From Roseomonas sp. GC11 (lineage in GTDB: Bacteria; Pseudomonadota; Alphaproteobacteria; Acetobacterales; Acetobacteraceae), in assembly GCF_024437745.1 (NCBI RefSeq), contig NZ_JANFNY010000047.1:1-40329 (forward strand): a DNA stretch of 40,329 nt. Reading direction: 5' to 3'. Below are positions 1-40,329 of this stretch, piece after piece; position 1 is the stretch's first letter; every line of letters starts with the position of its first letter. Made by a program: the position numbers and the translations under genes. Under the pieces are notes generated by a model, which did not search any database, was not told the origin of the DNA, and worked only from the letters and a program-made list of their open reading frames with translations.

Positions 1-2
1 GG

Positions 3-254
3 GTGGGGCTGGTCCCCGCCGCGCCGCCGGCGCCGCCGCGCCTGGCTGCCGCGCCGCCGGTGCGGCCCGAGGCGCCGGGCCTGCCGCCTGCCCGGGGCGG
101 GGGAAGCGGGCCCAGCCTCTCTCCTGGCCTCTCTCCCGGCGCCGTGCCCGCCCTGCCGGCCGATCCCGGTGCGCCGCCGCCCCCGCCCCCGGCCGAGATG
201 CTGGCGCCTACCCCTCCTTCTCTGGGCGCCGTGCCGCCGCCGCCGCGCCTCTAG
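3..254 (+). CDS. Possible C-terminal tail of an upstream gene, Pro/Ala-rich (partial)
   Basis: The frame is open at the left window edge and stops at 252-254. The translated 83 residues are almost entirely Pro, Ala, Gly and Arg with proline runs and no recognisable domain. It could be the disordered C-terminus of a protein starting outside the window, or a chance frame in extremely GC-rich DNA. The following 157 bases to the aminotransferase start show no other gene. Confidence 0.22.
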   Translation: MGLVPAAPPAPPRLAAAPPVRPEAPGLPPARGGGSGPSLSPGLSPGAVPALPADPGAPPPPPPAEMLAPTPPSLGAVPPPPRL

Positions 255-411
255 TGCGCTCCCCCTTTGCCTTTTGGCCTTCGCCCTTTGGCCTTCGTCC
301 TTTGGCTTCCGCCCGCGCCCCCGCCGCAACCCAGCCCGCCGTTGCGCCGCTGTTTCCGCGGGCCTGCCATCTGCTCTATGGTCGCGGCCCCGATTCACAC
401 GGACTAAAGAA

Positions 412-1647
412 ATGACCGAGGAATTCCACCGCATCCGCCGCCTGCCGCCCTATGTCTTCGCCGAGGTGAACCAGGCGAAGGCCCGCGCGCGTGCAGGGGC
501 CGAGGACATCGTGGACCTCGGCATGGGCAACCCGGACAGCCCGACGCCGCCGCACATCGTGGCGAAGATGGTGGAGGCGGTGCAGAACCCCACCACCCAC
601 GGCTATTCGGCGTCCAAGGGCATCCCCGGCCTGCGCCGCGCCCTGGCCGGCTATTATGCCCGCCGCTTCAATGTGGAGCTGGACCCGGAGACGGAGGTGG
701 TCGCCACCCTCGGCTCGAAGGAGGGGCTGGCCAACCTGGCCTCCGCCATCTCCTCGCCGGGCGACACCATCCTGGTGCCCAACCCCTCCTACCCGATCCA
801 CCAGTTCGGCTTCATCATCGCCGGCGCCTCGGTGCGCTCCATCCCGCACACGCCGGACGAGGCGATGCTGGAGGCGCTGGACCGCGCCGTGCGCCATTCC
901 GTGCCCAAGCCCACGGCGCTGATCATCAACTACCCCTCGAACCCGACGGGGCTGATGGCCAGCCTGGATTTCTATCGCGAGATCGTCGCCTTCGCGAAGA
1001 AGCACGAGATTTTCGTCCTCTCCGATCTGGCCTACGCGGAGCTGTATTACGGCGACGCGGCGCCGCCCTCCATCCTGGCCGTGCCGGGGGCGAAGGATGT
1101 GGCGGTCGAGTTCACCTCGATGTCCAAGACCTACAACATGGCCGGCTGGCGCATGGGATTCGCCGCCGGCAACAGGCGCCTGATCGCGGCGCTGACGCGG
1201 GTGAAGTCCTATCTCGACTACGGCGCCTTCACCCCCATCCAGGTCGCCTCCGTCGCCGCGCTGAACGGCCCGCAGGACTGCGTGGAGGAGATGCGGAAGC
1301 TCTACCGCGAGCGCCGCGACGTGCTGGTGAAGGGGCTGAAGCAGGCGGGCTGGGACGTGCCCGTGCCCGAGGCCGGCATGTTCGTCTGGGCGCCGATCCC
1401 GGAGCGCTACAGGCATCTCGGCTCGGTGGGCTTCAGCAAGCTGCTGCTGGCCAAGGCGAAGGTCGCCGTCGCCCCCGGCCTCGGCTTCGGCGAGCATGGC
1501 GACACCCATGTGCGCATCGCCATGGTGGAGAACACCCACCGCATCCGCCAGGCGCTGCGCGGCATCCGCGGCTTCCTGGCCACCGACAATGGCGGCCCCG
1601 CCTCCGAGGCCGCCGAACTCGCCTCCGCTGAACTGGTGAAAGAATGA
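412..1647 (+). CDS. PLP-dependent aminotransferase (AlaC / LL-DAP-type, class I/II)
   Basis: This 411-residue fold-type I aminotransferase transfers amino groups using pyridoxal phosphate. Alphaproteobacterial relatives are annotated as AlaC-like glutamate-pyruvate transaminase or LL-diaminopimelate aminotransferase, and the exact substrate cannot be told here. Visible motifs are the substrate-side GMGNPD near residue 39, the NYPSNPTG motif in the middle, and SMSKTYNMAGWR with the predicted Schiff-base lysine at residue 239. I chose the ATG at 412 because the family N-terminus (MTEEFHRIRRLPPY) begins there; the frame runs further upstream but only with Arg/Pro-rich, non-homologous residues. 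The stop overlaps the hom start by 4 bp (ATGA), so the two are probably translationally coupled, which fits amino-acid biosynthesis from aspartate. Confidence 0.9.
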   Translation: MTEEFHRIRRLPPYVFAEVNQAKARARAGAEDIVDLGMGNPDSPTPPHIVAKMVEAVQNPTTHGYSASKGIPGLRRALAGYYARRFNVELDPETEVVATLGSKEGLANLASAISSPGDTILVPNPSYPIHQFGFIIAGASVRSIPHTPDEAMLEALDRAVRHSVPKPTALIINYPSNPTGLMASLDFYREIVAFAKKHEIFVLSDLAYAELYYGDAAPPSILAVPGAKDVAVEFTSMSKTYNMAGWRMGFAAGNRRLIAALTRVKSYLDYGAFTPIQVASVAALNGPQDCVEEMRKLYRERRDVLVKGLKQAGWDVPVPEAGMFVWAPIPERYRHLGSVGFSKLLLAKAKVAVAPGLGFGEHGDTHVRIAMVENTHRIRQALRGIRGFLATDNGGPASEAAELASAELVKE

Positions 1648-2936
1648 CCCGTCCGCTTTCCGTCGCGGTCGCCGGCCTGGGTACGGTCGGCGCCGGGCTG
1701 CTCACCCTGCTGCGCGACAATGCCGCGCTGATCGCCGCCCGCGCCGGCCGCCCCATCGTCGTCACCGCCGTCTCGGCGCGCGACCGCGGCCGCGACCGCG
1801 GCGTCTCCCTCGACGGGCTGCGCTGGTATGAGGACCCGCAGGCCCTGGCCGCCGATCCGCAGGTGGATGTGGTGGTGGAGCTGATCGGCGGCAGCGAGGG
1901 CCCGGCCCGCGCGCTGGTCGAGGCCGCCATCGCCGCCGGCAAGCCGGTGGTCACCGCCAACAAGGCGCTGCTGGCGCTGCACGGCACGGCGCTGGCCGCC
2001 GCGGCCGAGGCGAAGGGCGTGGCCCTGGCCTATGAGGCGGCGGTGGCCGGCGGCATCCCCGCCATCAAGGCGCTGCGCGAGGGGCTGGCGGCCAACCGCA
2101 TCCGCCGCGTCACCGGCATCCTCAACGGCACCTGCAACTACATCCTGACCTGCATGCGCGAGCAGGGCCGCGAATTCGCCGATGTCCTGGCCGAGGCGCA
2201 GAAGCTCGGCTATGCCGAGGCCGACCCCTCCTTCGATATCGATGGCGTGGACGCGGCGCACAAGCTGGCCATCCTCGCCGCCCTGGCCTTTGGCCGCCCC
2301 GTCGCCTTCCCCGAGGTGCATGTGGAGGGCATCCGCGCCATCTCTGCCCTCGACATCAAGCTGGCGGGCGAACTCGGCTACCGCATCAAGCTGCTGGGCA
2401 TCGCCGAGCAGGGCGAGGCGGGCGTGGCCGTGCGCGTGCATCCGGCCATGGTGCCGGCCAGCCACCCGATCGCCCGCGTGGACGGCGTGTTCAACGCCGT
2501 GGTGGCCGAGGGCGACGCGGTGGGCCGCCTGGTGCTGGAGGGCCGGGGCGCCGGCGCCGGCCCCACCGCCAGCGCGGTGGCGGCGGACCTCATCGACCTC
2601 GCGCGCGGGCGCCTCACCCCCGTCTGGGGCGCGGCGGGCAGCGCGCTGGCCGCCAGCCCGGCCCAGCCGATGGACAGCCACCACGGCGCCTACTACCTGC
2701 GCCTGATGGTGCTGGACCGGCCCGGCGTCATCGCCGATGTCACCGGCATCCTGCGCGACCACGGCGTCAGCCTGGAATCCATGATCCAGCGCGGCCGCGC
2801 GCCGGGCGAGGCGGTGCCGGTGGTGCTCACCACCCATGCCTGCCGGGAATCCGCCATGCGGGCGGCGCTGGAGCGCATCGGCGCGCTGGAGGCGGTGATC
2901 GAGCCGCCGGCGCTGATCCGCATCGAAACGCTTTGA
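1644..2936 (+). CDS. hom: Homoserine dehydrogenase
   Basis: Reduces aspartate semialdehyde to homoserine with NAD(P)H, the branch point to threonine and methionine. The 430 residues show an N-terminal Rossmann motif (GLGTVGAGL near residue 11), the homoserine-dehydrogenase signature around GILNGTCNYIL (near residue 156), and a C-terminal ACT domain (LMVLDRPGVIADVTGIL, about 353-420), which in this family senses end products such as threonine. Length is normal for the monofunctional form with ACT domain. The start is fixed by the ATGA overlap with the aminotransferase. It is followed 24 bp later by glpX, an order common in alphaproteobacteria. Confidence 0.97.
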   Translation: MTRPLSVAVAGLGTVGAGLLTLLRDNAALIAARAGRPIVVTAVSARDRGRDRGVSLDGLRWYEDPQALAADPQVDVVVELIGGSEGPARALVEAAIAAGKPVVTANKALLALHGTALAAAAEAKGVALAYEAAVAGGIPAIKALREGLAANRIRRVTGILNGTCNYILTCMREQGREFADVLAEAQKLGYAEADPSFDIDGVDAAHKLAILAALAFGRPVAFPEVHVEGIRAISALDIKLAGELGYRIKLLGIAEQGEAGVAVRVHPAMVPASHPIARVDGVFNAVVAEGDAVGRLVLEGRGAGAGPTASAVAADLIDLARGRLTPVWGAAGSALAASPAQPMDSHHGAYYLRLMVLDRPGVIADVTGILRDHGVSLESMIQRGRAPGEAVPVVLTTHACRESAMRAALERIGALEAVIEPPALIRIETL

Positions 2937-2960
2937 GCCGCTGAGACCGGAGAGACAGGA

Positions 2961-3947
2961 ATGACCGTGCGCGACACCACACCCGTTGACCGCAACCTTG
3001 CCCTGGAACTGGTCCGCGTGACCGAGGCGGCGGCGCTCGCCGCCAGCCGCTGGATCGGGCGGGGCGACAAGAACGCGGCCGACGGCGCGGCGGTGGACGC
3101 CATGCGGCGCGCCTTCGACACGGTCGCCATCAGCGGCACCGTCGTCATCGGCGAGGGCGAGATGGACGAGGCGCCGATGCTCTACATCGGCGAGAAGATC
3201 GGCAGCGGCGGCCCCAAGGTCGATATCGCCGTCGATCCGCTGGAGGGCACGAATATCTGCGCCACCGGCGGGCCGAACTCCATCGCCACCCTGGCCGTGG
3301 CGGAGGATGGCGGCTTCCTGCACGCGCCGGACATCTACATGGACAAGATCGCGGTCGGCCCCGGCCTGCCGGCGGGGATCGTCGATCTCGACGCCGGCCC
3401 GGACGAGAACCTGCGCGAGCTGGCGCGGGCGAAGAAGTGCGAGATCAACGACCTCGTCGTCTGCATCCTCGGCCGTGACCGCCACAAGGAGATCATCCGC
3501 GCCTGCCGCGAGGCGGGCGCGCGCATCATGCTGATCCCGGATGGCGATGTCGCCGGCCTGATCGCCGTGTCGCAGCCGGAGACGGGGGTGGATCTCTATC
3601 TCGGCTCCGGCGGCGCGCCGGAGGGCGTGCTGGCCGCCGCCGCGCTGCGCTGCATCGGCGGGCAGATGCAGGGCCGCCTGATCTATGAGGATGACGGCCA
3701 GATCGAGCGCGCCCGCGGCATGGGCCTGACCGACCCGCACGCCAAGCTGACCGCCGAGCAGATGGCCAAGGGCGATGTCATGTTCGCCGCCACCGGCGTC
3801 ACCACCGGCCCGATGCTGCGCGGCGTCCGCATCAACGCCCAGGCCGCCTATACCCACTCGATCATCATGCGCAGCAAGACCGGCACGGTCCGCTACATCG
3901 AGGCGCACCACAACTTCTCCCTGAAGCCCAGCGCCTTTGTCGGCTGA
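2961..3947 (+). CDS. glpX: Fructose-1,6-bisphosphatase, class II
   Basis: Hydrolyses fructose 1,6-bisphosphate to fructose 6-phosphate in gluconeogenesis; class II enzymes of this type sometimes also act on sedoheptulose bisphosphate. The 328 residues carry the metal and phosphate motifs GEGEMDEAPMLY (about 64-75) and VDPLEGTN (91-98), and the C-terminal pattern ending in HHNFSLKP. A clear ribosome-binding site (GGAGAGACAGGA) lies just upstream of the ATG at 2961. The coding end overlaps the possible TTG start of recJ by 11 bp, consistent with one plus-strand transcription unit. Confidence 0.96.
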   Translation: MTVRDTTPVDRNLALELVRVTEAAALAASRWIGRGDKNAADGAAVDAMRRAFDTVAISGTVVIGEGEMDEAPMLYIGEKIGSGGPKVDIAVDPLEGTNICATGGPNSIATLAVAEDGGFLHAPDIYMDKIAVGPGLPAGIVDLDAGPDENLRELARAKKCEINDLVVCILGRDRHKEIIRACREAGARIMLIPDGDVAGLIAVSQPETGVDLYLGSGGAPEGVLAAAALRCIGGQMQGRLIYEDDGQIERARGMGLTDPHAKLTAEQMAKGDVMFAATGVTTGPMLRGVRINAQAAYTHSIIMRSKTGTVRYIEAHHNFSLKPSAFVG

Positions 3948-5748
3948 CGCGGTTCCGTCCGGGGGGCTGGCGGTGGAACCCGCGGGGGAGGCCGTGCTCG
4001 GCGTCTCCCGCTCGGCGCTCGGGCGGCGCTGGGTGTGGCGGCAGGCGGATGCGCGCATCGGCCTCGCCATCGCCCAGCGCCTCGACCTGCCGGAACTGCT
4101 CGGCCAGCTTCTCGCCGCGCGTGGGGTGGGGGTGGAGCAGGCGGCGCTCTTCCTGGAGCCGACGCTGCGCGCCCTGCTGCCCGACCCCTCGGTCATGCTC
4201 GACATGGACCGCGCGGCGGAGCGCCTGGCGCGCGCCGTGCAGGCGGGGGAGTCGGTCGCCGTCTTCGGCGATTATGACGTGGATGGCGCCTGTTCCGGCG
4301 CGCTGATGCTGCGCTTCCTGCGCGATCTCGGCTGCCCGGTGCGCCACTATGTGCCGGACCGGCTGAAGGAGGGCTACGGCCCCAATGCCGCCGCCATCGC
4401 CACGCTCTGCGCCGGCGGGGCGACGCTGATCGTCTGCGTCGATTGCGGCATCGCCGCCCATGCGGCGCTGGAGGCGGCGCGCGGGCGGGCCGATGTGGTG
4501 GTGCTGGACCACCACAAGGCGGAAGGCCCGGTGCCCGAGATCGCCGCCGCGGTGAACCCCAACCGGCTGGACTGCGGCTCCGGCCTGCGCAACCTCTGCG
4601 CCGCCGCCGTCAGCTTCATGGCGGCGGTGGCGACGCTGCGCGCGCTGCGCCGCGCCGGCTTCTTCGAGGGCCGGGCCGAGCCCAACCTGCTCGGCCTGCT
4701 CGACCTCGTGGCGCTGGCCACGGTGTGCGACGTCATGCCGCTGACGGGGCTGAACCGCGCCTTCGTCACCCAGGGGCTGAAGGTGATGGCGCGCGGCGAG
4801 CGCGCCGGCATCGCCGCCCTGCTGGAGGTGGCCCAGGCGCGCGACGCCCCCTCGGCCTATACGCTGGGCTTCCTGCTCGGGCCGCGCATCAATGCCTCGG
4901 GCCGCATCGGCGAGCCGGATCTGGGCCTGCGCCTGCTGGCCTGCGACGACCCGGTGGAAGCCCGCGTGATGGCCGAGCGGCTGGATCTGGTGAACCGCCG
5001 CCGCCAGGAGGTGGAAAGCGAGGTCCTGGCCGCCGCCTTCGCCCAGGCGGAGGAGCAGGCCGCCGCCGGCCACCCCGTGCTGCTGATCTGCGGCGAGGGC
5101 TGGCATCCCGGCGTGGTCGGCATCGTCGCCGGGCGGGTGAAGGAGCGCTTCAACCGCCCGACCTGCGTGGCCGGCATGGCGGAGGGCATGGCCAAGGGCT
5201 CGGGCCGCTCGGTGCCGGGGGTGGATCTGGGGGCCGCGGTGATCGCGGCGCGGCAATCCGCCCTGCTGGAGACCGGCGGCGGGCATGCCATGGCCGCGGG
5301 CTTCTCCTTCCGGGTGGAGCGGCGCGAGGAATTCCACGCCTTCCTGAACGAGCGCCTGGCCCATGCCGCCGCGCTGCCTGGCAGCGCCGACCTGGTGGTG
5401 GATGGCACGCTGCGCCTGCCCGCCGCCACGGCGGAGCTGGCGACCCAGGTGGCGCGCCTCGGCCCCTTCGGCGCCGGGAATGAGGAGCCCTGCTTCGTCT
5501 TCCCCCGCGTGCGCGTCGCGCGCGCCGACCGGGTGGGCAAGGAGGGGCAGGCGGTGCGCGCTTTCCTGGAAGGGGAGGGGGGGGGAAGGCTGAAGGCCAT
5601 CTGCTTCCGTGCCAAGGACGGGCCACTGGCCGAGCTGCTGCTGAACAGCCGGGGCGCGCCGGTGCATCTGGCCGGCACGCTGCGCGCCGAGGCCTGGAAC
5701 GGCACGGTGACGCCCGGCCTGCACGTTCAGGATGGCGCGCCCGCCTGA
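3937..5748 (+). CDS. recJ: Single-stranded-DNA-specific exonuclease RecJ
   Basis: 5'-3' single-strand exonuclease used in RecFOR recombination, mismatch repair and base-excision repair. The protein of about 603 residues has the DHH-family motifs: FGDYDVDG (110-117), CVDCG (168-171) and DHH (191-193), then DHHA1-like sequence with GGGHAMAAGF. Length fits compact alphaproteobacterial RecJ. The start is uncertain. The TTG at 3937 overlaps glpX; the in-frame GTG at 3973 follows a G-rich stretch that could bind ribosomes and would give 591 residues. No ATG lies before the conserved core. The gene closes the core cluster before tRNA-Glu. Confidence 0.95.
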   Translation: MSADAVPSGGLAVEPAGEAVLGVSRSALGRRWVWRQADARIGLAIAQRLDLPELLGQLLAARGVGVEQAALFLEPTLRALLPDPSVMLDMDRAAERLARAVQAGESVAVFGDYDVDGACSGALMLRFLRDLGCPVRHYVPDRLKEGYGPNAAAIATLCAGGATLIVCVDCGIAAHAALEAARGRADVVVLDHHKAEGPVPEIAAAVNPNRLDCGSGLRNLCAAAVSFMAAVATLRALRRAGFFEGRAEPNLLGLLDLVALATVCDVMPLTGLNRAFVTQGLKVMARGERAGIAALLEVAQARDAPSAYTLGFLLGPRINASGRIGEPDLGLRLLACDDPVEARVMAERLDLVNRRRQEVESEVLAAAFAQAEEQAAAGHPVLLICGEGWHPGVVGIVAGRVKERFNRPTCVAGMAEGMAKGSGRSVPGVDLGAAVIAARQSALLETGGGHAMAAGFSFRVERREEFHAFLNERLAHAAALPGSADLVVDGTLRLPAATAELATQVARLGPFGAGNEEPCFVFPRVRVARADRVGKEGQAVRAFLEGEGGGRLKAICFRAKDGPLAELLLNSRGAPVHLAGTLRAEAWNGTVTPGLHVQDGAPA

Positions 5749-5786
5749 TTTCAGGCGATTTTCCACAGGAAAGCGGTGGCCGGGGC

Positions 5787-5815
5787 TGGACGCTCCGGCC
5801 GCGCTGGGCTAGTAA
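5787..5815 (+). promoter_or_regulatory. Possible sigma-70-type promoter for tRNA-Glu
   Basis: A TGGACG hexamer (5787-5792) and TAGTAA (5810-5815) are separated by 17 bp, placing transcription start about 40 bases before the tRNA. The match is partial, so this is a suggestion only. Confidence 0.35.
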
Positions 5816-5862
5816 GCGCCCGCCCCGGTGATGCATCGCAGACCGGCCGGCAAAATGGCCTT

Positions 5863-5938
5863 GTCCCCATCGTCTAGAGGCCTAGGACACCAGCCTTTCA
5901 CGTTGGTAACACGGGTTCGAATCCCGTTGGGGACGCCA
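5863..5938 (+). tRNA. tRNA-Glu (TTC anticodon)
   Basis: A complete 76-base cloverleaf with encoded CCA. The acceptor stem pairs GTCCCCA (5863-5869) with TGGGGAC (5928-5934), the discriminator is G5935 and CCA is 5936-5938. The anticodon stem CCAGC/GTTGG (one G-T pair) encloses loop CTTTCAC, with anticodon TTC at 5897-5899. The T-loop GTTCGAATC is canonical. Its 3' end is also the insertion target of the neighbouring island, which left the gene intact. Confidence 0.98.
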
Positions 5939-5939
5939 T
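5924..5939 (+). repeat. Left attachment-site repeat (attL core) in the tRNA-Glu 3' end
   Basis: The 16 bases CCGTTGGGGACGCCAT recur perfectly and in the same direction at 25082-25097. They cover the 3' T-arm, the acceptor strand, CCA and one further base, the usual core for tyrosine integrases that use tRNA genes. Identity breaks immediately on both sides. The two copies delimit a unit of 19158 bp. Confidence 0.88.
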
Positions 5940-5953
5940 TTTTGCCCTATAAG

Positions 5954-5982
5954 CCCTTCAAATTGAAGGGTTTTTTCTTTTT
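5954..5982 (+). terminator. Rho-independent terminator of tRNA-Glu
   Basis: Stem CCCTTC (5954-5959) pairs with GAAGGG (5965-5970) across a short A/T loop, followed by six T, one C and five T. It lies 15 bases after the tRNA. Since it is inside the island boundary, the element supplies, or has replaced, the terminator of its target tRNA. Confidence 0.85.
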
Positions 5983-5992
5983 CGGCCCGACC

Positions 5993-6014
5993 TCACCCCA
6001 CATTATACCCCACA
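5993..6014 (-). repeat. Left copy of 22-bp island-end repeat (probable integrase arm site)
   Basis: Two CCCCACA heptamers separated by TTATA. A perfect 22-bp copy in the same orientation lies at 24942-24963, just before the integrase start. Paired G-rich heptamers near both ends of tRNA-targeting islands are typical arm-type integrase sites. On the minus strand the spacer reads as TATAAT, so the site also resembles a -10 box. Confidence 0.7.
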
Positions 6015-6367
6015 CTTCCCACGCGCTGTGGTGAGCCGTGATGAGACGGCTGGAGCGAGGCTTCTCCCCTGGCCCTGGCCGGGGAGGGTGATGCCAGGCA
6101 AGGGGTTTCTCGCATCCCCGTGCCCTGGCTCAGGTCGCGATGGGAAAGCGGCCTGCCATACCCTGGCGGAGGTGCGGATCGGCCGAAGGGGTGGCGCACT
6201 GGCCTCGCCGGGCTGGTTACAGCAGATTGCGCATCGGCAAAGGCCATCGACAGCGCCTCCTCCAGCGCCGTCTCCTGGACAGTCTCTACCATGTCCGGCA
6301 CCTGGCTCGCCTGCGCTCCCCCGCTCTGCGACGGAACCGCCAGATGCGGAGAGGCGGGCCATATCAT
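5993..6367 (-). CDS. Hypothetical short ORF, possibly translationally coupled
   Basis: A 124-residue frame starts at an ATG that overlaps the stop of the small upstream frame (ATGA, 6364-6367). The first 55 residues or so (a Met/Ala/Glu helix-like stretch, ETALEEALSMAFADAQ) look protein-like; the rest is Pro/Arg/Ser-rich and runs into the 22-bp end repeat, so a shorter or degraded gene is possible. No family recognised. Confidence 0.2.
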   Translation of the reverse strand: MIWPASPHLAVPSQSGGAQASQVPDMVETVQETALEEALSMAFADAQSAVTSPARPVRHPFGRSAPPPGYGRPLSHRDLSQGTGMRETPCLASPSPARARGEASLQPSHHGSPQRVGSVGYNVG

Positions 6368-6516
6368 GGTTCCGGCCAGAAGCTCTGCCATGCGGCGTTC
6401 AGGGCCTGCCTCCCCGGATAGATCCGCTCCGGCCAGAGGCCCAGCCGCCTCATCTTCTGGCAGCGCGTGCTGACGGCTTCCTCGGGGTCCTCCGCCCTCG
6501 CCATCATCCACGCCAC
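6364..6516 (-). CDS. Hypothetical small protein (about 47-50 aa)
   Basis: The frame reads VAWMMARAEDPEEAVS then RRLGLWPERIYPGRQALN and ends WPEP. Residue composition is plausible for a real small protein (Trp, Glu, Arg balanced, no proline runs). It could start at GTG 6516 or at the ATGs at 6507 and 6504, and its stop overlaps the next minus-strand start by 4 bp. No homologous family recognised. It is the only stretch of the left island end that reads like coding sequence. Confidence 0.3.
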   Translation of the reverse strand: MAWMMARAEDPEEAVSTRCQKMRRLGLWPERIYPGRQALNAAWQSFWPEP

Positions 6517-7082
6517 CCTATCTGTCAGCCGCTCCTGATACTGGCTTCGGGCCTGCCCTGCCCTCAGTTCGGCTTACGTCACCGGGGCGGTTGCCGCCAT
6601 CAGGCCCACTTTCGGTTTGATGCACGCGATCACTCGCCCGGGCAGGGCCTGTGGGCTGTGCTCGGGGCCATGAGGTGTCCGTTCCTGGCGGACCCGAGCG
6701 GGACGATACCTTTCAGCCTGCCGCTGCCGCCTCTGCCAAAACTGCCAAAATTGCCAAAACTCCCCCCCCCGTGCCCCAAAGAGGCTGGGGGTGGGTCTGC
6801 CGATATGGCAGGGCGGAAAAATTCCGGCGGAGGTGCATTCCCCTCCTTGGGTAAGCTCAGGCGGATGGCTTTTCGCGGTCGAGGCCGAGTTCAGCCTGCC
6901 GCCGCAGAGGAATGGCCCCACCACCGTTTCAGAGAGGTGGCCTTTCCGCATGGCCTATTCTGCCAGAGTGGCCTCGAAGAAATGCCCTGGCTCCTTGGTT
7001 TCCAGCGGAGCCCCGCGCTCGATGCACCAGAACCGCGTGGCGATGGCCTCGACGAAGCCCGGTCATCCGCCGCCGCGGCCCA
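6517..7082. other. Gene-poor left arm of island
   Basis: No convincing gene. Frames here are Pro/Arg/Ser-rich and lack recognisable domains. The stretch contains the left iteron cluster (6733-6759) next to a run of C residues (about 6762-6770), then sequence leading into an IS3 remnant. Confidence 0.5.
6733..6759 (-). repeat. Left iteron cluster: three 9-bp units
   Basis: Three abutting units read on the minus strand as TTTTGGCAA, TTTTGGCAG, TTTTGGCAG. The same units recur on the plus strand at 23385-23411 and 23449-23475. The exact 9-bp period outside any supported gene argues for a protein-binding array rather than coding repetition. Confidence 0.75.
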
Positions 7083-7235
7083 TGGCGGTCGCTGGAGGCC
7101 GTTGAATACGCCACCCTCGAGCGGGTGGCCTGGTTCAACAACCACCGTCTCCTCGAGCCGATCGTAAACGTTCCTCCCGCCGAAGCCTGGGCGCCTTACT
7201 ATGCTGCGAGGGATGCACCAGCCCTGGCCGCATGA
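7083..7235 (+). pseudogene. IS3-family transposase OrfB, C-terminal remnant
   Basis: The last 50 residues match the end of IS3-type OrfB transposases: WRSLEAVEYATLE, then WFNNHRLLEPI, then PPAEAWAPYY, ending near AALAA-type residues before TGA. The rest of the integrase catalytic domain (DDE) is missing, so it is a dead fragment. The bases just after the stop (CCTCCGGGGAACCC) resemble the end of such an element. It marks an old insertion between the island arm and the restriction operon. Confidence 0.8.
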
Positions 7236-7485
7236 TCCAAACCAATCAGCCTCCGGGGAACCCAGGGCGGGTCAGGACGCCGGCCATCTCCAACTCGCTC
7301 CGAACACCCGCGACATCTCGCCGACCTTGTGCGCTATCAGCTCTGTGATCAGGTCGGCCTTGAGCCACGCTCGGGCCTCGTGTCACTGAAAAAGAAGTTG
7401 GAGGCGGCTGAAGCCCAGAAGATGGCCGCTTAGTCCCAGAGAACCACACGAGCTGGCTGTGGTACCAGATCCACCATCGCTAGTC
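7236..7485. other. Short gene-free stretch with one possible coding remnant
   Basis: A plus-strand frame ending at TAG 7432 reads RHLADLVRYQLCDQVGLEPR and ends in a Lys/Glu/Ala helix (KKKLEAAEAQKMAA). It looks like the C-terminus of a lost gene, but no start or family can be assigned. Confidence 0.25.
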
Positions 7486-7515
7486 CGAAGGGCGCCTCGA
7501 TTGGGGCGCCCTTCG
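7486..7515 (+). terminator. Strong hairpin, terminator-like
   Basis: Perfect 11-bp inverted repeat CGAAGGGCGCC / GGCGCCCTTCG with an 8-base loop, followed only by TGCTTT. It follows the gene remnant ending at 7432 and insulates the restriction operon from upstream transcription. The weak T-run limits confidence. Confidence 0.6.
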
Positions 7516-7663
7516 TGCTTTCCGGTGCTCATCTCCCTCAATGCGCACGAGCTCGGTTCAGAGCCGCAGAGGTGACCTCTTGCTCCAGTTCTTGTTCTTG
7601 ATATGTTCTAAATGGTCTCCGGTCAGTCCTCGCGCGGAAGCTTGTTCATATGTTGGAGGATCC

Positions 7664-7918
7664 ATGCTAGCTTATGAGCCGCGGAGTGCCGCGGACTGCA
7701 GCTGTGGAGTGGGAACCTTGGGCAAGGATGGCCGAGACGCGCATCGGGTGAGCGTCACGCTGAGCAAGAGCCAGCATGACGAGCTGGCGCGGATCGCCCG
7801 CAAGCAGGGCATGACGGTCGCCTGGCTGGTCCGCCGCGCCGCCGAGCGCCTGATCGAGCAAGAGAATGGTGGCCCAATGCTGCCGCTGATGCTGGATCCC
7901 CAGCATGCGCAGCGCTGA
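7664..7918 (+). CDS. Ribbon-helix-helix regulator of the R-M operon
   Basis: An 84-residue protein whose C-terminal half carries a ribbon-helix-helix pattern: a beta strand RVSVTLS then two helices (KSQHDELARIARKQG, TVAWLVRRAAERLIEQ). RHH proteins dimerise and bind operator DNA. I chose ATG 7664 because GGAGGA (7655-7660) precedes it; the upstream extension is Ser/Cys-rich and unconvincing. Its end overlaps the methyltransferase start by 14 bp, so it is first in the operon. By position it may act as the controller that times methylase and endonuclease expression; that role is inference. A toxin-antitoxin partner is not seen. Confidence 0.72.
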   Translation: MLAYEPRSAADCSCGVGTLGKDGRDAHRVSVTLSKSQHDELARIARKQGMTVAWLVRRAAERLIEQENGGPMLPLMLDPQHAQR

Positions 7919-9065
7919 GCTGTTCTCGGGTTGTGGCGGCTTGGCGCTGGGGATGTCCCGGGCCGGGTACGAGCACGCCCTCATGGCTGAGTACGACCAT
8001 GACGCCGTGGAGACGGTGAAGCACAACAAGGCGAAGGGGGTTGAGCACGTCGCCTCCTGGCCGGTCTCCGCGATCCAGGACGTGCGGCAGATCGACTGGC
8101 AGCCCCTCGCCTCCACACTCACGGTGATCTCCGGCGGCCCGCCCTGCCAGCCCTTCGGCATCGGCGGCAAGAAGCGTGGCCACGAGGATGATCGCGACAT
8201 GTGGCCCGAGGCCATCCGCGCCATTCGCGAGGCGCGCCCCGACGGCTTTCTGTTCGAGAACGTGCGCAATCTCACCGGTCCCAGGTTCCGCAGCTACCTG
8301 GACTGGATCGTGTTGCATCTCACCCATCCCGGCTTGCCGCGGGGGGAGGGCGAGACCTACGCCGGTCACCTGGAGCGCCTCAGCCAGTTCCAGGGCGGCG
8401 AGGAGTACCGCGTCCTGTGGCAGGTTGTGAACGCGGCGGACTATGGCGCGCCGCAGATCCGGCACCGCGTGCTGATCTTCGGTGTGGCTGCCCACCTGGG
8501 CATCGCGCCCGCCACCATGACACCCACCCACTCCCGCGACCGCCTGCTCTGGGATCAGTTTATCACGGGGGACTACTGGAAGCGGCACCGGATGAAGCCG
8601 CAATCGGAGCCGGCCGATTCGCGCGACCTGGCGCGGGTCGCGCGCCTGCGGCTGTTGAAGGAGCCACCGGCCGGGAAGCCTTGGATGACCGTGCGCGACG
8701 CCCTGAATGGACTCGGTGAGCCGAACGGCCGGAACAACCACATCCCGCAACCGGGTGCGCGGGTCTATCCGGGCCATACCGGGAGTCCCCTGGACCTGCC
8801 CTCCAAGGCACTGAAGGCCGGGGATCATGGGGTTCCGGGCGGCGAGAACATGATGGTGAAGGAGGACGGCACCGTCCGCTACTTCACCACGCGCGAGGCC
8901 GCGCGCCTGGTTGGCCTGCCGGACGACTACGCCTTTCCGCGCTCCTGGACGGAGAGCATGCGGCAGCTCGGCAATGCGGTTCCCGCCCAGCTCGGGGAAG
9001 CAGCTGGTCGATGGCTCAAGGAGATGCTGACGAGCGTGGAGCTGAAGGGCCGCCAGGCGGCTTGA
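7905..9065 (+). CDS. DNA (cytosine-5-)-methyltransferase
   Basis: Methylates cytosine at C5 in its recognition site using S-adenosylmethionine, protecting host DNA from the adjoining endonuclease. The 386 residues show the C5-MTase motifs in order: motif I FSGCGGLALG at the N-terminus, motif IV GGPPCQPF with catalytic Cys81, motif VI FENV (about 121), motif VIII near QIRHRVLIFG, and motif X MRQLGNAVP near the C-terminus. Length is normal. It overlaps the RHH gene and is followed by the Eco29kI-like endonuclease gene, so it is probably the cognate methylase, possibly for CCGCGG; specificity is inferred only from the nuclease family. Confidence 0.95.
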   Translation: MRSAELFSGCGGLALGMSRAGYEHALMAEYDHDAVETVKHNKAKGVEHVASWPVSAIQDVRQIDWQPLASTLTVISGGPPCQPFGIGGKKRGHEDDRDMWPEAIRAIREARPDGFLFENVRNLTGPRFRSYLDWIVLHLTHPGLPRGEGETYAGHLERLSQFQGGEEYRVLWQVVNAADYGAPQIRHRVLIFGVAAHLGIAPATMTPTHSRDRLLWDQFITGDYWKRHRMKPQSEPADSRDLARVARLRLLKEPPAGKPWMTVRDALNGLGEPNGRNNHIPQPGARVYPGHTGSPLDLPSKALKAGDHGVPGGENMMVKEDGTVRYFTTREAARLVGLPDDYAFPRSWTESMRQLGNAVPAQLGEAAGRWLKEMLTSVELKGRQAA

Positions 9066-9154
9066 GGCGGGCAAGCCTGGGTTTGTTCTTCGCCGATTCA
9101 GGCCCTACCCTTGGCGCTCCCGACTCCTCTAGCTCGAAGAACGCCGCCCCGCGC

Positions 9155-10108
9155 ATGGCCCTGCCTCCCGATAAAGCCGCCCTCGCCGCGCTGGAGCGCG
9201 CCCTCTCTGACGTGCTGCGCGTCGCCGGCGACGAGCCGACCCCGCATGTGGTGCGTCGCATCCGGGACGGCCTGGCCAGGCACGCCGAGGCGGTGGAGGC
9301 GGTCCGATCGGAGACGGATCCGATCGGCATGCCCCGCGCGAGCTTCGATCCCTCCGATCCGAAGACCGTGGGCCGCATGGTCTCATTGGCGCTGCTCGCC
9401 CAGCCGCTCATGCCAATCGCGGAGGTGCGCCCTGCCTATGGATCCGGGGTCTACGCCATCTATTATCGTGGCGACCATCCCTTCTACGCGGGGATCAGCG
9501 GCACCGAGACCCCCATCTATGTCGGCAAGGCGGATCCCTCCAAGGACGATGCCAGCACCTCCCGCGAGCAGGGGCCGAGGCTGACAGGACGCCTCACCGA
9601 GCACGCCGGTACCATCGCCACAGCGGCGCGCGCCTCCGCCGAACCGGACTTCCCCGCGCACCTGCATCCGCTCAGGCTCGAGGACTTCTGGTGCCGTAGG
9701 CTGGTCTGCTCCACCAACGCGCAGCTAGTCGCCGAGAAGCACCTGATCCAGATGTTCTGGCCGCTGTGGAACTCTGAGACCAAGGCCTGCTGGGGCATGA
9801 GCAAGCACGGCGACGCGGCGACCACGCGCGCGAACAAGCGCTCGCCCTGGGATGTGGTGCATCCCGGTCGTGCTTGGGCGGCCGATCCGCGCTTGCAGGA
9901 TTCGCTCAGCTTGGACGAAATCCAGCGGCGGATCGAGAAGACCCTGCGGGAGACGCCGCCGCGGCGTGATCACGCCATGCTGCTCGAGGAGGTGCTGATG
10001 GCATTCCGGCAGGATGAGGGACCACCTGCGGTGAACGACGCGGAACCTCCGGTGGGCGACAAAGTGCTCGGGCCCAGGGATGACGAGGCAAGTGGCCCGG
10101 AAGACTGA
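9155..10108 (+). CDS. Eco29kI-family GIY-YIG restriction endonuclease
   Basis: Type II restriction endonuclease with a GIY-YIG nuclease fold. The signature is GVYAIYY (Tyr100) then IYVGKA (Tyr122, Lys125), followed by GRLTEH with Arg146 and His150, Glu194 in VAEKHL and Asn206 in FWPLWN. The Arg-x3-His spacing and the 12-residue Glu-to-Asn spacing match what I recall for the active site of Eco29kI, which cuts CCGCGG. At 317 residues it is longer than Eco29kI, with an extra N-terminal helical region and a charged C-terminal tail. Start ATG 9155 is a choice; an in-frame start at 9011 would overlap the methylase gene and add 48 low-quality residues. Its end overlaps vsr by 29 bp. Confidence 0.85.
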   Translation: MALPPDKAALAALERALSDVLRVAGDEPTPHVVRRIRDGLARHAEAVEAVRSETDPIGMPRASFDPSDPKTVGRMVSLALLAQPLMPIAEVRPAYGSGVYAIYYRGDHPFYAGISGTETPIYVGKADPSKDDASTSREQGPRLTGRLTEHAGTIATAARASAEPDFPAHLHPLRLEDFWCRRLVCSTNAQLVAEKHLIQMFWPLWNSETKACWGMSKHGDAATTRANKRSPWDVVHPGRAWAADPRLQDSLSLDEIQRRIEKTLRETPPRRDHAMLLEEVLMAFRQDEGPPAVNDAEPPVGDKVLGPRDDEASGPED

Positions 10109-10562
10109 TCCCGCCGCGCCGGTGGATCCCGCCCGCAGCACTCAGATGGCGCGGATCAAGGGCAAGGACACCCAGCCGGAGCTACGGGTCCGGCGGGCCT
10201 TCCACAAGGCTGGATTGCGATACCGGCTGCACGACAAGCGGCTCCCGGGGCGACCGGATATTGTCTTCCCGTCACGCAAGGCCGCCGTCTTTGTGCAGGG
10301 GTGCTTCTGGCACCGGCACCCCGATCCAGCCTGCCCATTGACCCGGACACCGAAGAGCCGGCTGGAGTTCTGGCAAGGCAAGTTCGCCGAGAACCGGGCC
10401 CGCGACGCCAGGAACCGCGCCGCGTTGGAGGCCACCGGATGGCGTGTGTTCGAGATCTGGGAGTGCCAGATTCACGATGCCGCTAAACTATCAGTTGTTA
10501 CTAACGAGCTTAAAGCGTTGCCAATCTGTAGAGCTCGTCATTCACCCGGATGGATATCTTGA
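10080..10562 (+). CDS. vsr: Very short patch repair (Vsr) mismatch endonuclease
   Basis: Vsr nicks beside T:G mismatches created when 5-methylcytosine deaminates, and so often accompanies C5 methylases. The 160 residues carry the family pattern: STQMARIKGKDTQPELRVR with Glu34, GRPDIVF with Asp60 as the metal ligand, QGCFWHRH with His78, then EFWQGKF and WRVFEIWECQI. It overlaps the endonuclease gene and ends the operon. The last 25 codons shift to AT-richer usage and do not look like Vsr; the IS6 remnant follows at once, so the true C-terminus may have been replaced by the insertion. The catalytic core is complete. Confidence 0.93.
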   Translation: MTRQVARKTDPAAPVDPARSTQMARIKGKDTQPELRVRRAFHKAGLRYRLHDKRLPGRPDIVFPSRKAAVFVQGCFWHRHPDPACPLTRTPKSRLEFWQGKFAENRARDARNRAALEATGWRVFEIWECQIHDAAKLSVVTNELKALPICRARHSPGWIS

Positions 10563-10930
10563 AGAGGAAAGGAATTCATGTCCGTCGTATCGCGTCGACG
10601 CTGCACGAGGATGTCGAGCACGACCCCATCCTGATCCACCGCGCGCCAGAGCCAATGCGTCACACCGGCTATCTTGATTACGACCTCATTCAGGTGCCAC
10701 TTGTCACCAACATAGGGCAGCCTGCGCCGGATCTGGTTGGCGAAGGTCTGGCCGAACTTGAGCACCCATTGCCGCACTGTCTCGTGGCTGACCGTGACGC
10801 CCCGGGCAAGGAGCTCATCCACCATCCGCAGGCTCAGAGGGAAGCGGAAGTAGAGCCAGACGGCGTAACTGATGATCTCGGCTGGGAACCGGTGGCCGGC
10901 ATAAATGGGGCAGGTGGGCGTCGCCACCCG
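10538..10930 (-). pseudogene. IS6-family transposase remnant (left copy)
   Basis: Minus-strand reading shows the IS6 DDE transposase core: HRFPAEIISYAVWLYFRF, ETVRQWVLKFGQ, GDKWHLNEV with the first catalytic Asp, and LWRAVDQDGVVLDILVQRRRD with the second. Homology ends after QRRRD (about 10585), so the last catalytic Glu is lost and the tail to the stop at 10538 is foreign. The frame continues upstream to 11167 with residues I cannot assign. The part from 10788 to 10920 is nearly identical, in inverted orientation, to 17902-18031. Confidence 0.85.
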
Positions 10931-11341
10931 TTTCGGTTGCGTGGCCTGGACTGCGCCGGCAAGCCCGCCAACTTGGCGATACCCCTCGCCCAGCACCCAG
11001 AGATGCGCTTCCGCTAGGCCGTGCTGTTCGACCTGGCGAAGCTCGTCATCCAGGTGAAGCCGGAGGGCCTCGTCGCCAAGCGTGGCCGGGGAGCAGGTAG
11101 GTTCGCATCCGAGGCTCCTCCTGCGGCATGCGGGATGGGGACAGCTGAGAGTAGAGAACGCCTGCAACCCAGGGCGGCACGGATGCCCGAACGCACGTCC
11201 CGTTAATTTATCATACCTCTAAAAAACGGGGTCGCGCAGAGTCAGTTTGGTAGCGTAAGATGAACAGATAAGCGCCCCGCAATAAGTTGGCGGACGGCGG
11301 ATTTCTATGTCTGACCAGAAACCCGGAGCGACGCCGGTCGA
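10931..11341. other. Spacer upstream of the helicase/kinase gene
   Basis: The minus-strand frame fused to the IS6 remnant contains a protein-like stretch (DEALRLHLDDELRQVEQHG) of unknown origin and may be part of another broken gene. From about 11205 the DNA becomes AT-richer (TTAATTTATCATACC), the likely promoter zone of the gene at 11342, but no convincing -35/-10 pair could be fixed. Confidence 0.4.
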
Positions 11342-14300
11342 ATGCGAATCAACCTGCTTAACTCGCGAGGCATCCACGCTCGCGAGGTCACCGGCATCGA
11401 CTCACTAAGGACCCGCCTGCCTTCGGAATGGTTTGGGTTTGCCAATTTGGAGATGTTGCAGAGGGCGGATCGCCCTCGACAGATCGACGTCGTGCTCGTC
11501 ATCGATGATCGAATACTGATCGCGGACCTGAAGGACTGGCGCGGCGCCATCAAGAGCGACGGTCAGACTTGGTACCAGAATGGCCGTGTGATGGAGCCAT
11601 CACCAGCATTAAAGATCGTCGACAACGCGCGTATAATGGCTGGTGAACTACGCGCCTTCGTGCGTGCTAGCGCGTCCCGGAACGCCGTTGCGGGGGACCA
11701 AGCTGCGGTGCGAGAGCCATTCGTCCAAGGACGCGTCATCCTCACCAACAAATGCCACATCGAAGAGATGCCGGAGGAAGAGCGCCAGTATGTGGTGACG
11801 ATGGATGACCTCTGCCGCGCGCTGACCGTGTCCGACAAGAGAGAACGGTATCGCCTTTTGGGCGAGCCGACGCGCCTGCCCCGGCCGTTTCCGCTGACCG
11901 ATAAAGAGGGCTTCTGGAAGAACAAGCTCGAGGCGTTCTTCCGGGCAAAGGAACGCTTCCGGCCGCAGGAACTCCTCTACGCCGATCACCGCGTCTGCTC
12001 GGATGCGACCTTCGTGCACGCTGACGGGCTTTACGACGAATTCGACGTTGAAGAGGTGGGGGGCGGGAAGTCCCCGGGGCTCCTGCGCCGGTGGGATTTC
12101 TCCAAAGCGCCGACCCGCTTCGCCGCCGAGGAAGCGCGCGGTGAGATCGCGGGCCGGGAGCAGCGTGTTATTGCCTTTCTGACGGAGAGGGCACCCAACC
12201 TGGAGGCGGCGCTCCTCCGGGCGAAGGCGCGCGACCGCGAGAATACCGTTCGGTATTGGGAAATTTTTGAAAAGCGTCGGCCGCTCCGGAGGCTTCGCGA
12301 GTTCCTTCGGGCCAACGGCGACCAGCTTCCGCAGCGCGCGAGAGAGGATCTAATCCGCTCCCTGCTGAACCACGTCGCCACGATGCACCGCCTTGGTGTG
12401 GCGCACTGCGACCTCGGATTCCACAGCATCTGGCTGGAACTGCCGACGTCCGTCCGGCTTTCCCACCTCTTGGCCGCTCACTATCCTGAACTCCGCACGC
12501 TCGGTCAGGAACGTTTCTCCTTCCTGGCGGGTGACACGGTCCTCCCTGAGACGCATCTCGGCATCACCGCGACACCGTTCCAAAAAGACGTGTTCTTGCT
12601 CGGCGTGGCCTCACACGAGCTGGCCTTCGGCGTCCAGCCTCACAGGAACACGCCGGAAGATGCGCCGAGCTGGAAGCCCGAAGTGGACGGCGATGGTCGG
12701 TTCCGGCATCTGCGCGGGTGGTTCGAGAAAGCCCTCGCGCTAGAGGCGGGGCAGCGGTTCGCCGATGGCCAGGAGATGCTCGACGCCTTCAACGAGGCCA
12801 CCGGCGCACGCCCTGTGTCTGCTGAGGCTCTCGAAAGGCTGGAGCGCTTCCGCAAATGGCCCAGCATCATGGCCCTGTTCCGCGAGTACCCGTCCACGCA
12901 CACGCTGCGCGAGGAGGGCTCGCTCGGCGCCTACCGGTCGGACCGCAGCGGTGAGTCATTCCTAGTGAAGTACTGGAGCGCGTCGCACGCTGGCGACCTT
13001 CGTACGGAGGCAACTCGCCTCCTCGCGTTCTTCGACAAGGCCGATCACTTGGCCTGCCGGGAGATCGTAGGCGTCTGCGGCCCGGTACAGGCGGGATTCG
13101 CGGGGGACAATGTAGTCCTCGTCCAGCGCTTTATCGCCGCCCCCAACCTTACAGAGGAGTGCACCGCTGCCCCCCTGCGGTGGCGCCAACCGGAACTGGT
13201 CTTGCACTTCGCCCTTGCACTTTGCGAGACGGTGGGGCGGCTGCACGACAACGGGAGCGCTCACGGAGACATCAGTCCGACAAATATCCTCGTTGTGCGC
13301 GAGGACGGCGGCGCTGCATCGCCTGTGCTCGTGGATATTTTGGATCTCGCCGCTGCGGGTGACGGCGAGCTCCGAACCCCAGCCTACGCGCCGCCCTATG
13401 CAGCAGAGGCTGCGGAGCGCGACCGCTACAGTGTCCTTCAGGTTGTCGACGAGCTTCTTGCTGCCTGTGACTTGGCAGAGGCCTGTGCCGACCGTCTACG
13501 CGCCGCCATGGACGTCTGCCGGTCCGGTCCACCGCCGCTCGCCAGCCTGAGCCCTCTCGTTGAGGCTATCGGCCAGATCCTCGCGCCCAGTGCCGAGGAG
13601 ACTATGCTCCGCCTACGTGCCGTGCTGCCGCGCCAAGCGCCCCAAACGCTGCTTCCCGACGACGGGCACTACCATGTGGTGTTGGAACCCCCGCGCGGGC
13701 GCGGACCGCGGATCCTGGTAGCGGGAGCAAACGCGGAGCTGGTTGTGGAGCTGGATCGGGCTCGCGGTTTGGTGTGTTCCGCCTCCGTTAGAGCGCTCCC
13801 ACAGTCGGAGGTGGCTTGGCGCCAGCGGAAAGCGGAGACGACGTTCGCCGGCGTGGTCGAGGTAGCTGACGGAGCGGCGCGGGATTTTACGGGACTCGAC
13901 CCCCTCTTGGAATTGCCGGAGATACGCGCTGCGCTTTCCAGAGCTTCGGAAGCCAAGGCGCCTGTGACGGACCTGCTCGCCCAAGATGATGGACTGAGTG
14001 GCAGTGCTGGTGACCGGTCTGTTGTGCGCGAGGATCTGGAGGCAGGTACGGCCGACGCGGAGCCGGTCCCGCAGCTCGATGTATCGGGTCTGTGGCGCAC
14101 GCTTTTGGAGGTCGAGGCCGAGCAATTCACCACCGTCATGACGGACGACGAAAGCTCCTTCTCCAAAAAGCTTAAGCGACACCTTGTTGGCTACGCACTC
14201 ACAGCAGGCACGATCGATTATGACCCCGACGAGCCGGTGCAGGTTGAAATCCGGACGAAGTCGGGGGACTGGCGGCGGATTGGCCGCCTCGATCTTGATC

Positions 14301-16318
14301 AGACCAATTCCGATGCCCTGGCAATCGACGCCTCCGCAACTTGGGCAGCCGACCGGGGGCAGTTGCTCACGGAGCCGTCCGAGCTGCGCCTGATAGGCCT
14401 CCGCGAGGCTGACAGCCGGAACAGGCGCCAACTGGCAATTGATCTGATTCTGGAACGGAAATCTGGTGTACCAAATCTGGTCGAGTATTTTTCGCTGGAC
14501 ACGGATGTAAGTTCCCTAAGTTTTTACGCGGAAAAGCCAGCCCCCGCCAATCCTGAGGAGATCGCTGCCCGATACAACTTGAACTCTTCTCAAGCATCTG
14601 CGCTGGCTGATCTTTGGGCGTCGCGTCCATTAGGTTTGCTGCAGGGCCCGCCCGGGACGGGGAAGACCACCTTCATTGCCGCAATGGTTCACCACGCCCT
14701 CACAACCGGCGCCGTGCGCAACGTCCTTCTCGCAAGCCAATCGCATGAGGCAGTGAACAACGCGGGCGAAGCCATCTTGAGGCTATTCCGACGCTTTGGC
14801 GGCGATCCCAACCTCATCCGGGTCGGACAGGAGGGCAATGTATCGGAGGCGTTGCTTCCCTTTCACTCGGCCCGGGTGGAGGCGCGCTACCGGGATCAGT
14901 TCCGCGCGAGGCTCCGGGAGAAGCTCCTGGAACTCGGGCGGCGTTTAGGAGCACCGGAAGCTTTCCTCGACGACTTCTTCTTCCTAGAGGCCACGGTGCA
15001 CCCGATCCTGCGGCGGATCGCAGAGACCGTCGCGGAGGAGGGCGATGCCATTACGGCTGAAGCACAGGAGGGCCGGTCGGCGGAACTGGTCGAGACAGTC
15101 AGGCAGCTAATGGATCAGCACGGCCTGCCGGCGCTCCCCGCGCCCGAACTCGCAAAGCCCGGCGCATTCGACCGCCTCGTCTACATGCTCGCCGAAGCGA
15201 CACCCGGGACATCGCGGGAGCAGGTGCGACGCGCACTCAATTTGGCGGAGCTTTGCCGTGATTGGCTAAACAGCGTGAGCAACCGCCGCAGGAACTTCGA
15301 GTCGTTCCTCGTAGGAACCCGCCAGATCGTCTGCGGGACCTGCGTCGGGCTCGGGCGATCGAGCGTTGCGCCACTGCCTGGTAGCTTCGACCTCGTGGTG
15401 ATCGACGAGGCCGCGCGCTGCACAGCGAGCGAACTAGCCATCCCCATGCAGGCTGGCCGCTGGGTAGTCCTCGTGGGTGACCATATGCAGTTGGAGCCGC
15501 ACTATGAACTCCCAGTGCTCAATGAGACGGCGCGGCGACTCGCAATCCCTGAGGGCACTATCCGTCAGAGCGACTTCGAGCGGGCCTTTGGATCCCCTTA
15601 TGGCGCGGTCGCTGGGCGTGATCTGCGGGTTCAGTATCGGATGCTGCCGGCGATAGGACGCCTCGTGTCCCACAGCTTCTACGGCGGACGCCTTGAGCAC
15701 GGCCGCAGCGAGCCGGTTGTCCCACCCGGGGCACTACCGTCGGGTTTCGAGGCGCCAATCCTATGGTTCGATACTTCCGGCAGAAGCGCTGCGGCATTTC
15801 AGTCCTCTGCGGGCAAGGGCCAGAGGAGTCTCTGCAACGAGACCGAGGCAGAGGCGGTTGCCGATCTGCTTCGACGCCTTGACCAGCACCCGCCGTTCCA
15901 TGAGTGGCTGCGGCAGCGGCGGGATGAGCACCAAGCAATCGGCGTCATTTGCATGTACTCGGCTCAGCGTGATCTGGTCCGTCGAAAGATGGTTCTCGCG
16001 TCGCTGACCCCTGCGATGCGGCAGGCGTGCAAGGTAGAGACGGTCGACAGCTACCAGGGCAAGGAGAACGACATCGTCGTGCTCTCGCTGGTCCGGAACA
16101 ACGACTGGGGGCCTGACGAAGGAGGCGGCCGAACCATCAAGGAAGGCTTCATGGCTCGTGCCAACCGCATCAATGTGGCGCTCTCCCGTGCCCGGGACCG
16201 GCTCGTGATCGTCGGCAGCCTTCACCGATGGCCCGAGGGCGGTCCGATGGCTCGGGTCGCCGACTTCGTGCAAACCCTTGCCGATGAGGGGGAGGCGAGC
16301 ATTGTCGAGAATGTCTGA
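11342..16318 (+). CDS. NERD / tandem protein-kinase / Upf1-type helicase fusion, candidate anti-phage protein
   Basis: A 1658-residue multidomain protein. Residues about 20-140 form a NERD (nuclease-related) domain with QIDVVLV (Asp49) and ADLKDW (Lys64). About 210-490 resembles a protein kinase but is degenerate: HCDLGFHSIW (His355, Asp357) lacks the usual Asn and no DFG is evident. About 510-760 is a second kinase-like domain with FLVKYW (Lys543), Glu556, HGDISPTNIL (Asp643, Asn648) and VDILD (Asp665), so all key residues are present. About 1075-1650 is a superfamily 1 Upf1-like helicase: GPPGTGKT (1102-1109), VIDEAA (Asp1355, Glu1356), VDSYQGKEND (about 1569) and NVALSRARDRL (about 1611). 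The layout resembles MkoA of type I Mokosh defence systems. It overlaps the next gene by 8 bp. The start has no strong ribosome-binding site; earlier starts are blocked by lack of in-frame codons. Confidence 0.88.
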   Translation: MRINLLNSRGIHAREVTGIDSLRTRLPSEWFGFANLEMLQRADRPRQIDVVLVIDDRILIADLKDWRGAIKSDGQTWYQNGRVMEPSPALKIVDNARIMAGELRAFVRASASRNAVAGDQAAVREPFVQGRVILTNKCHIEEMPEEERQYVVTMDDLCRALTVSDKRERYRLLGEPTRLPRPFPLTDKEGFWKNKLEAFFRAKERFRPQELLYADHRVCSDATFVHADGLYDEFDVEEVGGGKSPGLLRRWDFSKAPTRFAAEEARGEIAGREQRVIAFLTERAPNLEAALLRAKARDRENTVRYWEIFEKRRPLRRLREFLRANGDQLPQRAREDLIRSLLNHVATMHRLGVAHCDLGFHSIWLELPTSVRLSHLLAAHYPELRTLGQERFSFLAGDTVLPETHLGITATPFQKDVFLLGVASHELAFGVQPHRNTPEDAPSWKPEVDGDGRFRHLRGWFEKALALEAGQRFADGQEMLDAFNEATGARPVSAEALERLERFRKWPSIMALFREYPSTHTLREEGSLGAYRSDRSGESFLVKYWSASHAGDLRTEATRLLAFFDKADHLACREIVGVCGPVQAGFAGDNVVLVQRFIAAPNLTEECTAAPLRWRQPELVLHFALALCETVGRLHDNGSAHGDISPTNILVVREDGGAASPVLVDILDLAAAGDGELRTPAYAPPYAAEAAERDRYSVLQVVDELLAACDLAEACADRLRAAMDVCRSGPPPLASLSPLVEAIGQILAPSAEETMLRLRAVLPRQAPQTLLPDDGHYHVVLEPPRGRGPRILVAGANAELVVELDRARGLVCSASVRALPQSEVAWRQRKAETTFAGVVEVADGAARDFTGLDPLLELPEIRAALSRASEAKAPVTDLLAQDDGLSGSAGDRSVVREDLEAGTADAEPVPQLDVSGLWRTLLEVEAEQFTTVMTDDESSFSKKLKRHLVGYALTAGTIDYDPDEPVQVEIRTKSGDWRRIGRLDLDQTNSDALAIDASATWAADRGQLLTEPSELRLIGLREADSRNRRQLAIDLILERKSGVPNLVEYFSLDTDVSSLSFYAEKPAPANPEEIAARYNLNSSQASALADLWASRPLGLLQGPPGTGKTTFIAAMVHHALTTGAVRNVLLASQSHEAVNNAGEAILRLFRRFGGDPNLIRVGQEGNVSEALLPFHSARVEARYRDQFRARLREKLLELGRRLGAPEAFLDDFFFLEATVHPILRRIAETVAEEGDAITAEAQEGRSAELVETVRQLMDQHGLPALPAPELAKPGAFDRLVYMLAEATPGTSREQVRRALNLAELCRDWLNSVSNRRRNFESFLVGTRQIVCGTCVGLGRSSVAPLPGSFDLVVIDEAARCTASELAIPMQAGRWVVLVGDHMQLEPHYELPVLNETARRLAIPEGTIRQSDFERAFGSPYGAVAGRDLRVQYRMLPAIGRLVSHSFYGGRLEHGRSEPVVPPGALPSGFEAPILWFDTSGRSAAAFQSSAGKGQRSLCNETEAEAVADLLRRLDQHPPFHEWLRQRRDEHQAIGVICMYSAQRDLVRRKMVLASLTPAMRQACKVETVDSYQGKENDIVVLSLVRNNDWGPDEGGGRTIKEGFMARANRINVALSRARDRLVIVGSLHRWPEGGPMARVADFVQTLADEGEASIVENV

Positions 16319-17855
16319 TGCCCGCAGCACCGGCAGTCCCAAGCCGGGTCCAGATGCCGGAAGTGGGACGCTGAGGCTATCGCGCAGAGCGAAGGCACCG
16401 GCCAGAGAGATGGTAGCAGTGGACAGCCTCCATGTGCGCTTGCCCTGCAGATCCTTCTTGGTGAACTACAAGATCGCCGAAGCTAGTAAGCACACGCTTA
16501 CAAACGAGTTCCTGCTGCGGTTACTCCGCACGGCAGGCGACCTGCTTGAGGATGTTGTTGCCGAGTTTTTCGGCTTCGATGCAGCCGAGACACGGTACGT
16601 GATTGACGAAGCAGAGGGACGCGGCTTGGTCTTCCGCATGGGTGGCCGGGTGCACTTGGCTGCCGCAGGGTTGGCCGCATTCGACAAGGGCGGTGACAGG
16701 CCACAACTATACGAGGTTCACTCCCGGCGTGGCAGATTCGACTTTGACGTAGTGTCGTTCGCACCCGCCGAGGCGGAACACCTGACTCCCTTCACACGGG
16801 CACTCTCCGAACTTCCGGTCCTTTCGCAAGATAACCTTGCTCGAGCTTCGGAGACCGCCCGGTATGCGTTCCGGCGGCACTTCCGCGAACTTCACATCGG
16901 CCGACGCGGGACGGACCTAGAGGGCATGACCCTCTACACAATCGATGATGTCGTCTCTGACCGCCGCAGGGACGCGCTAGTTCCGCTCGGCGTGGACGTG
17001 CCCTTGGACACGCCCAAGCGCACGCAGCCGAATCTGCAGGAGTGGAGCGCCGACCACGATCTCCCCGGGCGGGAGGACGTGGTGTCCAGCTGCGCTGCCT
17101 TTGTCCGAAGCCTTGAGGTTGAACACTCGTGGACGGCCGACGAAGCCTACAAGCTGCTTGTAGATGTGGCGCCCGAGCAGACGGCTCGGTTCCGCCGGGT
17201 GGCCGGGTTCGATCGCCTCGCCTTCTTCCGTCATGGAGCGGGCAGGACTGGTGATGTGCAGGCAAACCGAAGGACAGTGCCGATCATCGGTACCCTATGG
17301 ACCGCCCAGAACGTCGGGCAACTAAGTGCCGCCATTCGCTTGCTGAAGCGCGAGAAGGTGGCCAGCGGTCCGCCTTTGGTGTTTTGGCTTAGGCCGGCGC
17401 TACCTCATTGGGGTAGCAACCGCAGCCTCCCTGAGTTTGTTGCAGGGCTGACGGGTGAGCTGGAGCCGCCCGACGAGGACGGGCCTGAGCCGCAGTATAC
17501 GAGCATTGGTGCTGGCGCGACCATCGGTGGCCCGCTCCAGCAGCGGTGGCGCGGCGCTTTCGACAGATTTGTGCCACTGCATCCGGAAGGGGTGCCGCCT
17601 GGCCTAGAGGTCTTTCTCATTCCGCGCCGTTTGGTTGCAGTGCTTGTGCATGGGGCGCTGGACGGCAGTGGCTTCCCTGTGCCTGTAGGCATTCTGTCCG
17701 CTGATCCCGGTGCTGTAGAGCGCGCCCATGGCATTGTCGACGAGATCCTCGCGCGAGCGGCGCCCGCTACGACCTGGAATGAAGTCGAAACTGAATTGCG
17801 CGAAGCCCTTTACCAAGCCTTAGACTTTGCGGCTTCGCCAGGAGCTGCTCGTTAA
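16311..17855 (+). CDS. Partner of the helicase/kinase protein, unknown function
   Basis: A 514-residue protein starting at ATG 16311, which overlaps the previous stop by 8 bp (ATGTCTGA), so the two are co-translated. A further in-frame ATG codon upstream (16278) would add 11 residues. About residues 60-130 (LTNEFLLRLLRTAGDLLEDVV, then YVIDEAEGRGLVFRMGGRVHL) look like a winged-helix region. The remainder is mixed alpha/beta with FLIPRRLVAVLVHG near the C-terminus and no enzyme motif I can name. In type I Mokosh the second gene encodes a phospholipase D-family nuclease, but the HxKxxxxD motif is absent here. It may be the effector or target-recognition subunit; that is inference from the coupling alone. 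Confidence 0.8.
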   Translation: MSDARSTGSPKPGPDAGSGTLRLSRRAKAPAREMVAVDSLHVRLPCRSFLVNYKIAEASKHTLTNEFLLRLLRTAGDLLEDVVAEFFGFDAAETRYVIDEAEGRGLVFRMGGRVHLAAAGLAAFDKGGDRPQLYEVHSRRGRFDFDVVSFAPAEAEHLTPFTRALSELPVLSQDNLARASETARYAFRRHFRELHIGRRGTDLEGMTLYTIDDVVSDRRRDALVPLGVDVPLDTPKRTQPNLQEWSADHDLPGREDVVSSCAAFVRSLEVEHSWTADEAYKLLVDVAPEQTARFRRVAGFDRLAFFRHGAGRTGDVQANRRTVPIIGTLWTAQNVGQLSAAIRLLKREKVASGPPLVFWLRPALPHWGSNRSLPEFVAGLTGELEPPDEDGPEPQYTSIGAGATIGGPLQQRWRGAFDRFVPLHPEGVPPGLEVFLIPRRLVAVLVHGALDGSGFPVPVGILSADPGAVERAHGIVDEILARAAPATTWNEVETELREALYQALDFAASPGAAR

Positions 17856-17869
17856 GCGCGGATCGGGCA

Positions 17870-18044
17870 AGTGAACCGGTGCTATGCGCTTTTTGGGGCC
17901 GCGCTCACCTGCCCCACTTATGCCGGCCACCGGTTCCCAGCCGAGATCATCAGTTACGCCGTCTGGTTCTACTTTCGCTTCCCTCTGAGCCTGCGGATGT
18001 GGATAAGCTCCTTGCCCGGGCGTCACGGTCAGTGAACCGGTGCT
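17870..18044 (+). repeat. 14-bp direct repeat flanking the right IS6 fragment
   Basis: AGTGAACCGGTGCT occurs at 17870-17883 and again at 18031-18044, in the same direction, on either side of the truncated IS6 sequence. It could be a target duplication or the trace of a slippage or illegitimate-recombination event. Confidence 0.7.
17902..18031 (+). pseudogene. IS6-family transposase fragment (right copy)
   Basis: About 130 bp nearly identical to the minus-strand copy at 10788-10920, encoding the YAGHRFPAEIISYAVWFYFRF segment. Small deletions relative to the left copy (in GCGGATGTGG and GCCCGGGCG) break the frame, so it is dead. It lies just after the two-gene candidate defence unit and in opposite orientation to the left copy. 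Confidence 0.85.
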
Positions 18045-18411
18045 CGGCGGCCGGTCGGCTCGCGCACCGGCAGAGCGTTGTCGAACTGCGGGTTGCCGAC
18101 ATCCATGCGTGGATGCTGGAGGCCAGGAGCAGGCTGTTGCGTCACAACGACCTCGCCAAGGCAAAGGACTATGCCCTCAAGCGCTGGGCCGCATTCATCC
18201 GGTTCCTCAGCGATGGCCGGATCTGCCTCAGCAACAACGCGGCCGAACGCGCGCTCTGCGGCATCGCCCTCGGTCGAAAGGCATGGCTGTTCGCTGGCAG
18301 TGATCGGGGCGGCGAGCAGGCCGCGATGATGTATGCGCTCATCACCACCGCGAAGCTGAACGACGTCGACCCACGCGCCTGGCTTGCTGACGTACTAGCC
18401 CGAATTCTGCC
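18045..18411 (+). pseudogene. IS66-family transposase (TnpC) C-terminal fragment
   Basis: The C-terminal part of an IS66 transposase: HAWMLEARSRLLRHNDLAKA, YALKRWAAFIRFLSDGRICL, SNNAAERALCGIALGRKAWL, GSDRGGEQAAMMYALITTAK and DPRAWLADVLARI. The N-terminal two thirds are missing. It is fused in frame behind the IS6 fragment, so a chimeric 228-residue frame (17879-18565) exists, though it is unlikely to work. Downstream sequence to 18565 is AT-richer and unassigned. Confidence 0.85.
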
Positions 18412-18660
18412 CCGACCAGGGCAGCCTCTACGGGATTGTAGGCGGCTGGCCGGTTTGCGGATTTCTTTGCGAAAAAAACCTCGTATTTTTGTGCTTCAGA
18501 AGATTTTCCTGAAAATTCAATGTCTTGTTCTGGATGGGTGGCAACCCGTGAATTATGCGGGCTAGCCAGGGTGGCTGACCGCCCCGCCTCCAGGCTCGAC
18601 GAGTTCCTACCGTGGAACTGGAAGCGCACTCAGGCGCCTGCGACCGCCGCCGCCTGACCG

Positions 18661-18873
18661 TCAACCGCCGCCATCGCAGGATGGGTACACCCCGATCTGC
18701 GACGCGGCCTCCGCAACCAGCACCCCGTCGAGGAATGCCCTGTGCGGATACTGGAGCGCATATCTTGGCAGAGCAGCCTTCACCTGCTCAGCGGTGCCAG
18801 GAAACTGGCCTTCGGAGCGTACCCGCCAGCCCTGACCGTCCTGACGGTCGAACTCAATGCGAAGCTGAGCCAT
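18661..18873 (-). CDS. Small hypothetical protein (70 aa)
   Basis: Reads MAQLRIEFDRQDGQGW then residues for a short alpha/beta protein (EGQFPGTAEQVKAALPRY, HRAFLDGVLVAEA). AGAGGG lies upstream of the ATG at a workable distance. Composition is protein-like and codon use fits the host. No family recognised. It is divergent from the RHH gene at 18990, sharing an intergenic region with a perfect inverted repeat. Confidence 0.6.
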   Translation of the reverse strand: MAQLRIEFDRQDGQGWRVRSEGQFPGTAEQVKAALPRYALQYPHRAFLDGVLVAEAASQIGVYPSCDGGG

Positions 18874-18903
18874 GAAGCCCTCTGGCGCCTGTGTCTGTAT
18901 ACG

Positions 18904-18939
18904 ATAACCGATAGCGGTTATTGATCAACCGGCAATTGC
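18904..18939. promoter_or_regulatory. Candidate operator between divergent small genes
   Basis: A perfect inverted repeat ATAACCG-ATAG-CGGTTAT (18904-18921) is followed by palindromes TTGATCAA (18921-18928) and GCAATTGC (18932-18939). This cluster lies between the minus-strand gene at 18661-18873 and the plus-strand RHH gene at 18990, where an autoregulatory RHH dimer would be expected to bind. Confidence 0.45.
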
Positions 18940-18989
18940 GGCAATGAGATTTTTTGACGCGATTTCCGATTGCGTTTACTCGTCGGCAG

Positions 18990-19181
18990 ATGGGACGCCC
19001 GCCTCTCAACGTCAAACCAACGATGGTCCGCCTGACGGAGGATGTCCGCCAGCGGATTGTCGCTCTGGTGGGTTCTAACCGTATGGCTGCTTTTATCAGG
19101 CATGCGATTGAAACCGAGCTGTGCCGGCAGGAGCAGGCGTCCGGCGAGCCTTCTCAGAACGATTCCGGCAGAACTGACTGA
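18990..19181 (+). CDS. Ribbon-helix-helix DNA-binding protein
   Basis: A 63-residue protein beginning MGRPPLNVKPTMVRLTEDV, with strand TMVRLT and helices EDVRQRIVALVG and NRMAAFIRHAIETELCRQ, a standard RHH/CopG-like fold; a Ser/Asn-rich tail follows. Start ATG 18990 is chosen over the longer frame at 18954 because homology-like sequence begins there, although no clear ribosome-binding site precedes it. TTGACG at 18954-18959 may be a -35 element. Probably a local transcription regulator; an antitoxin role is possible, but no toxin gene follows (the next 690 bases are gene-free). Confidence 0.65.
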   Translation: MGRPPLNVKPTMVRLTEDVRQRIVALVGSNRMAAFIRHAIETELCRQEQASGEPSQNDSGRTD

Positions 19182-19189
19182 CCTACTTT

Positions 19190-19249
19190 CATGAGTGCAC
19201 GCTTCCCGTACTGCGATGCCTGAGCCGTAAAAATCCAAGGAAAAAGGCC
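19190..19249 (-). repeat. Dispersed element, copy 1
   Basis: Read on the minus strand it shares the pattern CTTTTTCC, then TTTT, then GGCAYCGCAGYACGGGAA with the copy at 19725-19789. Both encode similar peptides (FPWIFTAQASQYGK versus FPDFWVPKAPQHGK), but neither has a good start codon context, so it is treated as a repeat. Confidence 0.45.
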
Positions 19250-19724
19250 AAGCTGCGCCCGCGCAGGGTGCACGAAGAAGTCAGCGGGATAGAGCCTTGT
19301 CCTTCTCCGGGTATAGGAGAAGCGTCGCGGGCAGGATTTTCCTGACACAGGGAAAGCCACGCCCTGGCGGTAGCCTTCCTCTTGGCAACCCCAGCCTCCA
19401 GGGCCGGCCTAATGGCTTTCTGGGAAGAGGGCCGGCATTCCTGGATCAGCTGAATAGGGTTTCGAGCCTATCAGGATACCGCCCTGGGTCTTTCAGGCGG
19501 ACACCCAGGGCCATGAGATATCTGCAAGTTCCAGTAGCCGCAGGACGCCCGGGCACGACCGGAAGGCTTGGCCGCTCTGGAAGGCGGAGGGTCATTTCAC
19601 CTCTCACTCGACCGACCCGAGTGCCTCCTTCCCTCCCTCTCCACGATAGGCCGGTGCGGAGCGGGGGCTGGACCCTTGGAGCCAGAGTGGCAGCATAACC
19701 GTAGAGACAGCCATCCTTCCTGGC

Positions 19725-19789
19725 AATGAAGGGCTGTGTTTTCCCGTGCTGCGGTGCCTTCGGAACCCAAAAGTCAGGGAAAAAGCCGT
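19725..19789 (-). repeat. Dispersed element, copy 2
   Basis: Diverged relative of 19190-19249 in the same orientation, about 535 bp away. A weaker match to its core (CAGCACGGGAA) occurs at 23069-23096 upstream of the replication operon. Confidence 0.45.
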
Positions 19790-19868
19790 TTTCTGCCAAC
19801 TCGGGCGGAGGGAGCACGGGGGGCAGAAAGGGTTTATTCCCTACAAAAATAAATTATACCTATCATAA

Positions 19869-20159
19869 TTATGTCTTTGATCGACAAAACCTATCAATTG
19901 CCTTTCCTCGTCGGCCTTCCCCCTTCGCTGCCCGCAGCAACCCATCCAGCAGGGCGCGATGCTGCGTGGCGTCGAGGGGGCGGCCCTCTGTGGCCTGGGC
20001 GCGGGCGATTTCGGCACGCTCCCAGGCCAGTTCAGGGTCCGGCCAGGTCAGGGCTTCCAGGGCCTCGGCCTGGGCTTTCTGATAGGCGGCAGCCAGAGCG
20101 GGCGCGCCGGTCCGCGTCGTATCAGGCGGTGGCGGCAGGTGGCGGCGCCACCCACTCAC
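19869..20159 (-). CDS. Small hypothetical protein, end of replication operon
   Basis: A 96-residue protein starting at a GTG that overlaps the stop of the DUF3987 gene (GTGA, 20156-20159). The middle (AAYQKAQAEALEAL, WPDPELAWERAEIARAQATE) is strongly helical and acidic-basic balanced; the C-terminus is basic (KGEGRRGKAIDRFCRSKT). No known family. Coupling to the primase-type genes suggests a role in element maintenance. An upstream in-frame extension to 20243 is possible but Pro-rich. Confidence 0.55.
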   Translation of the reverse strand: MSGWRRHLPPPPDTTRTGAPALAAAYQKAQAEALEALTWPDPELAWERAEIARAQATEGRPLDATQHRALLDGLLRAAKGEGRRGKAIDRFCRSKT

Positions 20160-21688
20160 CCGTGGAGGCCCAGAAGCTGGGGATGGACCTCCCAGTCTGA
20201 GCGCGGGCGCCCCGGGCCGCGCGCCAGGGCAGGGCGCACCCATCCGAGCTCGGCCAGATCGCGCAGGGCGGCTTCGATGCGCGGGGCGGTGGCAAGGCCC
20301 GGGCCTTTCGGATCGCGGCGCAGGGCTCTTGCGTTCAGCACCGCCGGGCGCGGCGACTGGCGCAGAAGCCAGCGGGCAAGCTGGCGGCTGTCCCGCTCGA
20401 CCTCCGGCAGGGCCGCTTCACCGAAGCAGCGCCGCACCATGGGCAAGGCATAGTCCAGCAGGAAGGCCTGCGCGCGCGCCGCGGTCCGGACGTCGATATG
20501 GTCGGGCGGCGGAGTGCCATCCGGGGCCACCAGCCAGTCCAGATGCGCCAAGATCACCGCGAGGCGCACGGCCATGCCCGGCACCTTGCCCAGCCAGGAC
20601 AGCAGCAGGCCTGAGGCCGCGGCCTCCTGGTCGCGCACCTCGCCGCGCCATTCGTTGAACGCCTCGGCCGCTTCTTCGCTGAAGGGCAGCAGCACGGGTT
20701 CGCCCTCCGGCATGGGCAGTTCCCGCAGCCGCCGCAGCGCCGGCATGAGCGGGAAGGGCAGGCCCTCGCCGCCGGGGCGCCGGGGCCGGCCGGAGAGCGG
20801 TGCGGGCCAGATGTAGAGAAAGCGGGCCGCCAGGCCGTCATCCTCGCCGCTCAGCATGGCGGAATGCAGCCGGTCCGGCTGGATGCCGCCGAGGATGCCC
20901 CAGGTCAGGTGCGGGATATCGGTGCTGTTGTCGCCATCCTTCACCCGGTCGGCGGTCCAGCGGTTGCCGTCATAGGTTTGCAGCCAGAAAGCCCGTTCGG
21001 TGCCGGCGCTGCTGGCGGTGCCATTGCCACCATAGCGGCCCATCCCGGCCAGCCAGCCGGCCAGTTCGTCACGCCACAGCAGCAGGCCGCGCGGATTTGC
21101 CCGGCTCAGGTCGCGGGCGCTTTCAATGGTCGGGTCAGTGCTCAGCACCCGGCGCTTGCCGGGCTTGTCCGGTTCCCGCGCGGCGGCGGGCTGGAGCGGC
21201 GGCGCCAGCTTCCTCTTCACCGCCTCCTTCACCTCATTCTGCCAGAGGCTGAGATATTCCTTCGCCTCCTGGCCGGCGGTGTGGAACTGGCGCATGCGCT
21301 CATCCCAGTCGCCGTTCAGGGCAAGGGTCAATTCGGAGAGCGGCTCCGTCACCATGTTCAGGGCGGGGCTTTTGTTGGCGCTGGGATTGCCGACGCAGAT
21401 GACGTTCAGCACGGGAGGCTGCCGCCATTTCCCCCAGGGGCGGCCCCACCGGGCATTGCCCAGGGTTGCCCCGACCACCGCCAGCAGAGGCACGGCCACA
21501 TAGTCGGGTGGCGCGCCCGCCTCGTCGGCCGCCCGGGTGATCCAGCGCGCCCAGGCGGGTGAGAAGAGCTGTAGCGGCAGCGGGGGCGGTGCAAGGGTGT
21601 CTGTGGTGGCGATCTCGGTGCGCAGCATGGGCCACGCAGCCGTTTCCGCCTCCTCGGGCAGAGTGTGGAGGGTGAAGCCGTCAGCCAT
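20156..21688 (-). CDS. DUF3987 family protein (primase/helicase-type, mobile-element replication)
   Basis: A 510-residue protein of the DUF3987 type common in phages, plasmids and islands, where it sits next to Toprim primases and is presumed to act as a helicase-like ATPase. Visible are the P-loop-like CVGNPSANKSPALN, the Walker B-like LLLWRDELAGWLAGMG, and WGILGGIQPDRL. The canonical Gly before Lys in the P-loop is replaced (SANKS), as in many members. ATG 21688 overlaps the preceding stop by 8 bp; the longer frame to 21829 adds Pro/Cys-rich residues and is rejected. Confidence 0.85.
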   Translation of the reverse strand: MADGFTLHTLPEEAETAAWPMLRTEIATTDTLAPPPLPLQLFSPAWARWITRAADEAGAPPDYVAVPLLAVVGATLGNARWGRPWGKWRQPPVLNVICVGNPSANKSPALNMVTEPLSELTLALNGDWDERMRQFHTAGQEAKEYLSLWQNEVKEAVKRKLAPPLQPAAAREPDKPGKRRVLSTDPTIESARDLSRANPRGLLLWRDELAGWLAGMGRYGGNGTASSAGTERAFWLQTYDGNRWTADRVKDGDNSTDIPHLTWGILGGIQPDRLHSAMLSGEDDGLAARFLYIWPAPLSGRPRRPGGEGLPFPLMPALRRLRELPMPEGEPVLLPFSEEAAEAFNEWRGEVRDQEAAASGLLLSWLGKVPGMAVRLAVILAHLDWLVAPDGTPPPDHIDVRTAARAQAFLLDYALPMVRRCFGEAALPEVERDSRQLARWLLRQSPRPAVLNARALRRDPKGPGLATAPRIEAALRDLAELGWVRPALARGPGRPRSDWEVHPQLLGLHG

Positions 21689-22679
21689 GGGGCTGGATCT
21701 CCGGAATGGGGGCGCGGCCATGGCGGGCGCGCAACAGGTCGTTGAAGTCGCGGTCCGCCGCATCAGGCAGGGCGAGGCGCACATCGCGCCCCTCGGCCTT
21801 CCAGCGGCGGGCGGCGGTGGCGGCGGCACGTTGTCCGGGCGGGTCGTGGTCGGTGGCGATGATCAGGTCCCGGGCGCCGGCAGGCAGGGCCAGGGTGGCC
21901 AGATTGCCGGCGAAGACGCAGGACCAGGCGGGGGCGCCATCCAGCAGGGCAGAGGCGGAAAGCGCCGTCTCTATCCCCTCGGCCAGCACCAGAGGGCCGG
22001 CAGCGGGCGCGGCGTGCAGCATCACCACCCCGCCGCCCACCGGGGCAAAGCTGGCCTTGTCGGGTTTGAGGGCGGCCTTGCCGCTGCCATCAGGGCGCAG
22101 GTAGGTGCGGTGAACCGCCACCGGCTCGCCATCGGTGGCGCGGCGCACCAGGGCCAGCAGGACAGGAAACAGCCCTTCGACCTCCGGGTGCCTGATGCGG
22201 GGGTGGAAGCGCAGCGGTGCCCCCTCGGGCGGCAGGGCGCCGGCCCGCCAGGGGGCCAGCACGTGCCGGGCGCGCAGATAAGCTTCTGCCGGGGTGCCCT
22301 CGACCGGCAGGGCCTCGCCCCACCACGCCATGGCCAGGGCGGTTTTCCGGGCCGGGGAAAGGCCGCAGGGCGTGGGGCGGTTGCATGGCGCCGGCGGCTG
22401 CCAGGTGCCGCCCGCCGCGGCCAGGACGGCGCGCGTGAGGGCGCCGCGATCCTGGCAGCAGGCGCAGGCCCAGAGGGTGGTGCCCTGCCGTTCCCGCAGC
22501 GAGAAGGTGCCGGGATAGCCGCAGGCGGGGCAGGTGCCGCGCCAGGAGCCGTTATGCAGGCGGCGGAGATTCAGGCGGGCGGCAAGGTCGGCGCTGGTCA
22601 GGACGCTCGTCTCCCAGGTGCGTGCCGGGCCGAGGGGCGCGGCGGAGAGGGCCGGCAGGGTCTTCATGGGTGCCGTCAT
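21681..22679 (-). CDS. Zinc-finger/Toprim primase of mobile element
   Basis: A 332-residue DNA primase-like protein. An N-terminal zinc ribbon has Cys50, Cys53 and Cys72/74/75 (TCPACG, WACACC). The C-terminal Toprim domain has VLAEGIETAL with Glu234 and IIATDHDPPG with Asp277 and Asp279, the metal-binding acidic residues. Such proteins make primers for element replication. The start ATG 22679 overlaps the preceding gene by 4 bp (ATGA) and the end overlaps the DUF3987 gene by 8 bp, so the three are co-translated. Confidence 0.9.
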   Translation of the reverse strand: MTAPMKTLPALSAAPLGPARTWETSVLTSADLAARLNLRRLHNGSWRGTCPACGYPGTFSLRERQGTTLWACACCQDRGALTRAVLAAAGGTWQPPAPCNRPTPCGLSPARKTALAMAWWGEALPVEGTPAEAYLRARHVLAPWRAGALPPEGAPLRFHPRIRHPEVEGLFPVLLALVRRATDGEPVAVHRTYLRPDGSGKAALKPDKASFAPVGGGVVMLHAAPAAGPLVLAEGIETALSASALLDGAPAWSCVFAGNLATLALPAGARDLIIATDHDPPGQRAAATAARRWKAEGRDVRLALPDAADRDFNDLLRARHGRAPIPEIQPHG

Positions 22680-23044
22680 TCCGGCAGCCCGAGCAGCAGG
22701 CGCAGATTCTGCGCCGGAACAAGGCGGCGGCCCCCCACCTTCACCAGTTCCAGCCGCCCGGCGGCCGCGTGGCGGTAGAGCGTGGCGCGCGACAGCCCTG
22801 TCACCTGACAGGCGCCCGCGATCGTGTAGGTCAGGGGCTTGTTGGCTGGCTTGGTCGGCTCGGGCGCCGACGGGGTGTGGCGCGGCGCGCGGCTTTTCCC
22901 GGGGGGAATTTCCGGAAAAAATTCCTTTTCTGGCGTGCCGCTGGCCCTCTGCGGCGGCGTGCCGGAGGTGGCGGCGGGCGTGTTTCGGGCATCCGGCGTC
23001 TTGCCGGTGGGGCGAGGCCGGATGCGCTTGATGGGGGGTTTCAT
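22676..23044 (-). CDS. AlpA/excisionase-like HTH protein
   Basis: 122 residues. The N-terminal 70 are Lys/Pro/Thr-rich and probably disordered; the C-terminus has a MerR-type winged HTH (YTIAGACQVTGLSRATLYRH, then GRLELVKVGGRRLV), the pattern of excisionase/AlpA proteins. In P4-like elements such proteins activate or direct integrase for excision. ATG 23044 is the first start of the coupled operon; the longer frame to 23332 crosses a terminator and is rejected. It may both help excision and control the primase genes; this is inference from family and position. Confidence 0.8.
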   Translation of the reverse strand: MKPPIKRIRPRPTGKTPDARNTPAATSGTPPQRASGTPEKEFFPEIPPGKSRAPRHTPSAPEPTKPANKPLTYTIAGACQVTGLSRATLYRHAAAGRLELVKVGGRRLVPAQNLRLLLGLPE

Positions 23045-23110
23045 GCGGTCTTCTCCGGGAGTGTCAGCCTTCCCGTGCTGCCGGGAGGCTTTGGGTGGTG
23101 GCCATGTCAG

Positions 23111-23129
23111 ATGCTGTTCTGGACAGCAT
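23111..23129. promoter_or_regulatory. Candidate operator upstream of the AlpA-like gene
   Basis: Perfect inverted repeat ATGCTGT-TCTGG-ACAGCAT, 67 bases before the ATG at 23044. It lies where a regulator of the replication operon would bind; the bound protein is unknown. Confidence 0.4.
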
Positions 23130-23213
23130 TCTCCGGGGCGTGTGGCGGTGGCTGTGGCCGCAGCTTTGCCCTGGAAAGGACAGGACGCTGCGATCCACGG
23201 GCCGGCGTTCAGG

Positions 23214-23246
23214 CAATAAAAAACCCCGCCGGAAGCCGGGCGGGGT
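23214..23246 (-). terminator. Rho-independent terminator of the integrase gene (minus strand)
   Basis: On the minus strand ACCCCGCC pairs with GGCGGGGT around an 8-base loop, followed by TTTTTTATTG. It lies 256 bases past the integrase stop and before the AlpA-like gene, so integrase and replication genes form separate transcripts. Confidence 0.85.
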
Positions 23247-23384
23247 GAGACAGGATGTGCGGACGCAATACGCCCGGTGACAGGCTGAGAGTGGACAGAG
23301 AGACCGAGGAAATAAAGCCTAAAAATAATCACGAATAGTTGATTTCGGATCTGTGGTGATCCGGAGTCGCTGCCTGTGGCGGGG

Positions 23385-23411
23385 TTTTGGCAATTTTGGC
23401 GGTTTTGGCAG
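23385..23411 (+). repeat. Iteron cluster A: three 9-bp units
   Basis: TTTTGGCAA, TTTTGGCGG, TTTTGGCAG abut one another just past the integrase stop, 37 bp from cluster B and in the same direction. Candidate replication-protein binding sites. Confidence 0.75.
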
Positions 23412-23448
23412 AGGTCTGGCGGCCCTCTCCCACGGCTCAGGGTGGGGG

Positions 23449-23475
23449 TTTTGGCAGTTTTGGCAGTTTTGGCAG
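23449..23475 (+). repeat. Iteron cluster B: three 9-bp units
   Basis: Three perfect TTTTGGCAG units, preceded by a G-run. With cluster A and the inverted cluster at 6733-6759 this makes nine units in the island. Confidence 0.78.
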
Positions 23476-23501
23476 AAGGGGCCGGGGAAGAACGCCAGGG
23501 C

Positions 23502-24938
23502 TCAGGCCCTGGCCGAACCCGCCGGCATCGTGCCGCGCTGCGGCTGCGCCTCGCCCGCGCACCAGGCGCCCCAGGCCTCCATCAGCGGGATGCGCCGGTC
23601 AAACATGTCGGAGCGCCGGTAACGCCCCTCCACGGTGCTGTCATCCCTGTGGGCCAGGGCCTTCTCGGCGGCTGAGGAATCTGCCGGGCGGGTGTCGTCC
23701 ACCCAGGTGCGGAAGCTGCCCCGGAAGCCGTGTGGCACAGCCTCCCGCCCGTCAGGATCGCGCCAGGGGGATGGGGCACCTTCCGGGCGGTCCTCATTCA
23801 TGCGCTTCATCACGGCGGAGAGCGCCATGTCGCTCAGCGGTGCGGTGCCCTTCGCATTCGGGAAGATCAGTGTATCGCCCATCAGTCGGGCCAGACGAGG
23901 GACATCGGCGGCCCCGGCGGCCACCCCGGTCCGCTGGGTATAGGCCCGCGCCAGGGTCGCCAGGGCGGCAGCGGACAGCGGCAGGCGGTGGGACGCCACC
24001 GGGGCGGAGGCCTCGCCCTTCATGCGCTCTCCAGCGATGGTCAGGGTCGGCGATCCCTCGAAGGAGAGGTCGCTCCACCGGACGCCGCGCGCCTCGCTGG
24101 AGCGCAGGCAGGTCAGGATCAGGAAGCGCAGCGCCAGGGGCGCGATGCCCTCCCGATGGTCCAGCATCTGGCAGAAGGCCGGCAGTTGCGCCCAGGGGAG
24201 GGAAGCCTGTTTCCGGCTGCCCGGCTGTGCCGAAAGGCCCATGGTCCGCAGCATCCTGCGATCCGCCGGGTTGTCCCCGCTGCGCCAGCCGCGGACAGTG
24301 GCATAGCGCAGGATGCTGCCCAGACGTTCCAGCACCTTCTTTCCGACGCTCGGCTTGTCGGTCCAGAGCGGTTCCAGCACGCGCAGCACATCCTCGCGCC
24401 CGATCTCGGCCACCGGCCTGCTGCCCAGCAGGGGGAAGGCATGCAGCTCCAGGGAGGAACGCCAGAGCTGTGCCGTGCGGTCATTCTTCCAGCCCGGGGC
24501 TTCCTTGCGGATGTAGAGTTCGGCGACGGCGCGGAAGGTGCGGCCCTCGGCCTCGATGCGGGCGCGCTGCTCGGCCAGGGCGGCCTGGCGCTGGTCCCGC
24601 CGCTCCTGGATGGGGTTGCCATCGGCGCGCGCCCTGGCGCGCAGGTCGCGGGCCTTTTCGCGGGCATCCTTCAGGCTGACGGCAGGCCAGCCACCCAGCC
24701 CCATATCGGAGCGCTTGCCGTGGATGACCGTGCGCAGCTCCCAGACTTTGGCGCCGCTCGGATAGACCGCGAGCGCCAGGCCGTTGCCATCCTGCAGGCG
24801 GTATTTTTTCGCGCGTGGCGCAGCGTGCCTGATGTCGAGGGGAGTCAGAGGCCGGCGGCGGCTGGAGGCCCTGGCCTCCCCGGCCGGCGCGTTGGAATCC
24901 CTGTCTTGGGAGTTGGAATCCCTATCGTTCAGGCCCAT
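23502..24938 (-). CDS. Site-specific tyrosine integrase (DUF4102 / P4-type)
   Basis: A 478-residue integrase that recombines the island with the tRNA-Glu 3' end. It has the N-terminal DUF4102 arm-binding domain (KKYRLQDGNGLALAVYPSG, about 44-62), a core-binding SAM-like region (about 135-235) and the catalytic domain with Arg279 (CLRSSEARG), Lys308, His403 and Arg406 (HGFRGSFR), His430 (ALAH) and the nucleophile Tyr440 (GRYRRSD). All catalytic residues are present, so it is probably active. The N-terminus has a repeated RDSN motif encoded by a tandem DNA repeat. A TATAAT box lies 12 bases before the ATG, so the mRNA should have almost no leader. Confidence 0.95.
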   Translation of the reverse strand: MGLNDRDSNSQDRDSNAPAGEARASSRRRPLTPLDIRHAAPRAKKYRLQDGNGLALAVYPSGAKVWELRTVIHGKRSDMGLGGWPAVSLKDAREKARDLRARARADGNPIQERRDQRQAALAEQRARIEAEGRTFRAVAELYIRKEAPGWKNDRTAQLWRSSLELHAFPLLGSRPVAEIGREDVLRVLEPLWTDKPSVGKKVLERLGSILRYATVRGWRSGDNPADRRMLRTMGLSAQPGSRKQASLPWAQLPAFCQMLDHREGIAPLALRFLILTCLRSSEARGVRWSDLSFEGSPTLTIAGERMKGEASAPVASHRLPLSAAALATLARAYTQRTGVAAGAADVPRLARLMGDTLIFPNAKGTAPLSDMALSAVMKRMNEDRPEGAPSPWRDPDGREAVPHGFRGSFRTWVDDTRPADSSAAEKALAHRDDSTVEGRYRRSDMFDRRIPLMEAWGAWCAGEAQPQRGTMPAGSARA

Positions 24939-24941
24939 TTT

Positions 24942-24963
24942 TCACCCCACATTATACCCCACA
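24942..24963 (-). promoter_or_regulatory. Right copy of 22-bp repeat; integrase -10 box and probable arm site
   Basis: Perfect copy of 5993-6014: two CCCCACA heptamers around TTATA. On the minus strand the centre reads TATAAT (24956-24951), a perfect -10 hexamer, with transcription expected to begin within a few bases of the integrase ATG at 24938. If integrase binds the heptamers it would also block its own promoter. Confidence 0.7.
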
Positions 24964-25081
24964 TTCATGCCGCGCAGGCGTGAGATATGATGATACGATA
25001 TGCTGCATTAAAAAAAATAAAATCAAGCACTTGCGTAATGGTAAGAAGCCTCCCAGACCCTTAAAAATGCCAGTTGGGTTT

Positions 25082-25097
25082 CCGTTGGGGACGCCAT
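25082..25097 (+). repeat. Right attachment-site repeat (attR core)
   Basis: Perfect copy of the tRNA-Glu 3' end at 5924-5939, with no tRNA around it. It is the remnant of the original target and the right island boundary, 144 bases beyond the integrase start. Confidence 0.88.
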
Positions 25098-25125
25098 CTC
25101 CCGCGACTGAAAATCCGGATGCCTC

Positions 25126-25169
25126 CGCGACGCTGGTCGCGAAGCGGTTCTTTTTTGGAAAAAAGAACC
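25126..25169. terminator. Double hairpin, terminator-like element (copy 1)
   Basis: A GC hairpin CGCGAC-GCTG-GTCGCG (25126-25141) is followed at once by GGTTCTTTTTT-GG-AAAAAAGAACC (25146-25169). The same two-part design occurs at 27140-27208. The A/T-rich stem could terminate in both directions at the edge of the island. Confidence 0.6.
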
Positions 25170-25300
25170 AAAAAACTTTCGTCAGAAAGCGGCATCATCC
25201 CCAGGTTGGGGTATGTGGTTTTTCGTTGCGAAATCATTCTGAGATGCCCTAGGAAGCAGCACCCGGGCGCTGTGGCCGCCCGCCCTCATCGGGGGTTTCC

Positions 25301-25825
25301 ATGCCGCGCATGACCGCCTTCTGGCTGCTGGGGTGTTTCCTCGGGATCGCGTTTCCGGCGGCCTCGGCCCGGATGCAGAGCCTCGGGCAGGATGGCGCCT
25401 GGGAGAGTTTCACCGGCTTCTCGGACAAGGGCCTTCCCCTCTGCGGCATGGGGGCCACCGCCGGGCCGGATCGCGGCCTGCACATCAAGCACTATCTGGG
25501 GGATGCCGGCCTCGTGCTGCATCTCTTCCGCGAGGGCTGGGCTTGGCCCGCGGGGCGGAAGCTGCGTGTCGGCCTGCGCTTCGACCAGGAGGCCCTCCTG
25601 CCCAAGGACGCCACCGGCCATGGCGACCTCGCCGAGATCCATGTGGTGGCTGAGGCCGAGATCGCCGGGCTCTTCGCCGCCCTGCACCGGGGCCAGCGCC
25701 TGGAGGTGCTCCTGCCTGAGGAGAACTGGACCATCAGCCTCTCCGGCGCCCGGATGGCGGCGGAGAAAATGAGCCGCTGCATCCGCCTGCTGCCCCCTCC
25801 GGAGCCCGCGCCCCGCCGCAGCTGA
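25301..25825 (+). CDS. Secreted hypothetical protein
   Basis: 174 residues with an N-terminal signal peptide (MPRMTAFWLLGCFLGIAFPAASA, cleavage likely after ASA at about residue 23). The mature part has alternating hydrophobic strands and two Cys (about 48 and 160) that could form a disulfide. Sequence such as EVLLPEENWTISLSGA suggests a small beta-rich periplasmic domain. No family was recognised with confidence. It stands alone between the island edge and the pyruvyl transferase gene, 100 bp before it in the same direction, and codon use is like the core genome. Confidence 0.72.
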   Translation: MPRMTAFWLLGCFLGIAFPAASARMQSLGQDGAWESFTGFSDKGLPLCGMGATAGPDRGLHIKHYLGDAGLVLHLFREGWAWPAGRKLRVGLRFDQEALLPKDATGHGDLAEIHVVAEAEIAGLFAALHRGQRLEVLLPEENWTISLSGARMAAEKMSRCIRLLPPPEPAPRRS

Positions 25826-25925
25826 CGATCACGCTCCGCCGAGCCTGGGTTGTGGGCCATTGATCAGCGTCTGGCGCCATGCGATCCGCGTGGAACCGTC
25901 CCGCGGTCAAAACGAAGGGGTCTGC

Positions 25926-27122
25926 ATGTCCGAGTCTCTGGCTGAAGCCCGTCCGCTCCGCCGCCAGGGCGGCATGCCCCGCGTGGGCTTCCTGTGGAAA
26001 TATCCCTCGACCGGGCTCTACGCCAATGTGCCCTTCGACCACCTCTTCACCGCCAGCGGCCACAACACCGGCAATCTGGCCTTCGTCCACGCCATTGCCA
26101 GCCAGATCCGCAATCCGGTGACGTTCCTGGGCTGGAGCAGCCCGGCCGAGCTGCTCCGCCGGGAGGCGGACCTCCTCGTCATCCCCTGTGCCAACCAGCT
26201 TGGCGGCCACACCAATTATGGGGCGATGGCGGAGAATCTGGAGAAGTCCGGCCTGCCGATCGTGGCGATCGGCCTGGGTGCCCAGGCGGCGAGCTATGAC
26301 GAGGATGTGGCCCCCACCGAGGGGACGCTGCGCTGGGTGCGCGCCATCGCGGCCGCGCGTGGCGGGCAGGGGGCCAATATCTACACCCGCGGCCCCTACA
26401 CCACCGGGCAGCTGGAAAAGCTGGGCATCGGCGATGTGCTCAGCGGCGGCTGCCCTTCCTGCTTTCTGAACACCGCCGCTGATCTCGGCCAGCAGATCCA
26501 CGCCCATTGGTCCCAGGCTGGCCTGCCGCGCGCCCTCTCGGTGGCGGCGGGGCATCAGGCCTGGATGGCGACGCGTGAGGTGGAGCACCAGCTCATCACC
26601 CTGATGATGGACCCCATCGCCCCCGGGCAATACGTGGTGCAGTCCATGGCCGAGATGCTCAAAATGGCGCGCGGCATCTTCGAGGGCATGAGCGAGCACG
26701 CCCTGCGTGGCCTGCACAACCACACCGTGCCGCATTACAGCTTCGAGGAGTTCAAGGCCTGGAGCCGCAGCTATGCCCGCGCCTATTTCGACGTGCCGGC
26801 CTGGATGGACTCGCTGCGCCGCCATGACCTGGCCGTGGGCACGCGCTACCACGGCGTGGCGCTGGCGCTCCAGGTGGGGCGCATGGGGCTGACCATCGCC
26901 ATCGACTCCCGCACGCGCGAATTGTGCGAGAATACCGGCGTGCCCTTCATCGAGCTGGGCCAGATCAGCGGCCCGCTGACGCGCGCCAGCCTGCGCCGCA
27001 TGGTGCGCTTCGACCCTGGCGCCTATGACGCGCAGCGGCGCGTGGCAGCGGGCCGCTATGTCGAATTCCTGCACGACAATGGGCTGGAGCCCGCCAGCGA
27101 TCTCGCCAAGCTCGCCGGCTAA
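25926..27122 (+). CDS. Polysaccharide pyruvyl transferase family protein
   Basis: 398 residues with the pyruvyl-transferase fold pattern: an N-terminal region with GNLAFVHAIASQI, the central LPIVAIGLGAQA and ANIYTRGPYTTGQLEKLGI, and the C-terminal GTRYHGVALALQVG followed by AIDSRTRELCENTGVP. Family members add ketal pyruvate to sugars from PEP; some act in unrelated sugar chemistry, so the substrate is open. I chose ATG 25926 because GAAGGGG lies 7 bases upstream; the longer frame from 25860 lacks such a site. No glycosyltransferases or export genes are nearby. A strong hairpin at 27140-27165 follows. Confidence 0.85.
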   Translation: MSESLAEARPLRRQGGMPRVGFLWKYPSTGLYANVPFDHLFTASGHNTGNLAFVHAIASQIRNPVTFLGWSSPAELLRREADLLVIPCANQLGGHTNYGAMAENLEKSGLPIVAIGLGAQAASYDEDVAPTEGTLRWVRAIAAARGGQGANIYTRGPYTTGQLEKLGIGDVLSGGCPSCFLNTAADLGQQIHAHWSQAGLPRALSVAAGHQAWMATREVEHQLITLMMDPIAPGQYVVQSMAEMLKMARGIFEGMSEHALRGLHNHTVPHYSFEEFKAWSRSYARAYFDVPAWMDSLRRHDLAVGTRYHGVALALQVGRMGLTIAIDSRTRELCENTGVPFIELGQISGPLTRASLRRMVRFDPGAYDAQRRVAAGRYVEFLHDNGLEPASDLAKLAG

Positions 27123-27139
27123 TATTTTTTCAGTTTTGT

Positions 27140-27208
27140 GTCCCGCTTCGTGCCCGAAGCGGGACGCCAACTGGAAAAGTTTTTTGGTTCTTTTTTACAA
27201 AAAAGAAC
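27140..27208. terminator. Double hairpin, terminator-like element (copy 2), between convergent genes
   Basis: GTCCCGCTTCG-TGCC-CGAAGCGGGAC (27140-27165, 11-bp stem) is followed by GTTCTTTTTT-AC-AAAAAAGAAC (27187-27208). It lies between the convergent pyruvyl transferase gene and purC, so it can end both transcripts. Confidence 0.75.
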
Positions 27209-27210
27209 TC

Positions 27211-28185
27211 TTACTTTGAAAAGAACGGCGCCAGATTGGCGCGCACGCGCTCCAGCACCGGGCCATTGCCTTCCGGCTGGAAGCTCTGGCCCGTGATCGT
27301 CTCGAAGGCCTGGATATAGACGGCGGCGGTGGCGAGGATCAGTTCCTCGGGGATTTCCGGGATCGGGTCGTTATAGGGGTCGCAACGCGCCGCCACCCAG
27401 CTGCGGACGAAGTCCTTGTCGAAGCTTTCCGGCCGTTCTCCGGCGGCGAAGCGGGCCTCGTAGCTGCCGGCCTTCCAGTAGCGGCTGCTGTCCGGCGTGT
27501 GGATTTCATCGGCCAGGATGATATTTCCTTCTGTATCCGTGCCGAACTCATACTTGGTATCGGCCAGGATCAGCCCGCGCTCGGCCGCCATGGCCTGCCC
27601 GCGCGCGAAGAGGGCGAGGGCGTAGTGGCTGAGCTGCTCCCACTGCGCCGGGGTCAGCAGCTTCCGCTCCAGGATTTCGGCCGGGGTCAGCGGCTCGTCA
27701 TGCCCGCCATCGAAGGCCTTGCTGGTGGGGGTGATGATGGGGGCGGGCAGGCGTTCATTGTCGCGCATGCCGTCGGGCAGGCGCACGCCATACATCTCCC
27801 GCTGCCCGGCCTTGTAGAGCGTCAGGATGGAGGTGCCGGTGGTGCCGGCGAGGTAGCCGCGCACGACGATTTCCACCGGCAGGATGTCGAGCCGCCGCCC
27901 CACCACCACATTCGGGTCCGGGTAGCTGAGGACGTGGTTGGGGCAGAGGTCGCGCGTCTGCTCGAACCAGAAGCGGGCGGTCTGGGTCAGCACCTCGCCC
28001 TTGAAGGGCACGGTGCAGAGGATGCGGTCGAAGGCGCTCAGCCGGTCGGTGGCGATGATGACGCGGCTGCCATCCGGCAGGTCGTAATTGTCGCGCACCT
28101 TCCCGGCGTAGTGGTTGGGAAGCTCGGGGATGGTGGCGTCGCGGAGGATCCGCTGTGCGTGGGCACGAAGGGCTGCCGGGTCCAT
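27211..28185 (-). CDS. purC: Phosphoribosylaminoimidazole-succinocarboxamide synthase
   Basis: Joins aspartate to CAIR using ATP to make SAICAR, step 8 of purine synthesis. The 324-residue form is the longer type (yeast-like) rather than the 240-residue E. coli type. Motifs include GKVRDNYDL (about 28-36) for ATP binding, [11 protein letters not shown], the [13 protein letters not shown] signature, and LADTKYEFG with [15 protein letters not shown] in the C-terminal half. ATG 28185 gives the usual N-terminus. It is monocistronic here and converges on the pyruvyl transferase gene across the hairpin element. Confidence 0.96.
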
Positions 28186-28253
28186 GGTTCTCTGCCAGGC
28201 TGAGGGGGGCGCACAGTAACGCCTGCGTCCCGTCCTGTCAGGTGAGGCCGGGC

Positions 28254-28409
28254 TTGAGGGGGCTTTGCCCCCTCAAACTCCCCCCATTCTTTCCCTTGGG
28301 CAGGGGACGGGGTCCCCTGCACCCGCCATCAGGGGGGACTCACAAATGGGTTTCCAAAGGCCTCAGGCCTTTGGTCGGGAGAGTTTGAGAGGGGCGAAGC
28401 CCCTCTCAA
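28254..28409. repeat. Cluster of four perfect palindromes between purC and the transporter gene
   Basis: Four hairpins: TTGAGGGGGC-TTT-GCCCCCTCAA (28254-28276), GCAGGGGAC-GGG-GTCCCCTGC (28300-28320), CCAAAGGCC-TCA-GGCCTTTGG (28354-28374) and TTGAGAGGGGC-GAA-GCCCCTCTCAA (28385-28409). The first and last are variants of one unit. They resemble REP-like elements scattered in Acetobacteraceae genomes, and the last lies just after the substrate-binding protein gene, where it may stabilise or end its mRNA. Confidence 0.75.
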
Positions 28410-28430
28410 GAGGGTGAAACCAGCCTCCGC

Positions 28431-30026
28431 TCAGGCCTCGCGCCGGACGTTGAGGGCGAGGGACATGCCGCGCCGCTCCACTTTCAGCCCCTGGCGATAG
28501 GCGCTGTCCACGAAATACAGGCCGAGCGGCCAGAACGGCACGTCCTGGAAGAACTGGGCCTGGATCTTGCGGCAGATCTCCTTCTGGGCGTCCAGGGTCG
28601 GGGCGTCGAACCACTGGTCGCGCAGGGATTCCAGGGTGGGGCTGGTGGGCCAGCCGAACCAGGCATCCTGGCCATTGGCGCGCAGCAGCGGGTGGCCGCC
28701 GGGGTTGGCGAGGTCCTCGCCGCCGAAGAGCACGACGACGGCGCTCCAGCCGCCCTGCTCCAGCGGCTCCTTCTTGGCGCGGCGCTGGAGCATGGTGCCC
28801 CAGTCGGAGGTCGCATCCTCCGCCGCGAAGCCGATCTTCTTCATCAGGTCGGTGGCGACGCTGGTGAGGGTGCTGTTGTTCACCTGGTCGGCGGGGTGCA
28901 GCATGATGGTCTTCGCGCCCACCTTGCCGGTGGCCTGGAGCGCCTTGCGGGCGGCGTCCAGGCTGCGCGGGCTGGTGATGGCGGAGAGCCCCTCGTTGCT
29001 GGCGAAGGAGGAGGCGGCGGGGAAGCAGCCGACGCCATCCTGCCAGCGGCTGCGGTCATCGCCCATGATCGAGGCCATGAAGTCGGCCTGGTTCAGGGCC
29101 GGCCAGACGGCGCGGCGCACGGCGGGGTCGTTGAAGGGCTCGGTCAGGTGGTTGGGGCGCAGCATCACCATGGTGCCGTTGCCCTCGATGCGGTCGATCA
29201 CCACATCGCGCCGGCGCGCCAGCAGCGGGCGCAGGTCGGGCGCCACGCGCTCCCACCAGTCGATCTCGCCCGACTGCAGCGCGGCGCCCGCCGTGGCGGG
29301 ATCCATGATGATGTGCTTCTCGATGCGCTCGAACTGCGCGAGCTTCGGCCCGGCGGTGACACCCGGCCGGCCCACCGGGGTCGGCACGTAGCGCTCATAG
29401 CGCTGGTAGACCACCTTGGCGCCGGACTGCCACTCATCGGCCTTGAAGCGGTAGGGGCCGCTGCCCACCACCTCGCGGAAGGGGGTGGTGAAGGAGACGT
29501 TGGCGAAGCGCTCCGGGTAGATGAAGCAGGGGTAGGAGGAGGACTTGCCCAGCGCGTCCAGCATGGCGCCGAAGGGGCGCTTCAGCCGGATCTCGAATTT
29601 GCGGTCGTCGAGGACGCGGATTTCCTCCAGCCGCGCGGCCAGGGTCTGGCCGTGGGTGTCGCGGCCCATCCAGCGCCTGATCGAGGCCACGGCGTCGCTG
29701 GCGCGGATCTTCTCGCCATCGTGGAAGGTCGGGCCGTCGCGCAGGGTGAAGACCCAGCGCTTGCCGTCATCCTCCACCACATGGCCTTCGGCGAGCTGCG
29801 GCTGGGGGCGGAACTCGGTGTCCACGCCGTAGAGCGTGTCCCAGCAGAGATGGCCGTGGTTGCGCACGGCGTAGGAGGTGGTGGCCAGCGGGTCGAGGGT
29901 GGTGACATCCGCCTGCGGGATGAAGCGCAGCGTGTGGGCGGCATTGCCCTGCGCCAGGGCGGGGCGGGCCAGGGGAAGCGCGGCCAGGCCGGCCGAGGCG
30001 CCCAGGAAAGCACGACGTGACACCAT
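28431..30026 (-). CDS. ABC transporter substrate-binding protein, peptide/nickel type (SBP family 5)
   Basis: A 531-residue periplasmic solute-binding protein of the DppA/OppA family that delivers peptides or similar solutes to an ABC importer. The N-terminus MVSRRAFLGASAGLAALPLA with ARPALAQ is a twin-arginine (Tat) signal ending near residue 25. Family pattern: TTLDPLATTSYAVRNHGH, EGHVVEDDGKRWVFTLRDG, FHDGEKIRASDAVAS and VVGSGPYRFKADEW. No permease or ATPase gene is adjacent, an orphan arrangement common for this family in Acetobacteraceae. Ligand unknown. A palindrome cluster follows its stop. Confidence 0.92.
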   Translation of the reverse strand: MVSRRAFLGASAGLAALPLARPALAQGNAAHTLRFIPQADVTTLDPLATTSYAVRNHGHLCWDTLYGVDTEFRPQPQLAEGHVVEDDGKRWVFTLRDGPTFHDGEKIRASDAVASIRRWMGRDTHGQTLAARLEEIRVLDDRKFEIRLKRPFGAMLDALGKSSSYPCFIYPERFANVSFTTPFREVVGSGPYRFKADEWQSGAKVVYQRYERYVPTPVGRPGVTAGPKLAQFERIEKHIIMDPATAGAALQSGEIDWWERVAPDLRPLLARRRDVVIDRIEGNGTMVMLRPNHLTEPFNDPAVRRAVWPALNQADFMASIMGDDRSRWQDGVGCFPAASSFASNEGLSAITSPRSLDAARKALQATGKVGAKTIMLHPADQVNNSTLTSVATDLMKKIGFAAEDATSDWGTMLQRRAKKEPLEQGGWSAVVVLFGGEDLANPGGHPLLRANGQDAWFGWPTSPTLESLRDQWFDAPTLDAQKEICRKIQAQFFQDVPFWPLGLYFVDSAYRQGLKVERRGMSLALNVRREA

Positions 30027-30209
30027 GGGGGGACGTCCGTTCTGTCGGTGGGGTTGCCAAAAATGGCGGTTCGTTCATCCCATTTCGGCACAACTGGGCC
30101 GATCTGCAAACCCCTGCCCCGCATGAGGGCCGCCCCCGCCTTGTCCCGCCCCTGAAAAACCCGCCAGCGGGGGTGGGGCGGGCCATGCGCGGGGCGGGCG
30201 GCGCTGCCC

Positions 30210-30380
30210 TCAGTCGCCGGCGGAGAGGGAGGGGCGCGTGCGCTGTGCGATCAGTTCGCGGTGGATGCGTTCGAGCATCTCGACGGCAAGGGCATTGTGG
30301 TGGCGCAGATCGGCCAGGATCTGGACCATCTCCCGCAGCAGGGTTTCCGCCGTTGCATCCATACGCAACTCGCCGCTCAT
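30210..30380 (-). CDS. Small hypothetical helical protein (56 aa)
   Basis: Reads MSGELRMDATAETLLREM, then VQILADLRHHNALAVEMLER and IHRELIAQRTRPSLSAGD: two long amphipathic helices, coiled-coil-like. ATG 30380 has GGAGAAGG 4 bases upstream; a TTG at 30392 is an alternative start. No known family. It lies between the RND operon end and the substrate-binding protein gene, 105 bp after the last pump gene in the same direction. Confidence 0.6.
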   Translation of the reverse strand: MSGELRMDATAETLLREMVQILADLRHHNALAVEMLERIHRELIAQRTRPSLSAGD

Positions 30381-30485
30381 CGCCTTCTCCAAATTTCAGC
30401 CGTGGCGCTCATGCTGGCCGGCGGGAAGGGCCGGGGGATCCTGATGGCGCTGATTTCGTTGACCAGGGTTTGGAGCGAAGGCGCC

Positions 30486-33400
30486 TTAGCCCTTTTTGGG
30501 CCGGCTGGCCTGATGGCTTTGCCGGAGCCGCTCCAGGGCGAGATAAATCACCGGCGTTGTGTACAAAGTCAACAATTGCGACACGACCATGCCGCCGATG
30601 ATGGTGATGCCGAGGGGCTGGCGCATCTCCGCCCCCGTGCCGGTGCCGAAGGCCAGCGGCACGGCGCCGAAGAGGGCGGCCAGCGTCGTCATCAGGATGG
30701 GGCGGAAGCGGTCGCGGCAGGCGGCGAGGATGGAGGCCTCGGCATCCGCGCCTTCCTCGCGCGCGTGCTCCAGGGCGAAATCCACCAGCATGATGGCGTT
30801 CTTCTTCACGATGCCCATCAGCAGGATGACGCCGATCAGCGCGATGACGGTGAAGGGTGTGCGGGTGGCGAGCAGCGCCAGCAGCGCGCCGATGCCGGCC
30901 GTGGGCAGGGTGGAGATGATGGTGAGCGGGTGCAGGTAGCTCTCATAGAGCATGCCGAGCACGATGTAGATGGAGAGCACCGCGGCCAGGATGAGCAGGG
31001 GCTGGTCGCGCGCGAAGCTCTGGAAGGCGGCGGCGTTGCCGCCATATTCGGAGCGGATGCCGGGCGGCAGGTCCAGGCTGGCCTCGACGGCGCGGACGCG
31101 TTCCTGTGCCTCGCCCAGCGCCACGTCGGCGGGCAGGTTGAAGCTGATGCTTGCCGCCGGGAACTGGTTGCGGTGGGTGACGCGCAGCGGCGACATGCCC
31201 GGCTCGATCCGCGCCACGGCGGAGAGCGGCACCTGCGCCCCGCTGCGCCCGGGCAGGAAGATGCGGTTGAGCTGCGTCGCGTCCTGCTGCAACTCGGGAT
31301 TGATCTCCAGCACGACATTGTACTGGTTGCGCGTGGCGAAGATGGTGGCGACCTGCCGCTGGGAGAAGGCGTTGTTCAGCGCCGCGCCCAGTGATTGCAT
31401 GGAGATGCCGAGCCGCGCCGCCGCGTCGCGGTCCACCACGAGGCGGCTGACCAGCCCGCCGCGCTCCTGGTCGCTGGAGACGTCGAAGAAGCCCGGGGTG
31501 TTGCGCAGCGCCTCCACCATCTGCTCGCTCGCCTGGCGCAGCGAGTCGAGATCGGTGCCGAGCAGCACGTAGGAATATTGCGAATCCCCCGGCCGCCCGC
31601 CGATGAAGAGATCCTGCTGCGCGCGCAGGAAGACCGAGGCGCCGGGGATGCGGCCGAGGGGCGCGCGCAGCCGGTCGATCACCTGGCCGGCGCTGGCGTC
31701 GCGCTCCCCGCGCGGCTTGAGGGTGATGTAGAAATTGCCCGAATTGCTGCCGACGCCGCCGAAGCCGCTGCCGATCTGCGCGCCGACGCTGGCCACCGCC
31801 GGGTCGCGCAGGATGATGCGCGTGGCCTGCTCCATGATGTCGCTCATGCGGGCGAAGGAGGTGTCCGGCGCGGCGCGGGCGGAGCCGGCGAGCAGCCCGG
31901 TATCCTGTTCCGGGAAGAGCCCCTTGGGGACGATGACATAGAGCCAGACGGTGACGCCGATCAGGCTGAGGCTGGCCAGCAGCGCGGTGCGGCGGAAGCG
32001 TAGCAGCAGGCGCAGGCTGCGCAGATAGCCGGCCAGGATGCGGTCCATCCCCCATTCGAAGCCGCGGGCGAGGCGGCCGGGCGGGCGCTCCGCCCCCTCG
32101 CGCTCCAGCCGGGCGGCGAGCATCGGCGTCAGCGTCAGCGACAGCACGGCGGAGATGGCGACGGCGATGGCGAGGGTGGCGGAGAATTCGCGGAACAGCC
32201 GCCCGACGATGCCGCCCATCGCCAGCAGCGGCACGAAGACGGCGATGAGCGAGACGGTGATGGAGACGATGGTGAAGCCGATCTGCCGCGCGCCCTCCAG
32301 CGCCGCCTGCAGCACCGGCAGGCCGCGCGCGCGCATCCGCGCCATGTTCTCCAGCATCACGATGGCATCGTCCACCACGAAGCCCACCGAGATGGTCAGC
32401 GCCATCAGCGAGAAGTTGTTGAGCGAATAGCCCATCATCCAGATGACGAAGAGCGTGCCGAGGAGGGAGAGCGGCACGGTGATGCTGGCGGCGATGACGG
32501 GGGCGAGGCGGCGCAGGAACACCGCCACCACCCCGACCACCAGGCCGATGGTCAGCAGCAGGGTGAACTCCACCTCCTCGACACTGGCGCGGATGGTGCC
32601 GGAGCGGTCGCTCATCACATCGAGGTGCACGCCGCCCGGCACCCAGCGCTGCAGCTGCGGCAGCATCTCGCGCACGCCGTTGACGACGTCGATCACATTG
32701 GCATCGGCCTGCTTGAAGACCAGCATCAGCGTGGCCTCGCGCTGGTCGAACCAGGCCATCTGCCGCCGGCTCGCCGCCGCCTCGGTGACGCTGGCGATGC
32801 GCGAGAGGCGCAGGATGGCGCCATCCTGCGTCTTCACCACCAGGGATTCGTAATGCGGCGCGCGGGTCAGGCGGTCATTCACCGCGATGCTCGCCGCCTG
32901 CTCCTCGCCATCGATCAGGCCGACGGGCTGGTTGATATGGGCATTGGCGATGGCGGTGCGCACATCGTCGAGCGCGACGCCGGCGGCGGCGGCGGCGGCC
33001 GGGTCCACGGCGATGCGCACGGCCGGCTTGGCCGCGCCCGCCACCTGCACCTGCGCCACGCCCGGCACCTGCGCCAGGCGCTGCGCCACCACGCTGTCCG
33101 CCGCGTCATAGAGGGCGGCGCGCGTCAGCGTGTCCGCCGTCATGGCCAGGATCAGCACCGGCGCGTCGGCCGGGTTCACCTTGCGCACGCTGGGCGTGCT
33201 GGGCAGGCCGGAGGGCAGGTCCTGCCGCGCCGCGTTCACCGCCGCCTGCACGTCGCGCGCCGCGCTCTCCTGCGTGCGGGAGAGGTCGAACTGGATGATG
33301 ATGTTGCCGCTGCCCGTGCTGGCGCTCGACGTCATTTCCGTGATGCCGGCGATGGTGCCGATCTGCCGCTCCAGCGGCGCGATGACGGTCGCGGCCAGCG

Positions 33401-33572
33401 TCTCCGGATTGGCGCCGGGCTGGCTGACGCTGACGAAGATGGTGGGCAGGTCGACGCGCGGCATGGCCGAGACGGGCAGCTGGCGCAGCGCGAAGAGCCC
33501 GGCCAGCGCCAGGCCGAGCGCGAGCAGCAGCGTCGCGATCGGCCGCCGCACGAAGGGGGCGGAGAGGTTCAT
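30486..33572 (-). CDS. RND efflux pump, inner-membrane subunit (second pump, MdtC-like)
   Basis: A 1028-residue HAE1-type RND proton antiporter exporting drugs or other amphiphiles from the periplasm. The N-terminus NLSAPFVRRPIATLLL leads into TM1; the periplasmic loops follow; TM4 has GFVVDDAIVMLEN with the proton-relay Asp401-Asp402; LTPMLAARL ends the first half; the C-terminal half repeats the layout and ends in YTTPVIYLALERLR. It starts 19 bp after the first pump gene ends. Two different RND subunits in one operon resemble MdtB/MdtC heterotrimers. Confidence 0.95.
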   Translation of the reverse strand: MNLSAPFVRRPIATLLLALGLALAGLFALRQLPVSAMPRVDLPTIFVSVSQPGANPETLAATVIAPLERQIGTIAGITEMTSSASTGSGNIIIQFDLSRTQESAARDVQAAVNAARQDLPSGLPSTPSVRKVNPADAPVLILAMTADTLTRAALYDAADSVVAQRLAQVPGVAQVQVAGAAKPAVRIAVDPAAAAAAGVALDDVRTAIANAHINQPVGLIDGEEQAASIAVNDRLTRAPHYESLVVKTQDGAILRLSRIASVTEAAASRRQMAWFDQREATLMLVFKQADANVIDVVNGVREMLPQLQRWVPGGVHLDVMSDRSGTIRASVEEVEFTLLLTIGLVVGVVAVFLRRLAPVIAASITVPLSLLGTLFVIWMMGYSLNNFSLMALTISVGFVVDDAIVMLENMARMRARGLPVLQAALEGARQIGFTIVSITVSLIAVFVPLLAMGGIVGRLFREFSATLAIAVAISAVLSLTLTPMLAARLEREGAERPPGRLARGFEWGMDRILAGYLRSLRLLLRFRRTALLASLSLIGVTVWLYVIVPKGLFPEQDTGLLAGSARAAPDTSFARMSDIMEQATRIILRDPAVASVGAQIGSGFGGVGSNSGNFYITLKPRGERDASAGQVIDRLRAPLGRIPGASVFLRAQQDLFIGGRPGDSQYSYVLLGTDLDSLRQASEQMVEALRNTPGFFDVSSDQERGGLVSRLVVDRDAAARLGISMQSLGAALNNAFSQRQVATIFATRNQYNVVLEINPELQQDATQLNRIFLPGRSGAQVPLSAVARIEPGMSPLRVTHRNQFPAASISFNLPADVALGEAQERVRAVEASLDLPPGIRSEYGGNAAAFQSFARDQPLLILAAVLSIYIVLGMLYESYLHPLTIISTLPTAGIGALLALLATRTPFTVIALIGVILLMGIVKKNAIMLVDFALEHAREEGADAEASILAACRDRFRPILMTTLAALFGAVPLAFGTGTGAEMRQPLGITIIGGMVVSQLLTLYTTPVIYLALERLRQSHQASRPKKG

Positions 33573-33591
33573 TGGCTCAGCCCAGCCCCGT

Positions 33592-36500
33592 TCAACTCAG
33601 ACCCACGGGGCGCCAGCGCCGCAGGATGCCCATGCGCACCCGCTCCAGCGCCAGATAGATGGCCGGCGTGGTGAAGAGGGTGACGAACTGGCTGAGCAGC
33701 AGCCCGCCGACGATGGAAACGCCGAGCGGCAGCCGCAGCTCCGACCCCGTGCCCGATTGCAGCACCAGCGGCAGGGCGCCGAGCAGCGCCGCCGCCGTCG
33801 TCATCATGATCGGGCGGAAGCGCAGCAGGCTGGCCTCGACGATGGCGGCGCGCGCGTCAAGGCCGCGGTCGCGCTGCGCCTCCAGCGCGAAGTCGATCAT
33901 CATGATGGCGTTCTTCTTGACGATGCCCATCAGCAGGATGATGCCGATCAGCCCGACCACCGAGAGGTCCAGCCCCCAGAATTCCAGCGCCAGCAGCGCG
34001 CCGATGCCGGCGGAGGGCAGGGTGGAGAGAATGGTGATGGGGTGGAACAGGCTCTCATAGAGCACGCCGAGCACGATGTAGATGACGATGACGGCGGCCA
34101 GGATCAGCCAGGGCTGGCCCTGGAGGGAGCGGCTGAACTCCGCCGCGTCGCCGGCGAAGCGCCCGGCGGTGGTCTCGGGCAGGCCGATCTCCTGCTCCGC
34201 CGCGCGGATGGCCGTCACCGCCTCGCTCAGCGACATGCCGGGGGTGAGGTTGAAGCTGAAGGTCACGGCGGGGAACTGGTTTTCCCGCGTCACCACCAGC
34301 GGCGCGCGGCCGCGCGTGATGGTGGCGATGGCGCCGAGCGGGATCTCCAGGTTGTTGCTCGCCGTGCCGCTGTCGCTGCCGGCATTGGTGGCGCCGCTGC
34401 TGGTCGTGCTGGTGCTGCTCAGGCTGGCGCCACCGGTGACGCGCAGCCCCGCCAGCAGCGCCGGGTCGGGCGCCGACACCCCGGCCAGTTCCAGCACCAC
34501 GCGGTACTGGTTGGTCTGGCCGTAGATGGTGGAGATCTGCCGCTGGCCGAAGGCGTTGTAGAGGGCGTTGTCCACCGCCTGCATCGTCACGCCGAGGCGC
34601 GCGGCCCTGTCGCGGTCCACCTGCACCTGGAGTTGCAGCCCGTCCTCGCGCTGGTCGCTCGCCACATCCTGCAGGCCGGGGATGGCCTGCAGCGCCTGCA
34701 TCATGCGCGGCGCCCAGGTGGCGAGGATGGCGGCATCGGAATCGAACAGCGTGTACTGGTATTGCGTGGTGGAGACGCGGGCGCTGATCTGGATGTCCTG
34801 CACCGCCTGCGGCCAGGTGGAGAGGCCGGGCAGCGCGTCGAGCTGCGGCTGCAGCCGCGCCATCACCGCCTGCACCGGCTCGCGCGTCTCGCGCGGGCGC
34901 AGCGTGACGACGAGCCGCCCGGCATTCTGCGTGGCATTCACCGTGCCCGCCCCGGCGACGAGGCTGACGGACTCCACCGCCGGGTCGCGCCGGATCACAT
35001 CCGCCGCCTCGTGCAGCGTGGCGGCGACGCGGGCGAAGGAGGCATCCTGCGGCCCCTCGGCGGTGATGCGGATCAGCCCGGTATCCTGCACCGGCAGGAA
35101 GCCCTTGGGCATCACCACATACATCCAGGCCGTCAGCGCCACCGAGGCGGTGGCGATCAGCAGCGTCGCCCCCTCATGCCGCAGGGCGAAGGCGAGGGCG
35201 CGGCCATAGGCCTGCCGCATCGCCTCGAAGCCCGCCTCGAAGCCGCGGATCAGCGCGTTGGGGCGCATCTCGCCATGCGGGCGCAGCAGCGCCGCGCACA
35301 TCATCGGCGTCAGCGTCAGCGAGACGATGGCGGAGACGACGACGGCCGCCGTCAGCGTCTCGGCGAATTCGCGGAACAGCCGGCCGACCACGCCCTCCAT
35401 GAACAGCAGCGGGATGAACACCGCGATCAGCGAGAGGCTGAGCGAGACGATGGTGAAGGCGATCTGCCGCGCCCCCTCGAAGGCGGCCTCGCGCGGCTTC
35501 TTCCCCTCCTCCATCAGGCGGACGATGTTCTCGATCATGACGATGGCGTCGTCGACGACGAAGCCCGTCGCCACCACCAGCGCCATCAGCGAGAGGTTGT
35601 CGAGCGAGTAGCCCATGGCCGACATCACGGCGAAGGTGCCGATGATGGAGAGCGGCAGCGACACCGCCGGCACCAGCGTGGCCCGCCCGCTGCCGAGGAA
35701 GAGGTAGATCACCGCCACCACCAGCGCGATGCTGAGCACCAGGGTGAACTGCACCTCGTGCACGCTGGCGCGGATGGTGGTGGTGCGGTCATTCACCACG
35801 GTGAGCCGGGCGCCCGGCGGCAGCGCCGCCTCCAGCTGCGGCAGCAGCGCGCGGATCTGCGCGACGGACTGCACGATATTGGCGCCGGGCTGGCGCTGCA
35901 CATCGAGCAGCACGGCGGGCCGGCCGTTGAACCAGGCGCCGTTGCGCGTGTTCTCAAGGCCCTCCACCGCCTGCCCGACATCGCGCAGCCGCACCGGCGC
36001 GCCGCTGCGCCAGGCGACGACGACATCGCCAAAGGCGGCGGGGGCCGTGATCTGGTCGTTCGCCTCGATGCTGGAGGCCTGGAGCGGCCCGTCCAGCGAG
36101 CCCTTCGGCGTGTTCTGGTTGGCGTTGGCGATGGCGGTGCGCACCGTGTCCAGCCCGATGCCATAGGCGCCGAGCCGCGCCGCATCGAGCCGCAGCCGCA
36201 CCGCCGGGCGCATATTGCCCTGGACGGTGACGCGGCCGACGCCGCCCGCCTGCGCCAGGCGCTGCGCCAGCAGCGTGTCCGCCACATCGCTCAGCCGCGT
36301 CAGCGGCAGCACGTCGGAGGTGAGGGCGAAGGTGATGATCGGCGGGTCCGCCGGGTTCACCTTCGAATAGACCGGCGGATAGGGCAGGGTGGAGGGCAGC
36401 GTGCCGCGCGCCGCGTCGAGCGCCGCCTGCACATCCTGCGCCGCCGATTCCAGGCTTTTTTCCAGCGCGAACTGCAGCGTGACGCGCGAGGTGCCGGGGC

Positions 36501-36753
36501 CGCTCACCGAGCTCATCGTGGTCAGGCCCGAGATCTGCGCGAATTGCCGCTCCAGCGAGGCGGTGACGAGCAGCGCCACCGTCTCCGGCGAGGCGCCGGG
36601 CAATTGGGTGGAGACCTCGATGGTCGGGAAATCCACCTCCGGCAGGGCGGAGACGGGCAGCCGCAGATAGCCGAAGGCCCCCCACAGCAGCACCGCCACG
36701 GCCAGCAGCGTGGTGGCCACCGGCCGCGCGATGAAGGGCGCGGAGATGTTCAC
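33592..36753 (-). CDS. RND efflux pump, inner-membrane subunit (first pump, MdtB-like)
   Basis: A 1053-residue RND subunit, paralogous but clearly not identical to the next gene. It starts NISAPFIARPVATTLLAV, has GFVVDDAIVMIEN in TM4 with paired Asp, LTLTPMMCAALL, and ends FTTPAIYLALERVRMG. A Ser/Thr/Gly-rich insertion (LSSTSTTSSGATNAGSDSG, about residues 770-790) lies in a periplasmic loop where such pumps normally have a tight turn. ATG 36753 overlaps the membrane fusion gene stop by 4 bp. It probably assembles with the second pump and the fusion protein below. Confidence 0.95.
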   Translation of the reverse strand: MNISAPFIARPVATTLLAVAVLLWGAFGYLRLPVSALPEVDFPTIEVSTQLPGASPETVALLVTASLERQFAQISGLTTMSSVSGPGTSRVTLQFALEKSLESAAQDVQAALDAARGTLPSTLPYPPVYSKVNPADPPIITFALTSDVLPLTRLSDVADTLLAQRLAQAGGVGRVTVQGNMRPAVRLRLDAARLGAYGIGLDTVRTAIANANQNTPKGSLDGPLQASSIEANDQITAPAAFGDVVVAWRSGAPVRLRDVGQAVEGLENTRNGAWFNGRPAVLLDVQRQPGANIVQSVAQIRALLPQLEAALPPGARLTVVNDRTTTIRASVHEVQFTLVLSIALVVAVIYLFLGSGRATLVPAVSLPLSIIGTFAVMSAMGYSLDNLSLMALVVATGFVVDDAIVMIENIVRLMEEGKKPREAAFEGARQIAFTIVSLSLSLIAVFIPLLFMEGVVGRLFREFAETLTAAVVVSAIVSLTLTPMMCAALLRPHGEMRPNALIRGFEAGFEAMRQAYGRALAFALRHEGATLLIATASVALTAWMYVVMPKGFLPVQDTGLIRITAEGPQDASFARVAATLHEAADVIRRDPAVESVSLVAGAGTVNATQNAGRLVVTLRPRETREPVQAVMARLQPQLDALPGLSTWPQAVQDIQISARVSTTQYQYTLFDSDAAILATWAPRMMQALQAIPGLQDVASDQREDGLQLQVQVDRDRAARLGVTMQAVDNALYNAFGQRQISTIYGQTNQYRVVLELAGVSAPDPALLAGLRVTGGASLSSTSTTSSGATNAGSDSGTASNNLEIPLGAIATITRGRAPLVVTRENQFPAVTFSFNLTPGMSLSEAVTAIRAAEQEIGLPETTAGRFAGDAAEFSRSLQGQPWLILAAVIVIYIVLGVLYESLFHPITILSTLPSAGIGALLALEFWGLDLSVVGLIGIILLMGIVKKNAIMMIDFALEAQRDRGLDARAAIVEASLLRFRPIMMTTAAALLGALPLVLQSGTGSELRLPLGVSIVGGLLLSQFVTLFTTPAIYLALERVRMGILRRWRPVGLS

Positions 36754-38258
36754 GGCACGGCGCCCTGGCGCCCGGCCGGGGCGCCGGCACTGCCGCCCTG
36801 GCCGTTACTGCCCTGCGCGCTGCCGCCCTCCGCCGGCATGGTCCCAGGCCCATTGCCAGGCCAGTTCCCGCCGCGCGGGGGCGCGCCCTCCGGCCGCGGC
36901 CGGCGGCCTTCCTGCGGCGGCGTGGCGGGGGGCGCGCCGGCCTCCGGCCCGCCCTGGGTGTTGCCCTGGTTCCCACCGGGGTTCCCGCCGGGGTTCCCGC
37001 CCTGGGGCACCACCGGGCCGCCGCCGGGGCGGTTGGCGCCGGTGGCGCCGGGCACGGGGCGGCTCACCTCCTGGATGCGGCTGCCATTGTTCAGCCGCTG
37101 CCCGCCGGAAGTGACGACGCGCTCGCCCGCGCGCAGCCCCTCACGGATGGCCGCCTCGCTGCGCGTCGTGGCGCCGAGCGTCACCGTGCGCTGCTCGATC
37201 GTCTGGTCGTCCTTCGCGACGAACACATAGGCGCCGGCCGGGCCCTGCTGTACCGCCACCAGCGGCACCACCAGCGCCTGCGGCACCGTCTCCACCGGCA
37301 GGCGCAGCGTGACGAAGGCGCCCGGCCACAGCCGCCGCCGCGCATTGGGGAAGCTCGCCTTCACCGTGAAGGTGCCGGTGGTGGAGTCGACCGAGTTGCC
37401 GATGGTCAGCACCGTGCCGCGCTCCGTCTCCTCGCCCGGCGCGGTGGGGATGGTGTCCACCGGCACGGGGCCGGCGGCCATGGCGCGCAGCAGCCGCGGC
37501 AATTCCTGCTGCGGCAGGGTGAAGGTCATGGCGATGGGCGTCAGCTGCGCCAGGCTGACGATGCCATTGGTGTCGGAGCTGGAGACGAGGTTGCCCACAT
37601 CCACCTGCCGCAGGCCGACGCGCCCGGCGAAGGGCGCGCGGATCACCGTGTCATCGAGCTGGGCGCGGGCGCTGTCGGTGGCGGCCTGGTACTGCGCCAC
37701 CTGCGCCTCGTACATGGCGACGCTGGCGCGCTGCGTGTCCACCTGCTGGCTGGTCACGCCATTGTTGCGCAGGAGCTGCTCGTAGCGCCGCAGGTCGAGC
37801 CGCGCATTGGCGAGCTGCGCCTGGTTGTAGGCCTTCTGCGCCTCCGCCTGGGCCAGGGCGGCGGCATAGGTGCGGTCATCGATGCGGGCGAGGATATCGC
37901 CCTTCTCCACATCCTGCCCCTCGCGGAACAGCACCTCCAGAAGCTGGCCGGAAACCTTGGAGCGCACCGTCACGCTGTTCAGCGCCTGCACGGTGCCGAG
38001 GGCGTCGAGCGTCAGCACGAGGTCCCTGCGCGTGGCGGCGGCGAGGGTGACGGGCACGCCCATCCCCCCGCCCGGGCGCCGCCCGCCCGGTCCGCCACCC
38101 GGTCCGCCGCCGGGACTGCCGCCGGGACTGCCGGGGGGGCCACCCGGCCCGGCGGCGGTGGCGGCCGGCGTCTCCTGGCGCTTCTGCCAGTAGTAGTATC
38201 CGCCGGCCCCGATCAGGGCGATGCCGGCGAGCGTCAGGATCAGGCGGGTGGGGGCCAT
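36750..38258 (-). CDS. RND periplasmic adaptor (membrane fusion protein, MdtA-like)
   Basis: A 502-residue adaptor linking pump to outer-membrane channel. It has an N-terminal membrane anchor (LILTLAGIALIGAGGYYYW), then a Gly/Pro-rich linker (about 37-66), the lipoyl/barrel part (VRSKVSGQLLEVLFREGQDV, about 98-118), an alpha hairpin (about 135-200) and IRAPFAGRVGLRQVDVGNLV. Family length is usually near 400; the excess is the linker and a long Pro/Gly/Asn/Gln-rich C-terminal tail (after about residue 405, with repeated GGNPGG) that follows the last barrel strand. Start ATG 38258 lies 22 bp after the outer-membrane gene stop. Confidence 0.94.
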   Translation of the reverse strand: MAPTRLILTLAGIALIGAGGYYYWQKRQETPAATAAGPGGPPGSPGGSPGGGPGGGPGGRRPGGGMGVPVTLAAATRRDLVLTLDALGTVQALNSVTVRSKVSGQLLEVLFREGQDVEKGDILARIDDRTYAAALAQAEAQKAYNQAQLANARLDLRRYEQLLRNNGVTSQQVDTQRASVAMYEAQVAQYQAATDSARAQLDDTVIRAPFAGRVGLRQVDVGNLVSSSDTNGIVSLAQLTPIAMTFTLPQQELPRLLRAMAAGPVPVDTIPTAPGEETERGTVLTIGNSVDSTTGTFTVKASFPNARRRLWPGAFVTLRLPVETVPQALVVPLVAVQQGPAGAYVFVAKDDQTIEQRTVTLGATTRSEAAIREGLRAGERVVTSGGQRLNNGSRIQEVSRPVPGATGANRPGGGPVVPQGGNPGGNPGGNQGNTQGGPEAGAPPATPPQEGRRPRPEGAPPRGGNWPGNGPGTMPAEGGSAQGSNGQGGSAGAPAGRQGAVP

Positions 38259-38280
38259 GGTCGGTCTCGGTGGTCCCGGT

Positions 38281-39726
38281 TCAGCGCCAGCCGCCGCCCA
38301 GCGCGCGGAACAGCCCGATGGCGGCCTGCAGCCGGGACAGCCGCGCCTCCACCAGGGTGGTCCGGGCCGAGTAGAGCGTCTGCTGCGTGTTCAGCACGGT
38401 GATCATGGTGGCGGTGCCGAGGCGGAGCTGCGACTCGGCGATCTGCGCCGCGCGCGCGGCGCGGTTGGCCGCCTCCTCGTAGAGGCGTTCCTGCTCGGTG
38501 GTCTCGCGCAGCGCCACCAGCGCGTCCTCGACATCGCGCAGCGCGTCGAGGATGGCGTAGCGATAGGCGCCGAGCAGCTCCTCCGCCCGCGCCTCCGCCA
38601 GCTGCACCTGCCCGCGCTTGGCGCCGCCATCGAACACCGTCTGGCTCAGGCTTGCCGCCAGCGACCAGACCTGTTGCTCCGGCCGCAGCAGGGTGCGCAG
38701 CACGGCGCCCTGCAGCCCGCCCTGCGCGGTGAGGTCGAGCGTGGGCAGCAGCGCCGCCCGCGCCGCGTCGATATCGGCCTGGTAGGCGGCCAGGCTGGCC
38801 TCGGCCTGCAGCACATCCGGCCGGCGCGCCAGCAGATCGGCCGGCTGGCCAGGGGCGACGGGCGGGATGCGCAGCCCGCCCAGCCCCTCCCCCGCGACCG
38901 TCACGGCGGCGGGCGGCTGGCCGATCAGCAGGGCGATGGCGTTCGCCTGCTGGTCGATGTTCTGACGCAGGGAGGGGATGCGCGCCTCCTGCTGCGCCAG
39001 CTCCGTCTCCTGCTGCGCCACGTCGAGGCCGGTGGCGGTGCCGGCGGCATACTGGCTGCGCACCACGGCCAGGATGCGGCGGGAGGCTTCCACATTCTCC
39101 TGCTGCACGCGCAGTTCCTCGCGGTAGGCGAGCAGGGCGAAATAGGCATTGGCCAGCGAGGCCGTGGTGGAAATGCCGGTCGCGGCGGCGGAGAAGCGGT
39201 TTGCGCGCAGCGTCTGCTCGGCGGCGCGGCGGTCGGCCGCGTTGCCGCCCCACAGATCCGCCTCGTAGCTGGCGGCCAGGGTGGTGCTGAAGCTGTTGCG
39301 CGTGGTCGCGCTGCTGCGCTGGCGGCTGCCGCTGCCGCCCAGGGTCAGGCTGGGCAGCAGCGAGGCGCCGGCGATGCGCAGCGAGGCCTCGGCCTGGCGG
39401 ATGCGCGCCTCGGCCTGGGCGATGTCGAGATTGCCGGTGGTGGCGGCGGCCATCAGCCGGTCCAGCTCCGGGGCGCCGAAGCCCTGCCACCACTGCGCCT
39501 CCGGCCAGCGCACCGGCTCGGCCGCGGCGTTGCGGAAGCGCGCCCCGGCCTCGATGCCGGCACCGGGCGGGGTGGAGGTGATGGCGCAGCCGGCCAGCAG
39601 CGCCGGCAGCAGCAGCAGGAAGGGCCGCCGCGCGGCGCCGCCCCGCGAGGCGGCCAGCGGACCAGCCAGCGGACCAGCCATTGAACCAGCCCGTGAACCA
39701 GCCCGTGAACGGGGAAGCGGCCTCAT
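38281..39726 (-). CDS. Outer-membrane efflux lipoprotein (NodT family)
   Basis: A 481-residue TolC-like outer-membrane channel. The signal has a hydrophobic stretch FLLLLPALLAGC, where Cys47 is the lipobox cysteine. Family signatures follow: WWQGFGAPELDRLM, a first repeat with NLDIAQAEARIRQAEASL, LARRPDVLQAEASLAAYQADI, and a second half ending LSRLQAAIGLFRALGGGW. The first 30 residues (SRAGSRAGSMAGPLAGPLA) come from a short tandem DNA repeat, so the true start may be the internal ATG at residue 16 (39681). ATG 39726 overlaps the preceding stop by 4 bp. Confidence 0.92.
   Translation of the reverse strand: MRPLPRSRAGSRAGSMAGPLAGPLAASRGGAARRPFLLLLPALLAGCAITSTPPGAGIEAGARFRNAAAEPVRWPEAQWWQGFGAPELDRLMAAATTGNLDIAQAEARIRQAEASLRIAGASLLPSLTLGGSGSRQRSSATTRNSFSTTLAASYEADLWGGNAADRRAAEQTLRANRFSAAATGISTTASLANAYFALLAYREELRVQQENVEASRRILAVVRSQYAAGTATGLDVAQQETELAQQEARIPSLRQNIDQQANAIALLIGQPPAAVTVAGEGLGGLRIPPVAPGQPADLLARRPDVLQAEASLAAYQADIDAARAALLPTLDLTAQGGLQGAVLRTLLRPEQQVWSLAASLSQTVFDGGAKRGQVQLAEARAEELLGAYRYAILDALRDVEDALVALRETTEQERLYEEAANRAARAAQIAESQLRLGTATMITVLNTQQTLYSARTTLVEARLSRLQAAIGLFRALGGGWR
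39661..39717. repeat. Short tandem repeat at the 5' end of the outer-membrane gene
   Basis: Repeats of the form GAACCAGCCCGT and GGACCAGCCA, about 12-15 bp each, encode the Ser/Arg/Ala/Gly repeat before the signal peptide. Slippage here could shift the frame or change the start region. Confidence 0.6.
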
Positions 39727-40175
39727 GGGGATTTGCGCCGGGTGGCGCGCCGCTGGCGCATCTCCTCGGCCAGGCGTTGGCGGCCCTCGGGCGAGAGGGT
39801 GGTGACCGCGTCGATCAGGCTATCCTCCACGGTGCTGCTGATGCCGTTCCACTCCTGCCGGGCGCGCAGCGTGGCGGCGCGCATCCGGGCGGGGTCGAAG
39901 GGTTCTTCCGCCAGGCTGGCCTCGGTGGCGGCGCGGGCGGCGTCGTGGCGCGCCAGCGCCTCCTGCACCCGCGTGCGCACGCCCTCCAGCACGGCCAGGA
40001 AGCGGGCGCGCTCCGCCTCCGGCAGGACGGTGGCCATCTGCGCCTGCATGGCGAAGAAATCAGGCCGGCGCTGCGGCTTGTCCGGCCGCAGCAGCAGCAC
40101 GCCGCCCAGCACGAGGTTCAGCGCCAGCGAGGCACCAAGCCCCGCCTTCAGCCAGCTCATCGGGGAAAGGGTCAT
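39723..40175 (-). CDS. Periplasmic sensor/chaperone of the heavy-metal-resistance (Spy/CnrX-like) type
   Basis: 150 residues: an N-terminal membrane anchor (SWLKAGLGASLALNLVLGGVLLL), then a helical periplasmic domain with alternating charged helices and LSPEGRQRLAEEMRQRR at the end, the pattern of Metal_resist/CnrX-like proteins that sense metals or envelope stress and release an anti-sigma factor. His and Met are few (one His), so metal sensing is uncertain. ATG 40175 overlaps the upstream stop by 4 bp and its own stop overlaps the outer-membrane gene by 4 bp. It probably reports envelope state to the regulator encoded just upstream. Confidence 0.78.
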   Translation of the reverse strand: MTLSPMSWLKAGLGASLALNLVLGGVLLLRPDKPQRRPDFFAMQAQMATVLPEAERARFLAVLEGVRTRVQEALARHDAARAATEASLAEEPFDPARMRAATLRARQEWNGISSTVEDSLIDAVTTLSPEGRQRLAEEMRQRRATRRKSP

Positions 40176-40329
40176 TCGGCCTCGCTATAGGCCACGGCCA
40201 TGAGGTAGCGCGGCGCCAGCAGCCCGGCCTCCTCCGCGCGCGGCGCGGCGGGGGCGAGCAGCAGCCAGAGGCCGCAGGCGGAGAGGGCGAAGGCCGCGCC
40301 CGCACCCGCCGGCAGCAGCGGCCGCAGCC
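40172..40329 (-). CDS. C-terminus of a membrane protein, probable anti-sigma factor (partial)
   Basis: The frame enters from the right window edge and reads a transmembrane segment (AFALSACGLWLLLAPAA) followed by AEEAGLLAPRYLMAVAYSEAE and stop. A single C-terminal membrane helix with a short periplasmic tail, coupled by ATGA to a Spy/CnrX-like gene, fits an anti-sigma factor of an ECF sigma system. The N-terminal domain is outside the window, so identity is inferred. Confidence 0.6.
   Translation of the reverse strand, partial: LRPLLPAGAGAAFALSACGLWLLLAPAAPRAEEAGLLAPRYLMAVAYSEAE

Follow-up and report, generated by a model that had tools for sequence, protein, structure and literature searches.

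Mokosh, as originally reported by Millman et al. in 2022, is said to carry a kinase domain in MkoA and to have a phospholipase D (PLD) protein as MkoB. In a perspective article of 2023, a table gives Mokosh type I both a NERD and a PLD (PMC10952713); in the literature searched, the original report aside, this was the one paper that mentions Mokosh together with NERD. MkoA has been placed in SF1_Upf1 (PMC10925250), and the degradation of viral transcripts has been ascribed to Mokosh (PMC11291487). For PglW of BREX type 2 and for a subset of DndF proteins, passages of PMC12839542 and PMC10853773 describe a NERD followed first by an inactive and then by an active kinase.

The gene pair and its described relatives

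We analysed a stretch of 40,329 nucleotides from Roseomonas sp. GC11 (hereafter the window), which contains the following two genes.

11342–16318, + strand: mkoA, NERD type (PADLOC MkoA model PDLC03921; Pfam; key residues)
16311–17855, + strand: mkoB, short form (PADLOC MkoB model PDLC03923; wHTH-like local model; N-terminal kinship by hhalign)

The mkoA frame encodes 1658 aa. Read from its first ATG, mkoB encodes 514 aa and overlaps mkoA by 8 bp (16311–16318), as a first-pass annotation of this DNA had proposed; the furthest start, a TTG, gives 525 aa (16278–17855). The PADLOC MkoA model matched the first protein over aa 1–1656 with 1507 bits, and the MkoB model matched the second over aa 34–482 with 273 bits. 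Since both proteins match and the genes are adjacent, the pair is a member of the catalogued Mokosh family, in line with the earlier view of a two-gene Mokosh-like system, and we found no model-level difference from PADLOC Mokosh (PDLC03921 + PDLC03923) in matches, adjacency or gene order. The system is not an unrecorded one, because PADLOC already has models for a long MkoA with a short MkoB and the 2023 table lists NERD under Mokosh type I (PMC10952713). The pair is a catalogued, poorly studied kind of defence pair, and we make no claim that the subtypes discussed below are unpublished.

In MkoA, Pfam located NERD at 20–108 (E 1.4e-9), kinase-like matches to Kdo at 310–369 (above the cut-off) and to Pkinase at 536–655 (below the cut-off), and the helicase families AAA_11/AAA_12 at 1079–1626 (E 1.8e-39 and 4.5e-38). 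These results bear out the predicted combination of NERD, two kinase-like domains and a Upf1-type helicase in one protein, and the resulting order is NERD, a pseudokinase (~225–430), a kinase (~520–700) and the helicase, with the kinase boundaries set by eye and a stretch at ~700–1060 carrying no domain assignment. The best solved-structure relatives were NAM7/Upf1 helicases (E 4.5e-30), and the Upf1-type (SF1) helicase is intact as judged from its residues. The residues noted in the window protein are D49, D62 and K64, K543, D643, N648 and D665, and K1108, D1355, E1356 and R1616. Thus the helicase, the kinase (K543, D643, N648, D665) and the NERD domain listed for Mokosh type I are all present, whereas a PLD in MkoB was found by none of Pfam, motif, profile and hhalign searches; because its MkoB lacks a detectable PLD, we file the pair under PADLOC Mokosh and not under the PLD type.

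PLD-type Mokosh (PDLC03920 + PDLC03922) is likewise an adjacent pair with a Upf1-type helicase, a kinase-like part and a related MkoB N-terminus, but its MkoA is shorter (1111–1199 aa) and contains a single, degenerate kinase and no NERD that could be detected, and its MkoB is longer (579–639 aa) and bears the PLD. PglW and the NERD-kinase DndF proteins, as described in the passages cited above, share with MkoA the succession of NERD, inactive kinase and active kinase but continue into other domains instead of a Upf1 helicase and have other partner genes; the C-terminal part of PglW consists of wHTHs and an inactive STAND NTPase where the window MkoA has its helicase. The best PglW match covered only aa 12–157 with 77 bits against a model of 1403 positions, and no BREX genes were found among the window ORFs scanned, a subset of all ORFs. 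A partial match, over the NERD and kinase region (aa 14–497), was obtained with MAD6, a kinase of the methylation-associated defence system; its 114 bits fall short of the cut-off of 460, and the MAD6 model of 612 positions leaves no room for a helicase.

Recurrence and genomic setting

We searched for relatives of the 514-aa protein and inspected their neighbours. MkoB relatives were found at 1 locus in genome_contigs, in 9 of 72,556 plasmid records, and in 13 of 398 genomes of a phylum draw (6 of them strong, including the window's own), while no relatives were found in the viral_contigs scans. In the class draw the MkoB profile detected 1 of 385 genomes, the window's own, and another genome of the same class (G187) came from the phylum draw. 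A helicase ORF lay directly upstream of MkoB in 15 of 15 non-window places examined, a count that leaves aside seven weaker phylum-draw matches (L012–L018); the contig of one of these (L024, from L012) had no complete MkoB. MkoA was of full length in 12 of the 15 and broken in L020, L025 and L030. The recurrent pairing named earlier as a check was thereby observed, and the MkoB relatives examined do not occur mostly without the helicase gene.

A plasmid search with the NERD-pseudokinase part of MkoA gave 160 records, and 12 further places opened among them contained a partner of 458–518 aa adjoining MkoA in 11 cases; in one of these, L068, MkoA was split by an IS, and in the twelfth place, L057, the rest had been lost to IS3. 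Of the 11 partners, the six later ones hit the short-MkoB profile with E-values no higher than 1.8e-60, and the five earlier ones are themselves part of this profile, included because of their position and alignment. Among 5426 complete E. coli genomes, 309 contain a pair like that of L063 that covers 80% or more of the query, mostly at 80–90% identity. Relatives show the same domain order and, again, two close or overlapping genes, so the pair is not a chance association.

The pair sits on a 19.2-kb element in a tRNA-Glu gene, beside a restriction-modification cluster, with the following features.

5863–5938, + strand: tRNA-Glu (ttc), probable attachment site (ARAGORN)
7905–9065, + strand: C5 cytosine DNA methyltransferase of the restriction-modification cluster (PADLOC MTase_II E 4.6e-107; TIGR00675 E 3e-40)
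9011–10108, + strand: Eco29kI-type restriction endonuclease (Pfam RE_Eco29kI E 7.9e-28)
10080–10562, + strand: Vsr mismatch endonuclease (TIGR00632 E 2.7e-38)
10538–11167, − strand: IS240-type transposase remnant upstream of the pair (DDE_Tnp_IS240 E 8.1e-12, profile 2–47 of 139)
17879–18565, + strand: IS66 transposase C-terminal remnant downstream of the pair (DDE_Tnp_IS66 E 1e-23, profile 186–283 of 284)
23502–24938, − strand: tyrosine integrase at the far island end (Pfam Phage_int_M, Arm-DNA-bind_3, Phage_integrase)

A 16-bp exact repeat, made of the last 15 bases of tRNA-Glu and one more (5924–5939), recurs at 25082–25097 next to the tyrosine integrase, and a 22-bp repeat lies just within both island ends (5993 and 24942). 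The island is borne out by its GC content, which is 0.59–0.66 at 11–20 kb against 0.71–0.75 in the first 6 kb, although a primase-like portion at 20–23 kb returns to 0.71–0.74. The restriction-modification cluster and the IS240 and IS66 remnants on either side of the pair agree with the defence-rich surroundings described in the first-pass annotation, and by blastn 17902–18032 is a 95% inverted copy of 10788–10920. Among the relatives of NERD type, neighbouring defence genes were BREX (L055, L064), AbiH (L031) and SAVED-domain genes (L065), and SAVED-domain genes also lay near a PLD-type locus (L059). The travel of the pair on mobile elements and plasmids would fit a housekeeping or element-maintenance module outside immunity, but PADLOC lists the pair as defence, the window locus and several relatives stand among defence genes, and the distribution is as patchy as the class and phylum draws indicate, so that we regard such a role as very improbable.

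Predicted active sites in MkoA and the two ends of MkoB

To compare active sites, we counted residues in 24 NERD-type MkoA proteins. Four broken loci were omitted, namely L020, where the 5' portion of the MkoA gene lies in a different frame, L025, where 574 aa are all that remains, L030, with a fragmented MkoA and a truncated MkoB, and L057, with its MkoA cut by IS3; L068 entered with its 5' part alone. The NERD triad D49, D/E62 and K64, a D-(D/E)xK arrangement, was kept in 24 of 24, and the window MkoA has an intact site of the PD-(D/E)xK type by residue pattern, so that NERD as the likely nuclease, one of the two options raised earlier, gained ground. With an intact NERD site there is no need to invoke the other option, a new effector in gene 2, though one may exist.

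In kinase 1, as the alignment reads by eye, Arg replaces the ATP-binding Lys (R249) in 24 of 24 and there is no clear DFG; for these reasons the domain appears degenerate and is probably inactive. Kinase 2 looks intact, with its predicted catalytic residues in place: K543, D643, N648 and D665 were all kept in 20 of 24, the exceptions being L064 and L065 (D643 and N648 altered) and L022 and L054 (K543 altered). The catalytic D643 was kept in 22 of 24 and the DFG-like D665 in all 24, and this conservation, together with the domain order shared with PglW and the DndF subset, in which kinases have been proposed as co-effectors, would suit a kinase that is itself the effector or main switch, phosphorylating host or phage proteins and stopping growth, with NERD as a backup nuclease. 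However, the four altered proteins and the loss of the HRD Asp from the single kinase of all six PLD-type MkoA sampled (see below) suggest that kinase activity is dispensable across the family, and we consider this scheme quite unlikely.

In Pfam, the gene 2 protein drew nothing below E 0.29, and none of 21 short MkoB proteins matched a PLD family in Pfam at E 0.1, in accordance with the earlier observation that gene 2 has no recognisable PLD. PLDs follow the pattern HxKxxxxD...GSxN. The motif HxK(x4)D/E occurred in 0 of 16 short MkoB proteins, a set that contains the one from the window, and the PLD with an intact HKD site that would have made this an ordinary Mokosh did not come to light. 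A profile of the PLD-type C-terminus gave a best E of 0.85 among the 21 and of 0.33 among 6 later ones; as a positive control it recovered 22 of 22 PLD halves at E <0.05, although the control is silent on very degenerate PLDs because these halves had been chosen for having the motif and one came from a protein inside the profile. By hhalign, the short-MkoB C-terminus scored 15.9 against the PLD-type C-terminus, within the range of shuffled profiles (up to 18.7, n=30). A degenerate PLD in MkoB was considered and set aside, as it found support neither in Pfam nor in the controlled profile nor in hhalign with shuffles.

In the C-terminal region of MkoB, W367, E433, H447 and G460 are near-invariant, with H447 in 25 of 27 and G460 in 26 of 27 (one of the 27 is cut short), and because of this a catalytic or binding role of the region is possible; H447 and G460 may belong to a catalytic site. 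In the window they lie 13 residues apart, a distance similar to that between the H and the G of the PLD pattern, and a MkoB C-terminal profile gave a weak partial alignment with PLD halves in hhalign (17.0, P 0.054, calculated without shuffles). These features would agree with either a PLD half-domain that has diverged very far or some other new nuclease at the MkoB C-terminus, which would make gene 2 the effector and NERD secondary, but the missing motif and the negative Pfam, profile and shuffled hhalign results weigh against gene 2 as a PLD, and we judge this alternative unlikely.

In contrast to the C-termini, the N-termini of short and PLD-type MkoB aligned in hhalign at 93.7% with a score of 53.7 (27 sequences), compared with 16.9 for the best of 30 column-shuffled controls. 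The PADLOC PLD-type model PDLC03922 matched the window MkoB at E 0.011 and 14 of 15 other short MkoB at E 0.1 or better, L031 being the one missing; all of these matches ended at or before model position 257, whereas its PLD matches lie mostly from ~280 on. Other comparisons spoke against kinship: a local HMM of six PLD-type N-termini gave weak hits only (best E 0.0057), PLD-type MkoB reached no better than E 0.17 when searched with the short-MkoB profile, and the first profile comparisons, built on fewer sequences, were uninformative for the N-terminal region as well. We conclude from the alignments that the N-terminal region is related in the two forms. The window MkoB is at most 37% identical to each of 20 aligned relatives, and among solved structures the MkoB profile found nothing above chance level (best E 0.38). 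AlphaFold2 (AF2) models built from 2-sequence alignments were poor (mean pLDDT 33.7 and 32.5); in the MkoB model (33.7) only ~60–126 reached 10-residue means of 70–81, with helices, then two strands (107–116), then a helix. The winged helix suggested earlier for gene 2 is therefore plausible at ~60–126 as a wHTH-like fold, weakly shown by a poor model.

Two proposed nuclease arrangements in Mokosh

The reading we prefer, and hold to be fairly likely, is that these two genes make up an anti-phage Mokosh system of the NERD type, in which NERD would do the work of the PLD in the other subtype. The effector would most likely be NERD, and MkoB would bind nucleic acid or serve as an adaptor. Phage nucleic acid, whether RNA, R-loops or single-stranded DNA, would be detected by MkoB and the helicase; movement of the helicase, together with the kinase, would release or license the NERD nuclease, with the kinase tuning the complex, and NERD would cut phage or cell nucleic acid, either RNA or DNA. 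The analysis thus indicates a candidate effector domain in a widespread, little-studied system.

To compare the two types, we sampled six PLD-type pairs, two from genomes and four from a set of 48 plasmid records; these four come from outside the 26 Agrobacterium records of that set. The partners of the NERD-type MkoA with the D-(D/E)xK site (24 of 24) had no detectable PLD, whereas each of the six PLD-type MkoB carried two HxK motifs in PLD-like settings; the NERD profile gave nothing better than E 0.38 against the six PLD-type MkoA, and no NERD was among the Pfam matches listed for them (the first 25 of 40 families). In a helicase tree, 19 NERD-type and 6 PLD-type rows separated with full support, with two PLD rows on long branches and a midpoint root only, and the two helicase clades correspond to the two nuclease types. 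On balance we lean slightly towards Mokosh being two parallel subtypes, in which the nuclease is shifted between subunits and exactly one is kept, NERD at the MkoA N-terminus or PLD at the MkoB C-terminus, around a constant core of the MkoB wHTH region and the Upf1 helicase, with a kinase that is usually active-looking beside NERD and dead beside PLD. In that case, to call MkoB a PLD protein would be right for just one of two subtypes, and kinase activity would be specific to the NERD subtype. The NERD and PLD pairs would then form a natural swap of two unrelated nucleases on the same type of helicase and adaptor. PDLC03922 matched in 116 of 299 genomes, many of the matches being partial and in the model part ~280–600; several of these partial matches carry clear HxK...D...GSxN motifs, and two full-length matches reach Pfam PLDc_2 above the cut-off.

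Integrative element and flanking insertion sequences

The pair of NERD-type Mokosh genes (mkoA and mkoB) is carried on an integrative element of 19.2 kb that is sited in the tRNA-Glu gene, and 16 bp of the tRNA-Glu end were found repeated at its borders. Repeats of 22 bp, at 5993 and 24942, lie just within both ends.

5924-25097: integrative element, with integrase, HTH_17 gene and DUF3987/Toprim genes
7541-10562: restriction-modification cluster of ribbon-helix-helix gene, C5 methyltransferase, Eco29kI-type endonuclease and Vsr

The genes of the restriction-modification cluster overlap tightly. The IS remnants flanking the pair, one on each side, share an inverted repeat of 133 bp with 95% identity (10788-10920 versus 17902-18032).

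Kinase part of PLD-type MkoA

In all six PLD-type MkoA proteins examined (L051, L052 and L059-L062), the kinase has lost the HRD Asp and, as read by eye, the DFG Asp as well, and it therefore looks like a pseudokinase. Elsewhere in the genome from which the window comes, a second locus (L004, G000:C132:27190-27942) gave a match to the kinase portion of the model for PLD-type MkoA (E 7.4e-26); this locus is probably an unrelated kinase.

NERD-type pairs beside BREX genes

In Polaromonas sp. JS666 (locus L055), a NERD-type pair at 8001-14415 lies within a BREX-1 operon (3477-17089), with pglX on one side and pglZ on the other. On an A. baumannii plasmid (locus L064, 1-15943), BREX-1 pglZ-brxL is located upstream of the NERD-type pair, which is flanked by two IS6-family copies.
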